Positions 1 through 64,000 of a stretch of DNA of 64,000 nt are shown piece after piece (within the stretch, counting starts at the first letter, position 1; each line of letters starts with the position of its first letter). The notes under the pieces were generated by a model. That model was given only the letters and a program-made list of their open reading frames with translations. It made no database searches and was not told the DNA's origin. Both the position numbers and the translations under genes were made by a program. The DNA is from Lentzea tibetensis. Lineage in GTDB: Bacteria > Actinomycetota > Actinomycetes > Mycobacteriales > Pseudonocardiaceae. Location: NCBI RefSeq assembly GCF_007845675.1, contig NZ_VOBR01000024.1, positions 62,001 through 126,000 on the forward strand. The letters are read 5' to 3'.

Positions 1-2
1 AT

Positions 3-773
3 GGCGGCTACCGCGTCGGCCGCGGCCTGCGCCTCCCGCCGTTGATGTTCAGCGCCACCGAGGCACTCGGCCTGGTCATGGCCGTGCTCGACGGCCACCA
101 CGACGCCGGTGACCCCTCCGGGCCGGTGGGCAGTGCGCTCGGCAAGATCGTGCGCGCACTCCCGGCGCCGGTGGCCGCGCAGGCGGAGGCCGTCCGCCGC
201 ACCACCGCTCCCGCGCCCGACCGTTCCGCTGCTCGCCCCGAACCCGAGATCACCACCGCGCTCGTCGAGGCCTGCTCCACCCACCGCCGCGTGCGGCTCG
301 GCTACCGCTCCGAGGCAGGTTCGGAGTGGATCGCCGAGGTCGACCCGTGGGCCGTCGTCGTGCGGCACGGCCGCTGGTACCTGCTGTGCTGGTCGCACAA
401 GTCGGACGCGCGCCGGGCGTACCGGATCGACCGGGTCCGGTCCGTCTCGCCGTTGCCCGATTCCTTCGTCCCGCCACCGGATCTCGACCCGGTCGCCGTG
501 CTGGAGGAACACCTCGCCGTCGGCTGGGAGTACGACATCGAGGTCCTCGTCGATGCGCCGGCCGAGACCGTCGCGCGCTGGCTGCCACGGGCGCTCGGCC
601 TCGTCGAACCGGTCGACGCCGGGACGTCCAAGTTGGTCGGCAGCACGAGCAACCCGGTCTGGTACGCCGAGGAGCTCGCGGTGATCCCGGTGCCCTACCG
701 GATCGTGCGGTGCCCGGAGCTCAAGCAGTCCGCACGCGCCATCGCCCAACGCATGCTCGCCGCGTCCGAGTAG
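3..773 (+). CDS. WYL-domain transcriptional regulator, C-terminal part (5' end outside window)
   Basis: The reading frame is open from base 3, so the N-terminal HTH domain lies outside the window. The 256 visible residues begin with GGYRVGRGLRLPPLMFSATE, the linker seen after the HTH of DeoR/YafY-like regulators. A WYL domain follows (around residues 85-150, containing RHGRWYLLCW and the ARRAYRIDR strand), then a C-terminal WCX-like extension (around 165-255). WYL proteins are generally ligand-responsive repressors or activators; the ligand here cannot be inferred. The two palindromes immediately downstream more likely belong to the next gene pair than to this regulator. Confidence 0.85.
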   Translation, partial: GGYRVGRGLRLPPLMFSATEALGLVMAVLDGHHDAGDPSGPVGSALGKIVRALPAPVAAQAEAVRRTTAPAPDRSAARPEPEITTALVEACSTHRRVRLGYRSEAGSEWIAEVDPWAVVVRHGRWYLLCWSHKSDARRAYRIDRVRSVSPLPDSFVPPPDLDPVAVLEEHLAVGWEYDIEVLVDAPAETVARWLPRALGLVEPVDAGTSKLVGSTSNPVWYAEELAVIPVPYRIVRCPELKQSARAIAQRMLAASE

Positions 774-777
774 CACC

Positions 778-833
778 AAGTGCAACTCTGGGGTTGCGCT
801 TCGTTGGACCAATGTGCAACTCTGAGGTTGCAC
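778..833. promoter_or_regulatory. Two palindromic operators upstream of the SRPBCC-ArsR pair
   Basis: Two copies of one inverted repeat lie between the WYL gene and the SRPBCC start. The copy at 814-833 is perfect: GTGCAAC, six bases, GTTGCAC. The copy at 778-801 has 9-bp arms AAGTGCAAC and GTTGCGCTT with one mismatch, and nearly the same spacer (TCTGGG versus TCTGAG). The copies are 34 bp apart, about three helical turns. A paired palindrome just before a gene coupled to an ArsR repressor suggests autoregulation. The repeat is seen; the identity of the binding protein is inferred. Confidence 0.6.
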
Positions 834-853
834 ACAATCGGAAGGAGATCCTC

Positions 854-1291
854 GTGAACGAGGACAGGATCGAGCGCGAAACGCTGATCGCGGCACCGCT
901 GGAGCGGGTCTGGTCCCTGATCGCCGAGCCGGGTTTCTGGGTGGCGGACGAAGGCGCGGTGTCCGGCACCGTCGCCGTGGCGGGCGAGACGGTGATCGCG
1001 AAGAACACCGAGTACGGCGAGTTCCCGGTGCGCGTGGAGAAGGTCGAGCCGCCGACGTACCTGGCGTACCGGTGGGCCAGCGCGTTCGCCGGCGAGGAAC
1101 TGCGCGAGGACAACAGCACGCTGATCGAGTTCACCCTGACCCAGGAGGGCGACCAGGTGCGGCTGCGCGTGGTCGAGAGCGGGTTCGCCGCACTGGCGGG
1201 GTCGGACGAGCTGCGCAGCGGGGCGTTCAAGGACAACAGCAGCGGCTGGCCGCAGGTGTTCGACGCCTTCAAGAAGCGCGCCGAGATGTGA
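854..1291 (+). CDS. SRPBCC (AHSA1-like) domain protein
   Basis: A 145-residue single-domain protein with the START/Bet v1-like pattern of the AHSA1 family: ERETLIAAPLERVWSLIAEP at the N-terminus, a strand with GEFPVRVEKVEPPTYLAYRW, and a C-terminal helix FKDNSSGWPQVFDAFKKRAE. Such proteins bind a hydrophobic ligand in a deep cavity; the ligand is unknown. The GTG at 854 is chosen because AAGGAG (842-847) precedes it and the domain begins at once. The stop overlaps the start of the ArsR gene (GTGA), so the two are translationally coupled. ArsR plus SRPBCC pairs are common in actinobacteria, though the repressor usually comes first. Confidence 0.85.
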   Translation: MNEDRIERETLIAAPLERVWSLIAEPGFWVADEGAVSGTVAVAGETVIAKNTEYGEFPVRVEKVEPPTYLAYRWASAFAGEELREDNSTLIEFTLTQEGDQVRLRVVESGFAALAGSDELRSGAFKDNSSGWPQVFDAFKKRAEM

Positions 1292-1605
1292 TCGACGAAC
1301 CGGGTGGCGTCATCGTCGCGCTGGCCGACCCGACCCGCCGTCAGTTGCTGGACCTGATGGCGGCGCGGGGTGAGGTCACCGCGACGACGCTCGCCGAAGC
1401 GCTGCCCGTCTCACGGCAGGCGGTGGTGAAGCACCTCGCGGTGCTCGACGCGGCCGGGCTGGTGTCCCGCAGCCGCGCCGGACGCGAGGTGCGGTACGCG
1501 GTGCGGCCCGAAGCGCTGAACGCCACGGCGCGGTGGATGGCGGGGCTCGCGACCGAGTGGGACCGGCGGCTCGCGCGCATCAAGCGCCTCGCCGAGGAGG
1601 CCTAG
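1288..1605 (+). CDS. ArsR/SmtB-family winged-helix repressor
   Basis: A 105-residue protein made almost wholly of one winged helix-turn-helix. It opens with the ArsR signature ALADPTRRQLLDLMAARGEV, then the recognition helix region LPVSRQAVVKHLAVLDAAGL and the wing with RAGREVRYAV. There is no cysteine metal-binding motif, so it is not a classical metal sensor; it resembles the ArsR partners of SRPBCC proteins. The GTG start at 1288 overlaps the SRPBCC stop by 4 bp. It probably represses its own operon through the palindromes at 778-833 (inference). It converges on the lexA-type gene, whose stop is 2 bp away. Confidence 0.85.
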   Translation: MIDEPGGVIVALADPTRRQLLDLMAARGEVTATTLAEALPVSRQAVVKHLAVLDAAGLVSRSRAGREVRYAVRPEALNATARWMAGLATEWDRRLARIKRLAEEA

Positions 1606-1606
1606 T

Positions 1607-2278
1607 TCAGACGCTGCGCAGCACCGAGACGACGGCACCCAGCACGACGGCGTTGTCACCGTCGATCACGTCGTAGTCCGGGTTGCGGGGCTCGAGGAAG
1701 ACGTGGCCGTTGCGGCGGCGGTACACCTTGACGGTCGCCTCGTCGTCGATCATCGCGGCGACGATCTGACCCGAGTGGGCCTCGTGCTGCTGCCGCACCA
1801 CCACGATGTCGCCGTCGCAGATCGCGGCGTCGATCATCGAGTCACCGCGCACCCGCAGCCCGAACACGTTGCCGCGCCCGGTGAGCTCGCGCGGCAGCGT
1901 GAGGATGTCGTCGACGTGCTCCTCGGCCGAGATGGGCGCGCCCGCGGCGATGTGGCCGACGACCGGCACCGGCACCGCGTCGTCCGACGGCTTGGCTGGT
2001 TCCGACTGCAGGAAGAGCCGCACGTCGATCGGCCGCGACATCGAGGAGCTGCGTCGCAGAAAACCCTTGTCCTCCAACGCGGCCAGGTGCTTCGACACCG
2101 ACGACGAGGAGCGCAGGCCGACCGCGTCACCGATCTCGCGGGTGCTCGGCGAGTACCCGTACCGGACCACCCAGTCCCGGATCATGGCCAGGATGTGCTG
2201 CTGCCGGGACGGCAGCGTCGAGGTGTCCAGGTCGTCAAGATCGTCGTAGGCGGTCACCAGCGGAATGGTAGCGGCCAT
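1607..2278 (-). CDS. lexA: LexA-type repressor with autoproteolysis domain
   Basis: A 223-residue protein with complete LexA architecture. The N-terminal winged HTH (around residues 23-88) contains RQQHILAMIRDWVVRYGYSP and the recognition segment SSSSVSKHLAALEDKGFL. A linker leads to the S24 peptidase domain with cleavage site Ala112-Gly113 (HIAAGAP), catalytic Ser147 (RGDSMID) and Lys184 (EATVKVY). In the SOS response RecA filaments trigger self-cleavage of such proteins. The usual neighbours (nrdR, LysM protein) are absent and no canonical GAAC-N4-GTTC SOS box is visible upstream, so this may be a second LexA paralogue with a different regulon. The ATG at 2278 lacks a clear Shine-Dalgarno, so leaderless translation is possible. 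Confidence 0.88.
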   Translation of the reverse strand: MAATIPLVTAYDDLDDLDTSTLPSRQQHILAMIRDWVVRYGYSPSTREIGDAVGLRSSSSVSKHLAALEDKGFLRRSSSMSRPIDVRLFLQSEPAKPSDDAVPVPVVGHIAAGAPISAEEHVDDILTLPRELTGRGNVFGLRVRGDSMIDAAICDGDIVVVRQQHEAHSGQIVAAMIDDEATVKVYRRRNGHVFLEPRNPDYDVIDGDNAVVLGAVVSVLRSV

Positions 2279-2280
2279 TC

Positions 2281-2299
2281 GGCTAACCGCTGATTAGCC
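2281..2299. promoter_or_regulatory. Inverted repeat GGCTAA-N7-TTAGCC upstream of the lexA-type gene
   Basis: A perfect 6-bp inverted repeat with a 7-bp spacer begins 2 bp upstream of the lexA-type ATG and lies in the 54-bp divergent gap to the SapA-like gene. It overlaps where a promoter for a leaderless lexA transcript would be. It is not the standard actinobacterial SOS box. An autoregulatory site is a plausible inference only. Confidence 0.35.
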
Positions 2300-2332
2300 G
2301 TCGCTTAACCGGACGCGCCGAGCATCGTCGTC

Positions 2333-2785
2333 ATGACACGTTTGCGACAGGCCGGAGTGCTGGCCGGGGTTCTGATGGCGGGCGCGTTCGCGGTCACCGC
2401 GCCGGGAACGGCCAGCGCGGCCGAGTACGGCTGCACCGGCACGCTCGTCGACACCTACGCGGTGAAGTCCCGCGTCGGCAACACGCTGAGCCACATCCGG
2501 CTCTACTACAACGCGAGCACCGGCTACAACTGCGCGTCGAACGTGAAGACCGCGTACTACTCGCAGTTCAAGCACGAAGCCAGCATCAACATGTACAACG
2601 AGGACTTCCGCGAGGACGACAACAACCGTCCCGGCTACAACAACGACACCGATGGTGGGAAGTTCCAGTACTACGCGGGTCCCGTGAAGGTGTACGCGAA
2701 GGGCAAGTGCGTCAACATCCGCGCCATCACGTACTACTACGACGAGATGGCCATCCGCGACACCGGCATGGTCCACTGCGGCTGA
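2333..2785 (+). CDS. Secreted protein resembling spore-associated protein A
   Basis: A 150-residue protein with a Sec signal peptide: basic MTRLRQ, hydrophobic VLAGVLMAGAFAV, and a likely cleavage after GTASA. The mature part is rich in Tyr and Asn and has four Cys. Its ending YYAGPVKVYAKGKCVNIRA followed by a terminal HCG resembles the streptomycete spore-associated protein A family, whose function is poorly defined. It diverges from the lexA-type gene. Its last 49 bp overlap the end of the convergent membrane-protein gene. The family assignment rests on remembered pattern similarity. Confidence 0.65.
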   Translation: MTRLRQAGVLAGVLMAGAFAVTAPGTASAAEYGCTGTLVDTYAVKSRVGNTLSHIRLYYNASTGYNCASNVKTAYYSQFKHEASINMYNEDFREDDNNRPGYNNDTDGGKFQYYAGPVKVYAKGKCVNIRAITYYYDEMAIRDTGMVHCG

Positions 2786-4014
2786 GCGTAAACCCTTTCC
2801 AGCGAACGGAAGAACAGCGCCAGTCCGAAGAACACCAGCGGGTAGACGAGGTAACCGAACCGGCTCGCGGGCATCAGCAGAATGGCCGTCCCCATTCCGG
2901 CGACGATCCGTCGCATGGCGTCGGCCGCGGTGGCGGGCGGGCGCAGCACCAGCCAGATCAGGTTGGCCAGACCGCCCGCCACCAGCAGTCCCAGCGCCAC
3001 CGCGTGGCCGGTCTGGCCGAGCTCGGTGAGCAGGTGACCGGGGAACGGGCTCGCGGCGGGCGACTGGACGTGCGCCGTGCCGGTGGGGAACCGGATCGCG
3101 TGCTCGACGAACGCGCCGGGGTCGACCAGCAGCACGGGCAGGCTGAGCGCCGCGCACACGCCCGCGAAGATCGCGGCGAACCGAGCCGGTCTGCCGAGCC
3201 TGACGAGCAGGAACACGGTGAGGACGACCGCGGCGGGCAGTGCGATCAGCTTGATGCTGACCGCGGTCGCCGCCACCGCGGCCGCCCAACCCGGCTTCTC
3301 CCGGACGACCAGCGCGGCCATCAGCCCCAGCAACGCGATGACCGCCAGGTCCTCGCCTGCCGTGGTCGTGGTGAGCACCGTCAACGGGCCCGCTGCCGCG
3401 ATCTGCATGGCCCGCACGGGAACCTTCGGCCACGCCAGCAGCCGCAGTGCCACCGCGGTGGCCGCGATGGCGATGATCGCGAACATGACCCGCGCGTCGG
3501 TGAACGGCACATCGCCGAACAACGCTCTGGGCAGCCCGAAAATGGTCATCATCGGGCCGTACGGGGTGTAGTCGTTGACGTCCGGCGGCCGCCCGAGCGC
3601 GGTGACGTCCACGTACGGAGTGCCGTGCGCGAGAAGCAGTTTCGCGGACCGCTCGATCACCCAGACGTTGGGCTGTGCGCTCCAGGTCCACGGCGTGTTC
3701 GAGAAGTTCTCGGCACTCTGCCTGGTCGCCGTCAGCACGCCCAGCGGGGCCGCCGTGCCGACCACGCCCACGAGCCAGATCGGCAGCGCCCGCGACCGCA
3801 GCCACGACGGCAACCACGCACCGGCCAACAACAACACCAATGCGTGCGCGGCCGCCAGCAGATAAGCGGCGACGGCGAAATTGCCCCACACCCGGAACCC
3901 GTGGAACTCGGACGTCAGCACGGTCGCCCGCGCGAAAACCGCGAAACCGAGGTACAGCGCGACGTCCATCAGCAGGGCGCGATGTATTGCGCCTGGTTTT
4001 TCGTTTTTCGGCAA
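2737..4014 (-). CDS. Polytopic membrane protein, GT87 (DUF2029)-like glycosyltransferase
   Basis: A 425-residue protein with about ten hydrophobic segments, starting after a short cytoplasmic MPKNEKPGAIHR. A large extracytoplasmic loop follows the third segment and includes WSAQPNVWVIERSAKLLLA and DYTPYGPMMTIFG, as in GT87/DUF2029 mannosyltransferases that use polyprenyl-phosphate donors in actinobacterial envelope assembly. The specific substrate is unknown. The C-terminus runs 49 bp into the convergent SapA-like gene, so the last ~16 residues share DNA with that gene. No partner genes sit beside it. Confidence 0.65.
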   Translation of the reverse strand: MPKNEKPGAIHRALLMDVALYLGFAVFARATVLTSEFHGFRVWGNFAVAAYLLAAAHALVLLLAGAWLPSWLRSRALPIWLVGVVGTAAPLGVLTATRQSAENFSNTPWTWSAQPNVWVIERSAKLLLAHGTPYVDVTALGRPPDVNDYTPYGPMMTIFGLPRALFGDVPFTDARVMFAIIAIAATAVALRLLAWPKVPVRAMQIAAAGPLTVLTTTTAGEDLAVIALLGLMAALVVREKPGWAAAVAATAVSIKLIALPAAVVLTVFLLVRLGRPARFAAIFAGVCAALSLPVLLVDPGAFVEHAIRFPTGTAHVQSPAASPFPGHLLTELGQTGHAVALGLLVAGGLANLIWLVLRPPATAADAMRRIVAGMGTAILLMPASRFGYLVYPLVFFGLALFFRSLERVYAQPQWTMPVSRMAISS

Positions 4015-4151
4015 GACGGCCTCCCGCGAAGCACGCTACGGATTCGCTGAAGGCGTCGCGATCGGCATTTCAGCGGGTATTTCCCTGCCACTTTTGTAAC
4101 CACACCGGCCGGAAGTACGACACGTTTTGGTCAACCTGCCGATGATCGGTC

Positions 4152-5410
4152 GTGCCGCGGGCGGTGCTGAACACGCAGGAACAGCTCGCGGCCGAGGTGG
4201 CGCGGTCGACGAGCGACACCGTCGACGCCACCGTCCGCGATCTCCGCGTCGCGCCGCGATGCCCCGATGTCGACCCCGCGCGCCTGAAGGTCGGCCGTGC
4301 CGGGGTCGCGCTGGTCGACGGCGCCACCCGCGCACCGATCTCCGCGGTCGGTGAGGCGCTGCCGCTCGACAAGCTGCCGCCGACCACGGATGTGTCCGTC
4401 ACCCCGTTGCGGGACAAGGACTTTCGGCTGCTCGTGGCGGTCGAGGCGCCGGACGGCCGGTTGCTCGTCGCGTCGGTGCCGGTGGAACTCCCGTTCGCAC
4501 CGCTCGACAGCAGGCGCGCCGAGGGCCTGGTGCTGCTCGACCGGAGTGGTGTCGTCGCCAAGCGCGGCACCGCCGTGCCGCCCGAGGACCAGCCGCTGCT
4601 GGAGATCGCGGCGAACGAACCGTCGATCGGCAGCAGGGCCGGCCAGGTGACCGTCGTCGGGCACGCGCCCGTCACGTCCACGCACCTGACGCGCTTCACG
4701 GTGGTCTCGGCGACCAAGGCGGTGAAGGAAGGCCTGGTGGCGGAGTGGCCCGGCCTCGTCCCGTCAACGGCGGCCCGGACATCGGTGGCGTCGCGGCCAA
4801 CGCGAACGACCTCGGCGCGCTGCGCCCCGTGCTGGAGCAACTGGTCGCGCAGGACCGCTACCGCACCATCTCGATCATCGACCGGGCCGGGACGCCCCTG
4901 CTGACCGTCGGTGAGCCCGCGTTGCGCACACCCGGCCCGCTGCCGGTCAGCGCCGACCTCCGGTGGCAGGACGGCCTGACTCCCGTGTTGTTCTCGTTCA
5001 GCTGGACGGAGGGCGCCGACCTGACCGTCGTCACCGAGATCGACACCGAGTACGTCGCCACCACGCTGCGGAGGCTGCCGGGAGACGTGCACCTCGTCGA
5101 CAAGGACATGCACGTCCTCGCGTCCGCGCACGGGCTGTCCGCGCTCGATCCGGTCGTGGAGACCGCCGCGCGGGAAGCGTTCGCCGGCAGGTCGGGGGCG
5201 CACGTGTCCCCCGATGGACGTTCGGTGGTCGCGGCCAGGTCGGTGGAGATCCGTTCGTCCTTCAGCTGGGTGCTGGTGTCCCAGCAGCCGGCGGGCGAGA
5301 TCAACCCGGCGGGCGCGGCTCGTCAGCGCGTGGTGCGGGGCCTGGCCGGGGTGGGCGTGTTGCTGGGGGTGCTGGCGGGCGTCAGGGGTGCGTCAGGGAA
5401 CCGGCGTTGA
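4152..5410 (+). pseudogene. Frameshifted, truncated sensor-like extracellular domain protein
   Basis: Two adjoining frames together read as one extracytoplasmic sensor region. From GTG 4152 the first frame gives VPRAVLNTQEQLAAEVARST and about 195 coherent residues up to TKAVKEGLVAEW near 4750. Coherence then moves to another frame (from about 4745), which continues with NANDLGALRPVLEQLVAQDR, a Cache/PAS-like body and a short hydrophobic tail, stopping at 5410. The downstream part of the first frame becomes Ser/Arg/Thr-rich shadow sequence. No N-terminal membrane anchor precedes 4152 and no output domain follows 5410, so both ends look lost. The shift could instead be a sequencing error, although the missing ends argue for real decay. 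Confidence 0.55.
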
Positions 5411-5935
5411 ATGGGCACCGTGACTGACCTGGTGATGACCTTTCCGCTGATGCGCGGCGGCGGGATGTTCCTCGTGGCGATCGGCCTCGGCATCGTCGTA
5501 GGCGGCATCGGCCCGCGTTCGTGGCTAGCACCGGCACTCGCCGCGGGCGCCGCGCTCGGCGTGGTCATCATGGCCGTCGGAGGCGCGACCAAGCTCATCT
5601 TCGCCGGTCTGGGGTCACCCCCGCTGTACCAGTGGATCGTGCTCGGCGTCGCGTTCCTGGTCGAGGGCTACCTCGTCTACCTGGTCTCGGACCGGAACGA
5701 GTTCGGCACCCGCGAGTTCTGGATGTGGATGCTGATCGTCGTGGCGGCCCACTTCCTGATCCTCACGTTCTCCCACGGTCCGCTGTGCGGCGTCCTGGCG
5801 GTCGCGTGCATGATCAACGCGGTGATCGGCCTCAGGACGTCGATCAACTTCCAGGTGTTCTGGGCGATCGACGGCGTGCTGAAGGTGCTCATCGGGGCGT
5901 CGATGATCGCGCTGACCTACGTCGCCGTCGACTAG
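5411..5935 (+). CDS. Integral membrane protein of unknown function
   Basis: A 174-residue protein with about six predicted membrane helices, for example GGMFLVAIGLGIVVGGIG, ALAAGAALGVVIMAVGG and FWMWMLIVVAAHFLILTF. The soluble loops are short and there are no recognisable catalytic motifs. The ATG at 5411 abuts the stop of the upstream pseudogene, and no strong Shine-Dalgarno is visible; GTG 5420 is an alternative start. The family is not recognised with confidence. It may once have been co-transcribed with the decayed sensor. Confidence 0.7.
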   Translation: MGTVTDLVMTFPLMRGGGMFLVAIGLGIVVGGIGPRSWLAPALAAGAALGVVIMAVGGATKLIFAGLGSPPLYQWIVLGVAFLVEGYLVYLVSDRNEFGTREFWMWMLIVVAAHFLILTFSHGPLCGVLAVACMINAVIGLRTSINFQVFWAIDGVLKVLIGASMIALTYVAVD

Positions 5936-6028
5936 ACCTCCTCGCGGACAGCCTCCTCACCTAGGTGCGGTCCCTGATGTGGAGAACCCCTTGCGCCGCT
6001 TACCTTCGCGGGCAGAGGGAGGTCCGCG

Positions 6029-7012
6029 ATGAAGGCGATCGTGCAGGATCGGTACGGCTCGGTGGACGTGCTGGAGCTCAGAGAGATCGAGCGGCCGGTG
6101 CCCGGTGACGACGAGGTGCTGGTGCGGGTGCGCGCGGCGTCGGTCAACGCCTACGACTGGCACTTCATGCGCGGCGACCCGTACTTCGCGCGGATGATCA
6201 TGGGGCTGGGCGGCCCGAAGGCCAGGATCCGCGGCCGTGACTGCGCGGGCGTGGTGGAGGCCGTCGGCGCGCGGGTGACCGGCCTGGTGCCCGGCGACGA
6301 GGTGTACGGCGAGGTGGACGGGACGTTCGCCGAGTACGTGTGCGTGCCGGACAACGCGGTGGCGCGGAAACCGGCCAACCTGACGTTCGAGCAGGCCGCG
6401 GCACTGCCGCTGGCCGCCAACACCGCGCTGATCGGCCTGCGCGACGTGGGCGCCGGGCAGCGGGTGCTGATCAACGGCGCGTCCGGCGGCGTGGGCACGA
6501 TGGCCGTGCAGCTCGCGAAGGCGCAGGGTGCCGAGGTGACCGGTGTGTGCAGCACGCGGAACGTCGACCTCGTCCGGTCGCTCGGCGCGGACCACGTCGT
6601 CGACTACACCCAGGAGGACTTCGCCCGCGACGCCCGGCGGTACGACCTGGTCTTCGACCTCGTGGGCAACCGGTCGCTGACCGACCTCCGCCGCGTCCTG
6701 ACGCCGGACGGGACGCTCGCGCTGTCCGGCGGAGGCACCTCGAACGGCGGGTCGTTCTTCGGCCCGTACGGGTTGTTCCTGAAGGCCAGGGTGGTGGCGA
6801 GCTTCATCCGGCACCGGGTGGTCTTCGTGGCGGCACACCAGAGCAAGCAGAACCTCGACGCGCTGCGGGAGCTCGCCGAGGCCGGCACGCTCGTCCCGGT
6901 GATCGAGGCGACGTACCCGCTGAGCGAGGCGGCCAAAGCCATCCGGCACGTGGAGATCGAGCACGCACGGGCCAAGGTGGTCGTCACGACCCGAGCAGCT
7001 TCTCCAACGTGA
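6029..7012 (+). CDS. NAD(P)-dependent alcohol dehydrogenase / quinone oxidoreductase (MDR family)
   Basis: A 327-residue zinc-independent medium-chain dehydrogenase. The N-terminal GroES-like domain (residues 1-120) includes GRDCAGVVEAVGARVTGLVP, and the Rossmann domain carries INGASGGVGTMAVQLAKAQG (from about residue 148). The catalytic and structural zinc cysteines are absent, as in the quinone oxidoreductase branch (reticulon-4-interacting protein 1-like). It probably reduces quinones or enones with NADPH; the natural substrate is unknown. GGAGG (6017-6021) precedes the ATG. The last 29 bp overlap the convergent aldehyde oxidoreductase gene. Confidence 0.85.
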   Translation: MKAIVQDRYGSVDVLELREIERPVPGDDEVLVRVRAASVNAYDWHFMRGDPYFARMIMGLGGPKARIRGRDCAGVVEAVGARVTGLVPGDEVYGEVDGTFAEYVCVPDNAVARKPANLTFEQAAALPLAANTALIGLRDVGAGQRVLINGASGGVGTMAVQLAKAQGAEVTGVCSTRNVDLVRSLGADHVVDYTQEDFARDARRYDLVFDLVGNRSLTDLRRVLTPDGTLALSGGGTSNGGSFFGPYGLFLKARVVASFIRHRVVFVAAHQSKQNLDALRELAEAGTLVPVIEATYPLSEAAKAIRHVEIEHARAKVVVTTRAASPT

Positions 7013-9188
7013 TCGGCAGCTCCCGAACCCGGACACCGGTGGCGTGGTGCACCGCGTTCCCGATCGCCCCGGCCACTCCGACGATGCCGAGCTCACCGAT
7101 GCCCTTCGCGCCGAGTCCACTGATCAACGGGTCCGGGTGGTCGAGGAAACGCACGTCGATCGGCGGGATGTCGGCGTGCACCGGCACGAGGTACGAGGCG
7201 AGGTTGCCGTTGGCGAAGCGCCCGGTGCCCTGGTCGACCTCGGTCGCCTCGAGCAGCGCCTGCCCGATGCCCATGACCACCGCGCCCTGGATCTGGCTGC
7301 GGGCCGCCTTGACGTTGATGATCGTGCCGGCGTCCATGACGGACAGCCACCGGGTCACCCTCGGCTCGCCGGTCCACCGGTGCACCCGGACCTCGCAGAA
7401 GTGCACGCCGAACGACCGGAACCCGTGCTCCGGGTCGACGAGCCGCGGCGAGGTGCCGACCGCTTCGACGCTCCCGACGTCGCACGTGGTGAGCAGGGTG
7501 CCGAAGCTCATCGTGAGGCCGCCGGACGACACGCTGCCGTCCCGGTAGACCACCTCCGCCGGATCCTTGCCGTGGAACGGCGACTTCGGGTTGGTCACCG
7601 CCAGCGCGACCAGCTCCGTCTGCACCGCCTTGGCCGCGACCTGCACGGCGGGCCCGTTGGTGCACGTCGAGTTCGAGCCGCCCGCGTTCGCCGCGGTCGG
7701 CGACGTGGAGTCGCCCAGCTCGGGCCGCACCCGGTCGACCGGGATGCCCAGCACGTCCGCGGCGAGGATGGCGAACACGGTGTACTGCCCGGTGCCCAGG
7801 TCGGCCGCGGTGCCCGACACCGACGCGGTGCCGTCCGCGCTCAACCGCACCTTGATGGACGCCAGGCCGCGGGACGCGCCGTAGGTCGCGGTACCCATGC
7901 CGGTGCCGACGAGCCAGTCGCCGTCGACGGTCGCGCGCACCTTCTTCGGCCGCTTCGACCAGCCGAACTCCTCGGCGCCGCGCCGGTAGCACTCGTCGAG
8001 GTGCTTGCTGGACCACGGTTTTCCGGTGTTGGGCACGAAGGTCGCGTAGTTCTTCATCCGCATCTCGAGCGGGTCGAGGCCCAGCCGCTCGGCCAGCTCG
8101 TCCATCGCGCTCTCCAGCGCGAACGAGCCGTTCGCCTCGCCCGGTGCCCGCATCACGGTCGCCGCGCCCAGGTTCAGCGGCACGATGGTCTTGGTGACCT
8201 GGATGCTGGGGCTGGCGTAGGTGGTGAGCGTCCAGTTGGCGACCGACTCGGACCAGCTGCCGGCGAAACCCCTGCTGGTGATGCCGTCGTTGGTGATCGC
8301 GGTGAGCTTGCCGTCGGCCGTGCAGGCCATCTTGAGGTTCTGCACCGTCAACGGCCGGTGCCCGGCGAGGGTGAACACCTGCTCGCGGGTCAGCACCGCC
8401 TTGACCGGCCGCCCCAGCGCTTTGGCAGCTGCGCAGGCCAGCGGCACCTGGGCCCAGTTGCCCCACTTGCCGCCGAACCCGCCACCGACGTGCGGGCTGA
8501 TGACGTGGATCTTCGCCGCGTCCACGCCCAGCGTTTCGGACAGCCGCCGCACCGAGAGCACCGCCCCCTGGGTGACGGTGTAGGCGGTCAGGTGGTCGCC
8601 GTTCCAGGTCGCCACCGTGGCGTGCGGTTCCATCGCGCAGTGGTGTTGCACCGGCGTGGAGTAGCTCGCGGTGAACGTGACCTCGCCGGCGGCCACGGCC
8701 TGGGCGACGGACGCCACTCCGGTGGCCAGCACGGTGTCCGGGCCTTCGGCGTCGGTGTCCGCCTTCTCCATCGCCGCGGGCGGGCCGGGGAACGCGGTCA
8801 CCGGGGGCTGTTGCTGATAGGTCGTCCTGATCAGCGAGGCGGCGTCCCTCGCCTGTTCCCACGTCTCGGCGACGACGAAGCCGATGGTCTGCCCGTGGAA
8901 GCGGACCTCCTTGTCCTGCAACGGAGGTGCACTCTCGTCGTTCTGGTTCTGGACGTAGGCGAACAGCTTCAGCGGGTTGAACGGCGTGTACACGGCGAGC
9001 ACGCCGGGGGAGGCGAGCGCCGCGGCCGTGTCCATGCCGGTGATCACGCCGCGGCCGATGGTGCTCGTGACGATGTAGCCGTATGTGAGACCGGCCGGTT
9101 TGTTGTCGGCGGCGTAGACCGCCGCTCCGGTGACCTTGATGCGGCCGTCGACCCGGTCGACCGGCTGCCCGATCGGCGTGGCCCTCAT
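6984..9188 (-). CDS. paoC: Molybdenum-binding large subunit of periplasmic aldehyde oxidoreductase (PaoC/YagR-like)
   Basis: A 734-residue xanthine-oxidase-family molybdopterin subunit, close to the 732 residues of E. coli PaoC. The hammerhead domain is N-terminal (IGQPVDRVDGRIKVTGAAVY). Cofactor-binding segments include ISPHVGGGFGGKWGN and VMRAPGEANGSFALESAMDE. The C-terminal GAKGIGELGIVGVAGAIGNA carries the catalytic Glu of the family. With the FAD and Fe-S subunits it would oxidise aldehydes to acids. It is the third gene of the operon; its ATG overlaps the stop of paoB (ATGA). No PaoD/MocA-type maturation gene lies nearby. Confidence 0.88.
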   Translation of the reverse strand: MRATPIGQPVDRVDGRIKVTGAAVYAADNKPAGLTYGYIVTSTIGRGVITGMDTAAALASPGVLAVYTPFNPLKLFAYVQNQNDESAPPLQDKEVRFHGQTIGFVVAETWEQARDAASLIRTTYQQQPPVTAFPGPPAAMEKADTDAEGPDTVLATGVASVAQAVAAGEVTFTASYSTPVQHHCAMEPHATVATWNGDHLTAYTVTQGAVLSVRRLSETLGVDAAKIHVISPHVGGGFGGKWGNWAQVPLACAAAKALGRPVKAVLTREQVFTLAGHRPLTVQNLKMACTADGKLTAITNDGITSRGFAGSWSESVANWTLTTYASPSIQVTKTIVPLNLGAATVMRAPGEANGSFALESAMDELAERLGLDPLEMRMKNYATFVPNTGKPWSSKHLDECYRRGAEEFGWSKRPKKVRATVDGDWLVGTGMGTATYGASRGLASIKVRLSADGTASVSGTAADLGTGQYTVFAILAADVLGIPVDRVRPELGDSTSPTAANAGGSNSTCTNGPAVQVAAKAVQTELVALAVTNPKSPFHGKDPAEVVYRDGSVSSGGLTMSFGTLLTTCDVGSVEAVGTSPRLVDPEHGFRSFGVHFCEVRVHRWTGEPRVTRWLSVMDAGTIINVKAARSQIQGAVVMGIGQALLEATEVDQGTGRFANGNLASYLVPVHADIPPIDVRFLDHPDPLISGLGAKGIGELGIVGVAGAIGNAVHHATGVRVRELPITLEKLLGS

Positions 9189-10162
9189 CGCACACCTGCC
9201 ACGTCGATCAGCGCGCGAACGATGGTCCGCTTCAGCAACGTCACCTTGAAAGCGTTCTGCGCCAACGGACGTGCTCCATCCACAGCGGACTCAGCGGCGT
9301 CGCTGAAGGTCTTCTCCATGGCCGGGTTGCCCTTGAGCGCGTCTTCGACGGCGCGCAGCCGCCACGGTTTCGTGCCCACCCCGCCCGCGGCGATCCGGGC
9401 GTCGAGCACCACCCCGCGCCGGAGGCTCAGCGCCACGGCGACGGAGGTGAGCGCGAACTCGTACGACTGCCGGTCCCGGATCTTGAGGTAGGTCGACTGA
9501 CGCGCCAGCGGCGACACCGGCACCCGCACCTCGACGATCAGCTCGTCCGGCCCCAGCTGGTTCTCGACCTGGGGCGTGTTCCCCGGCAGCAGGTAGAAGT
9601 CCTCCAGCGGCACGATCCGGTCGCCGCCCCGTCCGCGCACCACGACCATCGCCTCCAACGCGACGAACGCGACGGCGACGTCGCTGGCGTGGGTGGCCGC
9701 GCAGGAGCTGCTGGAACCCAGGATCGCGTGCGTGCGGTTCACGCCTGTCTGCGCGGGGCACCCGGAGCCCGGCTGCCGCTTGTTGCACGGCGCCGTCACG
9801 TCCCGGAAGTAGTCGCATCGCGTGCGCTGCAACAGGTTCCCGCCGATGCTGGCCATGTTGCGCAGCTGACCCGACGCGCTGAGCAGCAGCGCGCGGGAGA
9901 TCACCGGGAAGTGCACCATGACGGTCGGATGCGCGGCCACGGCGCTCATCCGCTCGAGAGCACCGATCCGCAGGTGGCCGTCGCTCAGCCGGATTCCGTT
10001 CAACGGCAACCGGTTGACGTCGATCACGTGGTCCGGCGTCAGCACGTCGAGCTTCATCAGGTCGACGAGGGTGGTACCGCCCGCGAGGAACGCGGAACCG
10101 GGCTTCGTGAGTCGCAACGCCTCGTCGACGCTCGACGGTGCCGCGTAGTCGAAGGCGCGCAT
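9185..10162 (-). CDS. paoB: FAD-binding subunit of aldehyde oxidoreductase (PaoB/YagS-like), with 4Fe-4S motif
   Basis: A 325-residue CO dehydrogenase-type flavoprotein subunit. The FAD-binding region has FLAGGTTLVDLMKLDV near the N-terminus and NMASIGGNLLQRTRCDYFRD around residue 105. Four cysteines, near residues 116, 126, 135 and 154, form the extra 4Fe-4S site that distinguishes PaoB from ordinary xanthine dehydrogenase FAD subunits. Electrons pass from molybdenum through Fe-S to FAD. The ATG at 10162 overlaps the TGA of paoA by one base; a GTG directly upstream is also possible. Confidence 0.87.
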   Translation of the reverse strand: MRAFDYAAPSSVDEALRLTKPGSAFLAGGTTLVDLMKLDVLTPDHVIDVNRLPLNGIRLSDGHLRIGALERMSAVAAHPTVMVHFPVISRALLLSASGQLRNMASIGGNLLQRTRCDYFRDVTAPCNKRQPGSGCPAQTGVNRTHAILGSSSSCAATHASDVAVAFVALEAMVVVRGRGGDRIVPLEDFYLLPGNTPQVENQLGPDELIVEVRVPVSPLARQSTYLKIRDRQSYEFALTSVAVALSLRRGVVLDARIAAGGVGTKPWRLRAVEDALKGNPAMEKTFSDAAESAVDGARPLAQNAFKVTLLKRTIVRALIDVAGVR

Positions 10163-10794
10163 CACCGATCACCTGCCTGGACCTGCTTGATCGCGTCGAG
10201 GATGTTCGGGTAGGCGCCGCAGCGGCAGAGGTTGCCGGACATCGCCTCCCGGATCTGGTCGTCGGTCCGCGCCGCGCCCTCCCGGACCACCGCGACGGCC
10301 GACATGATCTGACCCGAGGTGCAGAACCCGCACTGGAACCCGTCGTGGTCGATGAACGCCTGCTGCACCGGGTGCAGCGTCTCGCCGTCGGCGATTCCCT
10401 CGATCGTCGTGACTGCCTTGTCCTGCAGGGAAACCGCCAGCGTCAGGCACGGCAGCACCCGCCTGTTCTCGACGTGCACCGTGCACGCCCCGCACTGGCC
10501 CCGGTCGCAGCCCTTCTTCGTGCCGGTGAGGCCGAGCCGTTCCCGCAGCGCGTCGAGCAGCGTCACCCTCGGGTCGATGCTGAGCTTCTTCGGCTCGCCG
10601 TTGACCTTGAACGCCACGTCGACCAGGCCCGCGTTCGCCGCTGCCTCCACCGGCTGAGCGGCCGCCACCGCCGCCGCCGGTGGAACCAGCGCGACTCCGG
10701 CGGAGACCGCCGCCGCCTGCCCGAAGAAACCCCGTCTGGACAAGTGGCCGTCCACGGATCCACCCCCACTGACACCAGGCTCGTTGGATGCCAT
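10162..10794 (-). CDS. paoA: 2Fe-2S subunit of aldehyde oxidoreductase with Tat signal (PaoA/YagT-like)
   Basis: A 210-residue ferredoxin-type subunit and first gene of the operon. The N-terminus carries a twin-arginine signal (HLSRRGFFGQAAAVSAGVAL), so the assembled enzyme should be exported folded, as for PaoABC. The plant-type 2Fe-2S domain has CDRGQCGACTVHVENRRVLP, and the helical second 2Fe-2S domain has CGFCTSGQIM and LCRCGAY. Start ATG 10794 is preceded by AGGAG at good spacing; an in-frame start 51 bp further upstream would only lengthen the signal region. Confidence 0.88.
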   Translation of the reverse strand: MASNEPGVSGGGSVDGHLSRRGFFGQAAAVSAGVALVPPAAAVAAAQPVEAAANAGLVDVAFKVNGEPKKLSIDPRVTLLDALRERLGLTGTKKGCDRGQCGACTVHVENRRVLPCLTLAVSLQDKAVTTIEGIADGETLHPVQQAFIDHDGFQCGFCTSGQIMSAVAVVREGAARTDDQIREAMSGNLCRCGAYPNILDAIKQVQAGDR

Positions 10795-10911
10795 GCGATC
10801 TCCTGTGTTCGGGGTCACATAAGCACCACCGACCCGATGGGTCAATGCGCCAACCTGCCGAATCCTGCTGGCAGCACGCGAATTAGGACATACACATCCG
10901 ATGTATCAGCC

Positions 10912-11586
10912 CTATTCGGCCGAGCGCCAAGCGAAGTAGCCGAGGCCGATCGCACCGGCCGCCATCGGGACGGCCGTCAGGAGTCCGGCGATCCCGTTGC
11001 CGGGGATCACGAAGGTGAGCACGACGGTGAGCGCGGTGATGGGCACCCACTTCGGCACGGCGTGCGAGCGGAAGAGGCCGATGCACTGCAGCACGGTGCC
11101 CAGCATCACCAGTGCGGCGCCGGGAATCATCAGCGCGAAGAGGTGGCCGGTGTCGTTGTTGGCCGCCTGGATCACCGCCTCGCCGGCCGCGCGGCCGACA
11201 CCGGGGTCGGTCGGGAAGAAGTAGGCCGCCGCCCAGCCCGCGACCCCCGCGGCCTGCAGTCCGCCGCCGAGCCACATGAGCACGGCCCCGCAGGTCGCCC
11301 ACGTGCTGCCGCGGCGCCGGACGACGACCATGGCCGCCAGCGCCTGCAGCGGCACGTTGAGGACCTGCATGGCCGCGAGACCCGTGAGCAGTCCCCACCA
11401 GAGGTCGCGGTGCGCGGCGATGTCGGCGTACGAGTAGGTCTCGCCGCCGCCGGCCGGTTCGGGCCAGAACAGTCCGCCGACGGTCGCGGCGACTGATGTG
11501 ACAGCCAGTACGGCCGCGAGGACGGCGACGCGTCCACGCGTGGAGGTCGCGGCCGTGTCGTGCGCCGCGGTGAGGTCGATGGACAT
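10912..11586 (-). CDS. Integral membrane protein of unknown function
   Basis: A 224-residue protein with about six membrane helices, starting MSIDLTAAHDTAATSTRGRV and then VAVLAAVLAVTSVAATVGGL. A conserved-looking extracytoplasmic loop (YSYADIAAHRDLWWG) and a loop near residue 130 (FFPTDPGVGRAAGEAVIQAA) are the only sizeable soluble parts. It looks like a DUF4386-type stress-associated membrane protein, but the family is not certain. AAGGAAGGCGGA precedes the ATG. The divergent two-component system may regulate it. Confidence 0.7.
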   Translation of the reverse strand: MSIDLTAAHDTAATSTRGRVAVLAAVLAVTSVAATVGGLFWPEPAGGGETYSYADIAAHRDLWWGLLTGLAAMQVLNVPLQALAAMVVVRRRGSTWATCGAVLMWLGGGLQAAGVAGWAAAYFFPTDPGVGRAAGEAVIQAANNDTGHLFALMIPGAALVMLGTVLQCIGLFRSHAVPKWVPITALTVVLTFVIPGNGIAGLLTAVPMAAGAIGLGYFAWRSAE

Positions 11587-11722
11587 GGTCTCCGCCTTCC
11601 TTGGGGGTGAGGTCGCTCCAGGGAACCTCCGGGAAGGTGCTGGTCACATCGGTGCGGGCGCGGAAGTCGTTCTCCGTGCTGACACGGAGGCCGCAGCGCC
11701 GTCGCGGTCCTACCCTGGGGCG

Positions 11723-13693
11723 ATGAAGTGGCCGCGGTCGGTGGGACTGGGCCTGCTGGGACTCGCCGTCGTCATGACGATCGGCGGCAGCTGGCTCCTC
11801 TTCCGCTTGCGACCGGGTGGTGACCTGGCCGCGGCGTTCGTCGGCTTCGCGACTCTCGGGCTGGCGATGACGGCTCTCGGCGTCGTCATCGCGTTTCGCG
11901 TGCGTGCCAACGCGGTCGGCGCCCTGCTCGCGTGGGTCGGCTCGATCGTGGTCTTCCTGACCGCGCGCGACGTGTACTACGGGAGCTGGCTCAACGACCC
12001 TTCCGCGGTCCCACTGGACCCGCGCGTGGTCGCGTTCCTCAACGAGAGCGGCTGGTGGCTGCTCGCCGCCGTGGCGTTGCTGTTGCTGCACTTCCCGGAC
12101 GGCGCGGTGCCCGGCCGCAGGTGGCGGACGCTCCCACCGCTGATCGTCGTCCTCGCGCTCGCACAGCAGGGCTTCGGCATGGTGCCGCGGGAACCGTTCA
12201 CCCAGCCCATGGAGGGGCTCGCCCATCCCTGGGGTCCGCCGTCGGATGCTGTGTTCGCTCTCGGCATGGCGGTGAACATCGGCCTGATCGTCGCGTTCCT
12301 CATGTCCGGCGTTTCGCTGGTGCTGCGGTTCCGCCGATCCACCGGCGTGGTCCGGGCCCAGCTGAAGTGGCTCGCGTTCGCCGGTCTGGCCGCGATGGCG
12401 TACCCGGTCGTGTGCCTCGCCGAGATCGTCGTCACCGGCAGCAGCGGCGTCGTGGCCCTGGTCTTCGGCGTCGTCACGATCATCGCGTTGTTCTGCTCGG
12501 TGGCCGTGGCCATGCTGCGCCACGACCTCTACGACGTGGACCGCGTGCTCGCCGACGCCGTCAGCTACACGGTCGTGCTCCTGGTCCTCATCGGCGCGTA
12601 CGCCGTCTCGGCTCTCGCACTCGGACTCGTGGTGGGCGACGGCTCTCCGGCCGCCGCGGCCGGCGCCACCGCGGTCTGCGCCGTGCTGCTCGCGCCGGTC
12701 CGCAGACACCTGCAGCGCGCGGTGGACCGCCGGCTGTTCCCGCCGCGGAAGGCGGCGCTGCAGGCCATCGACGACCTGCAACGACGCGTGCACACCCTGG
12801 GCGCTCAGCCGGAGGAGCTCGAGTCCACCCTGCGCACGGCGTTGCGCGACCCGTCTTTGCGGGTGGGCCTGCTGATCCCCAGGTCGACGGGCTTCGTCGA
12901 CGCGGAGGGCGCACCGGTGGCCGACACCGGCCTCGTCCCGATCACGCTCGGCGGCACCCAGATCGGCGTGCTCGCCTCGTCCGTCACCACCCCGGCCGTG
13001 CTCAGGGTCGTGGCCTCCGCCGCGGCCAGCCTCGTCGAGGTCTCCCGCCTCCGCGCGGAGCTCGCCAACGCCCTGCGCGAGGTCGAGGCCAGCCGCACCC
13101 GTCTGGTCCAGGTCGGCGACGCCGAGCGCCGCAGGCTCGAGCGAGACCTGCACGACGGCGCCCAGCAACGACTGGTGTCACTGGGCATGGCGATGCGACT
13201 GGCGCAGCGCCAGCTGCCCACCGGATCGGTCGACGTGCACGCCGTGCTCGACCAGGGCGTCGCCGAACTGGCCACCGCCATCGCCGAGCTCAGGCAGATC
13301 GCACACGGCCTGCGCCCCACGAGCCTCGACGACGGCCTGCACTCCGCACTCTCCGCACTGACGAACAAGCTGCCCGTCCCGGTGCGGCTGGAGATCATGT
13401 CCGAGCCCCTGGCCGACAACATCGCGACCACCGCCTACTTCGTCGCCGCCGAGGCGATCACCAACGCCGCGAAGCACGCCAACGCCAGCGCCATCACGGT
13501 CCGCGTCACCCAGGAGGCCGACGAGGTGAGCGTGTGCGTGCAGGACGACGGCTGCGGCGGCGCCGACCCCCGTGCGGGCTCGGGGTTGTCCGGCCTGGCC
13601 GATCGCGTAGCGGCACTGGGAGGGTCACTGCTCCTGAACAGCCGGCAGGGCGTCGGCACGACGATCCAGGCGGTGCTGCCGTGCGAATCGTGA
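11723..13693 (+). CDS. Sensor histidine kinase, NarL/DesK type (HisKA_3)
   Basis: A 656-residue kinase. The first ~280 residues hold around eight membrane helices from VGLGLLGLAVVMTIGGSWLL onward. A linker with a degenerate GAF-like region follows. The dimerisation/phosphoacceptor helix contains ERRRLERDLHDGAQQRLVSL with phosphoacceptor His477. The HATPase_c domain has EAITNAAKHANASAITVRV, DDGCGGADP and GSGLSGLADRVAALGG. It would phosphorylate the response regulator encoded in the 13-bp overlapping next gene. ATG 11723 is chosen because the longer upstream frame crosses the divergent promoter region. The signal is unknown. Confidence 0.88.
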   Translation: MKWPRSVGLGLLGLAVVMTIGGSWLLFRLRPGGDLAAAFVGFATLGLAMTALGVVIAFRVRANAVGALLAWVGSIVVFLTARDVYYGSWLNDPSAVPLDPRVVAFLNESGWWLLAAVALLLLHFPDGAVPGRRWRTLPPLIVVLALAQQGFGMVPREPFTQPMEGLAHPWGPPSDAVFALGMAVNIGLIVAFLMSGVSLVLRFRRSTGVVRAQLKWLAFAGLAAMAYPVVCLAEIVVTGSSGVVALVFGVVTIIALFCSVAVAMLRHDLYDVDRVLADAVSYTVVLLVLIGAYAVSALALGLVVGDGSPAAAAGATAVCAVLLAPVRRHLQRAVDRRLFPPRKAALQAIDDLQRRVHTLGAQPEELESTLRTALRDPSLRVGLLIPRSTGFVDAEGAPVADTGLVPITLGGTQIGVLASSVTTPAVLRVVASAAASLVEVSRLRAELANALREVEASRTRLVQVGDAERRRLERDLHDGAQQRLVSLGMAMRLAQRQLPTGSVDVHAVLDQGVAELATAIAELRQIAHGLRPTSLDDGLHSALSALTNKLPVPVRLEIMSEPLADNIATTAYFVAAEAITNAAKHANASAITVRVTQEADEVSVCVQDDGCGGADPRAGSGLSGLADRVAALGGSLLLNSRQGVGTTIQAVLPCES

Positions 13694-14313
13694 TCGGCGA
13701 GGACTCGACGTTGTTCCGCGAAGGCCTCGCGAGCCTGCTGTCCCACGCGGGCCACGACATCGTGGGTCGCGCCGCCGACGCGTCGACCCTGGTGAGCGTG
13801 GTCGCCGATGCCCAGCCGGACCTGGCCATCGTCGACATCCGCATGCCCCCGGACTTCACCGACGACGGCGCCCGCGCGGCGCGCCAGATCCGGTCCGCCC
13901 AGCCCGAGGTGGCCATCCTGCTGCTCTCCCAACACGTCGAGACCCGGCACTCCGTCGAGCTCGTCAGCCAAGGCGGCTTCGGCTACCTGCTCAAGGACCG
14001 CGTGCTCGACGTCGACGACTTCCTCGAGTCGATCGCGCGCGTCGCCTCAGGAGGCTCGGCCCTCGACCCCGAAGTGGTGGGCCGGCTCCTCGGCCGACCC
14101 ACCACGGGCACGCTCACCCCGCGCGAACGCGAGGTGCTCGGTCTCATGGCCGAGGGGTGCACCAACGTCGGGATCGCGCGGCGGCTCTGGCTCAACGAAC
14201 GCACCGTCGAGACCCACGTCGGCAGCATCATGGCCAAGCTGGGGCTGGCCGCCAACATGGAGGAGCACCGCAGGGTGCTGGCCGTGCTGACGTACCTGGC
14301 CGAGTACAGCTAG
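13681..14313 (+). CDS. LuxR/NarL-family response regulator
   Basis: A 210-residue regulator with GTG start, overlapping the kinase gene by 13 bp. The receiver domain has acidic EDS near the N-terminus, phosphoacceptor Asp52 (DLAIVDIRMP) and conserved Lys105 (YLLKDR). The C-terminal LuxR HTH (about residues 145-190) is LTPREREVLGLMAEGCTN followed by GIARRLWLNERTVETHVGSI. It forms a two-component system with the upstream kinase. The divergently transcribed membrane protein gene at 10912-11586 is a possible target by position only. Confidence 0.9.
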   Translation: MRIVIGEDSTLFREGLASLLSHAGHDIVGRAADASTLVSVVADAQPDLAIVDIRMPPDFTDDGARAARQIRSAQPEVAILLLSQHVETRHSVELVSQGGFGYLLKDRVLDVDDFLESIARVASGGSALDPEVVGRLLGRPTTGTLTPREREVLGLMAEGCTNVGIARRLWLNERTVETHVGSIMAKLGLAANMEEHRRVLAVLTYLAEYS

Positions 14314-14325
14314 GTCGACGACACG

Positions 14326-15468
14326 TCATCGGCTGGTGCACAACGCGGTGTCCACAGTGGACAACACCGCCAGCGCCGCCCGCTCAGCGTTCCCCTTGTC
14401 GAACGTGCCGGGCAACGCGGTGACCGCGACCGCAGCGCCTCGGCCGTCCTCGGTGACACCACCGCGCGTCTCGAACCCGTGGATGTCGCCGCCATGACCC
14501 CAGTACACGCCGCCGCAGCTCAACGGCGTGCTCACCAGCCCGAGGCCGTACCGCGCGCCGGGCCACGTCGCCGCCTCGACGGTCGTCCGCATCTGGGCGA
14601 GCTGGGCGGCGCCCAGCAGCCGGCCGCCGAGCAGCGCGCTGAAGAACCTGTTCAGGTCGCTCGGAGTCGAGATCATCGCGCCGGCCGCCCAACCCCAGGA
14701 CGGGTCCAGCTCGGTCGCGTCCACGACCCGATCGGACACGTCGTCCGCCAAGACGTACCCGTGCGGGTGGCGGCCGTCGATGGTCTGGTCGCCCACCTCG
14801 GGCCAGTAGGTGTCGCGCAGGCCGATGCGGTCGATCACCCGCTCGGTCACCTGTTCCGCGACCGGACGTCCGGTCACGCGCTCGATCAGCAGACCCGCGA
14901 GCAGGTAGTTGGTGTTGCTGTACTCCCACTTCGCCCCCGGCGCGAAGTCGGCCGGGTGCGCGAGCGCCCGGTCGAGCAGCTCACGCGGCTGGACGTAGAC
15001 GTGCTGGACGTTCTCGAACTTCTCGAGTCCGATGTAGGCCGTGTAGTTCGGCAGTCCGCTCGTGTGCTGCAGCAGCTGCCGGACCGTGATGGCCCGGCCG
15101 TCGATCCCTTGTCCGCGAACGAGACCGGGCAGGTAGCGCTCGATCGGCGCGTCCAGCTCGACCTTGCCCTCGCCGACGAGTTGCAGGACCACGACGGCGA
15201 CGAACGTCTTGGTGTTGCTGCCCACGCGCACCTGTCCGTCGCGGGGTACCGGCGTCGACTTGCCCAGTTCGCCGGTACCCGAGGTGTACGAAGTGGACCG
15301 TCCCTTGGCTTGCACGGCGGCCAGCGCGGCGGGGAACTTCTCCTTGCGCACCAAGCTGTCCAGGCTCTGTTGCACCTCCGCGCGGTCCGGGGTCGCACCC
15401 GCAGGCGCGGCGGCCAGGCCGCAGGCGAGCGCCGCGGCGAGCACCGGGGCGAGCAGCTTCGTCTTCAT
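14326..15468 (-). CDS. Secreted serine hydrolase, class C beta-lactamase / D,D-carboxypeptidase fold
   Basis: A 380-residue protein with a Sec signal peptide (MKTKLLAPVLAAALACGLAA, cleavage near AGA). Catalytic motifs of the serine beta-lactamase/R61 fold are present: SNTK (Ser84, Lys87), YSN (Tyr183-Asn185) and a C-terminal HGGD that replaces KTG. Such proteins act as D-Ala-D-Ala carboxypeptidases, peptidases or esterases; the motifs fit the R61 group but substrate cannot be told. The start is set at 15468 because GGAGG lies just before it and the signal peptide begins there. It converges on the response regulator with a 12-bp gap. Confidence 0.88.
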   Translation of the reverse strand: MKTKLLAPVLAAALACGLAAAPAGATPDRAEVQQSLDSLVRKEKFPAALAAVQAKGRSTSYTSGTGELGKSTPVPRDGQVRVGSNTKTFVAVVVLQLVGEGKVELDAPIERYLPGLVRGQGIDGRAITVRQLLQHTSGLPNYTAYIGLEKFENVQHVYVQPRELLDRALAHPADFAPGAKWEYSNTNYLLAGLLIERVTGRPVAEQVTERVIDRIGLRDTYWPEVGDQTIDGRHPHGYVLADDVSDRVVDATELDPSWGWAAGAMISTPSDLNRFFSALLGGRLLGAAQLAQMRTTVEAATWPGARYGLGLVSTPLSCGGVYWGHGGDIHGFETRGGVTEDGRGAAVAVTALPGTFDKGNAERAALAVLSTVDTALCTSR

Positions 15469-15574
15469 CGTTCCTCCAGTCGCTGGTGACGAGAGGAACC
15501 CTGTCAAGAACGCACCTGTCCGCGCGGTAGCACGGTCACCCCGGTTCGTGGTGGAGCCAGCTCCACCAACGCGC

Positions 15575-16246
15575 TCACCCGCCGTGCTGTCGGCGCACCA
15601 TCTCGGTGATCCAGATGGGCGCGAACGGGGACGTGCAGTTCGGGGGAGTCGGGTAGTCCTTGAGCACCTGCAGGCGTTCACCGATGTCGATCGCACGGGC
15701 GCGGTGCTCGGCGTGCTCGATCCCGATCTGCGCCAGGCTGTGGTTCATCGCCCACTGCAGCCGATCCGGGGCGTCCTTCATCTCCGCCTCGATGACGTCC
15801 AGCAGTCCCACGAGGTCGAGGCCATCGGGCTTCTTCACCACACGTTCGGTGGTCAACGCCCAACCGGCACTCGCGACCACCGGATCCGGATCGGCGAACC
15901 AGGCCAGACGCAGCTCCTCGGCGTGCGGGTTCTTCTTCACCACGTAGTTCACGAGCCAGTCGTGCACCTTGGGGGTGCGCGCCTCGCGCAACATGGCGTC
16001 CAGCTCGTCGCGCTCGAACGCCTTCGGGCGGCAGATCAGCAGCGCCAGCAGCCTGGCCGCGGTGTCGTCGGTATTCCAGAGCTCGCGCGCGAGCTCCTGC
16101 TGCGTCTTCAGCCGCTTCGCGACCGCGCGCAGCTTGCCGAGGTTCACCCCGTGGTCGTCACCGTGCTTCTCGTTCACCACGCGTGCCTTCGGGTCCTCGA
16201 GCGCGGCCAGCTCGGCCATCACCTCGGCCACCGTCGTCTCGGCCAC
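15575..16246 (-). CDS. DNA alkylation repair protein, AlkD-like HEAT-repeat family
   Basis: A 223-residue all-helical protein matching the AlkD/AlkC-like group: KARVVNEKHGDDHGVNLGKL near the N-terminus, then HEAT-like helix pairs with LALLICRPKAFERDELDAML and WALTTERVVKKPDGLDLVGL. AlkD glycosylases excise bulky alkylated bases such as N7-methylguanine derivatives without flipping the base. Catalytic residues cannot be assigned securely by eye. The GTG start at 16246 is preceded by GGGAGG. It is monocistronic, ahead of the serine hydrolase gene. Confidence 0.75.
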   Translation of the reverse strand: MAETTVAEVMAELAALEDPKARVVNEKHGDDHGVNLGKLRAVAKRLKTQQELARELWNTDDTAARLLALLICRPKAFERDELDAMLREARTPKVHDWLVNYVVKKNPHAEELRLAWFADPDPVVASAGWALTTERVVKKPDGLDLVGLLDVIEAEMKDAPDRLQWAMNHSLAQIGIEHAEHRARAIDIGERLQVLKDYPTPPNCTSPFAPIWITEMVRRQHGG

Positions 16247-16322
16247 CTCAGCCTCCCGTCCATCACGTCGGGAGTCAGCCTACGAGCAACGCGCATCGCG
16301 GGCCGGGCGCCGATCCACCGGC

Positions 16323-17090
16323 TCACCTGGTCGATGCGCCCACCTTCAACCCGAGCCTGACGAACGCGTAGGAAATGGCCGACAGCAGGACGTACACCGG
16401 CAGCCCCGCGACGAGCTGGTGCGCCATCTTCGTCAACGGCGGGTAGTGCACCGGCGGCTGCAGGACGACGGACGGGTCGCCGAGCAACTGCGTGACGACG
16501 TTCGCGACCGGCGTGCCACGCGCGACGATCAAGTCGTGCGCCAGCGGCCCCGGCGTCGTGATGATCGCGAACAGGAAACCCACGGTCAGCACGAAGGCCC
16601 ACCCCGGCAGTCCGCGGCACAGCCGCACCGCGAGGGGGAGCAGCACCGCGATCACCGGGGTCAGCCCGAACCACCCGAACGTCGAATCCAGCGCCCAGTG
16701 CACGTACGGACTGACCGCGGGCCCGCCCTCGCGGAAGTGGATGGAGTGCACGTAGAACATGGCCGCGCCACCGCCGTAACAGAGCAGCACGGAGGTGATC
16801 AGCAGCGCCACCCACGCGATCGGGTCGCTGTAGAAGGACTTGAACGTCGACCAAAGTCCACTGTGGACAGGGTTGTGGCCGAACGGGATCACCAGATCCG
16901 GCCGCACGCGGTCGTCCAGTCGGCCCGTGTCTTCCGCGTCGTACACGGCGCGGGCGTCGACCGGTGGCCGGTGCGGCGTGATGACGAAGCTGGCGTCGGA
17001 GATGCCGGAGAGCTTGTCGGCCATGGCCTGCGCGGCGGCGACGCAGTGCTGGTCGTGTGCGGGTACGGTGAGCATGACGGTCGTGGTCAT
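16323..17090 (-). CDS. Membrane protein of unknown function
   Basis: A 255-residue protein. The first ~90 residues are cytoplasmic and begin MTTTVMLTVPAHDQHCVAAA. About five membrane helices follow, for example PIAWVALLITSVLLCYGGGA and LPGWAFVLTVGFLFAIITTP, with a Tyr/Pro-containing loop between. No family is recognised. The ATG at 17090 is preceded by GAGGA at slightly long spacing. It is divergent from the SARP-type regulator across a 149-bp gap, which suggests it may be a target. Confidence 0.65.
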   Translation of the reverse strand: MTTTVMLTVPAHDQHCVAAAQAMADKLSGISDASFVITPHRPPVDARAVYDAEDTGRLDDRVRPDLVIPFGHNPVHSGLWSTFKSFYSDPIAWVALLITSVLLCYGGGAAMFYVHSIHFREGGPAVSPYVHWALDSTFGWFGLTPVIAVLLPLAVRLCRGLPGWAFVLTVGFLFAIITTPGPLAHDLIVARGTPVANVVTQLLGDPSVVLQPPVHYPPLTKMAHQLVAGLPVYVLLSAISYAFVRLGLKVGASTR

Positions 17091-17239
17091 CTGAGCCGTC
17101 CTCGTATTGAACTGTGCGCGCCCGTGACGTCGCACAGTGTGCAGGTCCCGGCTTGCGAACGACTTGCGAAGAACTTGCGCCCATTAGGGATAAGTTGCCA
17201 TTTCGATGGCCCGTCGCGCTGCGCCACCATGAGCGCACC

Positions 17240-18031
17240 ATGCAGTTCCGCGTTCTCGGTCCGCTCGAGGTCCGCATCGACGGCAGCCTGGTGAAGTTCG
17301 GCGGGCCGACGCAGCGCAGGCTGGTCGTCGCGTTGCTCAGCCACGCCAACGTCGCGGTGTCGGTCGCACGGTTGCTGGACTGGCTGTGGCCGGACCACCC
17401 GCCGCCCCCGAGCGCGGTCACGGTCCTGCAGGCACACGTGTCGCGCCTGCGCCGCGTCCTCGAGCCCGACCGCGCCCGCTGGGGTGCTCCGCAGCTACTG
17501 CTCACGCGGTCGTCCGGCTACCTGCTCAGCGTCGGAGTAGAACAACTGGACCTGCTGCACTTCGAACACCAGGTCGCCCGCGGCCGCGATCTCCTGCTGC
17601 GCGGCGACTTCACCGCCGCGACCACGACCCTGTCCGGCGCACTCGCGCTGTGGCGCGGCCCTGCTCTGATGGAGCTGGACGGAGTCCCTACCCTGCGCGC
17701 TTGCGTCGTCCGCTGGGAAGCGATGCACCACTTCGCCACGATCATGCGCATCGAGGCGGACCTCGAGCTCGGGAACCACCTCGTGGCGATACCCGAGCTC
17801 GAGTACCTGGCAGCCACGCACCCCTTCGACGAACGCGTTCACGGTCTGCTCATGGTGGCGCTGTACCGCTGCCGCCGGCGTGCTGACACGTTGGCCGCTT
17901 ATGAACGGCTCAGCGCAAATCTGCGTCGTGAGCTGGACACCGAACCCGCCACGGCGCTGCGTCGACTGCGGCAGGCCGTTCTCGTGCAGGACCCCGCGCT
18001 CGAAGCGCACAGCCCTCGCCGATGGCTGTGA
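17240..18031 (+). CDS. SARP/AfsR-type transcriptional regulator (OmpR-like HTH plus BTAD)
   Basis: A 263-residue protein of minimal SARP form. An OmpR/PhoB-like DNA-binding domain occupies about residues 1-100 (MQFRVLGPLEVRIDGSLVKF, then SRLRRVLEPDR and SSGYLLSV). The bacterial transcriptional activation domain follows, with LSGALALWRGPALMELDGVP and HPFDERVHGLLMVALYRCRR. Such proteins activate secondary metabolite or morphogenesis genes by binding direct repeats near -35 elements. There is no C-terminal ATPase. No biosynthetic cluster is adjacent, so the target is unknown. Confidence 0.85.
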   Translation: MQFRVLGPLEVRIDGSLVKFGGPTQRRLVVALLSHANVAVSVARLLDWLWPDHPPPPSAVTVLQAHVSRLRRVLEPDRARWGAPQLLLTRSSGYLLSVGVEQLDLLHFEHQVARGRDLLLRGDFTAATTTLSGALALWRGPALMELDGVPTLRACVVRWEAMHHFATIMRIEADLELGNHLVAIPELEYLAATHPFDERVHGLLMVALYRCRRRADTLAAYERLSANLRRELDTEPATALRRLRQAVLVQDPALEAHSPRRWL

Positions 18032-18193
18032 CCGCCTGAATTGCCGATGCGGACCGGAACTCCATTCAGCGCCGGGCAAATTCTTGTAATTGTCTGGAAT
18101 ATCGATGGCCGCAAATCCTGACGGAAATAGGGCCATTTGGGGCATGGTGGTATGCAGTGGCGCCGCAAAGTAGTAAGTTGTGTGTTGTTACCC

Positions 18194-18236
18194 AGGACCT
18201 CGGTGGCTCAGAAAGACGCTGCCCGAGGTCCTTTTT
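18194..18236 (+). terminator. Rho-independent terminator or attenuator hairpin
   Basis: A 10-bp perfect stem (AGGACCTCGG with CCGAGGTCCT) encloses a 19-nt loop and is followed by TTTTT. It lies 163 bp after the SARP gene and 35 bp before the start of the secreted beta-helix gene. It could end the SARP transcript or act as an attenuator in the leader of the next gene. Confidence 0.7.
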
Positions 18237-18270
18237 CGTGCACAATTATGTTTCAGGAATAGAAGTCGTC

Positions 18271-19119
18271 ATGCGAAAATTCCGCACGATCATCCATGCC
18301 CTGATCGGGGTCACCGTCGTCGCCGGGAGCATGGCCATCGCCATGCCGGCGGCGCAGGCCATCACCATCCCCGTGGCGTGCAGCGAGACCGCTCTCGTCG
18401 CCGCGGTCGACCTCGCCAACTCCACCTCCGCCGCCGACACCCTCGTGCTGGCGGGCGGCTGCACGTACGGTCTCACCTCGCCCCACGGCGGTCTGACCAA
18501 CGGGCTGCCGGTGATCACCACCCCCATCGAGATGATCGGTCCGGCGACCATCACCCGCACCTCGCTGCTGCCGTTCCGCATCGCTGAGGTCAGCCCGACC
18601 GGCAGCCTCACCCTCACCACATCGGTCGCGATCACCAACGGCAGCGCCGTCGGCAACGGTGGCGGCATCCTCAACCACGGCGCCGTGACGCTCACCAACA
18701 GCAGCTTGAGCGGCAACGTCGCGACCCTCAACGGCGGTGGCCTGGCCAACGCCGACACGCCTTCCGGCACCGCACCCGCGGCGACGTTCACCAGGAGCCC
18801 GGTGTCCGGCAACTCCGCACTGCTGCAGGGCGGCGGCATCTACAACGGCTTGCGCGGCACGCTGACCACCACCGGCGTCTCCGGCAGCCCGATGTTCGTC
18901 ACCGGCAACACCGGATCGCAGGGGGGCGGCATCGCGGCCGCCAACTCGACCGCGACCACCATGACCCAGACCGCCGTGACAGCGAACAACGCCCTGCTGA
19001 GCGCGGGCGGCGTCTACCGCGTGAACGGAACCATGACCACCACCAACTCGCCGATCAGCGCCAACACGCCGAACAACTGCGTGGGCAGCGTCCCCGCGGT
19101 GCCCGGCTGCACCGGGTAG
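18271..19119 (+). CDS. Secreted right-handed beta-helix repeat protein
   Basis: A 282-residue protein with a Sec signal peptide (FRTIIHALIGVTVVAGSMAI, cleavage near AQA). The mature region is Thr/Ser/Asn/Gly-rich and carries repeats of the polymorphic-membrane-protein type: GNGGGILN, LNGGGLAN, LQGGGIYN, SQGGGIAA and LSAGGVYR at 20-35 residue intervals, each followed by short Thr-rich strands. This pattern predicts a pectate-lyase-like beta-helix. Two Cys near the C-terminus may form a disulfide. There are no catalytic residues, so an adhesion or envelope role is possible. The start has only a weak Shine-Dalgarno (GGAA). Confidence 0.75.
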   Translation: MRKFRTIIHALIGVTVVAGSMAIAMPAAQAITIPVACSETALVAAVDLANSTSAADTLVLAGGCTYGLTSPHGGLTNGLPVITTPIEMIGPATITRTSLLPFRIAEVSPTGSLTLTTSVAITNGSAVGNGGGILNHGAVTLTNSSLSGNVATLNGGGLANADTPSGTAPAATFTRSPVSGNSALLQGGGIYNGLRGTLTTTGVSGSPMFVTGNTGSQGGGIAAANSTATTMTQTAVTANNALLSAGGVYRVNGTMTTTNSPISANTPNNCVGSVPAVPGCTG

Positions 19120-19139
19120 TCAGGTCCAGGAACGAACCC

Positions 19140-19177
19140 GGCCCGCGAGGCTGATGTGATCATCAATCTCGCGGGCC
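19140..19177. terminator. Strong hairpin terminator after the beta-helix gene
   Basis: A 10-bp perfect GC-rich stem, GGCCCGCGAG with CTCGCGGGCC, whose 18-nt loop can pair internally (TGAT with ATCA). It starts 20 bp after the beta-helix stop codon. There is no T-tract, as is common in actinobacterial terminators. It marks the last chromosomal element before the islet boundary at 19194. Confidence 0.65.
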
Positions 19178-19193
19178 GTGGGGTTACTGCGTA

Positions 19194-19210
19194 TGTCCGA
19201 GGGGGACTTG
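19194..19210. repeat. tRNA-Leu 3'-end fragment (candidate att site)
   Basis: Seventeen bases, TGTCCGAGGGGGACTTG, match the 18-base 3' end of tRNA-Leu at 23591-23608 except for one missing G. Orientation is the same. No other tRNA features surround it, so it is a fragment rather than a gene. Confidence 0.55.
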
Positions 19211-19690
19211 CTCGCTAACCATATGGCTCGATGTGACTCGCCGTCTGCCTACCTAGTGATGGCGGGCTGGTGCTACTGGCTGGGCGCCTCACGCGGATGC
19301 CCGCCCCTCGAGCTTTGAGGTGGTGCGTGATCCGTCGCGTACATGACGTCCGACTAGCGGACCGGCACCTGGGGGCGGACTTCTCGACCCGGACGACGTC
19401 GCTGCCGCTCTGTCGGTGAGAGCCAGGTGCGGACAGTGGCCGTCGAGGATTGAATACCATTTTGTGTGGTCAGCCACGTGGCCTTCCGAGGATCCGTCAC
19501 CGGGCCACACTTTCCATGTCGCCAGGCATGAATCGGCCTTGTTGCAACGAAGGTTCAGCGACCGATGTCTCTAGCATGGTCAAACCTCGTGCAGGACGCC
19601 GGCGGCTAGAGCAGCTACTGGCCCACAACTGACCTACGAGGGCGCGACCAGGCATTGAACGGTGGCGGCAAGCGGAGGTTGACACGACGG
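19211..19690. other. Intergenic stretch at the left end of the islet; no gene recognised
   Basis: About 480 bp without a convincing coding frame. Short frames on both strands have Arg/Ser/Pro-rich shadow-like composition and no recognisable family. No integrase remnant or clear promoter was identified. It leads into the STAND gene, whose GGAGG-like site is at about 19674. Confidence 0.4.
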
Positions 19691-21829
19691 ATGAATACAG
19701 AGCCGGAGTTGCGAACTGAGCCCGACACCCGTCATGTGTCAGCTGTCGTGGTCAATGCAGTGGACGGTGACATTACGGGGACAGTGGTGCAGGCAGGCGT
19801 GATCGAAGGCGGGGTGCACATCGTGCACGGCACGGGTGCCGCGATGGTGGTGCACATGCCGCCACGCCAGCTACCACCCTCCCCGGCGACCTTCACCGGA
19901 CGCGTGCAGGAGCTGGAGCTGCTTCCTGCTGGACCAGGCGCGGACGTGACGGTGATTTCCGCGATCGGTGGAATGGGCGGAGTCGGCAAGACTTGGCTCG
20001 CCCTGCACTGGGCTCATCGTGCCGCGGAGTACTATCCGGACGGTCAGCTCTTCGTGGATCTCAATGGATTCGATCCATTAGGACGATCGATGGCGCCTGA
20101 GGTCGCGGTACGCGGTTTCCTCGTTGCCCTTGGGGTTGATCCGGCGGCTATACCGATTGATCCGCATGCGCAGACTGCCTTGTACCGCACGTTGGTCGCG
20201 GACCGGCGGATGTTGATCGTGTTGGACAACGCGCGCGACGCCGCGCAGGTGATCCCGCTGCTGCCAGGCTCGTCCACGTGTACGGTCCTGATCACCAGCC
20301 GCGACCGCATGCATAGTCTCAGCACGACTCGCGGTGCGCGGACACTGAAGCTCGACGCGCTGTCTGATCAGGAGGCACGCGATCTGCTTGCCCGGCATCT
20401 TGGTGTGGGACGTCTCGAGCGCGAGCCGGACGCCGTCACCGACCTGCTTGGCTACTGCGCAGGGCTGCCATTGGCACTGGGCATCGTCGCTGGTCGTGCC
20501 GCCGCTCATCCTGACTTCCCACTCGCCGCACTTGCCGATGAACTAAGGCAAGCGCGACTGCAGTCGCTGGATATGGGCGATCTAGTAGCCGACGTCACTG
20601 CTGTCCTGTCGTGGTCGTGCGCAGGAATGAACGCCGAACAAACCAGGGTGTTCGAACTTCTCGGCCAAACACCGAGCACCGACCTCAGCATCGTCGCGGC
20701 CGCAAACCTGACAGGGTCGCACGTCGCGAGGACCCGTACGGTATTGCGGGCCTTGGAGCGCATGTCCTTGCTCGATGAGCATCTTCCCGGCCGATACCGC
20801 ATGCATGACCTGGTTCGCCTATTTGCCGCGCAGCAAAGCTCGCGAGACTCCGTCGCGCAGCGTCGGCTGGCCGACTTCTACCTGCACACTGCACATGCGG
20901 GCAACCGCCTGCAGTTCCCACAGTTCCGTTCCGTCACGCCTCCTACGCCCGCACACGACGTGATCATGTGTCCGCTGCCAGACGAGGAAGCCGCGTCAGC
21001 GTGGTTCGACGTAGAACACCTGAACCTGCTCGCGGTTCAGGAACTTGCAGTTGAACAACAGTGGCATGCGGTCGTGTGGCACATCGCCCAGTCGGCAAAC
21101 AACACGTTCAGGAAGCGGGCACATCTGCATGATATGACCTTGGCGTGGGAACGAGCGTTGTCCGCCGCCAAGCAGCTGGGGGCCTACTTTGTCGGCATGG
21201 CACACCAGTGTCTCGGTATCGCATTCATCACTGACCAGAACCGCAAGATGGCCATGGACCATCTACACCGCGCCCTCGCGATCTTTGTGGACATTGAGGA
21301 TCTGCGTGAACAGAGCTACGCACACCGAGACCTTGCGGCAGCGTATGGCGTGTACAGCGACGACCACAAGCAAGCCCTCGCGCACGCGATTCGCGCGCGT
21401 GATCTCTCACGGACGCTAGACGAACCCGTGCAGGAAGCCACGGCACTCAACTTGATAGGGCAATATCAGAGCTACCTGGGTGATCATGCTGAGGGTGCCG
21501 CTAACTGTCAACTCGCACTGAAACTCTTCCGCAGCCAGCACTACCGCATGGGAGAAAGCGCCACACTTGACAGTCTGGGCCTCATTGCACACCATTCTGG
21601 CAGATACGCCGATGCGCTTGAGTACTATCGACAGGCAATGGCGATCATCGAGGACGACGGCATCGTCTATGCGCAGCCAACGACATTGGATAACATCGCC
21701 CGGACCTACGTCACCCTCGGGCAGCGCGAGCACGCACGTGTCGCCTGGCGGCACTCACTTGCGCTCTACCGTGCGCAGGGTCGCGCCGATGAGGCCGAAC
21801 AGGTGCTACGACAGCTTGACGATCTCTAG
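19691..21829 (+). CDS. STAND NTPase: NB-ARC domain with C-terminal TPR region
   Basis: A 712-residue protein. The N-terminal ~60 residues hold the pattern NAVDGDITGTVVQAGVIEGG and GVHIVHG, common before NB-ARC domains in actinobacterial STAND proteins. Walker A is IGGMGGVGKTWLA (Lys100), Walker B is LIVLDN near residue 175, and the GLPLAL motif lies near 256, followed by a winged-helix segment with RYRMHDLVRLFA. From about residue 450 the protein is built of helical TPR-like repeats (LDSLGLIAHHSGRYADALEY, LDNIARTYVTLGQREHARVA). STAND proteins switch on ligand binding; some are regulators and some defend against phage. No DNA-binding or nuclease effector domain is visible. Codon usage is less GC-biased than in the flanks. 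Confidence 0.85.
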   Translation: MNTEPELRTEPDTRHVSAVVVNAVDGDITGTVVQAGVIEGGVHIVHGTGAAMVVHMPPRQLPPSPATFTGRVQELELLPAGPGADVTVISAIGGMGGVGKTWLALHWAHRAAEYYPDGQLFVDLNGFDPLGRSMAPEVAVRGFLVALGVDPAAIPIDPHAQTALYRTLVADRRMLIVLDNARDAAQVIPLLPGSSTCTVLITSRDRMHSLSTTRGARTLKLDALSDQEARDLLARHLGVGRLEREPDAVTDLLGYCAGLPLALGIVAGRAAAHPDFPLAALADELRQARLQSLDMGDLVADVTAVLSWSCAGMNAEQTRVFELLGQTPSTDLSIVAAANLTGSHVARTRTVLRALERMSLLDEHLPGRYRMHDLVRLFAAQQSSRDSVAQRRLADFYLHTAHAGNRLQFPQFRSVTPPTPAHDVIMCPLPDEEAASAWFDVEHLNLLAVQELAVEQQWHAVVWHIAQSANNTFRKRAHLHDMTLAWERALSAAKQLGAYFVGMAHQCLGIAFITDQNRKMAMDHLHRALAIFVDIEDLREQSYAHRDLAAAYGVYSDDHKQALAHAIRARDLSRTLDEPVQEATALNLIGQYQSYLGDHAEGAANCQLALKLFRSQHYRMGESATLDSLGLIAHHSGRYADALEYYRQAMAIIEDDGIVYAQPTTLDNIARTYVTLGQREHARVAWRHSLALYRAQGRADEAEQVLRQLDDL

Positions 21830-22111
21830 TGTTGCACGTCCTGCGCTGACTGGGGCGGGCAACGTGTGCTCGCGACACCTGCTGGATCTCGAGAAGTAGA
21901 TGTCGGCTCCCTCCCGGCTCAGCCACGGCACCTCTTGAACCGCTTGGGGATCTTCGTAGCTCGCCCTCAGCTTGCTCCGCAACTTGCGCAGGTCGCCGCA
22001 GTAACCGTTGAGCAGCGGTGTTCCATTTTCGTCGTTGTTGAGATGTGCCAGATCGAAACGGGGTCGCAGTGCAGTGCCAAGGGTGAAGGAGGTGGTGATG
22101 GATGAGGTCAT
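21806..22111 (-). CDS. Small unknown protein, uncertain gene
   Basis: A 101-residue frame starting MTSSITTSFTLGTALRPRFD with a plausible soluble body (LNNDENGTPLLNGYCGDLRK). Third codon positions are clearly GC-enriched and the composition is not the Arg/Pro-rich type of shadow frames. The Shine-Dalgarno is weak (AGGA about 15 bases upstream). Its 3' end overlaps the STAND gene by 24 bp. It is not recognised and could be a small islet gene, a peptide precursor or a chance frame. Two hairpins precede it on its own strand. Confidence 0.3.
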   Translation of the reverse strand: MTSSITTSFTLGTALRPRFDLAHLNNDENGTPLLNGYCGDLRKLRSKLRASYEDPQAVQEVPWLSREGADIYFSRSSRCREHTLPAPVSAGRATLEIVKLS

Positions 22112-22182
22112 GAGCTTTTGAAATCCTGGATTGCCTCGGCGAGATCGGCCGCCTGATCTCGAGGCTCTGGTTACTGCATAGC

Positions 22183-22225
22183 AGAAGCGAAGGGACGACC
22201 CATTTGGGTCATCTCCTTCGCTTCT
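22183..22225 (-). terminator. Long hairpin between islet genes; terminator or RBS-masking structure
   Basis: An 11-bp stem (AGAAGCGAAGG with CCTTCGCTTCT) with an inner GACCC/GGGTC stem. On the minus strand the 5' arm carries GAAGGAG just before short ATG-starting frames, so folding would hide a ribosome site. It could equally terminate the plus-strand STAND transcript. The surrounding 21830-22448 interval otherwise holds only the uncertain small ORF. Confidence 0.4.
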
Positions 22226-22448
22226 TGAAGGTATTTCCTGGTTAGTTTAGATGAATAGATGTGCTCGAAGCATCGCGTCGAGGGCGCACGAGGTTGCCGA
22301 CGGCGAATCGAACGACGGTGGCCACGACATCTGGCAGTGTGACAACTATCGCCCAAGTAAGAATTAGGTAGTGTGCGGTCCATTTAGCTGGAGGGAATGC
22401 TGTCGCCCGAAAGTGCATGTTCGTGGGTTCCTTCCGTGGTGTTGTTGG

Positions 22449-22925
22449 CTATTTGCCTGAAGTTCGTCTGGTTTTTCTTTGCCACCTTCTGTGGAAGTCG
22501 TCTATGTCGGATCGCAGCCAAATCCGCCCGGCCCGCAGCTCTGCTACTGGTTGCGGAAAGTCCGGCCTCTCGGCCAGTTGGCTCACCTGCTGCCGTGTGT
22601 TGATGTGCAAGATCCCTTGAATCTCGGACACACCAACTACCTCCGGTATTCCGGAGGCGGACAGTTCGGCGATGCGGTCTTCCTCCGTTTTGGCGACGAT
22701 TTCAACGACGATTGCCTGGAAACCGGCTTTCGATGCTGCTACGTTGACGCGCTCGAGGCAATCGCTCACTGCCTGTCGGGCGCTGGCTGCAGTGGTGTAT
22801 GCGGTCACCCTTGTCCGATTGTGTTCTGGGTCTACAAACGTGGACCCGATCTGCTGGGCGATAAAATCTGCCTGATCATCGCTCGCTAGAACATTCAGGA
22901 CTATGCTTACATACCAATCTCTCAT
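22449..22925 (-). CDS. Two-domain regulator with C-terminal AlpA-like helix-turn-helix; probable partner of the HicA-like protein
   Basis: A 158-residue protein. Residues 1-85 form an alpha/beta domain (MRDWYVSIVLNVLASDDQAD, then ARQAVSDCLERVNVAASKAG and FQAIVVEIVAKTEED) that is not recognised with confidence. Residues about 97-148 are an AlpA/excisionase-like winged HTH: VGVSEIQGILHINTRQQVSQ, then PDFPQPVAELRAGRIWLRSD. That order resembles HicB-type antitoxins, which pair a small alpha/beta domain with a DNA-binding domain, but the domain types differ. A strong GAGGAGG site precedes the ATG. It is the second gene after the HicA-like ORF and probably binds the palindromes at 23248-23302. Confidence 0.7.
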   Translation of the reverse strand: MRDWYVSIVLNVLASDDQADFIAQQIGSTFVDPEHNRTRVTAYTTAASARQAVSDCLERVNVAASKAGFQAIVVEIVAKTEEDRIAELSASGIPEVVGVSEIQGILHINTRQQVSQLAERPDFPQPVAELRAGRIWLRSDIDDFHRRWQRKTRRTSGK

Positions 22926-22977
22926 TTCTCACCTCCTCGCCTGTTGCTCCTAGACTGTTGGACAGCTTAGGGGCTTG

Positions 22978-23009
22978 GGGAGTCGCACCTGCAGTGAGGT
23001 GCGACTCCC
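22978..23009 (-). terminator. 13-bp stem-loop between the two module genes
   Basis: A perfect 13-bp stem (GGGAGTCGCACCT with AGGTGCGACTCCC) and 6-nt loop lie between the stop of the HicA-like gene (23031) and the start of the regulator (22925). A second small hairpin (CGCCT/AGGCG) directly precedes it on the minus strand. It could be a partial terminator or RNA-processing element setting the ratio of the two proteins. Confidence 0.55.
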
Positions 23010-23030
23010 GACGCCTCTAAGGCGCCCCCT

Positions 23031-23225
23031 TCAGAAGGGCCAGATCATGCCCATTCTTGTCAGTGCATCTCGGAGTTCCATGTAGTGGAGCGGCTTTTTA
23101 GGAGTCGGTACGCTCAGCCTCTTTCCTTTGTGTTTGAACGTCCAGACGTCGGTATCTTTCGAGTTAAAGACGGTGAAGCCCTGACGCCTCGCCTCATTTG
23201 CGACGAGGTTCATCAAGTCCCTCAT
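23031..23225 (-). CDS. Small HicA-like (double-stranded RNA-binding fold) protein
   Basis: A 64-residue protein whose spacing resembles HicA toxins: N-terminal helix MRDLMNLVANEARRQGFTVF, strand WTFKHKGKRLSVPTPK, and C-terminal helix LHYMELRDALTRMGM. HicA proteins are mRNA interferases that use a His in a GSHxxY/F motif. Here that position reads NSKDTDVWTF and the His is missing, so ribonuclease activity is doubtful. ATG 23225 is used; ATG 23213 has a better-placed GAGGG and would give 60 residues. It lies just after a large palindromic operator and ahead of the AlpA-like regulator. Confidence 0.55.
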   Translation of the reverse strand: MRDLMNLVANEARRQGFTVFNSKDTDVWTFKHKGKRLSVPTPKKPLHYMELRDALTRMGMIWPF

Positions 23226-23247
23226 TAGGTTGCCTATTCGTATTGAT

Positions 23248-23302
23248 GGTCGACAAGTCAAGACTTGTCGACCGTATGCTATACGGCTTGTCGGTCGACA
23301 AG
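23248..23302 (-). promoter_or_regulatory. Nested palindromic operator of the HicA-like/AlpA-like module
   Basis: Three inverted repeats stand side by side, 23 bp upstream of the HicA-like start. The first (23248-23273) has perfect 12-bp arms GGTCGACAAGTC and GACTTGTCGACC with a 2-bp centre. The second (23272-23286) is CCGTAT-GCT-ATACGG. The third (23287-23302) is CTTGTCG-GT-CGACAAG and repeats the core of the first. The AT-rich middle could hold the minus-strand -10 element. The shared CGACAAG half-site in four copies strongly suggests cooperative binding by one regulator. Confidence 0.65.
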
Positions 23303-23538
23303 TAAAGTGGGTCAGTTGCAGGCGCCGTCGTGTGTTGGCGTCTGGAGGATGCGGTGGGGTGGCCAACTGCGACTCAGGCCGAGCTGAGCGGGGCGGCGTA
23401 GCCCGTCGCACGGGGCGTCGCCGAGATCTACGTCATGGTTGGTTCGTCAGGCGACGCGAAGAAGGCGATCAGGCTGAGAAGCGCAGGCGAGCTGCAAAGA
23501 CTGTACGAGAGTTGAACGCAGAGATCGGCCCAACGCAG
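23303..23538. other. Gap between the module operator and the tRNA-Leu terminator
   Basis: About 236 bp with no convincing coding frame on either strand. Short frames here are not preceded by ribosome sites and run into the tRNA. No integrase remnant was recognised. Confidence 0.4.
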
Positions 23539-23571
23539 CAGGGCGGACGCTCGATGGGAGCATCCGCCCTG
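23539..23571 (-). terminator. Hairpin downstream of tRNA-Leu
   Basis: A perfect 9-bp stem (CAGGGCGGA with TCCGCCCTG) lying 19 bp beyond the tRNA 3' end, extended inside by a GCT/AGC pairing. No T-tract is present. Its position suits termination of the minus-strand tRNA transcript. Confidence 0.6.
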
Positions 23572-23590
23572 TCGGTAGGGATAAAGAACG

Positions 23591-23608
23591 TGTCCGAGGG
23601 GGGACTTG
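23591..23608. repeat. tRNA-Leu 3' end, right-hand copy of the islet repeat
   Basis: The 18 bases TGTCCGAGGGGGGACTTG within the tRNA gene are matched by 19194-19210. This copy keeps the tRNA functional. Confidence 0.5.
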
Positions 23609-23673
23609 AACCCCCACCCCCTTTCGGGGACTAGCACCTCAAGCTAGCGCGTCTGCCATTCCGCCACCCGGAC
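23591..23673 (-). tRNA. tRNA-Leu (anticodon GAG)
   Basis: Eighty-three nucleotides fold as a class II tRNA: acceptor GTCCGGG paired with CTCGGAC, D-arm GGCGGAATGGCAGAC, anticodon arm with loop CTTGAGG (GAG), a long variable arm (GTCCCCGAAAGGGGG type) and T-arm GGGGGTTCAAGTCCCCC. The discriminator is A and CCA is not encoded. Its 3' end is the likely integration point of the adjacent islet. Confidence 0.95.
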
Positions 23674-23700
23674 CAGGTTGCGTGCACAGCGTACCCGAGG

Positions 23701-24573
23701 TCAGTCGAGCACCAGCGCGGTGGTCACCAGCACGGACCAAGCCAGCATCGCGAGCCCCGTGAACTGCAGTACCGGGATCAGCTCCCGCCCGGTGCGGCCA
23801 CCCGCCACCCGCCGCACCGCGGGCAGCAGGACGGGCGCCGCGAGGAAGCCGAGCAGCGAGTAGGGCACCCGCACGGCCATCCCGAGAGCGATCAGGAACG
23901 GCACGAACACGAGCGCCAGGTAGAACCGGCGGGTGTCCTTGTCGCCCAGGATCACGGCGAGCGTGCGCTTGCCGGCCGAGACGTCGGTGGGGATGTCGCG
24001 CAGCGAGTTGCCGACCATGACGGCGGTGGAGAAGGAGCCGACCGCGATGGCGCTGCCGATGCCGATGCCGGTGATCTCGCCGGACATGACGTACAGCGTG
24101 CCGAGCACGGCGGCCGGTCCGAAGAAGACGAACACGGCCAGTTCGCCGAAGCCCGCGTAGCCGTAGGGCCTGCGGCCGCCGGTGTAGAACCAGGCGGCAG
24201 CGATGCACACGGCACCGAAAAGAATCATCCACCAGCGGCCGGACAGGGCCACCAACACCAGACCGGCAACGGCTGCCACGCCAAGAGAGATGAACGCGGC
24301 CAAACGAACCGACGACGCAGACGCCGCGCCGGAGCCGACCAGGCGGAACGGACCCACACGATTGGCGTCCGTGCCGCGGATGCCGTCCGAGTAGTCGTTG
24401 GCGTAGTTCACGCCGATCTGCAGCGCCACGGACACGAGCAGCGCCAGCAGTGCCCAGGGCAGCGAGAAAGCCTCGATGTGGTGGGCGGCTCCCGCGCCGA
24501 CGAGTACGGGCGCGATGGAGTTCGGCAGCGTGCGGGGGCGGGTCCCCTCGATCCACTGGACGACTGAGGCCAT
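23701..24573 (-). CDS. menA: 1,4-dihydroxy-2-naphthoate polyprenyltransferase
   Basis: A 290-residue UbiA-family membrane prenyltransferase with about eight to nine helices. The first Asp-rich motif is NDYSD (residues 59-63) and the second is SLRDIPTD; together they bind Mg-prenyl diphosphate. It joins the isoprenoid chain to 1,4-dihydroxy-2-naphthoate to give demethylmenaquinone. Context (menE, menB, menD, menF, menG) makes MenA the clear choice among UbiA proteins. The start MASVVQWIEGTRPRTLPNSI is typical for actinobacterial MenA. Confidence 0.95.
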   Translation of the reverse strand: MASVVQWIEGTRPRTLPNSIAPVLVGAGAAHHIEAFSLPWALLALLVSVALQIGVNYANDYSDGIRGTDANRVGPFRLVGSGAASASSVRLAAFISLGVAAVAGLVLVALSGRWWMILFGAVCIAAAWFYTGGRRPYGYAGFGELAVFVFFGPAAVLGTLYVMSGEITGIGIGSAIAVGSFSTAVMVGNSLRDIPTDVSAGKRTLAVILGDKDTRRFYLALVFVPFLIALGMAVRVPYSLLGFLAAPVLLPAVRRVAGGRTGRELIPVLQFTGLAMLAWSVLVTTALVLD

Positions 24574-24624
24574 GCCTCCATCTTCCGGTATGGACGCCGG
24601 GGACCCGCCCTCCGGGGCGAAAAA

Positions 24625-25722
24625 TCAGCAGGCCGTGGCGCCGGTGACGCCCGACACGTAAGCCTTCGCCACGTACTTGCCCGCGGCGATGCGGAACCAG
24701 ATGTTCGACGTGCCCTGCGAGCCGGTCACGCTCTGTCCGGTGGTTTGGCACAGAACGCGCACCTGGGCGTGGTTCGCGGCCAAACCGACCTGAGAGGTCG
24801 CGGACGAGGTTCCACTCCGGACGTTCAGCGGGTCGGCCGCGGTGTGGACCGTCGCGAGCGGACCGGAGCCGGTCCACAGGTAGGTCACGGTGACGTACGA
24901 GTTGGTGGTCAGCTTCAGGCCGTCCCAGAACGTGCCGTCGGCCAGGTCGATGCCCGCCGGGTTCGCGACCTTGCGGCCGTACTGGTCCTTGCCGCCGTTG
25001 TAACCCTCGGAGTACGCGGCCTGCGCCTCGGGCTTGCCCTGCGGCAGGTTCTTCCACATCTCACGCGTGGCGGACGGGTTCCAGTAGTCGTCCTTCGTGT
25101 TCCACGGGCCGACGTCCCACACCGGCGCCCACTCGCAGCGGCCGTTCGACGCGCACACCTGGACGGTGTAGTTGCCGCTGTTGTTGCCCGCCAGGCCGCG
25201 GCGCGACGGCAGTGCGACGAAGTGGTCGCGGGACTTGATCACGTGGCCGTTCGCGGTCGTGCCGCCGACCAGGCCCTCGCGGGTGGCGTACACGCGGTAC
25301 GCGCGGCCCGGTGCCATCGCCTCCACATCGGACGCGACGGGAACGGACGATGCCTTGAAACGAATCAGCCCCACCGAACTACCGGGTGAGTAGACGACCC
25401 GCACCTGCACCACGGACACGGCCTTGTCCAGCGCGGCCGGAGACGACGCGTCCGCGGTGCGCCACTCCGTCCACTCGTCGTCGCCGATCTGGCCGCGCAC
25501 GTCGATCTCCACACCGGAGCCGTCGACGGACGCGGACACCGCGTTCGCGGCGGACGAGAGCTGGTGCGGCGCCAGGTCCACCGTGCCCATGCGGGGCGAG
25601 CCGCCCCACGTCACGGCGGCGGAGGACAGGTCGGCCGACCAGTCGTCGGAGCCGGCCGAAGCCGCCGGAGCGAGCCCGACCACCGAGACGGCCGCGACGA
25701 CCAGAGGTAAGAGGAAGCGCAT
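24625..25722 (-). CDS. Secreted protein with barrel-like central domain and C-terminal SH3-like domain
   Basis: A protein of 365 residues (or 369 from ATG 25734) with a Sec signal (MRFLLPLVVAAVSVVGLAPA, cleavage near ASA). The central part, about residues 145-270, has YRVYATREGLVGGTTANGHV, FVALPSR, VCASNGRCEWAPVWDVGPWN and a YW motif, reminiscent of double-psi beta-barrel (RlpA/3D) cell-wall proteins. The last ~70 residues (DPLNVRSGTSSATSQVGLAA onward) look like a bacterial SH3 domain. An envelope-binding role is likely; enzymatic activity is not shown. ATG 25722 is preferred for the GGGGG upstream of it. It interrupts the menA-menE order. Confidence 0.7.
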   Translation of the reverse strand: MRFLLPLVVAAVSVVGLAPAASAGSDDWSADLSSAAVTWGGSPRMGTVDLAPHQLSSAANAVSASVDGSGVEIDVRGQIGDDEWTEWRTADASSPAALDKAVSVVQVRVVYSPGSSVGLIRFKASSVPVASDVEAMAPGRAYRVYATREGLVGGTTANGHVIKSRDHFVALPSRRGLAGNNSGNYTVQVCASNGRCEWAPVWDVGPWNTKDDYWNPSATREMWKNLPQGKPEAQAAYSEGYNGGKDQYGRKVANPAGIDLADGTFWDGLKLTTNSYVTVTYLWTGSGPLATVHTAADPLNVRSGTSSATSQVGLAANHAQVRVLCQTTGQSVTGSQGTSNIWFRIAAGKYVAKAYVSGVTGATAC

Positions 25723-25796
25723 GAGAACCCCCATCGCTGCGCACGCGGCAGGGTCCGCGCGCTCTGCGCGGCAGCCTCCTCAGGCCCGGTAAAGGT

Positions 25797-26819
25797 TCAC
25801 CTAAAGCTGGCGGCGACGGCTGCCCGGTCGACCTTTCCCGGTCCGCGCAAGGGGAGTGACGACACGAATGCCAGCCGCTTCGGCACGGCTTCGCGGCCGA
25901 CCAGCGAGCGCACGGCCTCGCGCAGCACGTCCTCGGACGCCGAGCCGACGACCGCGGCGACGACGGCCTGGCCCCACTCCTCGTCGGGCACGCCGACGAC
26001 GCACGCCTCGCGCACGCCGTCCACCCCGATCAGCGCCTGCTCGACCAGCGTCGGAGCGACGTTCGCGCCACCGGTGACGATCACGTCGTCCGCCCGCCCC
26101 AGAACCGAAAGGCGGCCGTCCGCGAATCGACCCAGATCACCGGTGCGGAACCACGTGCCGAACTGGGGCCCGCCCAGATAGCCCAGGGCCAGCATCGGCC
26201 CGGCGAGCGAGATCACGCCGTCGGTGCTCACCTCGACGCCGTCCAGCGGCACGCCGTCGTACACGCACCCACCCGCGGTCTCGGTCATCCCGTACGTCGT
26301 CACGACCCGCACACCCAACGACCGCGCGTGCTCCAGCAGCGGCGCGGGCGTCGCCGCACCACCGATCAGCACCGCGTCGAACGAGCGCAGAGCGGCCAGC
26401 CCAGGCCCCTCGCCCGCCACGATCCGGGCGAGCTGGGTGGGCACCAGTGCGGTGTAGTGCCGTCCGGGAGCGGCCAGCACCGGCCGCGCGTCGACCGCGA
26501 AGCCCATCGGCCGGAAGCCAGCCGCCAGGTCCATCGCGACGGGTGTCGTCCCGGCGACGATCGAGCGGACCAGCACCTGGATGCCCGCGATGTGCGTCGT
26601 CGGCAGGGCGAGCAGCCACGTGCCGGGCCCGCCGAGCCGCGCGTGCGTGGCCTCAGCCGACGCCAGGAGCGCCGAAGCCGACAGCAGCACGGTCTTCGGC
26701 GCACCGGTCGAGCCGGACGTCGTGACGCCCAGCGCGGCCCGCGTCTCCCAGCCGCGCAGCGGCGCCTCCACCAGCGGCAGGCCACCGGCGAGCGCGTCGC
26801 GGAGCTGGTCGAGGTTCAT
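25797..26819 (-). CDS. menE: o-succinylbenzoate-CoA ligase
   Basis: A 340-residue ANL-superfamily enzyme of the short actinobacterial MenE form. It has the phosphate-binding loop TSGSTGAPKTV (about residues 34-44), the TYGMTETAGG motif, the WFRTGDLGRF hinge region and C-terminal GPGKVDR with the catalytic Lys. It activates o-succinylbenzoate as its CoA thioester before MenB ring closure. Its ATG overlaps the menB stop (TGATG), so the two genes are translationally coupled in the order menB-menE. Confidence 0.93.
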   Translation of the reverse strand: MNLDQLRDALAGGLPLVEAPLRGWETRAALGVTTSGSTGAPKTVLLSASALLASAEATHARLGGPGTWLLALPTTHIAGIQVLVRSIVAGTTPVAMDLAAGFRPMGFAVDARPVLAAPGRHYTALVPTQLARIVAGEGPGLAALRSFDAVLIGGAATPAPLLEHARSLGVRVVTTYGMTETAGGCVYDGVPLDGVEVSTDGVISLAGPMLALGYLGGPQFGTWFRTGDLGRFADGRLSVLGRADDVIVTGGANVAPTLVEQALIGVDGVREACVVGVPDEEWGQAVVAAVVGSASEDVLREAVRSLVGREAVPKRLAFVSSLPLRGPGKVDRAAVAASFR

Positions 26820-27724
26820 CAGAAGTAGTGCGGGTAGTTGGACCAGTCCGGGTCGCGTTTCTCCAGGAACGCGTCCCTGCCCTCGACCGCCTCGTCGGTC
26901 ATGTACGCGAGGCGCGTCGCCTCACCGGCGAAGATCTGCTGGCCGACCAGGCCGTCGTCGATCAGGTTGAACGAGTACTTGAGCATGCGCTGCGCGGTCG
27001 GCGACTTGCCGTTGATCTCGCGCGCCCACTCCAGAGCCGTTGCCTCGAGCGACGCGTGCGGCACGACCGCGTTCACGGCGCCCATCTTGAACATGTCCTC
27101 GGCGGAGTAGGTCCGGCCGAGGAAGAAGATCTCGCGCGCGAACTTCTGGCCGACCTGACGGGCCAGGTAGGCGGAGCCGTAGCCGCCGTCGAACGAACCG
27201 ACGTCCGCGTCGGTCTGCTTGAAGCGGGCGTGCTCGGCCGACGCCAGCGTGAGGTCGCACACGACGTGCAGGCTGTGCCCGCCGCCTGCGGCCCAACCGT
27301 TGACCACCGCGATCACGGGCTTCGGCATGAACCGGATCAGCCGCTGGCACTCGAGGATGTGCAACCGCCCGGCCCGCGCGGGGTCGACGGTCTCCGCCGT
27401 CTCACCGGACGCGTACTGGTAGCCGCTGCGGCCGCGGATGCGCTGGTCACCGCCCGAGCAGAACGCCCAGCCGCCGTCCTTCGCGGACGGGCCGTTGCCG
27501 GTGAGCAGCACGCACCCCACGTCCGAGCTCATCCGCGCGTGGTCGAGCGCGCGGTACAGCTCGTCGACCGTGTGCGGGCGGAACGCGTTGCGCACCTCCG
27601 GCCGGTTGAACGCGATGCGCACGGTGCCCTGGTCGACGGCGCGGTGGTACGTGATGTCGGTGAAGTCGAACCCCTCCACCGGCTTCCACGCAGCGGGGTC
27701 GAACAGCTCGGAAACGTCAGCCAC
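26819..27724 (-). CDS. menB: 1,4-dihydroxy-2-naphthoyl-CoA synthase
   Basis: A 301-residue crotonase-fold enzyme. It has RNAFRPHTVDELYRALDHAR, the oxyanion-hole segment FCSGGDQRIRGRSGYQYASG typical of MenB, and GWAAGGGHSLHVVCDLTLAS. A C-terminal DAFLEKRDPDWSNYPHYF-type tail completes the active site across subunits. It cyclises o-succinylbenzoyl-CoA. The GTG start at 27724 begins MADVSELFDPAAWKPVEGFD after processing of the start codon. The first gene of menB-menE, it is divergent from menD with a 61-bp gap and appears to be leaderless. Confidence 0.95.
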   Translation of the reverse strand: MADVSELFDPAAWKPVEGFDFTDITYHRAVDQGTVRIAFNRPEVRNAFRPHTVDELYRALDHARMSSDVGCVLLTGNGPSAKDGGWAFCSGGDQRIRGRSGYQYASGETAETVDPARAGRLHILECQRLIRFMPKPVIAVVNGWAAGGGHSLHVVCDLTLASAEHARFKQTDADVGSFDGGYGSAYLARQVGQKFAREIFFLGRTYSAEDMFKMGAVNAVVPHASLEATALEWAREINGKSPTAQRMLKYSFNLIDDGLVGQQIFAGEATRLAYMTDEAVEGRDAFLEKRDPDWSNYPHYF

Positions 27725-27785
27725 GGCCGTGACAATAGGCGCTCCGAGCTGAGGACCGTTCTCGACACCTGGGACAATCGGTCAC
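27725..27785. promoter_or_regulatory. Divergent menB/menD promoter region
   Basis: The 61-bp gap holds a -10-like element for each direction. On the minus strand TATTGT (complement of 27732-27737) lies 7-8 bases before the menB GTG. On the plus strand GACAAT (27773-27778) lies 7 bases before the menD GTG. Neither gene has a Shine-Dalgarno, so both transcripts are probably leaderless. The -35 regions are not obvious. Confidence 0.45.
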
Positions 27786-29381
27786 GTGAATCCGTCCACC
27801 GCGCAGGCCAGGGTCCTGGTCGACGAGCTGATCCGCAACGGCGTCGAGCACGTCGTGCTGTGCCCCGGCTCGCGCAACGCCCCGCTGTCCTTCGCCTTCC
27901 ACGAGGCGTCGCTGGCCGGACGGCTCACGCTGCACGTCCGCATCGACGAGCGCGGTGCCGGTTTCCTCGCGCTCGGCCTGGCCAAGGGCTCGGGCAGGCC
28001 GGTGATCGTCAGCTGCACGTCGGGAACGGCCGTCGCGAACCTGCACCCGGCGGTGCTGGAGGCGCAGCACTCGCGGGTGCCGCTGATCGCGCTCACCGCG
28101 GACCGCCCGGTCGAGCTGTACCGCACGGGCGCCAGCCAGACCGTCGACCAGCACGACGTCCTCGGCGTCGGCACGCTGCACGTCCCGGTCGCCGAGCAGC
28201 GCGACGGCCAGCACCCGATGTGGCGCTCGCTCGTCTGCCGCGCGGTCGCCGAGTCCCGTCGCGGCCCGGTGCACGTCAACGTCCCGTTCCGCGAGCCGCT
28301 GGTGCCGGACGAGGACACCTGGCCGGACGACGGCCGCGAGGCGTGGACCCGCAGCGAGGACCCCTGGCAGGTCACCTACGGCTCCGCCGCCCACCTCAGC
28401 CCTCGCACGCTCGTGATCATCGGTGACGACCGGCCCGAGCGCACAGAAGCCGCACAGCACCTCGGCTGGCCGGTGATCGCCGAGCCGACCGCGGGCTCCG
28501 ACGCGCTCCGCCACGGCACGCTCATGGTCAACGCGGGCCTGCCGGAGCACCTCGTCCCTGAGGCGCTGGTGGTCGTCGGCCGCGCGACGCTCTCGCGCGG
28601 CGTCTCGCGGCTGCTCGCGCAGACCCCGACCGTGCACGTCGTCGGCGAGCACGAGTGGCCGGACCCGCAGTTCAACGCCACGCACGCCACCACCTGGCTG
28701 CCGAGGCCGGAGACCGTCGACCACGACTGGGCCGAGGAGTGGCTGACCGCGGACAAGGCCACCGCGGTCGCGGTCGACGACCTGCTCGCCGACGAGCCGT
28801 GGCCGACCGGCCTGCACGTCGCGCGCGAGCTCGTCGACGCCATCCCCGCCGACGCGAACCTGTTCCTCGGCTCGTCCAACCCGATCCGCGACGTCGACCT
28901 GGTCGCCGTGCCGCGCGCGCACGTGCACGCCAACCGCGGCGTCGCGGGCATCGACGGCAGCGTCTCGACGGCGGCCGGGCTCGCGCTCGTCAACGGCCCG
29001 ACGTACGCGCTGCTCGGCGACCTCACGTTCCTGCACGACCTGAACGGTCTGCTGATCGGCCCGGACGAGGAGCGTCCGGATCTCACCATCGTCGTGCTCA
29101 ACGACGACGGCGGCGGGATCTTCTCGTTGCTGGAACAAGGGGCCGAAGAACACGAAGCGAGCTTCGAGCGCGTGTTCGGCACACCGCACCACGCCGATAT
29201 GGCCGCTTTGTGCGCCGGCTACCGGATTCCACATTCCCTTGTGGACACACCGGAGCAGTTCCGTGCTGCACTCGCGCTGCCCCATGGCATCCGAGTGGTG
29301 GAGGTCCGCGCGGACCGCGCCGTGCTCAGGGGCCTGCACCAGCGTCTCAAGGCGACGGTGTCAACCGTTCTCGCCCGCTAG
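27786..29381 (+). CDS. menD: 2-succinyl-5-enolpyruvyl-6-hydroxy-3-cyclohexene-1-carboxylate synthase
   Basis: A 531-residue thiamine-diphosphate enzyme. The N-terminal PYR domain has VLCPGSRNAPLSFAFHEA with the cofactor-activating region near RIDERGAGFLALGLAKGSGR. The central and PP domains follow, with the ThDP-Mg motif LLGDLTFLHDLNGL leading to NDDGGGIFS. It condenses isochorismate with 2-oxoglutarate, the first committed step toward menaquinone. The GTG at 27786 gives VNPSTAQARVLVDELIRNGV. Confidence 0.95.
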   Translation: MNPSTAQARVLVDELIRNGVEHVVLCPGSRNAPLSFAFHEASLAGRLTLHVRIDERGAGFLALGLAKGSGRPVIVSCTSGTAVANLHPAVLEAQHSRVPLIALTADRPVELYRTGASQTVDQHDVLGVGTLHVPVAEQRDGQHPMWRSLVCRAVAESRRGPVHVNVPFREPLVPDEDTWPDDGREAWTRSEDPWQVTYGSAAHLSPRTLVIIGDDRPERTEAAQHLGWPVIAEPTAGSDALRHGTLMVNAGLPEHLVPEALVVVGRATLSRGVSRLLAQTPTVHVVGEHEWPDPQFNATHATTWLPRPETVDHDWAEEWLTADKATAVAVDDLLADEPWPTGLHVARELVDAIPADANLFLGSSNPIRDVDLVAVPRAHVHANRGVAGIDGSVSTAAGLALVNGPTYALLGDLTFLHDLNGLLIGPDEERPDLTIVVLNDDGGGIFSLLEQGAEEHEASFERVFGTPHHADMAALCAGYRIPHSLVDTPEQFRAALALPHGIRVVEVRADRAVLRGLHQRLKATVSTVLAR

Positions 29382-29433
29382 GAACATACGTACGGGGGTA
29401 TCAGACGTTCGATCGCGGGGCTAGTTTCCGGGC

Positions 29434-30936
29434 ATGTCGATCAGATCCAAGGCAACTGCCGCGGTCGCAACCGCGGCGGCGGTGACGCTGTTCGCCGGAA
29501 CAGCTTTCGCTGCGGCGCCTGGCGCGCCCGGCGTGGGGGACCCGTACTTCCCGTCTTACGGGAACGGCGGGTACGACGTGTCGCACTACGACATCAGGCT
29601 CAACTACCAGCCGGCGGGCGACAAGCTCTCCGGCACGACGACGATCCTCGCGAAGGCGACCGAGGACATCACGCAGTTCAACCTCGACTTCCGCCTCAAG
29701 GTGAAGTCGATCCGCGTGAACAACGCCGTCGCCTCCTACAGCCAGGCCGACGGCGAGCTGGTCGTCACGCCGCGCGGCGGCCTGCGCAAGGGGCAGGACC
29801 TCACCGTCGTCGTCACGTACGACGACGTGCCGTCCGCGGTGAAGGACCAGAACGGCTTCGCGGCGTGGGAGAAGACGGCGGACGGTGCCATCGGCATCGG
29901 TGAGCCGGAGATCGCCGCCTGGTGGTTCCCGAGCAACGACCACCCGACCGACAAGGCCACGTTCGACGTGTCCGTCGCGGTGCCGGACGGCGTCGAGGTG
30001 CTGTCCAACGGCCGGTTCCTCGGCCAGACCAGGCAGATCAACGGCTGGAGCCGGTGGAACTGGCGCAGCACCAAGCCGCAGGCCACGTACCTGACGTTCG
30101 TCGCGATCGGCCAGTTCGAGATCCGTCAGTCGACGGCGCCGAACGGCCAGCCGGTGGTGAACGCGTACTCCGAGCGCCTCGGCGAGAACGGTGACGCGGC
30201 CAAGGCCAGCATCGAGCGCACGCCCGAGGTCATCGAGTTCCTCGAGCAGAACGTCGGCCCGTACGCGTTCGAGGCGCAGGGCGGCGTCGTGACGCCGGAC
30301 CTCGGCTACGCGCTGGAGAACCAGACGCGCCCGACGTACGACACCGCGTTCTTCCGGCGCGGTGCGAACACCTACGTGGTCGCGCACGAGCTGGGGCACC
30401 AGTGGTTCGGCGACTCCGTGTCGGTGCACCACTGGAGGGACATCTGGCTGAACGAGGGCTTTGCCTCGTACATGGAGTTCCTCTGGTCCGAGCACGTCGG
30501 TGAGGGCACGGCGCAGGAGAACGCCGACTTCACCTACGACTCCTACCCGGCGGACAGCCCGTTCTGGCAGGTCCTGCCCGGCGACCCCGGTGCGGACAAG
30601 GTGTTCGACGGTGCCGTGTACGACCGCGGCGCGCTGACCGTGCACGCGCTGCGCGTCGCCGTCGGTGACGCGAAGTTCTTCGAGATCCTCAAGACGTGGA
30701 CCGCCAAGAAGCGGTACAGCGACGCGACGATCGAGGAGTTCATCGCGCACGCCGAGGAGATCTCCGGTCAGCCGCTGGACGAGCTGTTCAACACGTGGCT
30801 GTTCACCAAGGGCAAGCCCGCCGAGGCTCCCGGCCGCGCGTCGGTCGGTGTCGCGGCGAAGTCCGTGACGGCCGAGCCGAAGGCGCACCAGAAGATCAAG
30901 CTCACGCACGAGCTCCTGGACGCCAACAAGCACTAG
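29434..30936 (+). CDS. Secreted M1-family zinc metallopeptidase, short form
   Basis: A 500-residue protein with a Sec signal peptide (SIRSKATAAVATAAAVTLFA, cleavage near AFA). The N-terminal saddle domain is followed by the thermolysin-like catalytic domain with HELGH (His318, Glu319, His322) and the third zinc ligand Glu341 in WLNEGFASYMEF. The exopeptidase GXMEN position reads GYALENQTRP, with the Glu kept. It is much shorter than eukaryotic or PepN aminopeptidases and lacks their C-terminal helical domain, as is usual for secreted actinobacterial members. An aminopeptidase role is likely. A terminator follows 12 bp downstream. Confidence 0.9.
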   Translation: MSIRSKATAAVATAAAVTLFAGTAFAAAPGAPGVGDPYFPSYGNGGYDVSHYDIRLNYQPAGDKLSGTTTILAKATEDITQFNLDFRLKVKSIRVNNAVASYSQADGELVVTPRGGLRKGQDLTVVVTYDDVPSAVKDQNGFAAWEKTADGAIGIGEPEIAAWWFPSNDHPTDKATFDVSVAVPDGVEVLSNGRFLGQTRQINGWSRWNWRSTKPQATYLTFVAIGQFEIRQSTAPNGQPVVNAYSERLGENGDAAKASIERTPEVIEFLEQNVGPYAFEAQGGVVTPDLGYALENQTRPTYDTAFFRRGANTYVVAHELGHQWFGDSVSVHHWRDIWLNEGFASYMEFLWSEHVGEGTAQENADFTYDSYPADSPFWQVLPGDPGADKVFDGAVYDRGALTVHALRVAVGDAKFFEILKTWTAKKRYSDATIEEFIAHAEEISGQPLDELFNTWLFTKGKPAEAPGRASVGVAAKSVTAEPKAHQKIKLTHELLDANKH

Positions 30937-30948
30937 GCACGCACGAAC

Positions 30949-30978
30949 GCGGGGCCTCGCCTTCGGGCGGGGCCCCGC
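30949..30978. terminator. Bidirectional terminator between M1 peptidase and menF
   Basis: A GC-rich stem GCGGGGCC with GGCCCCGC is extended inward by TCGCC/GGCGG around a TTCG loop. It sits between the convergent stops at 30936 and 30986 and can serve both strands. Confidence 0.75.
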
Positions 30979-30985
30979 TTCGCGT

Positions 30986-32218
30986 TCACAGGCCTTCGAG
31001 CGCCTCGCGCATGGGCAGCATCTTGGCGTGGGCCTCCTGGACCTCGGTGTCCGGATCTGAGTCCGCCACGACGCCGCAACCTGCGAAAAGGCGCGCGGTG
31101 GAGCCCTCGATCTGGGCGCAGCGCAGCGCGATGCCCAGCTCGCCGTCACCGTTGCCGTCGATCCACCCGACCGGCCCCGCGTAGCGGCCCCGGTCCATGC
31201 CCTCCAGCTGGCTGATGAGCATCGTCGCGTCGAGCGTCGGCGTGCCGCCCACGGCCGCCGTGGGGTGCACGGCGGCACCGAGCCGCAGCAGCGACGCGGA
31301 CGACCCGAGCGTGCCGATCACGTCGCTGGACAGGTGCGACACGTTCGGCAGCCGCAGCACGGACGGGCCATCGACGGACATCGTCGTGCAGTACGGCCGC
31401 AGCGTGTCCGCCAGCGACGTCACCGCGTAGTTGTGCTCCTCGAGGTCCTTGTCGGACGACATCAGCGAGTCCGCGAGCTCCTGGTCGGACATGCCGTCGT
31501 GCGGCCACGTCGTGCCGGCCAGCACCCGCGAGTCGACGACCGAGCCGGTGCGCCGCAGCAGCAGCTCCGGCGTGGCACCCACCAGGCCGTCCACCGCGTA
31601 CGTCCAGCATTCCGGGTAGCGCCGCGCCAGCCCGCGCAGCACGAACCGCTGGTCGAGCCGCTTGTCCGTCACCGCGACCAGGTCGTGCGCGAGCACCACC
31701 TTGTCCAGCTCGCCCTGCCGCATCCGCGCGACGGCCTCGCGCACGGCCTCGCGGTACGCGGTCACCGGCAGCTGCCCGTTCGCGTACCGGACGGTCGCCG
31801 GACGCCGCATCGGTGCCACCGCGGGCTCGGCCTCGGACGAGCCGATGGTGGTGACCCAGGTGTCACCGTTGCGCCTGCCGATGACGACCTCGGGCACGAT
31901 CAGCACCGAGTCGCCGGGTTCGTCGGCGAACGCCATGGAGACGAACGCCACCGGACCGCTGCCGGGCACACCCAGCTCGTCCTCGACGTCCAGGTGCTCC
32001 ACGAACTCCCGCCACCAGCGGTCGGCCTGCTCGAAACGATCAGGTCCTCGCACTTCCAGCCGCGCGGCCTCACCCCATCCGACCAGGCCGGATCCGTCCC
32101 GCACCCAGGCCAGCGCGTGGTCCGGGTCGGGCAGCCTGGCGAGCAGGTCCTCGGCGTCGTCGCGCCTCGTGAGGACGCGCAAGCGTTGTCGAGCTCGCGA
32201 CGTGGGTGCTGATGTCAC
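30986..32218 (-). CDS. menF: Isochorismate synthase
   Basis: A 410-residue chorismate-binding enzyme. The C-terminal catalytic half has GELDKVVLAHDLVAVTDKRL, LVGATPELLLRRTGSVVDSR, LAGTTWPHDG, the HP-containing segment GAAVHPTAAVGGTPT and PVGWIDGNGDGELGIALRCA. It converts chorismate to isochorismate. It opens the menaquinone branch, consistent with menD nearby, though isochorismate could also feed a siderophore. GTG start at 32218. It stands alone, convergent with the peptidase gene. Confidence 0.9.
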   Translation of the reverse strand: MTSAPTSRARQRLRVLTRRDDAEDLLARLPDPDHALAWVRDGSGLVGWGEAARLEVRGPDRFEQADRWWREFVEHLDVEDELGVPGSGPVAFVSMAFADEPGDSVLIVPEVVIGRRNGDTWVTTIGSSEAEPAVAPMRRPATVRYANGQLPVTAYREAVREAVARMRQGELDKVVLAHDLVAVTDKRLDQRFVLRGLARRYPECWTYAVDGLVGATPELLLRRTGSVVDSRVLAGTTWPHDGMSDQELADSLMSSDKDLEEHNYAVTSLADTLRPYCTTMSVDGPSVLRLPNVSHLSSDVIGTLGSSASLLRLGAAVHPTAAVGGTPTLDATMLISQLEGMDRGRYAGPVGWIDGNGDGELGIALRCAQIEGSTARLFAGCGVVADSDPDTEVQEAHAKMLPMREALEGL

Positions 32219-32281
32219 GCCCCGAGGGTATGAAGCCGAAGCTGAAGATCGCGCCCTGACCCAGCTCTAGACTTCTCAGTT

Positions 32282-32728
32282 GTGGTGGACGACGCAGTGC
32301 TGAAGCCGCCGGCCGGCGTACGCGTCCGCCGGGTGGTGAGCCGGGTTCTTCTGGTGGTCGGAGGCGTGGTCACGCTGGTCTGCGTGCTGCTACCGATCGC
32401 CTGCTGGCGTGGTGACGTGGCGATCGAGAGCCGGATGGGCTCGGCCGCGGCCGAGGTCGTGTCGGTCTCCTTCAACCGGACGGTAGTGCGGTATGTCACA
32501 CCGGACGGCCGCGTGATCATCCCGGCGCTCGGCGTGCTCTACCCGGAGGGGCTCGAACCCGGACAGCGCGTGAAGGTCGAGTACGACGTGACCAACCCGG
32601 AGCTGACGCGGGTCGCCGGACGCACGGCGTCGTTGTCGTTCTTGCCGGTCAGCACGTTCCTGCTGGCTGTCTGGGTCGTCATAGGACTGGTTGTTACACT
32701 ACTTCGCAGATTCCGCCGCCAGGTGTAA
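32282..32728 (+). CDS. DUF3592-type membrane protein
   Basis: A 148-residue protein with two membrane helices (VVSRVLLVVGGVVTLVCVLL and LPVSTFLLAVWVVIGLVVTL) enclosing an extracytoplasmic beta-rich domain of about 65 residues (RMGSAAAEVVSVSFNRTVVR, then YPEGLEPGQRVKVEYD). This layout is the DUF3592 family, of unknown function. It starts at GTG 32282. Its stop lies 9 bp before paaA, and its last codons contain both arms of an inverted repeat, so it may be part of the paa transcript or carry the paa operator. Confidence 0.75.
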   Translation: MVDDAVLKPPAGVRVRRVVSRVLLVVGGVVTLVCVLLPIACWRGDVAIESRMGSAAAEVVSVSFNRTVVRYVTPDGRVIIPALGVLYPEGLEPGQRVKVEYDVTNPELTRVAGRTASLSFLPVSTFLLAVWVVIGLVVTLLRRFRRQV

Positions 32729-32730
32729 CA
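32692..32730. promoter_or_regulatory. Inverted repeat TGTTACAC-N23-GTGTAACA upstream of paaA
   Basis: Perfect 8-bp arms at 32692-32699 and 32723-32730 are spaced 31 bp centre to centre, about three helical turns. They lie inside the end of the DUF3592 gene and finish 7 bp before the paaA ATG. A repressor bound there could block paa transcription. It does not look like a PaaR consensus I know, and the binding protein is unknown. Confidence 0.4.
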
Positions 32731-32737
32731 TCGAGGC

Positions 32738-33691
32738 ATGGCGGATGAGCTGGATCTCGCGTTCGAGCGCACGGTGCGGTCCGAGGCGCGCATCGAGCCT
32801 CGCGACTGGATGCCCGACGGGTATCGCAACACGCTGATCAGGCAGATCGCCCAGCACGCGCACTCCGAGATCATCGGGATGCAGCCGGAGGGCAACTGGA
32901 TCAGCCGCGCGCCGTCGCTGCGCCGCAAGGCGATCCTGCTGGCGAAGGTGCAGGACGAGGCCGGTCACGGCCTGTACCTGTACTCGGCCACCGAGACGCT
33001 GGGTGCGGACCGCACGGACCTGACGGTGAAGCTCATCGAGGGCAGGCAGAAGTACTCGTCGATCTTCAACTACCCGACGCTGACGTTCGCGGACATGGGC
33101 GTGATCGGCTGGCTCGTCGACGGCGCCGCGATCTGCAACCAGGTGCCGCTCTGCCGCACCTCCTACGGCCCGTACGCGCGTGCCATGATCCGCATCTGCA
33201 AGGAGGAGTCCTTCCACCAGCGGCAGGGCTACGAGCTGCTCATGACGATGATGAGCGGCACGCAGGCGCAGCGGGACATGGTGCAGGACGCGGTGAACCG
33301 CTGGTGGTGGCCGTCGCTGATGATGTTCGGCCCACCGGACGCCGAGTCGTCCAACACCGAGCAGTCGATGGCGTGGCGGATCAAGCGCAACACCAACGAC
33401 GAGCTGCGGCAGAAGTTCGTCGACATGTCCGTGCCGCAGGCCGCGCACCTCGGGGTGACGTTCCCCGACCCCGAGCTGAGGTGGAACGAAGAGCGCGGGC
33501 ACCACGACTTCGGCCAGCCGGACTGGGACGAGTTCTGGCAGGTCGTCAAGGGCAACGGCGTGTGCAACGCGCAGCGCATCGCGCACCGGCGCAAGGCGCA
33601 CGAGGACGGCGCGTGGGTTCGTGAGGCTGCCGAGGCCCACGCTGCTCGTCAGGTCTCAAAGGAAGCCAAGATGATTGGACAGAGCGCGTGA
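32738..33691 (+). CDS. paaA: Phenylacetyl-CoA epoxidase, catalytic subunit
   Basis: A 317-residue ferritin-like di-iron oxygenase subunit. It starts [20 protein letters not shown] and has the family segments [34 protein letters not shown] (EX2H iron ligands) and [17 protein letters not shown] (second EX2H). It inserts oxygen into phenylacetyl-CoA to form the ring 1,2-epoxide, using electrons from PaaE. First gene of the tight paaABCDE operon. Its stop overlaps the paaB GTG. Confidence 0.96.
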
Positions 33692-33972
33692 GCTCTTCGT
33701 GGCCCCTCTGGGAAGTGTTCGTCCGCGGCAAGCGCGGGCTGAACCACGTGCACGTGGGTTCGCTGCACGCACCGGACGCCGAGATGGCGCTGCGCAACGC
33801 GCGTGACGTCTACACGCGGCGCAACGAGGGCGTGTCGATCTGGGTTGTGAAGGCCGACGACATCACCGCTTCGTCGCCGGACGAGAAGGACCCGTTCTTC
33901 GCGCCGTCGGGCGACAAGGTCTACCGGCACCCGACGTTCTACGCGATTCCCGAGGACGTGCCGCACCTATGA
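33688..33972 (+). CDS. paaB: Phenylacetyl-CoA epoxidase, PaaB subunit
   Basis: A 94-residue protein, the usual size for PaaB. It has [20 protein letters not shown] at the N-terminus and [20 protein letters not shown] in the middle. PaaB bridges PaaAC units in the complex and is not catalytic. The GTG start overlaps the paaA stop (GTGA). Confidence 0.95.
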
Positions 33973-34006
33973 GTCGCCCCGACGTACTTCTCCCCGCGGA
34001 GGGGCC

Positions 34007-34891
34007 ATGAGTTTCGACAACGCTTACGAGTCGCTGCTCGGGCACGAGGACGCGCATTGGGCCTTCGGCACCGGCTTCGCCGAGGCGCTGGTCGGCGTCA
34101 ACCGCGAGTTCCCATCCACTGTGGACCGTGCGGACATCGCGGCGTACTGCCTGATGCTCGGTGACGACGCGCTGATCATGGCGCAGCGCCTCGCCGAGTG
34201 GTGCTCGCGCGCCCCTGAGCTCGAGGAGGACATCGCGCTGTCGAACATCGCGCTGGACCTGCTCGGCCAGGCGCGGCTGCTGCTGACCCGCGCGGGCGAG
34301 GTGCTGGAGCGCGACGAGGACTCGCTGGCGTTCCTGCGCGACGAGCGCGAGTTCCGCAACGTGCACCTGGTCGAGATCGACTGCGGTCCCGGTCCTGGCG
34401 GCGACTTCGGCACGACCATCGCGCGCCTGCTGGTGTTCTCGTCGTGGCGGCTGGCGTTGTTCTCCCGGTTGCGCGGCTCCGCCGACCCCGTCTTGGCGGC
34501 GATCGCGGAGAAGGGCCTCAAGGAGCTGGCCTACCACCGCGACCACGCGGCCCAGTGGGCTGTTCGCCTCGGTGACGGCACCGACGAGTCGCACCGGCGC
34601 ATGCAGGCCGGTCTGGAGCGCGTCTGGCCGTTCGTCGACGAGCTGTTCCTCGCGCACCCCGTCGAGGCGAAGCTGTCCGGTGTCGCGGTGCCGTCCGCCG
34701 AACTGCGGTCCGAAGTGGAAGGTGTGCTGGAGGCCGTGTTCTCGGCTTCCGGCTTGACGCGTCCCGCTGACGTCCCGACCGCGCGGGTGGCCGGGATGGC
34801 CGGTCGCGACGGCGTGCACACCGAGGCCATGGGCTTCCTGCTCGCCGAGATGCAGCACCTGCACCGCTCCCTGCCGGGTGCGACGTGGTGA
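34007..34891 (+). CDS. paaC: Phenylacetyl-CoA epoxidase, structural subunit PaaC
   Basis: A 294-residue ferritin-like subunit without a full di-iron site. It has ALIMAQRLAEWCSRAPELEE, NIALDLLGQARLLLTRAGEV and KGLKELAYHRDHAAQWAVRL. It pairs with PaaA to form the catalytic core. The ATG at 34007 is preceded by CGGAGGGGCC, a good ribosome site. A 34-bp gap separates it from paaB, and its end overlaps paaD. Confidence 0.94.
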   Translation: MSFDNAYESLLGHEDAHWAFGTGFAEALVGVNREFPSTVDRADIAAYCLMLGDDALIMAQRLAEWCSRAPELEEDIALSNIALDLLGQARLLLTRAGEVLERDEDSLAFLRDEREFRNVHLVEIDCGPGPGGDFGTTIARLLVFSSWRLALFSRLRGSADPVLAAIAEKGLKELAYHRDHAAQWAVRLGDGTDESHRRMQAGLERVWPFVDELFLAHPVEAKLSGVAVPSAELRSEVEGVLEAVFSASGLTRPADVPTARVAGMAGRDGVHTEAMGFLLAEMQHLHRSLPGATW

Positions 34892-35382
34892 CGACCGCGC
34901 TGGAGATCGCCTCCCGCGTCAGGGACCCGGAGCTGCCGGTGCTGACGCTGGCGGATCTCGGCGTGCTGCGGTCGGTCTCCGAGTCGTCGGACGGCAGCGT
35001 CGTCGTGACCATCACGCCCACGTACACGGGCTGTCCCGCGCTCGACGAGATGGGCGCCGACCTGCGGCGTTCGCTGGTCGCCGCCGGCTACTCGTCGGTC
35101 GAGGTGCGCACGGCGCTGTCGCCGGCGTGGACGACGGACTGGATCACCGACGAGGGCCGTCGCAAGCTGCAGGAGGCGGGCATCGCGCCGCCGTCGAAGC
35201 TGGGCCCGCAGGCCGTCGGCCCGGTGCCGCTGAACCTGACGCCGCCGTCGCGCCGCGTGCTGTGCCCGCGCTGCTCGTCGCCGCGCACCGAGGAGGTGTC
35301 CCGCTTCGGTTCGACCGCCTGCAAGGCGCTGCGCCGCTGCGCGGACTGCCTCGAGCCCTTCGAGCACGTCAAGGAGATCTGA
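34885..35382 (+). CDS. paaD: Phenylacetyl-CoA epoxidase assembly protein PaaD
   Basis: A 165-residue protein of the MIP18/DUF59 type (ASRVRDPELPVLTLADLGVL, then PTYTGCPALDEMGADLRRSL). It ends in a zinc-ribbon-like Cys cluster (LCPRCSSPRTEE and RRCADCLEPFEH). It is thought to help Fe-S assembly in the reductase PaaE. GTG start overlaps the paaC stop. Confidence 0.93.
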   Translation: MVTTALEIASRVRDPELPVLTLADLGVLRSVSESSDGSVVVTITPTYTGCPALDEMGADLRRSLVAAGYSSVEVRTALSPAWTTDWITDEGRRKLQEAGIAPPSKLGPQAVGPVPLNLTPPSRRVLCPRCSSPRTEEVSRFGSTACKALRRCADCLEPFEHVKEI

Positions 35383-36423
35383 GTGTCGCGCCGGGCGGAG
35401 TTCCACAAGCTGACGGTGTCGAAGGTCGACCGGCTGTGCGACGACGCGGTCGCGGTCACCTTCGACGTCCCCACCGGTGTGTCCGAGGACTTCGCGTTCT
35501 CCGCGGGTCAGTACCTGACCCTGCGCAACGGCGACGAGCGCCGCTCGTACTCGATCTGCGCGCCCTCCGGCACCGCGCCGCGCATCGGCGTCCGCCGGGT
35601 CACCGACGGCCTGTTCTCGACGTGGCTGGTCGACCGCCTCGCGCCCGGTGACGTGGTCGAGGTGCTGCCGCCGCTGGGCAAGTTCACCCCGTCCGCCGAG
35701 GGCACCCACCACGGCTTCGTGGTCGCAGGCTCGGGCATCACGCCCGCGCTGTCCATCGCGTCCACCGTGCTCGCCACGGGCGCGCGCGTGACCCTGCTCT
35801 ACGGCAACCGCCGCACCGACACCGTGATGTTCGCCGACGAGCTGGCCGACCTGAAGGACCGCTACCCGTCGACGTTCCAGCTGATCCACGTCCTGTCCCG
35901 CGAGCCGCGCGACGTCGAGCTGTTCTCCGGCAGGCTGGACGGCGCCAAGCTCGAGGCGCTCTTCTCGACGGTCGTGCCGGTCGACGACATCGACCAGTGG
36001 TGGCTGTGCGGTCCGTACGGCCTGGTCACCGAGGCCACGGCGGTGCTGTCCGCGCGCGGCGTGGCTCCTGAGTCCGTGCACCACGAGCTGTTCTACGTCG
36101 ACGAGCCGCCGCCCCCGCCGCGCCGGGTCGAGGAGCGCCTGGAGTCCGCGGCGTCCGTGACGGTCGTGCTGGACGGCAAGTCGACCACCCTCGACCTGCC
36201 GCCGGACGAGCCGATCCTGGACGCGGCCCAGCGCGTGCGCGCCGACCTCCCGTTCGCCTGCAAGGGCGGCGTCTGCGGCACCTGCCGGGCATTGGTGACC
36301 GATGGTTCGGTGGAGATGCGCCGCAACTACGCGTTGGACCCCAGCGAGGTCGAAGCCGGATTCGTGCTCACCTGCCAGGCCGTTCCCACTTCTTCGGAAG
36401 TGACCGTCGACTTCGACGCGTGA
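35383..36423 (+). CDS. paaE: Phenylacetyl-CoA epoxidase, reductase subunit
   Basis: A 346-residue flavin/iron-sulfur reductase. The FAD domain has RRSYSICAPSG, the NAD(P) domain has VVAGSGITPALSIASTVLAT, and a C-terminal plant-type 2Fe-2S ferredoxin domain has ACKGGVCGTCRALV with a final Cys in LTCQAVP. It passes NADPH electrons to the PaaA di-iron centre. It starts directly after the paaD stop (GTG 35383) and ends the operon. Genes for later Paa steps are not in the window. Confidence 0.95.
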   Translation: MSRRAEFHKLTVSKVDRLCDDAVAVTFDVPTGVSEDFAFSAGQYLTLRNGDERRSYSICAPSGTAPRIGVRRVTDGLFSTWLVDRLAPGDVVEVLPPLGKFTPSAEGTHHGFVVAGSGITPALSIASTVLATGARVTLLYGNRRTDTVMFADELADLKDRYPSTFQLIHVLSREPRDVELFSGRLDGAKLEALFSTVVPVDDIDQWWLCGPYGLVTEATAVLSARGVAPESVHHELFYVDEPPPPPRRVEERLESAASVTVVLDGKSTTLDLPPDEPILDAAQRVRADLPFACKGGVCGTCRALVTDGSVEMRRNYALDPSEVEAGFVLTCQAVPTSSEVTVDFDA

Positions 36424-36430
36424 ATAAAGA

Positions 36431-36459
36431 TTGACGTACCTCGCGGTGTGGGTAATTAT
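36431..36459 (+). promoter_or_regulatory. Promoter for the small-peptide/tRNA-like unit
   Basis: TTGACG (36431-36436) and AATTAT (36454-36459), 17 bp apart, make a near-consensus housekeeping promoter, unusual in such GC-rich DNA. It starts 7 bp after the paaE stop, so the unit downstream is independently transcribed. Start would be near 36466, about 23 bases before the small ORF. Confidence 0.65.
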
Positions 36460-36488
36460 GTGTGCACACACCGAGCAGAGGAGCGGTC

Positions 36489-36593
36489 ATGACGAACAAG
36501 CAGATTGCGGGGATGCGGCAACTCGCCGCCATTGCCGCGCGCTTGCTCGCCTGGCGCCTGCAGCTGCTGCTGCACCGCGGCTCCCCGCTATGA
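36489..36593 (+). CDS. 34-residue cationic amphipathic peptide (unrecognised)
   Basis: ATG 36489 follows GAGGAG (36479-36484) at ideal spacing and opens a 34-codon frame, with MTNKQIAGMRQLAAIAARLL at the N-terminus and ending HRGSPL. The centre is a hydrophobic, Ala/Leu-rich amphipathic helix with scattered Arg. It holds six Ala and one Trp, the two amino acids matching the anticodons of the tRNA-like genes downstream; this may be coincidence. A strong promoter precedes it and a terminator starts 21 bp after its stop. It could be a leader peptide for attenuation, a small membrane-active peptide, or a peptide substrate. No homologue is recognised. Confidence 0.5.
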   Translation: MTNKQIAGMRQLAAIAARLLAWRLQLLLHRGSPL

Positions 36594-36613
36594 CGTAGGA
36601 CGTCAAGCCTGGG

Positions 36614-36651
36614 AGCCGCCCATCGGGAAACCGATCAGGGCGGCTTTCTTT
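36614..36651 (+). terminator. Rho-independent terminator between small ORF and tRNA-like genes
   Basis: Stem AGCCGCCC with GGGCGGCT is extended by ATCGG/CCGAT around a GAAA-type loop, followed by a T-rich run TTTCTTTGTTT. It can end the small-ORF transcript or act as an attenuator for the tRNA-like pair. Confidence 0.8.
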
Positions 36652-36676
36652 GTTTGGTGTCCCCATTTAATTCCTT

Positions 36677-36745
36677 ACCGGTGAGCTTCGGAAGCGGAAC
36701 TGCCTCCAAAACAGTTTCCCGAGGGTTCGACTCCTTCCGCCGGTG
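36677..36745 (+). tRNA. tRNA-like RNA, Trp-type (anticodon CCA), shortened D-arm
   Basis: Sixty-nine nucleotides fold as: acceptor ACCGGTG (36677-36683) with CGCCGGT (36738-36744), one G-U pair; a 15-nt D region AGCTTCGGAAGCGGA forming GCTT-CGG-AAGC; anticodon arm ACTGC-CTCCAAA-ACAGT with one C-A mismatch and anticodon CCA; 5-nt variable loop; T-arm GAGGG-TTCGACT-CCTTC; discriminator G. A1-U72 pair, CCA anticodon and G73 agree with bacterial tRNA-Trp identity. The D region is several bases shorter than normal, but its loop keeps the GG that contacts the T-loop. CCA is not encoded. A -10-like TTTAAT sits 5 bp upstream. It shares its exact layout with the next gene. Confidence 0.6.
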
Positions 36746-36757
36746 CGCAGTGCAATT

Positions 36758-36826
36758 GGGGGACGCGCCGGCGCGCAGACGATCCTTGCAAGATCGTCGG
36801 GGAGGGTTCGACACCCTCGTCTTCCA
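36758..36826 (+). tRNA. tRNA-like RNA, Ala-type (anticodon UGC), shortened D-arm
   Basis: Also exactly 69 nucleotides: acceptor GGGGGAC (36758-36764) with GTCTTCC (36819-36825), including G3-U70, the classic alanine identity pair; a 15-nt D region GCGCCGGCGCGCAGA (stem GCGC/GCGC, loop CGGC); perfect anticodon arm CGATC-CTTGCAA-GATCG with anticodon UGC; variable TCGGG; T-arm GAGGG-TTCGACA-CCCTC; discriminator A. Only the D-arm is abnormal. It lies 12 bp after the Trp-type RNA and 17 bp before a terminator hairpin. The matching segment lengths of two RNAs with different sequences argue for selection rather than decay. Confidence 0.6.
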
Positions 36827-36843
36827 CTTTGTGACCGAGGCGA

Positions 36844-36868
36844 GCGGGCTCGTGCCGCACGAGCCCGC
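36844..36868. terminator. Hairpin terminator after the tRNA-like pair
   Basis: A perfect 11-bp stem GCGGGCTCGTG with CACGAGCCCGC and a 3-nt loop. It lies 17 bp after the Ala-type RNA and 22 bp before the stop of the convergent phosphodiesterase gene, so it can serve both strands. Confidence 0.75.
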
Positions 36869-36890
36869 CCCCGTCATAACCCCTGTCCGG

Positions 36891-38360
36891 TCAGCGCTTC
36901 GTGAACTGAGGCGCGTCGACCGCCCAGTACCAGTCGTTGCCCGCCTCGGAGAGCCGCCACGAGACGACCGCGCTGCGCGCACCCGCGGGCACCGCGACGT
37001 CGAGCGAGATCTGCTTGGCGAGCCCGTCCGCGGTCAACGTCTGCACGACCTTCTCCGGCCCGCCGTCGAACGACACCGACACGGTGGCGCGCTGCGAGCC
37101 GTCCTGCCGGTAGTGCGACACGTACTCGAGGCGCGCGGTGGTCGCGCCCGAGACGTCGAAGCCGGGAGAGACCAGCGTCGAGTCGAACCGGCCCGATGAC
37201 GACGGCGAGCCCTTGTCGTCCCACTCGTCCGGGTCCGCCACCGCGAACACGCCGCGCGCCCGCACGTTCGCCTCGCGCTCTTGCGCCGGCGCCGTCCGCG
37301 TCCAGAAGTCGTCGGTGGTGAACGACCAGCCCTGCCACTCGGCCACCCCGGCGGGCATCGCCGTGGCGTTGCGCACCGACCAGCCCGCCGGGCCCTGGTG
37401 CGTCCAGCCGAGCACCGACGACGGCACGCCGGTCTCGTCCTGCCGCGGCTTGAGCGTCACGCCGTCGAACGCGTCGCGCGGCGCGGAGCCGATCGGGTAG
37501 CCGTCGAGCGCGGCCGGCACGCCGAGGTGGCCCAGTGCCGTCGCGGCGACGTCCACGAGCTTCGGTGCGACGGGTGGACGCGCGGCGCCGGTCGACACCA
37601 CGAACGTCATCCGCTCCTCCGGCGTGTCACCGCCGTGCCCGCCCGCGGCGGTGTGGCCGTGGTCGGTGGTCACCACGATCAGCCAGTTCTCGTCGGCGTA
37701 GGACGGCCGCGACTCGACCGCGCGCAGCACCCGGCCGATGTGCGCGTCGCTCGTGCGCATCGCCTGGTCGTACTGCGGCGAGTTCGCGCCGTGCGAGTGA
37801 CCCGCGATGTCGATCTCGCCGAAGTAGACGAACGACGCGTCGGCCGAGCCGGTGCGCAGCTGCTGCTCGGCGTCGGCGGCGATCTTCGCGTCGGACGGGC
37901 CGTAGCCCGCGGTGTCGCCGTCGAGCACGTACTTGCGGTCCTGGCCGGTCCGCAGGATCCGGTCGCCGATCGGCTTCCAGTCCACCGCCGCGTACGTGGC
38001 GAGCGAGGGCCGCGCCTTCTCGGCGCGTTCCAGCCAGCTCGGGTAGGACGCCAGCGCGTTGCCGCTGAACGAGTTGTCCTTGACCTTGTGCTTGTCCGGC
38101 CAGACGCCGGTGAGGATCGTCGACCAGCCGGGGCCGCTCGACGTGGTCGCCATGCCCGAGCCGTAGAGCGCGCTCGGGGCGGCGTAACCGCGTAGCGCGA
38201 GCGCGTGCAGGTTCGGCGTGTTCGCGGCCATCAGCTTGTCGTAGCGCGCGCCGTCGAGTCCGATCACCAGGACCTTCGGCGGCGGGGCGGGAGCGGCCGC
38301 GACAGGCGGCGTGACCAGCAGGGGCACCATCAGCACCAGCAGGGTGAGTGCTCTTGTCAT
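36891..38360 (-). CDS. Secreted type I phosphodiesterase / nucleotide pyrophosphatase family protein
   Basis: A 489-residue protein with an N-terminal signal (TRALTLLVLMVPLLVTPPVA, cleavage near AAA). The alkaline-phosphatase-fold domain has the first metal site KVLVIGLDGARYDKL, the nucleophile region TTSSGPGWSTILTGVWPDKH, FGEIDIAGHSHGANSPQYD and TTDHGHTAAGGHGG, all typical of PF01663 enzymes. The last ~150 residues form a beta-rich domain of unknown role (SPGFDVSGATTARLEYVSHY). The substrate is an extracellular phosphodiester, not determinable here. ATG 38360 is chosen because the signal peptide begins there; an upstream TTG is possible. Confidence 0.85.
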   Translation of the reverse strand: MTRALTLLVLMVPLLVTPPVAAAPAPPPKVLVIGLDGARYDKLMAANTPNLHALALRGYAAPSALYGSGMATTSSGPGWSTILTGVWPDKHKVKDNSFSGNALASYPSWLERAEKARPSLATYAAVDWKPIGDRILRTGQDRKYVLDGDTAGYGPSDAKIAADAEQQLRTGSADASFVYFGEIDIAGHSHGANSPQYDQAMRTSDAHIGRVLRAVESRPSYADENWLIVVTTDHGHTAAGGHGGDTPEERMTFVVSTGAARPPVAPKLVDVAATALGHLGVPAALDGYPIGSAPRDAFDGVTLKPRQDETGVPSSVLGWTHQGPAGWSVRNATAMPAGVAEWQGWSFTTDDFWTRTAPAQEREANVRARGVFAVADPDEWDDKGSPSSSGRFDSTLVSPGFDVSGATTARLEYVSHYRQDGSQRATVSVSFDGGPEKVVQTLTADGLAKQISLDVAVPAGARSAVVSWRLSEAGNDWYWAVDAPQFTKR

Positions 38361-38510
38361 GACAAGCAGATTTCTTGGTAGCAAAGGTTTTCGTCAATGA
38401 ACCAGGAGGGTGTTCATCGACCGTTCAAACTTGTCAGTACATGTTGTTCGCCGCCGCGACGTTGTGGGCTCGCCGGTGGATCGGGCCGAGATCTGGCACG
38501 ATCGCCAGCC

Positions 38511-39107
38511 ATGGGGGTTGTCGGACGTTCGGTGCTCGGCGGGTTGTTCTACGGGTCTGCGTGCGCCGCACTGGTCGCGGTCGTGGCGGTGGTGCTCGGC
38601 GAGAACAACTCCCCGGTGTGGCTGCTGGCGCTGAGCATCCCGGTGTTCGGGGTGATCTTCGGCGGCGTTCCCGGTCTGGTCGTCGGCACCGTCGTGGGCC
38701 TGGTCCGCCGGGCCGCGCAGCCGAGACCGCTCCCGTACGCCGCACCCCAGCCCGTCGACATGTGGTCCGTGCTGGTCGACCGCTGCGCCGAGTCCACGCG
38801 CCGGGTCGCGGCAGCCGTCACGACGGTCCCCGAGTCGCTCGCGCGTGACTGGATGGAGCGCATCGCCCAGGACCTGAAGAAGGAGCTGGACGACGTCCGC
38901 GGCATCGCGCAGCTGGGCCGCGCGCTGGGAGCCGTGGACGCGCAGCACCCCGTCTACCAGCGACTCGAGGCCGCGGTGCGCGACTTCACCGCGTTCGAGA
39001 ACCAGGTCGCGACGGTCGCGCTCAAGATGTTCGACCACCCCGAGCTGGACCAGGTGCGCACCGACCTGGAGTTCCTGGAGCAGCAGCTGCCGCAGCTAAG
39101 CGGCTGA
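38511..39107 (+). CDS. Small membrane protein with cytoplasmic helical domain
   Basis: A 198-residue protein. Two membrane helices (VLGGLFYGSACAALVAVVAV and VWLLALSIPVFGVIFGGVPG onward) are followed by a helical soluble domain with DWMERIAQDLKKELDDVRGI and LDQVRTDLEFLEQQLPQ, likely coiled coil. No family is recognised. Its last 12 bp overlap the convergent IMPase-family gene. Confidence 0.65.
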   Translation: MGVVGRSVLGGLFYGSACAALVAVVAVVLGENNSPVWLLALSIPVFGVIFGGVPGLVVGTVVGLVRRAAQPRPLPYAAPQPVDMWSVLVDRCAESTRRVAAAVTTVPESLARDWMERIAQDLKKELDDVRGIAQLGRALGAVDAQHPVYQRLEAAVRDFTAFENQVATVALKMFDHPELDQVRTDLEFLEQQLPQLSG

Positions 39108-39926
39108 CAGCGCGGACTGCCACCAGCCCAGCACCTCGTCCGCCGCGTCCGGCGCCGCGACCAGCAGACCGTCGAGCGGCAGCTGGGCACCCGCGCCCCG
39201 CCGGTCCAGCACGACCGCGCCGGACTCGACCGCCAGCGACACCGCGCCCGCCACGTCCCACTCGTGGTACCCGTGCAGCACGGCAGCGGCGACGTGGCCC
39301 AGCGCGACCTGCGCGACGGCCAGCGCCTTCGAGCCGAGCACGCGCACACCGGTTCCCGCGACGGCGGCCGTGGTGATGAACGTCCCCATGCCCGGCCACG
39401 GCCCGGAGCGGGTCATCTCGGTGCACACGACGAGGCTGTCGCCCTGCCGTTCGGTCAGCTTCACGGGCGTGCCGTTGGCGCGCATGCCCCGGCCGCGCGC
39501 GGCGGCGTAGATCTGGGCGCGGTACGGGTCCGCGACGACGCCGACGACCGGGCCCCAGCGGTCGATCAGCGCCAGGCTGTAGGCGCACCACGGCATGCCC
39601 GCCGTGTAGTTGGCCGTGCCGTCGACGGGGTCGACGACCCAGCGGAACTCGGAGTCGCCGGGCACGTCGAGGTCGGTGTTCTCGCAGTACACGGGGATGT
39701 CGGGGAACTCGGCGGTCAGCACCCGCCGGGTGTGTCTCTCGAGGGTGTGGTCGGTGTCGGTCACCCAGTCGAAGGGCGACTCGTCCTCGGTGGGGCGGAC
39801 ACCGCGACCGGCCGTTGCCATGATGACGTCGGAGGCGTCGTTGGCGAGTCGGCCGGCCACCTCGAGCGCGATCGACACCAAGCCTGGATCGACTGGGTGC
39901 GCTGGCCGGGACGACAAGACGGTCAT
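39096..39926 (-). CDS. Inositol monophosphatase-family phosphatase
   Basis: A 276-residue member of the Li-sensitive Mg-dependent phosphatase family. Motif 1 is WVVDPVDGTANYTAGMP, preceded by the metal ligand region near FDWVTDTDHTLE and a Glu in VYCENTDLD. Motif 2 is YHEWDVAGAVSLAVESGAVV. Members hydrolyse inositol-1-phosphate, histidinol phosphate, FBP or PAP; which one is unclear. Actinomycetes need IMPase for inositol lipids, which fits the neighbouring mannosyltransferase-like gene, but this is inference. Confidence 0.85.
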   Translation of the reverse strand: MTVLSSRPAHPVDPGLVSIALEVAGRLANDASDVIMATAGRGVRPTEDESPFDWVTDTDHTLERHTRRVLTAEFPDIPVYCENTDLDVPGDSEFRWVVDPVDGTANYTAGMPWCAYSLALIDRWGPVVGVVADPYRAQIYAAARGRGMRANGTPVKLTERQGDSLVVCTEMTRSGPWPGMGTFITTAAVAGTGVRVLGSKALAVAQVALGHVAAAVLHGYHEWDVAGAVSLAVESGAVVLDRRGAGAQLPLDGLLVAAPDAADEVLGWWQSALSAA

Positions 39927-40071
39927 GCCGACCTAGTTTCACCGCACCGGGTGACCGTGACACGACTACGAGATGACGCTCTGGCGATCTCCTGGTCACG
40001 ACGGGTGGTGTTCAAAACGCGTTCTTCACGCGGTCACGTGGTGGTGTCCTTCGGCGTGCACCGTCTGCGGT

Positions 40072-41163
40072 GTGCGCGTCGCGATCGTGACCGAGAGCTT
40101 CCTGCCCCAGGTGAACGGGGTGACCAACTCGGTGCTCCGCGTTCTGGAGCACCTGAAGAGACTCGGCTACCAGGCGCTGGTGATCGCGCCAGGAGCCGGT
40201 GAGGACACCCACGAGGGCACGCCGGTGGTCAGAGTTCCGGCGGTCGACCTCCCGAGAGTGACGAGCCTGCCGGTCGGCGTGCCGACGCGGAAGGTGCTGA
40301 AGGCGCTGGCCGACTTCCGGCCGGACGTCGTGCACCTCGCCTCGCCGTTCGTGCTGGGTGCGCGCGGGTTGTCCGCGGCGCGCAAGCTCGGGCTGCCGAC
40401 CGTCGCGGTGTACCAGACCGACGTCGCCGGGTTCGCGGGCAACTACGGCCTCGGGCTCACCGCGCGCGCCGCGTGGCGCTGGACGAGACGTCTCCACACG
40501 CTGGCCGACCGGACCCTCGCCCCGTCGACCTGGGCCGTCGAGGCGCTGCGCAAGCACGGTGTGCCGCGCGTGCACCGGTGGGCGCGCGGTGTGGACACCG
40601 AGCTGTTCCACCCGTCCCGGCGCGATGCGGGCGACTCCGGTGAGCTCGTCGTCGGCTACGTCGGCAGGCTCGCGCCGGAGAAGCAGGTCTCGCGGCTCAC
40701 CGAGCTCGCGGACGTGCCGGGTGTGAAGCTGCGGATCGTCGGTGACGGACCGGACCTGCCGATGCTGCGCCAGCAGCTGCCGAACGCCGAGTTCCTCGGG
40801 TTCCGCAAGGGCGAGGAGCTCGCCGAGGCCTACGCGTCGCTCGACGTGTTCGTCCACACCGGACCGCACGAGACGTTCTGCCAGGCCGTCCAGGAAGCGC
40901 TCGCCTCGGGCGTGCCGGTGCTCGCGCCGGACGCGGGCGGTCCGCGCGACCTCGTCCGGCACGGCCGCACCGGGTTCCTGTTCGGCGACCGGATCACGTT
41001 GCGCGAAGGCGTGGAACGGCTGCGGGACCCGTTGCTGCGCAAGCAGTTCGGCCTCGCCGCCCGGCGGTCCGTCGCGGGCCGGACGTGGCCGAGGATCTGC
41101 GACGAGCTGATGGGGCACTACGCCGAGCTCGTCGACGTTCCCGCGGAGCATCGGGCTGCATGA
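40072..41163 (+). CDS. mgtA: GT4 glycosyltransferase, MgtA-like (GDP-mannose alpha-mannosyltransferase)
   Basis: A 363-residue GT-B enzyme beginning [20 protein letters not shown], typical of the PimB/MgtA group. The C-terminal donor domain has [17 protein letters not shown] and the GT4 signature [20 protein letters not shown]. In mycobacteria MgtA (Rv0557), beside menG, adds mannose to a glucuronosyl-diacylglycerol lipid anchor; here too the gene is three genes from menJ and close to menG, so orthology is likely. GTG 40072 is set by the protein N-terminus; its Shine-Dalgarno is weak. Its stop overlaps the next glycosyltransferase start (ATGA). Confidence 0.75.
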
Positions 41164-42257
41164 GAATCGTCCAGCTCGCCAACTTCTACGGCCCGCGTTC
41201 GGGTGGTCTGCGCACCGCGCTGCACCACCTCGGAGCCGGGTACGTCGCCGCGGGGCACGACGTGGTGCTCGTCGTGCCCGGTGCCGCGCGTGCCGACGAG
41301 GTGCTGCCCAGCGGCGTCCGCCGGATCACGCTGCCCGCCGTCAAGATCCCCGGCACCGGCGGCTACCGGGTCGTGGACCCGTGGCGCGTCAAGACGTTGC
41401 TGGAGCGGCACCGGCCGGACCGGCTCGAGGTGTCCGACCGGCTGACGCTGCGCGGAATGGGCCACTGGGCGCGGGAACGCGGCATCCCCGGCGTGGTGAT
41501 CTCGCACGAACGGCTCGACCGGCTGCTGTCGTTCGTCATGCCACCGGCGCCCGCCCGGCACGGCGCGGACTGGGCCAACGCCCGCATGGCCGCCTCGTAC
41601 GACACGGTCGTGTGCACGACGTCGTTCGCGCGCGAGGAGTTCGACCGGATCGGCGTGCGCAACGTCGCGCAGGTGCCGCTCGGGGTGGACCTGCGCACGT
41701 TCACGCCGTTGAACCACGATCGCGAACTGCGCTCGACGTTGTTGCAGGGCAAGGAATCACTTTTGGTCCACTGTGGACGTCTGTCGCCGGAGAAGCACGT
41801 CGAGCGCTCGGTGGACACGCTGGCGTCGCTGCACTCGTCCGGTGTGTCCGCGCGGCTGGTGATCGCGGGTGACGGGCCGCGGCGGGCTGCTCTGGAGAAG
41901 CGGGCCGTGGGTCTGCCGGTGACGTTCCTCGGCTTCCTCAAGTCGCGGACCGAGGTGGCGTCGCTGCTCGCGTCGGCCGACGTGTCGCTCGCGCCGGGCC
42001 CGCACGAGACGTTCGGACTCGCCGCACTGGAGGCGCTCGCGAGCGGCACACCGGTCGTGGTGTCCGAGTCGTCCGCTTTGAAGGAGATCGTCCGCCCGGC
42101 CTGCGGGGCCGCGGTCGCCGACCACGCGCCCGCGTTCGCGACGGCCGTGTCGGACCTGCTGGGCAGGAGCAGCAGGGAGGCCGCGCGGGCGCGCGCGGAG
42201 GAGTACCCGTGGGAGGCGGCGGTGGACGGGATGCTGGCCGTTTTGCGCGTCACCTAG
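41160..42257 (+). CDS. GT4 family glycosyltransferase
   Basis: A 365-residue GT-B enzyme. The acceptor domain starts [20 protein letters not shown], and the donor domain has [20 protein letters not shown] and [20 protein letters not shown]. It is translationally coupled to the MgtA-like gene by a 4-bp overlap, so the two may act in sequence on one glycolipid. Donor and acceptor cannot be assigned. menG follows after 9 bp. Confidence 0.85.
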
Positions 42258-42266
42258 CATTCGGGC

Positions 42267-42968
42267 ATGTCCCGAGCAGGTCTTGACAAGAACCCGCGCG
42301 AGGTCGCCTCGATGTTCGACGGCGTGGCCAAGGGCTACGACCGCACGAACTCGGTCATGACCCTCGGGTTCGACCGGCGCTGGCGGGAGTGGAGCAGGCG
42401 CGTGCTCGACGCCAGGCCCGGCGAGAAGGTGCTCGACCTCGCCGCGGGCACCGCGGTGTCGACGGTCGAGTACGCCGAGTCCGGCGCCTGGTGCGTCGCT
42501 GCCGACTTCTCGCTCGGCATGCTGCGCGGCGGCGCTCACCGCGCTGTGCCCAAAGTCGCAGCGGACGCCCTCCGCCTGCCGTTCCGCGACGGCGTCTTCG
42601 ACGCGGCCACCGTGTCCTTCGGCCTGCGCAACTTCAACGACACCGTGGCCGCGCTGCGGGAGATGGCGCGGGTCGTCCGCCCCGGCGGCAGGCTCGTGAT
42701 CTGCGAGGTGTCGACCCCGGTCTTCAGGCCGTTCCGCTTCGTCTACATGCGCTACCTGCTGCGGCTGCTGCCGTTCATCGGCAGGTTCGTGTCGTCGAAC
42801 CCGGAGGCCTACGAGTACCTGGCCGAGTCCATGCGCGCGTGGCCGGACCAGCGCACCCTCGGCGAGCTCATCTCGGAGGCAGGCTGGGAAGACGTGGCCT
42901 GGTTCAACCTGACCGGTGGCATGGTCGCCCTGCACCGAGCGACCAAACCCTCAGCGAGCGCCATCTAG
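42267..42968 (+). CDS. menG: Demethylmenaquinone methyltransferase
   Basis: A 233-residue class I SAM methyltransferase of the UbiE/MenG type. The N-terminal [20 protein letters not shown] and the SAM loop [12 protein letters not shown] are diagnostic, followed by [20 protein letters not shown] and [13 protein letters not shown]. It methylates the naphthoquinone ring in the last step of menaquinone synthesis. Ubiquinone is not made by actinomycetes, so MenG is preferred over UbiE. It lies in line with mgtA and ahead of menJ. Confidence 0.94.
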
Positions 42969-43013
42969 ACTCGTCCCCGAATACTTTGTGAACTGATGCA
43001 CAAGGAGTCGGGG

Positions 43014-44279
43014 ATGAGCAGGCGCGCAGCCAACGAGGACGCCGAGGTCATTGTCGTCGGCGCCGGACCCGCGGGTTCGACGGCGGCCACCTACCTGGCG
43101 CGCGCGGGCCTGGACGTGTTGCTGCTGGAGAAGAGCACGTTCCCGCGCGAGAAGGTGTGCGGCGACGGCCTGACCCCGCGCGGCGTGAAGCAGCTCATCG
43201 ACCTGGGCGTCGACACCCGCGAAGAGGCGGGCTGGCTGCACAACAAGGGCCTGCGCGTGGTCGGCGGCGGCGTCACCCTCGAGCTGGACTGGCCGGACCT
43301 GGCGACGTTCCCGAACTACGGCGTCGTCCGCCCCCGCCAGGACTTCGACTCCCTGCTCGCCGACACCGCGGTCGCCGCGGGCGCCCGCCTGCAGGAGAAC
43401 ACCACGGTGACGAAGGCCGTGGTCGAGAACGGCCGCGTCGTGGGCGTCGAGGCGAAGGTCGGCCCCGACAAGGAGCTGCGCACCTACCGCGCCCCGATCA
43501 TCGTGGGCTGCGACGGCGTCTCCGCACGCCTGGCCCTGTCCGTCGGCCTGCAGAAGGACGACGCCAAGCCCATGGGCGTAGCGGTCCGCCGCTACTACGC
43601 GTCGCCGCGCACCAAGGACGACTACCTCGAGTCGCACCTCGAGCTGTGGGGCAACGACGGCAACCTGCTGCCCGGCTACGGCTGGATCTTCGGCATGGGC
43701 GACGGCAGCGTGAACGTCGGCCTCGGCATCCTCAGCACCTCCAAGGCCTACGGCACCACGGACTACCGGGCACTCCTCAGGAGCTGGCTCGACAACACGC
43801 CCGAGGAGTGGGGCTTCCGCGAGGAGAACGCGACCAGCCGCATCGGCGGCGCCGCGCTCCCCATGGGCCTCAACCGCAAGCCGCACTACCGCAACGGGCT
43901 GGTGCTGGTCGGCGACGCGGGCGGCATGGTCAACCCGTTCAACGGCGAGGGCATCGGCTACGCCATGGAGTCCGCCAAGATCGCGGCGGAGAGCATCGTG
44001 CAGGCCATGGCGCGCACCGGTTACAACCGCGAGCAGGCGCTGCACGGGTACCCGGTGCGGATCGAGCAGGCGCTGGGCAGCTACTACCGGCTCGGCAACG
44101 TCTTCTCGAAGCTCATCGGCAACCCCACGATCATGCGCACCGCCACCAAGTACGGCATGCCGCGCAAGACCCTGATGAAGCTGGTGCTCAAGCTCCTCGC
44201 GGGTCTCTACGACCCGAAGGACGGCGACTCGATGGACCGCATCATCACGGCGGCGACGAAGCTGGCACCGAGCGCCTGA
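43014..44279 (+). CDS. menJ: Menaquinone side-chain reductase (geranylgeranyl reductase family)
   Basis: A 421-residue flavoprotein. FAD-binding VIVVGAGPAGSTAATYLARA opens the protein, EKVCGDGLTPRGVKQLIDLG is the family signature, and GDAGGMVNPFNGEGIGYAME is the second flavin motif. In mycobacteria MenJ (Rv0561c) saturates the beta-isoprene unit of menaquinone-9, and it sits next to menG there as well. ATG 43014 is preferred over 42996 because AAGGAG (43002-43007) lies at the right distance. A terminator follows. Confidence 0.88.
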   Translation: MSRRAANEDAEVIVVGAGPAGSTAATYLARAGLDVLLLEKSTFPREKVCGDGLTPRGVKQLIDLGVDTREEAGWLHNKGLRVVGGGVTLELDWPDLATFPNYGVVRPRQDFDSLLADTAVAAGARLQENTTVTKAVVENGRVVGVEAKVGPDKELRTYRAPIIVGCDGVSARLALSVGLQKDDAKPMGVAVRRYYASPRTKDDYLESHLELWGNDGNLLPGYGWIFGMGDGSVNVGLGILSTSKAYGTTDYRALLRSWLDNTPEEWGFREENATSRIGGAALPMGLNRKPHYRNGLVLVGDAGGMVNPFNGEGIGYAMESAKIAAESIVQAMARTGYNREQALHGYPVRIEQALGSYYRLGNVFSKLIGNPTIMRTATKYGMPRKTLMKLVLKLLAGLYDPKDGDSMDRIITAATKLAPSA

Positions 44280-44291
44280 TTCCTACCCCGG

Positions 44292-44328
44292 CGGTTGCTG
44301 CCGCAGCGAGAAGCCGCGGCAGCAACCG
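44292..44328. terminator. Bidirectional terminator between menJ and the amidase gene
   Basis: A perfect 13-bp stem CGGTTGCTGCCGC with GCGGCAGCAACCG and an 11-nt loop, midway between the convergent stops at 44279 and 44346. Confidence 0.8.
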
Positions 44329-44345
44329 TTCAGCGGCGAACCGGA

Positions 44346-45536
44346 TCAGGTCCGGTGGGCGTACCACGTGTGTGCGGGGTTGCTGTTCTCCGCGAGGAGA
44401 TCAGTCAGTTTCTTGTCGCGGTTGTTGGCCGTGTGGTAGGTCAGGTACAGCTCCTGCGCGTACGGCCCACCGCTGTCGTCACGCCAGGTCACGACCATGG
44501 AGTGGTCGATGATGTTGGCGCCGTCGTCGTGGAACCAGTCCACCTGGAGCACGTCCGCGAGGTCCATGAGCCACACGTTCTCCAGACCCGAGGTCCGCTT
44601 CGAGTAGATCTGGGCGAAGACGCCCCAGTTGTGCGCGCCCGCCCACGAGTAGCTGGTCAGGAACGTCTCACCAGGCCCGCCGCCGTAGAACCACTTGTCG
44701 GGGTCGTCGCGCTCGAAGATGCCGCTGCCGTTGAAGTCCCAGCCTCCGGACCGCATGACCTGCGAGATGAAGTTGGTGCAGTCGTTGTCCGGGTAGTCGC
44801 GGTACTCGGGGTTGCGGCCGTACGCCCAGACCCTGGCGTAGTTGACCATCCGGTAGTAGTCGTACGGCGGACCAGCCGCTCCCACCTCACCGCTGAGCAC
44901 CTTCCGGCTGACGGCGGCAGTAGTCGGGTGCGACCGGTCCGTGTCGGACCACAGCGGCAGCTGGTCGGTCTTCGGCTCGGACGCGACCGGGGGCCTGCCC
45001 GACGCCACTTGGGTCGACGGGGCTGGTCCCGCCTGCAGGTGCGGCGTGGCCCTGGACATCGTCCAGCCGCCCTGACCGCGCACGAAGATGAACGTGTGTT
45101 CCAACCAGAACTGCTCGTGGTCAGGAGCCCCCGGTCCGTGCTGGACGAAGAACAGCTTCGTGCTCTCGGTCGCGTCCAGCTGGACGTTGGTGCTGTCGCC
45201 GGACCACTTCACGTCCTGCAGATCGACCGCCGCCGCCTTCTTGCCCCCGTTGGCCTGCCTGGACTTCTCGCGGCGTTCGTCCAGTCCGCGTGCCTCGGCG
45301 GCGAAGCGCTCGGACAGCGCGGAGCTGGTCCGCACGGACGTCATCGACTGCTGTGCCCTGACCGTGCCGACGACGAGGCGTTCCGCCCGCTCCTGCAGGT
45401 ACTGCTGCGCGAGGCCGGCGACCTCCTTCTTCTGCTCGTCGGTCAGCACCGGCTCCGCCATCGAGTGCGGGGCCATTCCCATTAGCAAAGACCCGGCTGT
45501 GGCCGCGCCTAAGAGGGCGCTGAGCGCCTTATTCAT
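44346..45536 (-). CDS. Secreted amidase-domain (Amidase_6-like) protein
   Basis: A 396-residue protein with a Sec signal (MNKALSALLGAATAGSLLMG, cleavage near SMA). Residues about 25-190 form a helical/beta N-terminal region with VLTDEQKKEVAGLAQQYLQE. The C-terminal part has the papain-like amidase motif: YRMVNYARVWAYGRNPEYRD, NDCTNFISQVMRSGGWDF with the probable nucleophile Cys, and IDHSMVVTWRDDSGG with the catalytic His. Such proteins probably cleave peptides or cell-wall amides; the substrate is unknown. It is divergent from nuoA across 391 bp. Confidence 0.85.
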   Translation of the reverse strand: MNKALSALLGAATAGSLLMGMAPHSMAEPVLTDEQKKEVAGLAQQYLQERAERLVVGTVRAQQSMTSVRTSSALSERFAAEARGLDERREKSRQANGGKKAAAVDLQDVKWSGDSTNVQLDATESTKLFFVQHGPGAPDHEQFWLEHTFIFVRGQGGWTMSRATPHLQAGPAPSTQVASGRPPVASEPKTDQLPLWSDTDRSHPTTAAVSRKVLSGEVGAAGPPYDYYRMVNYARVWAYGRNPEYRDYPDNDCTNFISQVMRSGGWDFNGSGIFERDDPDKWFYGGGPGETFLTSYSWAGAHNWGVFAQIYSKRTSGLENVWLMDLADVLQVDWFHDDGANIIDHSMVVTWRDDSGGPYAQELYLTYHTANNRDKKLTDLLAENSNPAHTWYAHRT

Positions 45537-45793
45537 TTGTCCCCCAGTTTCCCCAGTGCGTCATCACTTGCGGTGGCGACGGTCCTTCGAACGTAGCAGC
45601 AGGTCGGGGGGCTGTCGACCTTGTTGCGACACGTTGTTCACAGGTGAAAAACGGCCATTTGCGAGGCCCGGAAAGTCCAGTCGAGCGGGTTAATACGAGT
45701 CGAGAACGTTTCGTATATGTCCGAACGGTCAAAGTCCCAGGTCAGACCCTGTGACGTACGCCATTTGAGCGGGTTCTACACTGGCCGACGGCC
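45537..45793. other. Upstream part of the amidase/nuo intergenic region
   Basis: No coding frame is convincing. The sequence is less GC-rich than average and holds two related blocks (GCCATTTG near 45653 and 45760; GAGCGGGTT followed by AATAC or CTACAC) that may be promoter elements, as TAATAC and TACACT resemble -10 boxes. A small palindrome TTCAC-AG-GTGAA lies at 45637-45648. Nothing firmer can be assigned. Confidence 0.4.
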
Positions 45794-45811
45794 TTGTGAA
45801 TCACTTCACAA
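45794..45811 (+). promoter_or_regulatory. Rex-type operator, copy 1
   Basis: TTGTGAA-TCAC-TTCACAA matches the known actinobacterial Rex consensus TTGTGAA-N4-TTCACAA at every position. Rex represses respiratory genes and is released by a high NADH/NAD ratio. A Crp-type reading (TGTGA-N6-TCACA) fits too, so a cAMP receptor protein is the alternative. Confidence 0.75.
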
Positions 45812-45823
45812 CATGCTGAACAG

Positions 45824-45845
45824 GCTTGTGAAGTGTTTCACAAGC
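45824..45845 (+). promoter_or_regulatory. Rex-type operator, copy 2
   Basis: GCTTGTGAA-GTGT-TTCACAAGC is a 9-bp-arm perfect palindrome containing the full Rex consensus at 45826-45843. It is 32 bp from copy 1, centre to centre, on the same face of the helix. It ends 82 bp before the nuoA GTG. Confidence 0.75.
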
Positions 45846-45870
45846 GTTTGTTAGGTCCGCCTAACAAACG
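45845..45870 (+). promoter_or_regulatory. Additional 11-bp-arm palindrome in the nuo leader
   Basis: CGTTTGTTAGG-TCCG-CCTAACAAACG is a perfect inverted repeat abutting Rex copy 2. It differs from the Rex motif, so it is either a site for another regulator or an RNA hairpin in the nuo leader. A second weaker hairpin (CCGCACC/GGTGCGG, 45875-45900) follows before the ribosome site. Confidence 0.55.
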
Positions 45871-45927
45871 AGAGCCGCACCAGGCCCCCTTAGGGTGCGG
45901 ACGACCGCGAGGAAAGGACGACGGAGA

Positions 45928-46293
45928 GTGCTGGACCCTTACCTCCCCCTCGTATTGATGTTCGCCCTCGCCGGGGCGTTCGCCCTGTTCTCGGTGACGG
46001 CGGCCCCGTACATCGGACCCCGCCGCTACAACCGCGCCAAGCTGGACGCGTACGAGTGCGGCATCGAGCCGAGCCCGCAGCCGATCGTGGGTGGCGGCCG
46101 CATGCCGGTCGCGTACTACCTGACGGCGATGCTCTTCATCCTGTTCGACATCGAAATGGTGTTCCTCTACCCGTTCGCCGTCGCGGCGGACAAGCTCGGC
46201 CTCTTCGGGCTGGTGGAGATCGCCCTGTTCATCGCCACGGTCGGCTTCGCGTACGCCTACGTGTGGCGTCGCGGCGGCCTGGACTGGAACTGA
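45928..46293 (+). CDS. nuoA: NADH-quinone oxidoreductase subunit A
   Basis: A 121-residue three-helix membrane subunit. It has [20 protein letters not shown], the conserved [12 protein letters not shown] loop and [23 protein letters not shown] 45928 follows GGAAAGGACGACGGAGA and gives the normal NuoA length. First gene of nuoA-N, the proton-pumping type I NADH dehydrogenase that reduces menaquinone. Confidence 0.95.
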
Positions 46294-46300
46294 GGAAGTC

Positions 46301-46852
46301 ATGGGTCTCGAGGAGAAGCTCCCGAACGGCGTCCTGCTGGCCAGCGTCGAGAAGCTGGTCAACTGGACCCGCAAGTCCTCGCTCTGGCCTGCCACCTTCG
46401 GCCTGGCCTGCTGCGCCATCGAGATGATGACGACCGGCGGACCGCGGTACGACCTGGCGCGCTTCGGCATGGAGGTCTTCCGCGCATCGCCGCGGCAGGC
46501 CGACCTGATGATCGTCGCGGGCCGGGTGACCAACAAGATGGCACCGGTGCTGCGGCAGATCTACGACCAGATGCCCGAGCCGCGCTGGGTGCTGGCCATG
46601 GGCGTCTGCGCGAGCACCGGCGGCATGTTCAACAACTACGCCGTCGTGCAGGGCGTCGACCACGTGGTGCCGGTCGACATGTACCTGCCCGGCTGCCCGC
46701 CGCGTCCGGAGATGCTCATGGACGCGATCCTCAAGATCCACGCCAAGATCATGGACGAGCCGCTGAACGCGGTCAGGGCCAAGGCGCTCGCCGAGTCCGG
46801 TTACAGCACGGATCTCATCCCGTCCTCCGAGCGCTTTGCGAGGAAGAAGTGA
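46301..46852 (+). CDS. nuoB: NADH-quinone oxidoreductase subunit B
   Basis: A 183-residue subunit carrying the terminal 4Fe-4S cluster N2. It has [28 protein letters not shown] and [14 protein letters not shown], giving the ligating cysteines including the tandem CC. It sits next to the quinone site with NuoD. Its stop overlaps the nuoC GTG. Confidence 0.97.
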
Positions 46853-47589
46853 CCAAGCCAGGAGACGAGGGCTCCAGCGCCGACCGCGCTGTCGAAGGCC
46901 TCGAAACCACTGACGCCCGAGCCAAGGCGCCCGTCGCCGCCGGCCACGCCCGCAAGGGCATGTTCGGCGTCGCAGGCTCCGGTGACACGTCGGGCTTCGG
47001 CGGGTTGCGCCTGCCCGCGCACGTCGCGGCGCCGAGCGAGCGGCCGTACGGCGGCTGGTTCGACGAGGTCGCGGACGAGCTGTTCTCCGCGATCACCGAC
47101 AAGGGCCTGCCGGCCGACACCGTGCAGCAGGTGACCGTCGACCGCGGCGAGATCACCTTCTACGTGCGCCCGGACCAGCTGCTCGAGGTCTGCCGGATCA
47201 CCCGCGACGAGCCCACGCTGCGCTTCGAGCTGTGCAGCTCGGTGTCCGGTGTGGACTACGGCGCGGACGTGCCGCAACGGCTGCACTCGGTCTACCACCT
47301 GACGTCGATGACCTTCCGCCGCCGCATCCGGCTCGAGGTCGCCGTCGACGTCGAAAGCCCGCACATCCCCAGCGTCGTCGAGGTCTACCCGACGGCCGAC
47401 TGGCAGGAGCGGGAGGCGTGGGACATGTTCGGGATCATCTACGACGGCCACCCGTCGCTGACCCGCATCCTCATGCCGGACGACTGGGACGGGCACCCCC
47501 AGCGCAAGGACTACCCGCTCGGCGGGATCCCGGTCGAGTACAAGGGCGCGGAGATCCCTCCGCCGGACCAGAGGCGGTCCTACTCATGA
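46849..47589 (+). CDS. nuoC: NADH-quinone oxidoreductase subunit C
   Basis: A 246-residue peripheral-arm subunit with an N-terminal extension of about 75 residues as is usual in actinomycetes. The 30-kDa-subunit signature is near the C-terminus: [20 protein letters not shown] and [22 protein letters not shown] start overlaps nuoB; the end overlaps nuoD by 4 bp. Confidence 0.96.
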
Positions 47590-48905
47590 GCGAGCAGATG
47601 GACACCGCGCCGTCGCGCGAGACCACCGAGGGCACGGTCTACACCGTCTCCGGAGGCGACTGGGACGAGGTGCTCGACGAGGCGGCGGGTGACGAGCGCA
47701 TCATCATGAACCTCGGCCCGCAGCACCCGTCGACGCACGGCGTGCTGCGCCTCGTCCTCGAGCTCGAGGGCGAGACGGTCACCCACGCCCGCAGCGTCAT
47801 CGGCTACCTGCACACGGGCATCGAGAAGAACGTCGAGTACCGCAACTGGGTGCAGGGCGTCACCTTCGTGACCCGCATGGACTACCTGGCGCCGCTGCAC
47901 AACGAGGCCGCGTACTGCATGGCCGTCGAGAAGCTCCTCGGCGTCACCGTGCCGGAACGCGCGCAGGTGATCCGGGTGCTCCTCATGGAGCTCAACCGGA
48001 TCAGCTCGCACCTCGTCGCGCTCGCCACCGGCGGCATGGAGCTCGGCGCGCTCACCGGCATGACCTCAGGCTTCCGCGAGCGCGAGGAAGTGCTGCACCT
48101 GCTGGAGTTCCTCACCGGTCTCCGCATGAACCACGCGTTCATCCGGCCCGGCGGTGTGGCGCAGGACCTGCCGGACGGCTCGGTCGAGAAGATCCGCGAC
48201 TTCATCAAGCTGATGAACAAGCGGCTGCCGGACTACGACAAGCTGCTCACGGGCCAGCCGATCTGGAAGAACCGCCTCGCGGGCATCGGCTACCTGCCCG
48301 TCGACGCGTGCCTCGCGCTCGGCATCACCGGCCCGATCCTGCGGTCCGCGGGCCTGCCGTGGGACCTGCGCAAGATCGAGCCGTACTGCGGTTACGAGAC
48401 CTACGACTTCGACGTCCCCACGACGAACACGGCGGACGGCTTCGGCCGCTACCTGCTGCGCGTCGAGGAGATGCACCAGTCGCTGCGCATCATCAAGCAG
48501 GCGGCCGACCGGCTTGCCAAGCCGGGGCCGGTCATGGTCTCCGACGCCAAGATCGCGTGGCCCGCGCAGCTCACGATCGGCTCGGACGGCATGGGCAACT
48601 CGCTCGAGCACGTCCGCAAGATCATGGGCCAGTCCATGGAGTCCCTGATCCACCACTTCAAGCTGGTGACCGAGGGCTTCAGCGTTCCCGCGGGCCAGGT
48701 GTACGTGCCGATCGAGTCGCCGCGCGGCGAACTCGGCTACCACATCGTGTCCGACGGCGGCACGCGTCCGATGCGCGTGCACGTGCGGGAACCAAGCTTC
48801 GTGAACCTCCAGTCGATGCCCGCGATGTGCGAAGGCGGCATGGTCGCCGACGTCATCGCCGCCGTCGCCTCGATCGACCCGGTGATGGGTGGTTGCGACC
48901 GATGA
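47586..48905 (+). CDS. nuoD: NADH-quinone oxidoreductase subunit D
   Basis: A 439-residue subunit of the 49-kDa/NiFe-hydrogenase-like family. It has [35 protein letters not shown] and [20 protein letters not shown]. It forms the quinone pocket with NuoB. ATG 47586 ([20 protein letters not shown]) overlaps the nuoC stop, which fixes the start. Confidence 0.97.
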
Positions 48906-49618
48906 CCCAGACGTTCGACCAAACCTTCGACAAGGACATCGCGGAGAAGGCTCAGGCGATCATCGCCCGCTACCCGCAGTCCAGGTCCGCGCTGCTGCCG
49001 ATGCTGCACCTCGTGCAGTCGGTGCAGGGCTACGTCAGCCAGGACGGCATCCGGTTCTGCGCGGCGCAGCTCGACCTGAGCGAGGCCGAGGTCAGCGCGG
49101 TTGCGACGTTCTACACCATGTACAAGCGCCGCCCGTGCGGCGAGCACCTGGTGAGCGTCTGCACGAACACGCTGTGCGCGGCACTGGGCGGCGACGCGAT
49201 CTACGCGACCCTCAAGGACCACCTCAAGGTGGGCCACGAGGAGACCGCGGGCGAGCCGGGCGAGCCGGGCTCGATCACGCTGGAGCACGCCGAGTGCCTC
49301 GCCGCGTGCGACCTCGGCCCGGTTCTCCAGGTGAACTACGAGTTCTACGACAACCAGACGCCGGAGAAGGCGCTGGAACTCGTGAAGGCGTTGCAGGAGG
49401 GGGAGAAGCCCGCCCCCACCCGCGGTGCGCCGCTCACCGACTTCAAGCAGGCGGAGCTCCAGCTCGCCGGGTTCTTCGAGGGCCGCGACGCGGACCTCGA
49501 CGGACCCTCCGCCGCCGAGGAAACCCTGCGCGGGGCCACGATCGCCGCCGAGCGCGGCTGGACCGCACCGTCCACGCCGGACAACGCGGAGTTCCCGCCG
49601 CTCCCGGAAAAGAAGTAG
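48902..49618 (+). CDS. nuoE: NADH-quinone oxidoreductase subunit E
   Basis: A 238-residue 24-kDa-type subunit binding the 2Fe-2S cluster N1a. The ligands are in [12 protein letters not shown] and [12 protein letters not shown]. After about residue 165 it has an extension ([20 protein letters not shown] onward) found in actinobacterial NuoE and absent from E. coli. ATG 48902 overlaps the nuoD stop. Confidence 0.95.
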
Positions 49619-49630
49619 GGGACACCGAAC

Positions 49631-50911
49631 ATGGTTAGCCCACTGACTCCCGTTCTCACCAAGCGCTGGACCGAGCCCAGGTCCTGGACCATCGAGACGT
49701 ACGAGCGCACCGACGGCTACACCGCGCTGCGCAAGGCGTTGACGGCCCACCCGGACCAGCTCATCCAGCAGTGCAAGGACTCAGGGCTGCGCGGCCGCGG
49801 CGGCGCCGGCTTCCCCACCGGCATGAAGTGGGGCTTCATCCCGCAGGGCGACGGCAAGCCGCACTACCTCGTCATCAACGCCGACGAGGGCGAGCCGGGC
49901 ACCTGCAAGGACATCCCGCTGATGATGGCGGACCCGCACTCGCTCATCGAGGGCGTCATCATCACGTCGTACGCGATCCGCGCGAACTTCGCCGCGATCT
50001 ACGTGCGCGGTGAGGTCCTGCACTGCATCCGCAGGCTCAACGCGGCGGTCAAGGAGGCCTACGCCAAGGGCTACCTCGGCAAGGACATCCTCGGCAGCGG
50101 CTTCGACCTCGACGTGGTGATCCACGCCGGCGCGGGCGCGTACATCTGCGGCGAGGAGACGGCACTGCTCGACTCGCTGGAGGGCAAGCGCGGCCAGCCG
50201 AGGCTGAAGCCGCCCTTCCCCGCGACGGCAGGGCTCTACGCCGCGCCGACGGTCGTGAACAACGTCGAGACCATCGCCAGCGTCCCGTTCATCGTCAACG
50301 GCGGCGCGGACTGGTTCCGCGAGATGGGCCGCGAGCGCTCGCCCGGCCCGAAGATCTTCTCGCTGTCCGGCCACGTCACGAACCCCGGCCAGTACGAGGC
50401 GCCGATGGGCACGACCCTGCGTGAGCTGCTGGACATGGCCGGTGGCATGAAGGACGGCATCCCGATCAAGTTCTGGACGCCGGGTGGCTCGTCCACGCCG
50501 CTGTTCACCGCCGAGCACCTCGACGTCCCGCTGGACTTCGAGGGCTGCGCCGAGGCCGGCTCGATGCTCGGCACGACCGCGCTGCAGATCTTCAACGAGA
50601 CCGTGTCCGTGCCGTGGGCCGTCATGAAGTGGACGGAGTTCTACAAGCACGAGTCGTGCGGCAAGTGCACGCCGTGCCGCGAGGGCACGTACTGGCTCGT
50701 GCAGATCCTGCAGCGCATGGTGCGCGGCGAGGGCACCGCGGGCGACATCGACACCTTGCTCGACGTCTGCGACAACATCCTCGGCCGCTCGTTCTGCGCG
50801 CTCGGTGACGGCGCGGTCAGCCCGATCACCAGCGGCATCAAGTACTTCAAGGACGAGTTCCTCGCGCTGTGCGACCAGAACTCCAAGGCTTTGGCAGGAG
50901 CAAGCGCATGA
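49631..50911 (+). CDS. nuoF: NADH-quinone oxidoreductase subunit F
   Basis: A 426-residue 51-kDa-type subunit. It carries the NADH/FMN site GLRGRGGAGFPTGMKWGF and INADEGEPGTCKD, and the 4Fe-4S cluster N3 in ESCGKCTPCREG with the fourth Cys in SFCALGDGA. It oxidises NADH at the tip of the peripheral arm. ATG 49631 follows a 12-bp gap after nuoE. Confidence 0.97.
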   Translation: MVSPLTPVLTKRWTEPRSWTIETYERTDGYTALRKALTAHPDQLIQQCKDSGLRGRGGAGFPTGMKWGFIPQGDGKPHYLVINADEGEPGTCKDIPLMMADPHSLIEGVIITSYAIRANFAAIYVRGEVLHCIRRLNAAVKEAYAKGYLGKDILGSGFDLDVVIHAGAGAYICGEETALLDSLEGKRGQPRLKPPFPATAGLYAAPTVVNNVETIASVPFIVNGGADWFREMGRERSPGPKIFSLSGHVTNPGQYEAPMGTTLRELLDMAGGMKDGIPIKFWTPGGSSTPLFTAEHLDVPLDFEGCAEAGSMLGTTALQIFNETVSVPWAVMKWTEFYKHESCGKCTPCREGTYWLVQILQRMVRGEGTAGDIDTLLDVCDNILGRSFCALGDGAVSPITSGIKYFKDEFLALCDQNSKALAGASA

Positions 50912-53364
50912 CCATCGCCCCTGACAAGACCACCGACAAGTCGACCGAGATCGTCGTCCCCGAAGGGCACGTGAAGCTCGTCATCGACGGCCTCGAGGTC
51001 GTCGCGCCCAAGGGCGAGCTGCTGATCCGCACGGCGGAACGACTCGGCATCGTCATCCCGCGGTTCTGCGACCACCCCCTCCTCGACCCGGCGGGCGCGT
51101 GCCGCCAGTGCCTCGTCGAGGTGGAGATGGGCGGCAGGCCCATGCCGAAGCCGCAGGCGTCCTGCACGATGACCGTCGCCGACGGCATGGTCGTCAAGAC
51201 GCAGCTGACCTCGCCGGTCGCGGACAAGGCGCAGGCGGGTGTGATGGAGCTGCTGCTCATCAACCACCCGCTGGACTGCCCGATCTGCGACAAGGGCGGC
51301 GAGTGCCCGCTGCAGAACCAGGCGCTCGCGCACGGCCGCTCGGACTCGCGGTTCCACGAGCACAAGCGGACGTTCCCGAAGCCGATCAGCATCTCCACGC
51401 AGGTGCTGCTCGACCGCGAGCGCTGCGTGCTCTGCCAGCGCTGCACCCGGTTCTCCGCGCAGATCGCCGGTGACCCGTTCATCGAGCTGCTCGAGCGCGG
51501 CTCGCAGCAGCAGATCGGTGTGGCGAAGGACAAGCCGTTCCAGTCCTACTTCTCCGGCAACACCATCCAGATCTGCCCGGTGGGCGCTCTGACGAGTGCC
51601 GCGTACCGGTTCCGCGCCCGCCCGTTCGACCTGGTGTCGACGCCGAGCGTCTGCGAGCAGTGCTCGTCGGGCTGTGCCGAGCGCACGGACTGGCGGCGCG
51701 GCAAGGTGCAGCGCAAGCTCGCGGGCGACGACCCCGAGGTCAACGAGGAGTGGATCTGCGACAAGGGCCGCTTCGCGTTCCGCTACGCCACCGCCGACGA
51801 CCGCTTCACGCGGCCGATGGTGCGCGACGCGGAGAGCGGCGAGCTGCGCGAGTCGTCGTGGACCGAGGCACTGCAGATCGCGGCGGCCGGTCTCGCGGAG
51901 ACGCGGGACGCGAACGGCGTCGGCGTGCTCACCGGCGGCAGGCTGACCGTCGAGGACGCCTACGCGTACTCGAAGTTCGCCCGGATCGCACTGCGCACCA
52001 ACGACATCGACTTCCGCGCCCGCCCGCACTCCGCGGAGGAGCTGGACTTCCTGACCAGCTCGGTCGTCGGCACCAACCCGGACAACGGCGTGACGTTCAA
52101 GGGCATCGAGGCCGCACCGGCCGCGCTGCTCGTCGCGTTCGAGCCCGAGGAGGAGGCGCCGATCGTCTTCCTGCGGCTGCGCAAGGCGGCCCGCAACAAG
52201 AAGACGAAGGTCTTCCACCTCGGCCAGTTCACCACCCCCGCGGTGGAGAAGACGTTCGGCACGCTCCTCGCGTGCGTGCCCGGTGGCGAGGCCGCCGCGC
52301 TGCACGGCCTGCCGGAGCACGCCTCCGACGTCGTCGACGAGCTGTCGAAGCCCGGCGCGGTGATCCTCGTCGGCGAGCGCGCCGCCGAGATCCCCGGCGC
52401 CTTCACGGCCGTCGTGAAGCTCGCCGAGCGCACCGGCGCCAAGGTCGCCTGGATCCCGCGTCGCGCGGGTGAACGGGGTGCGCTCGCGGTCGGCGCGACG
52501 CCGAACCTGCTGCCCGGTGGCCGGCTCGTCACCGACGCGGCCGCCCGCACCGAGGTCGAGCGGACCTGGGGTGTCGAGGAGGGCGTGATCTCGGCCAAGC
52601 CGGGGCGCGACACCACCGGCATCCTCACCGCGCTCGTCGCCGGCGAGCTGGACGGCCTCGTGGTCGGCGGCGTCGACCCGTTCGACCTGCCGGACCCGGA
52701 GCTGGCCGAGAAGGCGCTGAGCAAGGCGTCCTTCATCGTCAGCCTGGAGCTGCGGCCGAGCGCGGTCACCGCGCACGCGAACGTCGTGCTCCCGATCGCC
52801 CCCGCGGTCGAGAAGTCCGGCAGCTACCTCAACTGGGAAGGCCGCCACCGCGTCTTCGGCACCACGCTCGAAGGCACCGGCGCGCTGCCGGACTGCCGCG
52901 TGCTCGACACCCTCGCGGTGGAGATGGACGCGGACCTGTTCACGCAGACCCCGGCCGCGTCCGCGGCAGACCTCGCCCGCCTCGGCGACAACGTCAGCGC
53001 GGCCGCCGCGCCGAACGTGCCCGCCCCGCTGCTGTCCCCGCCCAAGGCGGGACAGGCGGTGCTGGCGACCTGGCGCCGGCTGATCGACAACGGGTCGCTG
53101 CAGGACGGCGAGCCGCACCTGGCTGGCACCGCCCGCCCGGTCGTGGCGAAGGTGTCTGAGGCGACCGCCGGGCACCTCGGCATCGAGCTGGGCGGCGAGA
53201 TCACGGTCTCCACGGCACGCGGGTCCGTGACGCTGCCGGTCGAGGCGGACGACCTGCCGGACGGCGTCGTCTGGGTGCCGGCCAACTCCGGTGACGTCAC
53301 GGTGCGACGCAACCTCGCGGCCGGTCACGGCTCCGTGGTCTCCGTCAGTGGAGGGAAGGCATGA
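50908..53364 (+). CDS. nuoG: NADH-quinone oxidoreductase subunit G
   Basis: An 818-residue 75-kDa-type subunit. The N-terminal ferredoxin domain holds [20 protein letters not shown] (2Fe-2S), then [20 protein letters not shown] and [14 protein letters not shown] (4Fe-4S). An extra cluster motif [13 protein letters not shown] with CDKGRF marks cluster N7 in the molybdopterin-oxidoreductase-like region. The rest is a degenerate molybdopterin-binding fold. The ATG at 50908 overlaps the nuoF stop. Confidence 0.96.
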
Positions 53365-54662
53365 CCACCCAGGAACTCCTCGCTGACGACCCGATCTGGC
53401 TCATCCTGATCAAGGTCGTCGGGATCTTCGCCTTCCTCGTCGTCATGACCCTGTTCATGATCAACTGGGAGCGCAAGGTCGTCGCGCGCATGCAGCACCG
53501 GCCCGGCCCGAACCGGGTCGGCCCGAACGGCTGGCTCCAGTCGCTCGCGGACGGTCTGAAGCTCGCGTTCAAGGAGGACATCCGCCCGGTCCTCGCGGAC
53601 AAGTGGGTGTTCTTCCTCGCCCCGGTGATCTCCTGCATCCCCGCGTTCCTCGCGTTCTCGGTGATCCCGCTCGGCGGCGAGGTCACCATGTTCGGCGAGA
53701 AGACCGCGCTGCAGCTGGTCGACCTCCCGGTCGGCGTGCTGGTCGTGCTCGCCTGCTCCTCGCTCGGCGTCTACGGCATCGTGCTGTCGGGCTGGGCGTC
53801 CGGCTCGCCGTACCCGCTGCTCGGCGCGCTGCGCTCGGCGGCGCAGGTGATCTCGTACGAGATCGCGATGGGTCTGTCGATCGTCGCGGTCGTCATGTAC
53901 TCGCACTCGCTGTCCACCGCCGAGATCGTGAAGGCGCAGGAGTCCGGCTGGTTCGGCTGGCTGCTGTTCCCGAGCTTCCTGATCTACGTGATCTCGATGG
54001 TCGGCGAGACGAACCGCGCGCCGTTCGACCTCCCCGAGGCCGAGTCCGAGTTGGTCGGTGGTTTCCACACCGAGTACAGCTCGCTCAAGTTCGCGCTGTT
54101 CTTCCTCGCCGAGTACGTGAACATGGTGACGGTCTCCGCGCTCGCCACGACGCTGTTCCTCGGCGGCTGGCGCGCACCGTGGCCGCTGTCCGCGATCGGC
54201 GACGGCATGCTGAACACCGGCTGGTGGCCGCTCCTCTGGTTCGTCGGGAAGACGCTGTTCTTCCTGTTCATCTTCATCTGGCTGCGCGGCACGCTGCCCC
54301 GCCTGCGCTACGACCAGTTCATGCGCCTCGGCTGGAAGGTGCTCGTCCCGGCCAGCCTCATCTGGATCGTGCTCGTCGCCACCGTTCGCGCGTGGAAGAC
54401 CGAGGGCGGTTTCACGACCCAGCAGCTGCTGATCGTGTTCGGCGTGGTGGTCGGCATCCTGCTGCTCGTCTCGGTGCTGCTGCCGGACAAGAAGCCGGTC
54501 GACCAGAACGCGGTCCCGCTCGCGGGCTGGGGCTACCCGGTGCCGCCGCTGGATCTCAAGGTCCCGAAGGCCGGCCCGAAGAAGTCGGTCAAGGCGGCCA
54601 AGCTGCCCAAGGAAAAGGCTGCGGTAACCAGTGGGAAGGAGGCCGGCGATGGGAATGCTTGA
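53361..54662 (+). CDS. nuoH: NADH-quinone oxidoreductase subunit H
   Basis: A 433-residue membrane subunit with eight or nine helices at the junction with the peripheral arm. It has [40 protein letters not shown] and [22 protein letters not shown]-terminal Lys/Ala-rich tail of about 50 residues follows the last helix. ATG overlaps the nuoG stop. Confidence 0.97.
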
Positions 54663-55170
54663 TCCCGTCAAGGGCTTCGGAGTCACCTTCGCGACGATGT
54701 TCAAGAAGGTGGTGACCGAGGAGTACCCCGAGGTCAAGAAGGTCACCGCGCCGCGGTTCCACGGACGGCACCAGCTGAACCGGCACCCGGACGGCCTGGA
54801 GAAGTGCGTCGGCTGCGAGCTGTGCGCGTGGGCCTGCCCCGCGGACGCGATCTTCGTCGAGGGTGGCGACAACACCGAGGAAGAGCGCTACTCGCCCGGT
54901 GAGCGCTACGGCGCCGACTACCAGATCAACTACCTGCGGTGCATCGGCTGCGGCCTGTGCATCGAGGCGTGCCCGACCCGCTCGCTCACCATGACGAACG
55001 AGTTCGAGCTCGCCGACGACAACCGCCAGGACCTCATCTTCACCAAGGAGGACCTGCTCGCTCCGCTGCTGCCCGGCATGGAGCAGCCGCCGCACCCCAT
55101 GCGGCTCGGCGACAACGAGCAGGACTACTACGTCAACGGTCCTGAGCTGGCCAAGGAGGCGCAGAAGTGA
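54649..55170 (+). CDS. nuoI: NADH-quinone oxidoreductase subunit I
   Basis: A 173-residue 23-kDa-type subunit with two 4Fe-4S clusters in [18 protein letters not shown] and [19 protein letters not shown]. It links the peripheral chain to cluster N2. ATG 54649 has GGAAGGAGG at ideal distance and overlaps nuoH by 14 bp. Confidence 0.97.
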
Positions 55171-56024
55171 GCGCCGTCCTCAGCACGCTCCTGGCGCTGC
55201 AGCCCGACCCGGCCACCGCCGAGCGCGTCCCGGACGTGGTGACGACCGGTGAGGCCATCGCGTTCTGGGTGCTCGGCCCGCTGGCTCTCGCCGGTGCGCT
55301 CGGCATGCTGTTCGCGAAGAACGCCGTGCACTCCGCGCTGTGGCTGGTGCTCACGATGCTCAGCCTCGGTGTGCTGTACATGGTCCAGCAGGCGCCGTTC
55401 CTCGGCTTCGTGCAGATCATCGTCTACACCGGCGCGATCATGATGCTGTTCCTGTTCGTACTGATGATGGTCGGCAGGGACAGCTCGGACTCGGTCGTCG
55501 AGGTCCTCAGAGGACAGCGGCTCGCCGCGGCGGTGCTCGGCGTCGGTTTCGCCGGCCTCGTCGTCGGCTCGCTGGCCCGCGCGCTCACCGAGGTGCAGCC
55601 GGTCGGCCTGGTCGAGCAGAACACGGTCAACGGCGGCAACGTGGCCAACATCGGCGCGTCGCTGTTCACCGACTGGCTGTTCCCGTTCGAGCTCACGTCG
55701 GCGCTGCTGATCACGGCCGCGATCGGCGCGATGATCCTCGCGTTCTCCGACCGCCACGGGAAGGCGGGCAAGAAGACGCAGAAGCAGCTCGTCGAGGAGC
55801 GGTTCAAGACCACCCGCGTCGGCTCGCTGCCCGGTCCCGGTGTCTTCGCCACCGCGAACTCGGTGGCGACGCCCGCACTGCTGCCCGACGGTTCCGTCGC
55901 ACCGGAGTCGTTGTCCGAGCTCATCGAGGCCACGGCCAAGGAGACGCTGGACGACGACGTCGCCGAGGTCGCGGGCACCGGGCACGAGGCTGACGCGCAC
56001 GCGCTCAAGGGAGGCGAGTCGTGA
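55167..56024 (+). CDS. nuoJ: NADH-quinone oxidoreductase subunit J
   Basis: A 285-residue subunit with five membrane helices ([40 protein letters not shown]). A long soluble C-terminal extension of about 95 residues ([20 protein letters not shown] onward) is typical for actinobacteria. The start overlaps the nuoI stop and the end overlaps nuoK. Confidence 0.95.
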
Positions 56025-56320
56025 CCCCCACCTACTACCTCCTGTTGTCCGCGCTGCTGTTCAGCATCGGCGCGGTCGGAGTGCTGGTGCGCCGCAACGC
56101 CATCGTGGTGTTCATGTGCGTCGAGCTGATGCTCAACGCGGTGAACCTGAGCCTGGTGACGTTCGCGCGGATCAACGGCTCCCTCAACGGGCAGGTGATG
56201 GCCTTCTTCGTGATGGTCGTCGCCGCCGCCGAGGTCGTCGTCGGCCTCGCGATCATCATGTCGATCTTCCGGACGCGTCGCTCGGCCTCGGTCGACGACT
56301 CGAACCTGCTGAAGTACTGA
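56021..56320 (+). CDS. nuoK: NADH-quinone oxidoreductase subunit K
   Basis: A 99-residue three-helix subunit. It has [20 protein letters not shown] with the proton-path Glu, and [23 protein letters not shown] start overlaps the nuoJ stop. Confidence 0.97.
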
Positions 56321-56330
56321 GAGGTCACCG

Positions 56331-58262
56331 GTGACGGAACCTGTTGTCGCCAGCGGGATCGGCAGTCTCGCCTGGTTGCTGCTGGCGCTGCCCGCGTTCG
56401 GCGCGGCTGTGCTGCTGATCGGTGGCAAGCGCACGGACAAGTGGGGACACCTGCTCGGCTGCGCCACGATCATCGGCGCGTTCGTCTACGGCGCGGCGCT
56501 GTTCTTCTCCACCCTCGGTCAGACGGGGGAGCGGACCAGCGAGCTGAAGCTGTTCACGTGGATCGACGTGAACGCGCTGACCGTGGACTTCGCGCTGCGG
56601 CTCGACCCGCTGTCGCTGACGTTCGTGCTGCTGATCACCGGTGTGGGCTCGCTGATCCACATTTACTCGATCGGCTACATGGCGCACGAGGAAGGCCGCC
56701 GGAAGTTCTTCGGCTACCTGAACCTCTTCGTCGCGGCCATGCTGCTCCTGGTGCTGGGCAACGGTTTCGTGACCCTGTACTTCGGCTGGGAGGGCGTCGG
56801 TCTCGCCTCGTACCTGCTGATCGGCTGGTACCAGCACAAGCCGGAAGCCGCGTCCGCGGCCAAGAAGGCGTTCCTCATGAACCGCGTCGGCGACCTCGGT
56901 CTGGCGATCGCGATCTTCATGATGTTCAACCAGCTCGGGACCACGCAGTACACCGAGGTCTTCAGCCGGGTCGGCGAGTTCTCCTCGGGTGAGATCCTCG
57001 CGATCACGTTGCTGCTGCTCCTCGGTGCCTGCGGCAAGTCCGGTCAGTTCCCGCTCCAGGCGTGGTTGCCGGACGCCATGGCCGGTCCGACCCCGGTGTC
57101 CGCGCTCATCCACGCGGCAACGATGGTCACCGCGGGCGTGTACCTGATCGCCCGGTCCAACCCGATCTACAACCTCAGCGAGTCCGGCCGGCTGGTCGTC
57201 ATGATCATCGGTGCGGTCACGCTGCTGATCGGCTGCATCATCGGTTGCGCCTACGACGACTTCAAGAAGGTCCTCGCGTACTCGACGGTCAGCCAGATCG
57301 GCTACATGATCCTGGCGGTCGGGCTCGGCCCGGTCGGCTACGCGCTGGGCATCATGCACCTGCTGACGCACGGCTTCTTCAAGGCCGGGCTGTTCCTCGG
57401 TGCCGGCTCGGTCATGCACGGCATGAACGACGAGGGCGACATCCGCCGCATGGGCGGTCTCGCCAAGCACCTCCCGATCACGTTCGTCACCTGGACGCTC
57501 GGGTACCTGGCGCTGATCGGCTTCCCGTTCCTGTCCGGCTACTTCTCGAAGGACGCGATCATCGCCGCGGCCTTCTCGGCGCACGGCTGGCAGGGCTACG
57601 TGTTCGGCGGCGTGGCGCTGCTCGGCGCCGGGCTCACCGCGTTCTACATGACGCGCCTGCTGATCCTCGTCTTCCTCGGCAAGCCGCGGTGGAAGGACCT
57701 GAAGTCCGAGGACGGTCGCGAGTACCACCCGCACGAGTCGCCGGTGTCGATGACGGCGCCGATGATCGTGCTGGCGATCGGCTCCGTCGGCGCCGGTTGG
57801 TGGTTCGCCACCGACAACCGGCTCGCGGAGTGGCTCGCACCTACGCTCGGCGAGCTGCGGGAGGAGCACGGCCTGCTGTCGCACGGCACGGTCGGGATCC
57901 TGACCGTCGCCATCTCGTTCGTCGGCGCCGGGCTCGCGTTCGTCCTCTTCGGACGCGGCACCCAGCCGGTCGAACGCCCGCTCCGGGTCTCCTTCCCGGT
58001 CCGCGCCGCCCGTGCCGACCTGTACGGCAACGCACTGAACGAGACGCTCTTCGCGCGGCCGGGCACCTGGCTCACCCGCGCGCTGGTGTTCATCGACATG
58101 AAGGGCGTCGACGGTCTGGTGAACGGGACCGCGGCGCTGCTCGGCGGTAGCTCCGGCCGGTTGCGCAGGCTGCAGACCGGGTTCGTCCGCTCCTACGCAC
58201 TGTCCATGCTCCTGGGCACGTTCTTCGTGCTCGGAGCGCTCCTGGTGGTGAGGTACTCGTGA
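56331..58262 (+). CDS. nuoL: NADH-quinone oxidoreductase subunit L
   Basis: A 643-residue antiporter-like proton-pumping subunit with about sixteen helices. It has YFGWEGVGLASYLLIGWYQH, QFPLQAWLPDAMAGPTPVSA and LIHAATMVTAGVYLIARSNP, and the long lateral helix is at the C-terminus. GTG start at 56331. The end overlaps nuoM. Confidence 0.96.
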   Translation: MTEPVVASGIGSLAWLLLALPAFGAAVLLIGGKRTDKWGHLLGCATIIGAFVYGAALFFSTLGQTGERTSELKLFTWIDVNALTVDFALRLDPLSLTFVLLITGVGSLIHIYSIGYMAHEEGRRKFFGYLNLFVAAMLLLVLGNGFVTLYFGWEGVGLASYLLIGWYQHKPEAASAAKKAFLMNRVGDLGLAIAIFMMFNQLGTTQYTEVFSRVGEFSSGEILAITLLLLLGACGKSGQFPLQAWLPDAMAGPTPVSALIHAATMVTAGVYLIARSNPIYNLSESGRLVVMIIGAVTLLIGCIIGCAYDDFKKVLAYSTVSQIGYMILAVGLGPVGYALGIMHLLTHGFFKAGLFLGAGSVMHGMNDEGDIRRMGGLAKHLPITFVTWTLGYLALIGFPFLSGYFSKDAIIAAAFSAHGWQGYVFGGVALLGAGLTAFYMTRLLILVFLGKPRWKDLKSEDGREYHPHESPVSMTAPMIVLAIGSVGAGWWFATDNRLAEWLAPTLGELREEHGLLSHGTVGILTVAISFVGAGLAFVLFGRGTQPVERPLRVSFPVRAARADLYGNALNETLFARPGTWLTRALVFIDMKGVDGLVNGTAALLGGSSGRLRRLQTGFVRSYALSMLLGTFFVLGALLVVRYS

Positions 58263-59821
58263 GCTGGGTCTTGATCGCACTGCTCGTGCTGCCGCTCGTC
58301 GGCGCACTCGTGGTGTCGTTGCCCTTCCTGCGTCGTGACGACGCGAAGGCGAAGCTCGTCGCACTGGCGTTCTCGGTCGCCGAGCTGCTGCTCGCGGTCG
58401 TGCTGTGGATCACCTACGAGCCGGGCGGTCCCCGCCTCCAGCTGACGAGCTCGGTCGACTGGATCGCGGGCTTCGGCGTGCACCTGTCGTTCGGCGTCGA
58501 CGGCATCGCGCTCGTGATGATCGCGGTCATCGCGGTGCTGATCCCGCTGGTGATCGGCGCCGGCTGGGCGGAGAAGCTGCCGTCCGGCCGCAGTGCCGGT
58601 GGCTACCTCGGGCTGATCCTGTTGCAGGAGGCCATCACCGTCGCGGTGTTCGCGGCGACCGACGTCTTCCTGTTCTACGTCCTCTTCGAGGTCATGCTCA
58701 TCCCGATGTACTTCCTGATCGGCGGCTACGGCGGCGCGCGCAGGCAGTACGCGGCGGTGAAGTTCTTCCTGTACTCGTTCCTCGGCGGCCTGATCATGCT
58801 GGCGTCGGCGATCGGGTGCTACGTGCTCGCGCAGGACAAGATCGGCAAGGGCACGTTCGACTGGGCGACCCTTGTGACCGTGGTCCGCGAGGCGGACACC
58901 TCCACGCAGATCTGGCTGTTCCTCGGCTTCTTCCTCGCGTTCGCGATCAAGGCGCCGCTCGTGCCGTTCCACACCTGGCTGCCCGACGCGGCCGCCGAGG
59001 CGCCCATCGGCGTCACGGTCATCGTCGTCGGCATCCTGGACAAGGTCGGCACGTTCGGCATGCTGCGCTACAACCTGCCGATGTTCCCGGAGGCCTCGAA
59101 GGCGCTCGCGCCGGTGGTGCTGGTCCTCGCGGTCGCCGGTGTCCTCTACGGATCGCTGCTCGCGACCGGGCAGCGGGACATGAAGCGGTTCCTGGCGTAC
59201 GTGTCGATCGCGCACTTCGGCTTCATCGCGCTCGGCATCTTCTCGTTCACGTCGCAGGCCGGCGTGGGCTCCGTGTCGTACATGCTCAACCACAGCATCT
59301 CGACCGGCATGCTGATCCTGGTGATCGGCATGGTGATCGCGCGCGGCGGCTCGACGTCCATCGCGGACTACGGCGGCATGTCGAAGGTGGCGCCGCTGCT
59401 CGCCGGAATGCTGCTGCTGTCCGGCCTCACGACGTTGTCGCTGCCGGGCACCAACTCGTTCGTGAGCGAGTTCCTCGTGCTCATCGGCTCGTACCCGACG
59501 CAGCCGGTCTACACGATCCTGGCCACGCTGGGCATGGTGCTCGCCGCGCTGTACGTGCTGTGGCTCTACCAGCGGGTCATGACCGGCCCGCTGCGCGGTA
59601 CGGCTCTGCTGTCCACCGGTGGACCCGGCGCGACGGTCGACCCGGAGAAGGCCCCCATCACGGATCTGAACAAGCGTGAGATCGCCGTGCTGGCGCCGCT
59701 CGTGGCGCTGGTGCTGCTGCTGGGTTTCTACCCGCAGCCGGTTCTGGACGTCGTCACCCCGTCCGTGGGGGCGACGTTGAGCGAGGTCGGCGTGACCGAC
59801 CCGGTGCAGGAAGGCAAGTGA
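58259..59821 (+). CDS. nuoM: NADH-quinone oxidoreductase subunit M
   Basis: A 520-residue antiporter-like subunit. It has YVLFEVMLIPMYFLIGGYGG, KAPLVPFHTWLPDAAAEAPI and RFLAYVSIAHFGFIALGIFS. It overlaps nuoL by 4 bp and is followed by nuoN after one base. Confidence 0.96.
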   Translation: MSWVLIALLVLPLVGALVVSLPFLRRDDAKAKLVALAFSVAELLLAVVLWITYEPGGPRLQLTSSVDWIAGFGVHLSFGVDGIALVMIAVIAVLIPLVIGAGWAEKLPSGRSAGGYLGLILLQEAITVAVFAATDVFLFYVLFEVMLIPMYFLIGGYGGARRQYAAVKFFLYSFLGGLIMLASAIGCYVLAQDKIGKGTFDWATLVTVVREADTSTQIWLFLGFFLAFAIKAPLVPFHTWLPDAAAEAPIGVTVIVVGILDKVGTFGMLRYNLPMFPEASKALAPVVLVLAVAGVLYGSLLATGQRDMKRFLAYVSIAHFGFIALGIFSFTSQAGVGSVSYMLNHSISTGMLILVIGMVIARGGSTSIADYGGMSKVAPLLAGMLLLSGLTTLSLPGTNSFVSEFLVLIGSYPTQPVYTILATLGMVLAALYVLWLYQRVMTGPLRGTALLSTGGPGATVDPEKAPITDLNKREIAVLAPLVALVLLLGFYPQPVLDVVTPSVGATLSEVGVTDPVQEGK

Positions 59822-59822
59822 C

Positions 59823-61391
59823 GTGACTTCGTTCCTCGCCCAGGTGGAGAAGATCACTCCGCCGGAGATCGCGTACGGGCTGATCGCGCCCGTGCTGATC
59901 GTCCTCGGAGCGGCGTGCGTCAGCGTGCTGCTCGAGGCCTTCCTGCCCAAGCACCAGAGGTGGACCGCGCAGCTGCTGCTGTCGCTGCTCACGATCGTCG
60001 GTGCGGGCGGCTCGCTGATCGCGACCGCCGTCGGTGACGGTTTCCCGCCGCAGGGCCAGATCACGCTGGCGGGCACGATCGCGGTCGACAAGCCCGCGAT
60101 CTTCCTGTGGGCCACGCTGCTCGTGCTGACGTTCGGCGCGATCCTGCTGATCGCGGACCGCTCGGTCGAGCCGGGCGGCGCGTTCGTCGCGCAGGCCGCG
60201 ATCCGGCCGGGCACCGTGCAGGACCGCGCGCAGGTCGCGAAGACCGGCATGCAGACCGAGGTGTTCCCGCTCACGCTGTTCGCGCTCAGCGGCATGATGG
60301 TCTTCGTCGCGGCGAACGACCTGCTGACGATGTTCATCGCGCTGGAAGTGCTGTCGCTGCCGCTCTACCTGATGTGCGGCCTCGCCCGCCGTCGCCGCCT
60401 GCTGTCGCAGGAGGCCGCGGTGAAGTACTTCCTGCTCGGCGCGTTCGCGTCGGCGTTCTTCCTGTACGGCCTCGCGCTGCTCTACGGCTACGCGGGCTCG
60501 GTCCGCCTGTCGGACATCGCGAACGCCACCGCGGGCACGAACCGCTCGGACACGCTGCTGTTCGCGGGCTTCGGCCTGCTGGTGGTGGGCCTGCTGTTCA
60601 AGGCGTCGGTCGGTCCGTTCCACGCGTGGACCCCGGACGTCTACCAGGGCGCGCCGACCCCGATCACCGCGTTCATGGCCGCCTGCACCAAGGTCGCCGC
60701 GTTCGGCGGCATCCTGCGGGTGCTGACCGGCGCGTTCGCGGACACCCAGTGGGAGTGGCGCGGCGTCCTGTGGGCCGTCGCCGTCGTGTCGATGGTCATC
60801 GGCGCTGTGCTCGGTCTCACGCAGACCGACGTGAAGCGCATGGTCGCGTACTCGTCGGTGGCACACGCGGGCTTCCTGCTGATCGGGTCGATCGCGCTGT
60901 CGCCGTCCGGTCTCAGCGGCACGATGTTCTACCTGGTGGCCTACGGCTTCACCACGATCGCGGTGTTCGGCGTGATCAGCCTGGTCCGCAACGCCGACGG
61001 CGAGGCGACGCACCTGTCCCAGTGGGCGGGGCTCGCGAAGCGGTCGCCCGTCGTGGCCGGGGTGTTCACGTTCCTGTTGCTCGCACTGGCCGGTATCCCG
61101 CTGACCAGCGGGTTCATCGGCAAGTTCGTGGTGTTCACGGCCGCGATCGACGCGGGTCTCACGCCGCTGGTGGTGATCGCTCTCGTGGCCTCGGCCGTGG
61201 CGGCGTTCTTCTACCTGCGGGTGATCGTGCTGATGTACTTCAGCGAGCCCGCGCCGGACGGCCCGACGGTCACCGTGCCCGGAGCGTTCACGACGATCGC
61301 GATCACGCTGGGTGCCGCGGTCACGCTGGCGCTCGGTCTGTGGCCCGACTTCGTACTCGATTGGGCGGGTGCTGGCGCGTTCATCTTCTAG
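59823..61391 (+). CDS. nuoN: NADH-quinone oxidoreductase subunit N
   Basis: A 522-residue antiporter-like subunit and last gene of the operon. It has FIALEVLSLPLYLMCGLARR, SVGPFHAWTPDVYQGAPTPI and RMVAYSSVAHAGFLLIGSIA. GTG start at 59823. No terminator is seen before the prenyl synthase gene 20 bp downstream, so read-through is likely. Confidence 0.96.
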   Translation: MTSFLAQVEKITPPEIAYGLIAPVLIVLGAACVSVLLEAFLPKHQRWTAQLLLSLLTIVGAGGSLIATAVGDGFPPQGQITLAGTIAVDKPAIFLWATLLVLTFGAILLIADRSVEPGGAFVAQAAIRPGTVQDRAQVAKTGMQTEVFPLTLFALSGMMVFVAANDLLTMFIALEVLSLPLYLMCGLARRRRLLSQEAAVKYFLLGAFASAFFLYGLALLYGYAGSVRLSDIANATAGTNRSDTLLFAGFGLLVVGLLFKASVGPFHAWTPDVYQGAPTPITAFMAACTKVAAFGGILRVLTGAFADTQWEWRGVLWAVAVVSMVIGAVLGLTQTDVKRMVAYSSVAHAGFLLIGSIALSPSGLSGTMFYLVAYGFTTIAVFGVISLVRNADGEATHLSQWAGLAKRSPVVAGVFTFLLLALAGIPLTSGFIGKFVVFTAAIDAGLTPLVVIALVASAVAAFFYLRVIVLMYFSEPAPDGPTVTVPGAFTTIAITLGAAVTLALGLWPDFVLDWAGAGAFIF

Positions 61392-61411
61392 GTGTACGTA
61401 GGCTTCAGGGT

Positions 61412-62413
61412 GTGACCAGTAGCGAGCGCGAGGGGACGGGGTTCTCTTTGGTGGACCCCGTGCTCACTCAGGTTGTCCAAGAGGGCCTGGCCGAGGTGGA
61501 GCAGATCCTGCACGAGGTCGTGCGGAGCGACTTCCGTCCGGTGATGGAGACCTCGTTGCACTTGGTGGAGGCGGGCGGGAAGCGAATCCGCCCGCTGTTC
61601 ACCCTGCTCGCATCGCAGTTCGGCTCCACGTACGACCGCGACCACGTCGTCACGGCCGCCGCTGTGGTGGAGCTCACCCACCTCGCGACGCTGTACCACG
61701 ACGACGTCATGGACGAGGCCACCATGCGGCGCGGTGCCGAGTCGGCCAACGCCAAGTGGGACAACAGCATCGCGATCCTCACCGGCGACTACCTGTTCGC
61801 GCACGCCTCGCGGCTGACGGCGGACCTCGGCACGGACGCGGCGCGGATCATCGCCGAGACGTTCAGCGTCCTGGTGACCGGCCAGATGCGCGAGACCATG
61901 GGCCCGCAGAACGGCGAGGACCCGATCGCGCACTACCTCAGGGTCATCGAGGAGAAGACCGGTGTGCTCATCGCCACCGCGGCCCGCTTCGGCGGCATGT
62001 TCTCCGACGCGACCGAGGAAGAGGTCGACGCGCTGCGCCGCTACGCCGACGTGATCGGCGCGGCGTTCCAGATCTCCGACGACGTCATCGACATCGCGTC
62101 GCCGTCGCTCGAGTCGGGCAAGACGCCCGGCACGGACCTGCGCGAGGGCGTGAAGACGCTGCCGATGCTGTACGCGCTGGCCGACCCGTCCGAGACCAGG
62201 CTGGCCGAGCTGCTGGCCGGTCCGATCCACGACGACGACCTGGTCGACGAGGCACTGGACCTGCTGCGCAAGTCGTCCGGCATGGACCGCGCCCGCGACA
62301 CGCTCGACGAGTACGCGGACCGCGCTCGCACCGAGCTGGGCAAGCTCCCGGCCTGCCCAGCGCGCGACGCGCTCGAAGAGCTCGCCACGTACTGCGTGGA
62401 ACGCTCCCGCTGA
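61412..62413 (+). CDS. Long-chain polyprenyl diphosphate synthase (menaquinone side chain)
   Basis: A 333-residue trans-isoprenyl diphosphate synthase. The first Asp-rich motif is LYHDDVMDEATMRRG, the second is FQISDDVIDIA, and GGKRIRPLFTLLASQFG precedes the first. No bulky residues cap the chain just upstream of the first motif, suggesting a long (C35-C45) product such as the MK-9 side chain; GrcC1/Rv0562 beside menJ in mycobacteria is the likely counterpart. GTG 61412 is set by the family N-terminus (LVDPVLTQVVQEGLAEVEQI). It lies 20 bp after nuoN and supplies the substrate for MenA. Confidence 0.9.
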   Translation: MTSSEREGTGFSLVDPVLTQVVQEGLAEVEQILHEVVRSDFRPVMETSLHLVEAGGKRIRPLFTLLASQFGSTYDRDHVVTAAAVVELTHLATLYHDDVMDEATMRRGAESANAKWDNSIAILTGDYLFAHASRLTADLGTDAARIIAETFSVLVTGQMRETMGPQNGEDPIAHYLRVIEEKTGVLIATAARFGGMFSDATEEEVDALRRYADVIGAAFQISDDVIDIASPSLESGKTPGTDLREGVKTLPMLYALADPSETRLAELLAGPIHDDDLVDEALDLLRKSSGMDRARDTLDEYADRARTELGKLPACPARDALEELATYCVERSR

Positions 62414-62421
62414 CCAGCTGA

Positions 62422-63339
62422 CTACTCGACCGGCGCCAGCAGCTGCCGGCGCCGGTTTCGCCTGATGGCGTCGACCGTGAAGATCGCCAGGGCCACCCAG
62501 ACCAGGCCGAACCCGATCCACCGGCTCGCGGGCATCGGCTCGTGCACCACGAACACGCCCCACGCGAACTGCAGGATCGGCGCGAGGTACTGGAGCATGC
62601 CCATGGTGGCGAGCGGCACCCGCCGGGCACCGGCGCCGAACAGCCACAGCGGGACCACCGTGATCACCCCGGTCCCGGCGAGCAGCAGCGCGTGCCCGGT
62701 GCCGTGCGTGGTGAACGTGGTGCCCTGGATCAGCAGGTAGCCGATGGCGATGGGCCCGATGACCATGCTCTCCGCGGCGAGGCTGGACGTGGCGTCCAGC
62801 GGCACCATCTTCTTGATCAGCGCGTAGAACCCGAACGCGCCCGCCAGCACCAGCGAGATCCACGGCAGCCGCCCGTAGTCGACGGTCAGCACGACGACCG
62901 CGACCGCCGCGACCGCGATCGCCACCAGCTGCGCCTTGCCGAGCCGTTCCCGCAGGACCACGACACCCAGCAGGACGCTGATCAGCGGGGTGATGAAGTA
63001 CCCGAGCGCCGACTCCACGACGTGCTGGCTGTTGACGGCGTAGATGTAGACGCCCCAGTTGATCGAGATGAGGACCGACGCTGCGCCGATCGCCAGCCAG
63101 CTCCCCCGCGAAAGGCCGATGATGGCCCGCCACCGCCCGAGCAAAGAGATCACGATCAGCATCAAGCCCAGCGACCAGGCGACTCGGTGTGCCAGGATCT
63201 CGGTCGGCGTGGCGGGCACGAGGAGTGGCCAGTAGGCGGGGAAAGCTCCCCAAATGATGTAAGCACTCGTGCCGTACGCGATGCCTCTACGTGTGTGAAG
63301 ATCTGCCGAAGTCGCGGTGGAGTTGGTCAAAGGAGGCAC
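62422..63339 (-). CDS. rarD: EamA-family transporter, RarD type
   Basis: A 305-residue ten-helix permease of the drug/metabolite transporter superfamily. The opening RRGIAYGTSAYIIWGAFPAY, then EILAHRVAWSLGLMLIVISL and SVLISINWGVYIYAVNSQHV, identify the RarD subgroup. The transported solute is unknown. It is convergent with the prenyl synthase gene and begins at a GTG. Confidence 0.88.
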   Translation of the reverse strand: MPPLTNSTATSADLHTRRGIAYGTSAYIIWGAFPAYWPLLVPATPTEILAHRVAWSLGLMLIVISLLGRWRAIIGLSRGSWLAIGAASVLISINWGVYIYAVNSQHVVESALGYFITPLISVLLGVVVLRERLGKAQLVAIAVAAVAVVVLTVDYGRLPWISLVLAGAFGFYALIKKMVPLDATSSLAAESMVIGPIAIGYLLIQGTTFTTHGTGHALLLAGTGVITVVPLWLFGAGARRVPLATMGMLQYLAPILQFAWGVFVVHEPMPASRWIGFGLVWVALAIFTVDAIRRNRRRQLLAPVE

Positions 63340-63483
63340 ATTCCGCCACTCTACGCTGCCGTTTTACGTGGACGTTTGCGCTGAACGGCGTAGTGACGGA
63401 GCATCGACGACGGCACTGTACTTTTGGCTACGCTCACACTTCTGGGTGAGCGAGTCGGGGTGGGAAATAGAAGGGGCTTACCC

Positions 63484-64000
63484 GTGTCCATCTTCGGGCA
63501 GGTCTGGCTGTGGAGTCTGCTTTCGTTCGTGGCGGGTGTGCTGCTCACCTGGTTGATCCTGGTGCGACCCGTCCGCAAGCAGGTGGCCGACCTCGAAGAT
63601 CAACTTCTTGAGGCTCGTTCGGTTCCGCTGCCGCCTCCGGTCGCGCCGGCCAAGGTCGAGGACGAGTTCGTCGTCGACGAGTGGGAACCGGCTCCGTCGC
63701 TGGCCGACGAGGTACTCGTCTCGTCACCCCGCGTCGACGAGCTGAGCGACGACCGCCCCCGTTCCCTGCACGAACGCCTCGCCCCCGAAGAGCCCCGCGT
63801 AGCCCCTCCGTACGCCCCACCCGCTGAGGTCGTGCACGTCGACCACGAGCCCATGGCGCCACCCGAGGTCGACGGCCCGCCGGACGACTTCATCTACCAG
63901 CCGCGCGAGGTGTGGGCCGAGCAGGAGACGTTCCTCGACGAGGCCGCCGAGCAGGAGGACGACGACTCCTACGACGTCTCCGCTTCGGCTTCGCCCGAGC
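63484..64000 (+). CDS. Membrane-anchored acidic, Pro-rich protein (3' end outside window)
   Basis: The frame is open to the window end, giving 172 residues. One N-terminal membrane helix (VWLWSLLSFVAGVLLTWLIL) is followed by a short coiled-coil piece (RKQVADLEDQLLEARS) and a long disordered cytoplasmic tail rich in Asp, Glu and Pro. GTG 63484 follows AAGGGG. Similar anchors precede helix-hairpin-helix or scaffold domains in some actinobacteria, but the part outside the window decides. Not recognised with confidence. Confidence 0.65.
   Translation, partial: MSIFGQVWLWSLLSFVAGVLLTWLILVRPVRKQVADLEDQLLEARSVPLPPPVAPAKVEDEFVVDEWEPAPSLADEVLVSSPRVDELSDDRPRSLHERLAPEEPRVAPPYAPPAEVVHVDHEPMAPPEVDGPPDDFIYQPREVWAEQETFLDEAAEQEDDDSYDVSASASPE

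Follow-up and report, generated by a model that had tools for sequence, protein, structure and literature searches.

Several leader-peptide attenuators have been described in Streptomyces lividans, including trpL-trpE, leuL-leuA, alaL-alaS, trpL2-trpS and thrL-thrS (PMC8079986). As the available part of that work presents them, they combine a short leader, translated and rich in the codons concerned, with competing hairpins and control by ribosome stalling. The same features recur before the tRNA arrays considered here, where stalling would exert the control; but each S. lividans leader serves a single amino acid or the branched-chain set, and the genes that it governs encode proteins, whereas here the downstream genes encode tRNAs and a leader may hold up to all the amino acids of its array. 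The uORF attenuator of whiB7/wblC (PMC7157823, PMC11550727) is also actinobacterial, also joins a leader ORF to a terminator and has a similar promoter motif, and tRNA genes are among those activated by WblC, but the accessible portions of these two papers describe no leader matched to tRNA content. The tRNA array units of mycobacteria, plasmids and phages (PMC5966550) are likewise dense sets of supernumerary tRNAs divergent from those of the host; they contain by definition at least 20 tRNAs, whereas most arrays here are smaller, and the available text of that paper contains none of the strings 'attenuat', 'leader' or 'promoter'. Finally, phage tRNAs have been proposed, in the available part of the source, to resist host anticodon nucleases (PMC10264068). 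The arrays here may similarly hold divergent spares that replace cleaved tRNAs, but they are chromosomal, controlled by an attenuator and seemingly tested by codon, and nuclease resistance is a proposal made for the phage side. A full-text literature search, in which most papers were judged by titles and abstract openings and few subscription papers were covered, yielded no description that we recognised of leader-peptide control of tRNA arrays or of leaders matched to tRNA sets. To our knowledge, tRNA genes are not usually considered to be controlled by how their own codons are decoded. The attenuator, the tRNA array and the WblC-like promoter are each of a known kind, and their combination and the rule that matches leader to array appear to be new.

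The window, that is, the whole stretch of 64,000 nucleotides of Lentzea tibetensis DNA that was analysed, contains on its + strand a locus that we regard, with a probability of about 0.65, as belonging, in small and probably shrunken form, to a family of backup tRNA operons that are induced by stalling and in which the leader tests its own codons. Its attenuator (36489-36655) comprises a leader ORF, a hairpin over the stop codon, and an antiterminator and a terminator helix that exclude each other. The leader ORF (36489..36593, +; 34 codons, MTNKQIAGMRQLAAIAARLLAWRLQLLLHRGSPL) has an AGAGGAG ribosome-binding site just 5' of it and a homologue at all 18 Lentzea loci examined. The 5' arm of the antiterminator, GCGGCTCCC (36577..36585, +), lies within the last leader codons, is conserved in alignment A1, and pairs over 9 bp with 36611-36619 in the fold of a truncated transcript. 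The latter segment is the 3' arm, GGGAGCCGC (36611..36619, +), recognised in the sequence, the alignment and the same fold, and it overlaps the 5' arm of the terminator. The leader stop codon is enclosed by the hairpin TGACGT-AGG-ACGTCA (36591..36605, +), which forms in the computed fold, and the intrinsic terminator, AGCCGCCCATCGG-GAAA-CCGATCAGGGCGGCT with a T-rich tail (36613..36655, +), is supported by folding, alignment A1 and covariance model R1. Folding of 36560-36660 gives a z of -3.82, and the window attenuator scores 84.4 bits against R1.

In the covariation alignment, which holds 31 aligned copies out of 37 prepared, 89.9% of the cells of the stop-codon hairpin and antiterminator are paired, with 27 two-sided changes against 9.2 after shuffling. 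All of these changes fall in the stop-codon hairpin, at 4 of its 7 pairs, and the antiterminator arms vary on one side only. The terminator 5' arm has the consensus GGGAGCC, and its alternative partner, GGCTCCC, lies within the last leader codons, for which reason 75 leaders end in SPP. A helix of at least 7 bp between leader end and 3' arm is found in 52 of 76 representatives and in 213 of 3,800 shuffled leader ends. Helix length was used as the measure because at least 5 paired bases, a proof of the antiterminator that was tried and abandoned, occur not only at 74 of the 76 loci but also in 1,120 of 1,520 shuffles. The locus family thus has what is expected of ribosome-mediated attenuation: a leader ORF with a ribosome-binding site positioned at the control hairpins, and exclusive helices supported by covariation or helix length. 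The ribosome-binding site, the leader ORF, a hairpin over or near the stop and a terminator stand 5' of the array at 18 of 18 Lentzea loci. The same layout is seen at 19 of 20 family-wide loci and, by a separate parse, at the twentieth (L101), with L088 and L094 divergent; in all, 150 of 151 distinct attenuators yielded a leader ORF.

Downstream of the attenuator lie a mini tRNA-Trp (CCA; 36677..36745, +), supported by sequence, Rfam score, a DNA search of the genus and covariation, and a mini tRNA-Ala (UGC; 36758..36826, +), supported by sequence, ARAGORN and the same DNA search. The preliminary description had divided both RNAs into segments of 7, 15, 17, 5, 17, 7 and 1 nt, and this division is found in each; also present are the A1-U72 pair, G73 and CCA that it read in the first RNA and the G3-U70 and UGC that it read in the second. 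By the usual identity rules, A1-U72 with CCA and G73 marks a Trp-type tRNA, and G3-U70 with UGC an Ala-type one. Both D-arms consist of a 4-bp stem and a 3-4-nt loop that keeps the GG pointed out earlier, invariant over 20 distinct Trp-type copies. Within the window, ARAGORN calls the Ala gene and not the Trp gene. The latter scores 25.8 bits against the Rfam tRNA model RF00005, below the gathering cut-off of 29 that many normal-length array tRNAs at other loci pass. The best Rfam match of the Ala gene is a sub-threshold one to the Tymovirus tRNA-like element (27.9 bits, cut-off 40), followed here by its tRNA-Sec score of 18.3 bits (gathering cut-off 47). At gathering level, the Rfam scan of the window lists a tRNA-Leu as its sole match and no T-box riboswitch. 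Single-sequence folding gives cloverleaf-like structures, with a z of -2.65 for the Ala gene and of only -1.08 for the Trp gene, which is therefore weak on its own; chance folding of the pair is ruled out by the conservation and covariation given below. The regions fetched around the genome's other tRNA loci contain 47 ARAGORN tRNAs, including Trp-cca, Ala-tgc and Asn-gtt, so the window pair is supernumerary. The array follows what we take, from ORFs named by eye, to be a paa-type operon. A further ARAGORN call in the window, a tRNA-Trp at 49522-49592 (-), finds no support in Rfam and is probably due to chance. The terminator that had been placed after the pair is doubtful: the GC-strong hairpin there (36844..36868, +), recognised in the sequence and a possible 3' end, lacks a T-run, and the clear terminator with a T-run is the upstream one, at 36613-36655.

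The DNA search covered 25 genus genomes, own genome included, and among the matches listed the Trp-like gene is present in 24 of them and the Ala-like gene in 21; one genome (G020) has neither tRNA and retains a single attenuator. For the Trp type, 20 distinct copies were compared (the window's and 19 of the 28 listed). Of their cells, 97.1% are paired, and two-sided changes occur at 13 of 21 pairs, two of them in the D-arm; the 34 two-sided cells compare with a shuffled mean of 11.0 and were reached by none of 500 shuffles. Cloverleaf pairing of the Trp type is under selection, as expected of a functional elongator tRNA. The view of the small D-arms as parts of structured, conserved RNAs with tRNA identity bases is upheld by this conservation and these compensatory changes, and neither the decayed stems (checked for the Trp type) nor the normal D-arms (checked in the genus genomes) that would have spoken against it were found in relatives. 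The geometry that the two RNAs share is not special to them, since a mini D-arm is typical of array tRNAs for Trp, Ala and Met generally; in the other isotypes the anticodon mostly lies at positions 32-37. The Met representative, a mini tRNA (CAT) with a GC-rich, initiator-tRNA-like anticodon stem, is seen in 18 distinct copies (L101, L200, L223 and others).

Among 560 distinct array tRNAs, 533 have 7 acceptor pairs and 513 carry the canonical majority discriminator, the reference being the majority among the canonical tRNAs of two genomes compared. Position 33 is mostly U; among the array tRNAs for Val it is C in 12 of 25, and among those for Leu in 17 of 79, which could impair decoding. In genome G187, 17 of 25 array tRNAs have a canonical counterpart among the fetched loci, with identities of 53-79% and anticodon arms that have from 6 to 17 of 17 bases in common. 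The Trp and Glu anticodon arms of this array are near-canonical (16 and 17 of 17 bases), so for these two, in this one genome, evasion of cleavage is unsupported. As judged from their sequences, the array tRNAs have preserved acceptor stems and discriminators with the remainder rewritten, and they look divergent yet competent for translation.

Most relatives within the genus have additional tRNAs between the Trp-like and the Ala-like gene, the fullest Lentzea arrays reading Trp-Gly-Leu-Leu-Ala-Ile-Val (G003, G009, G018, G021); set beside these, the window array is reduced. In the two relatives whose flanking ORFs were examined, the array presumably lies near suf-type genes, named by eye. Mini Trp and mini Ala genes also occur in larger arrays of other Pseudonocardiaceae genera. 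A family-wide DNA search of 249 genomes was made with one Lentzea array as the query, and 20 loci from it were examined; the 246 genomes with matches are not a count of arrays, because many low-scoring rows resemble ordinary tRNA-Val and tRNA-Ile genes. Array size has a median of 3 called tRNAs. Set against the definition of an array unit (at least 20 tRNAs and at least 2 per kb; PMC5966550), the window with its 2 tRNAs falls short, and the largest relatives (L091, L190, L200) reach 22-25. The idea of an array for hydrophobic amino acids, drawn from the W, G, L, A, I and V of Lentzea, was abandoned after larger arrays turned up. A gene for a TROVE-domain (Ro60-like) protein lies within two arrays (L091, 5826-7436; L094, 4172-5782), and the mini Ala tRNA comes after it in both. 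As a rule such a linkage was rejected, since TROVE occurs in 39 of the 74 listed attenuator genomes that were searched but within the array, among the coordinates listed, in these two only; it is kept as a lead.

At an E-value of 1e-5, model R1 finds the element in 152 of 391 genomes of the family, belonging to 16 of 46 genera. In a wider sample of 298 genomes of the order and 296 of the phylum, searched with stricter filters that lose weak matches, R1 gave a few matches outside the family, all weak, in 8 genomes and in G712; these are taken as chance because ARAGORN finds a tRNA at none of the nine loci. The exact attenuator core is present in 29 named records, from Amycolatopsis, Saccharothrix, Kibdelosporangium, Actinocrispum, Allokutzneria, Actinophytocola, Pseudonocardia, Lentzea and one Rhodococcus rhodnii. 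The record with the last title (L294, JOAA01000007.1) corresponds to G114, which the genome search places in Pseudonocardiaceae, and the title may be wrong. A search with nhmmer of 283 sequences gave 272 attenuators, which come down to 151 distinct ones when an 80-nt context is compared. Among these, 144 are followed on the same strand by at least one tRNA, the first within 600 nt. The fair count of this linkage comes from the representatives fetched by attenuator alone, because other loci were partly fetched through tRNA matches: tRNAs lie directly downstream on the same strand in 102 of 109. The seven exceptions are one interrupted tRNA-like gene, two attenuators before an HNH-like ORF, two weak matches and two without tRNA (L195, L282). 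In the interrupted case (L215), a tRNA gene directly 3' of the attenuator is apparently split by an insert in the anticodon region and is not called by ARAGORN; at L269 and L281, what we take by eye to be an HNH-endonuclease-like ORF replaces the tRNAs. The genome of the window itself carries a second attenuator (C13:76387-76607; L347, L389), whose leader, MAGISTREPRCAHRDFTLTIAGSPP, lacks Asn and is followed by one tRNA-like gene with an att anticodon.

The principal finding concerns the leader and the array behind it. The leader MKSKLECQSSKLELSLELGRLLV precedes an array Glu-Leu-Leu-Gln-Ser-Lys-Cys (L072), MMHTSNAEARHTAEAVVCASMACCLRWHHLPGSPP precedes Trp-Arg-Glu-His-Met-Cys (L220), MTQSRTQELLLLLLLLSCADSPP precedes Leu-Leu (L086), and the leader before the L091 array holds all 20 amino acids. 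Leaders were trimmed of the start Met and the last five residues; 141 of 151 loci were kept, ten being left out for a missing leader or array, a weak ribosome-binding site or a length outside 12-60, and clustering at 45% identity gave 78 clusters. The fraction of residues that correspond to array isotypes has a mean z of 0.885 over the 141 loci and 0.843 over the 78 clusters, against a null of 0 (s.d. 0.041 and 0.051, respectively), and neither value was reached in 10,000 permutations. Over the 78 clusters, the residue that matches an array tRNA occurs in 95.5% of cases, where 67.9% would be expected; this measure is helped by the longer leaders that accompany larger arrays, so that the stratified residue-fraction test is to be relied upon. 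When loci are stratified by the size of the array and the length of the leader, the null mean becomes 0.13, and the observed value is again attained in none of 10,000 permutations. The excess holds for arrays of one or two isotypes (41 loci; 0 of 10,000) and of a single isotype (15 loci; 1 of 10,000). Permutation leaves some shared ancestry, the main guard against which is a count over 34 independent pairs of homologous leaders with differing arrays: of 73 contrasts, 32 agree, 8 disagree and 33 tie (p 0.00018). In one leader family of genus g21, three loci with Cys in the array have RRCC or RRRC in the leader, and five without it have RRRR, the Cys of these leaders standing nearer the end, in a structurally constrained stretch.

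At the level of codons the match is modest (strictly cognate codons 0.543 against 0.480 expected, s.d. 0.014, 0 of 10,000; 78 clusters), so the amino acid or its charging may be sensed rather than the isoacceptor. This excess is carried by Gln, Lys, Arg and Leu, is weak for Ser, Glu and Val, and is absent for Gly, Ala, Pro and Thr. By amino acid, residue enrichment is nil for Asn and hardly any for Thr, and the two loci that carry the anticodon att (L051, L052) both have Asn-free leaders. The window's own match is partial: its leader has one Trp and six Ala codons, together with eight Leu codons for which the array has no tRNA. Enrichment of the leader in codons of the downstream function, as in other attenuators of this kind, is thus found across the family and only in part in the window alone.

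A probable promoter (36423..36458, +) consists, as read from the sequence, of an A-rich AATAAAG (36423-36429), a -35 TTGACG (36431-36436) and a -10 TAATTA (36453-36458) at a spacing of 16. The same arrangement of a TTG-type -35 and an A-rich box is found at 74 of 78 representative loci, with the -35 mostly about 55-64 nt before the leader start. In these, A occupies positions -8 to -6 in 62, 76 and 84% and A or T occupies -5 in 83%; the -35 was fixed by the search pattern and the A-rich box was not. The box matches the register of the WblC motif, described in the available part of PMC7157823 as GAAAWY three bases before the -35. Measured against the WblC features (box 3 nt before a -35 TKGMNN, -10 TANNNT, spacing 16-19), the window misses the last motif base and the exact -10. 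The arrays are probably under a promoter of WhiB7/WblC type.

We infer the following direction of the switch, together with its induction by stalling. A stress-type promoter would produce a transcript of the short leader ORF and then the terminator. A ribosome that reaches the leader stop would cover the 5' arm of the antiterminator, the terminator would form and the tRNA genes would stay off; a ribosome stalled earlier, at a codon short of charged tRNA, would let the antiterminator form and the array be transcribed. Because the leader is rich in codons cognate to the array tRNAs, the operon would test its own products. The divergent array tRNAs, if charged and used by the ribosome, would then restore decoding once the normal tRNAs no longer serve, for which tRNA-cleaving toxins are the most plausible cause and other translation stress the alternative. 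Candidate natural triggers are tRNA cleavage, a synthetase block, an antibiotic and starvation; loss of tRNA function fits best, because cleavage of the old tRNAs could be countered by replacements that differ from them. At about even odds, the operon is a self-auditing kit of spare tRNAs, in which the leader serves as a translated checklist, failure of any one tRNA induces divergent replacements, and the whole acts as a chromosomal sensor of tRNA integrity and as immunity against tRNA-cleaving toxins or phage-triggered nucleases.

Other explanations share parts of this evidence. As described for the whiB7/wblC uORF, the leader could report any slowed translation, as under ribosome-targeting antibiotics, and its residue content would then be incidental; such a general translation-stress operon would agree with the WblC-like promoter box, with the direct activation of six tRNA genes by WblC in S. 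coelicolor (PMC7157823) and with attenuation as the mode of the whiB7/wblC uORFs (PMC11550727), both as given in the available parts of these papers. Incidental content does not predict the leader-array match, however, and we hold this reading to be unlikely, although it leads the alternatives. A response to amino-acid starvation, in which poor charging with several amino acids is sensed by the leader and the array boosts tRNA supply, is slightly less probable again. In its favour, leader and array correspond far better by amino acid than by exact codon, and it has parallels, in the available parts of the sources, in synthetase genes under single-amino-acid leaders in S. lividans (PMC8079986) and in the reported responsiveness of whiB7/wblC to amino-acid starvation (PMC11550727). 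Yet an extra tRNA does not supply the missing amino acid, the arrays cover up to most isotypes, and reading of the arrays examined, which was not systematic, brought no biosynthetic gene to our attention.

A tRNA cluster of mobile or phage origin that survives as a neutral relic would account for the members lost from the window array, and the mycobacterial tRNA arrays have been argued, in the available text, to spread horizontally and to be unlike host tRNAs (PMC5966550). Such a relic is made very improbable by the compensatory changes in the stems, by the retention of the Trp gene in nearly all genus genomes among the matches listed, by the co-conserved attenuator, and by searches in which 36400-36900 matched nothing in phage and plasmid collections and the exact attenuator core was found in no viral contig. 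Least credible of all is the proposal of the preliminary description that the two RNAs are dedicated aminoacyl donors for enzymes outside the ribosome, such as peptide ligases or cell-wall transferases. Odd D-arms with identity bases kept would suit it, but homologous arrays combine various isotypes, covering at the upper end most of the code, and their anticodons, acceptor stems and discriminators are ordinary; the same two tRNAs stand in relatives behind a leader ORF enriched in cognate codons; and inspection by eye of the ORF list for 30000-44000 recognised neither kind of partner enzyme. The suggestion made alongside it, that the RNAs are sensors, survives in part, but the sensor is most likely the leader and attenuator upstream, absent from that description.

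Read as a stall-induced backup operon, the locus appears to be a tRNA operon that gauges, codon by codon, the need for its own products, and would be a ready-made sensor for the loss of individual tRNAs. The correspondence between leader and array predicts the content of an array from a short peptide, and the reverse. It also suggests a purpose for some of the divergent tRNA arrays of bacteria, and WhiB7-type stress may in this way be connected to tRNA supply in antibiotic-producing actinomycetes.
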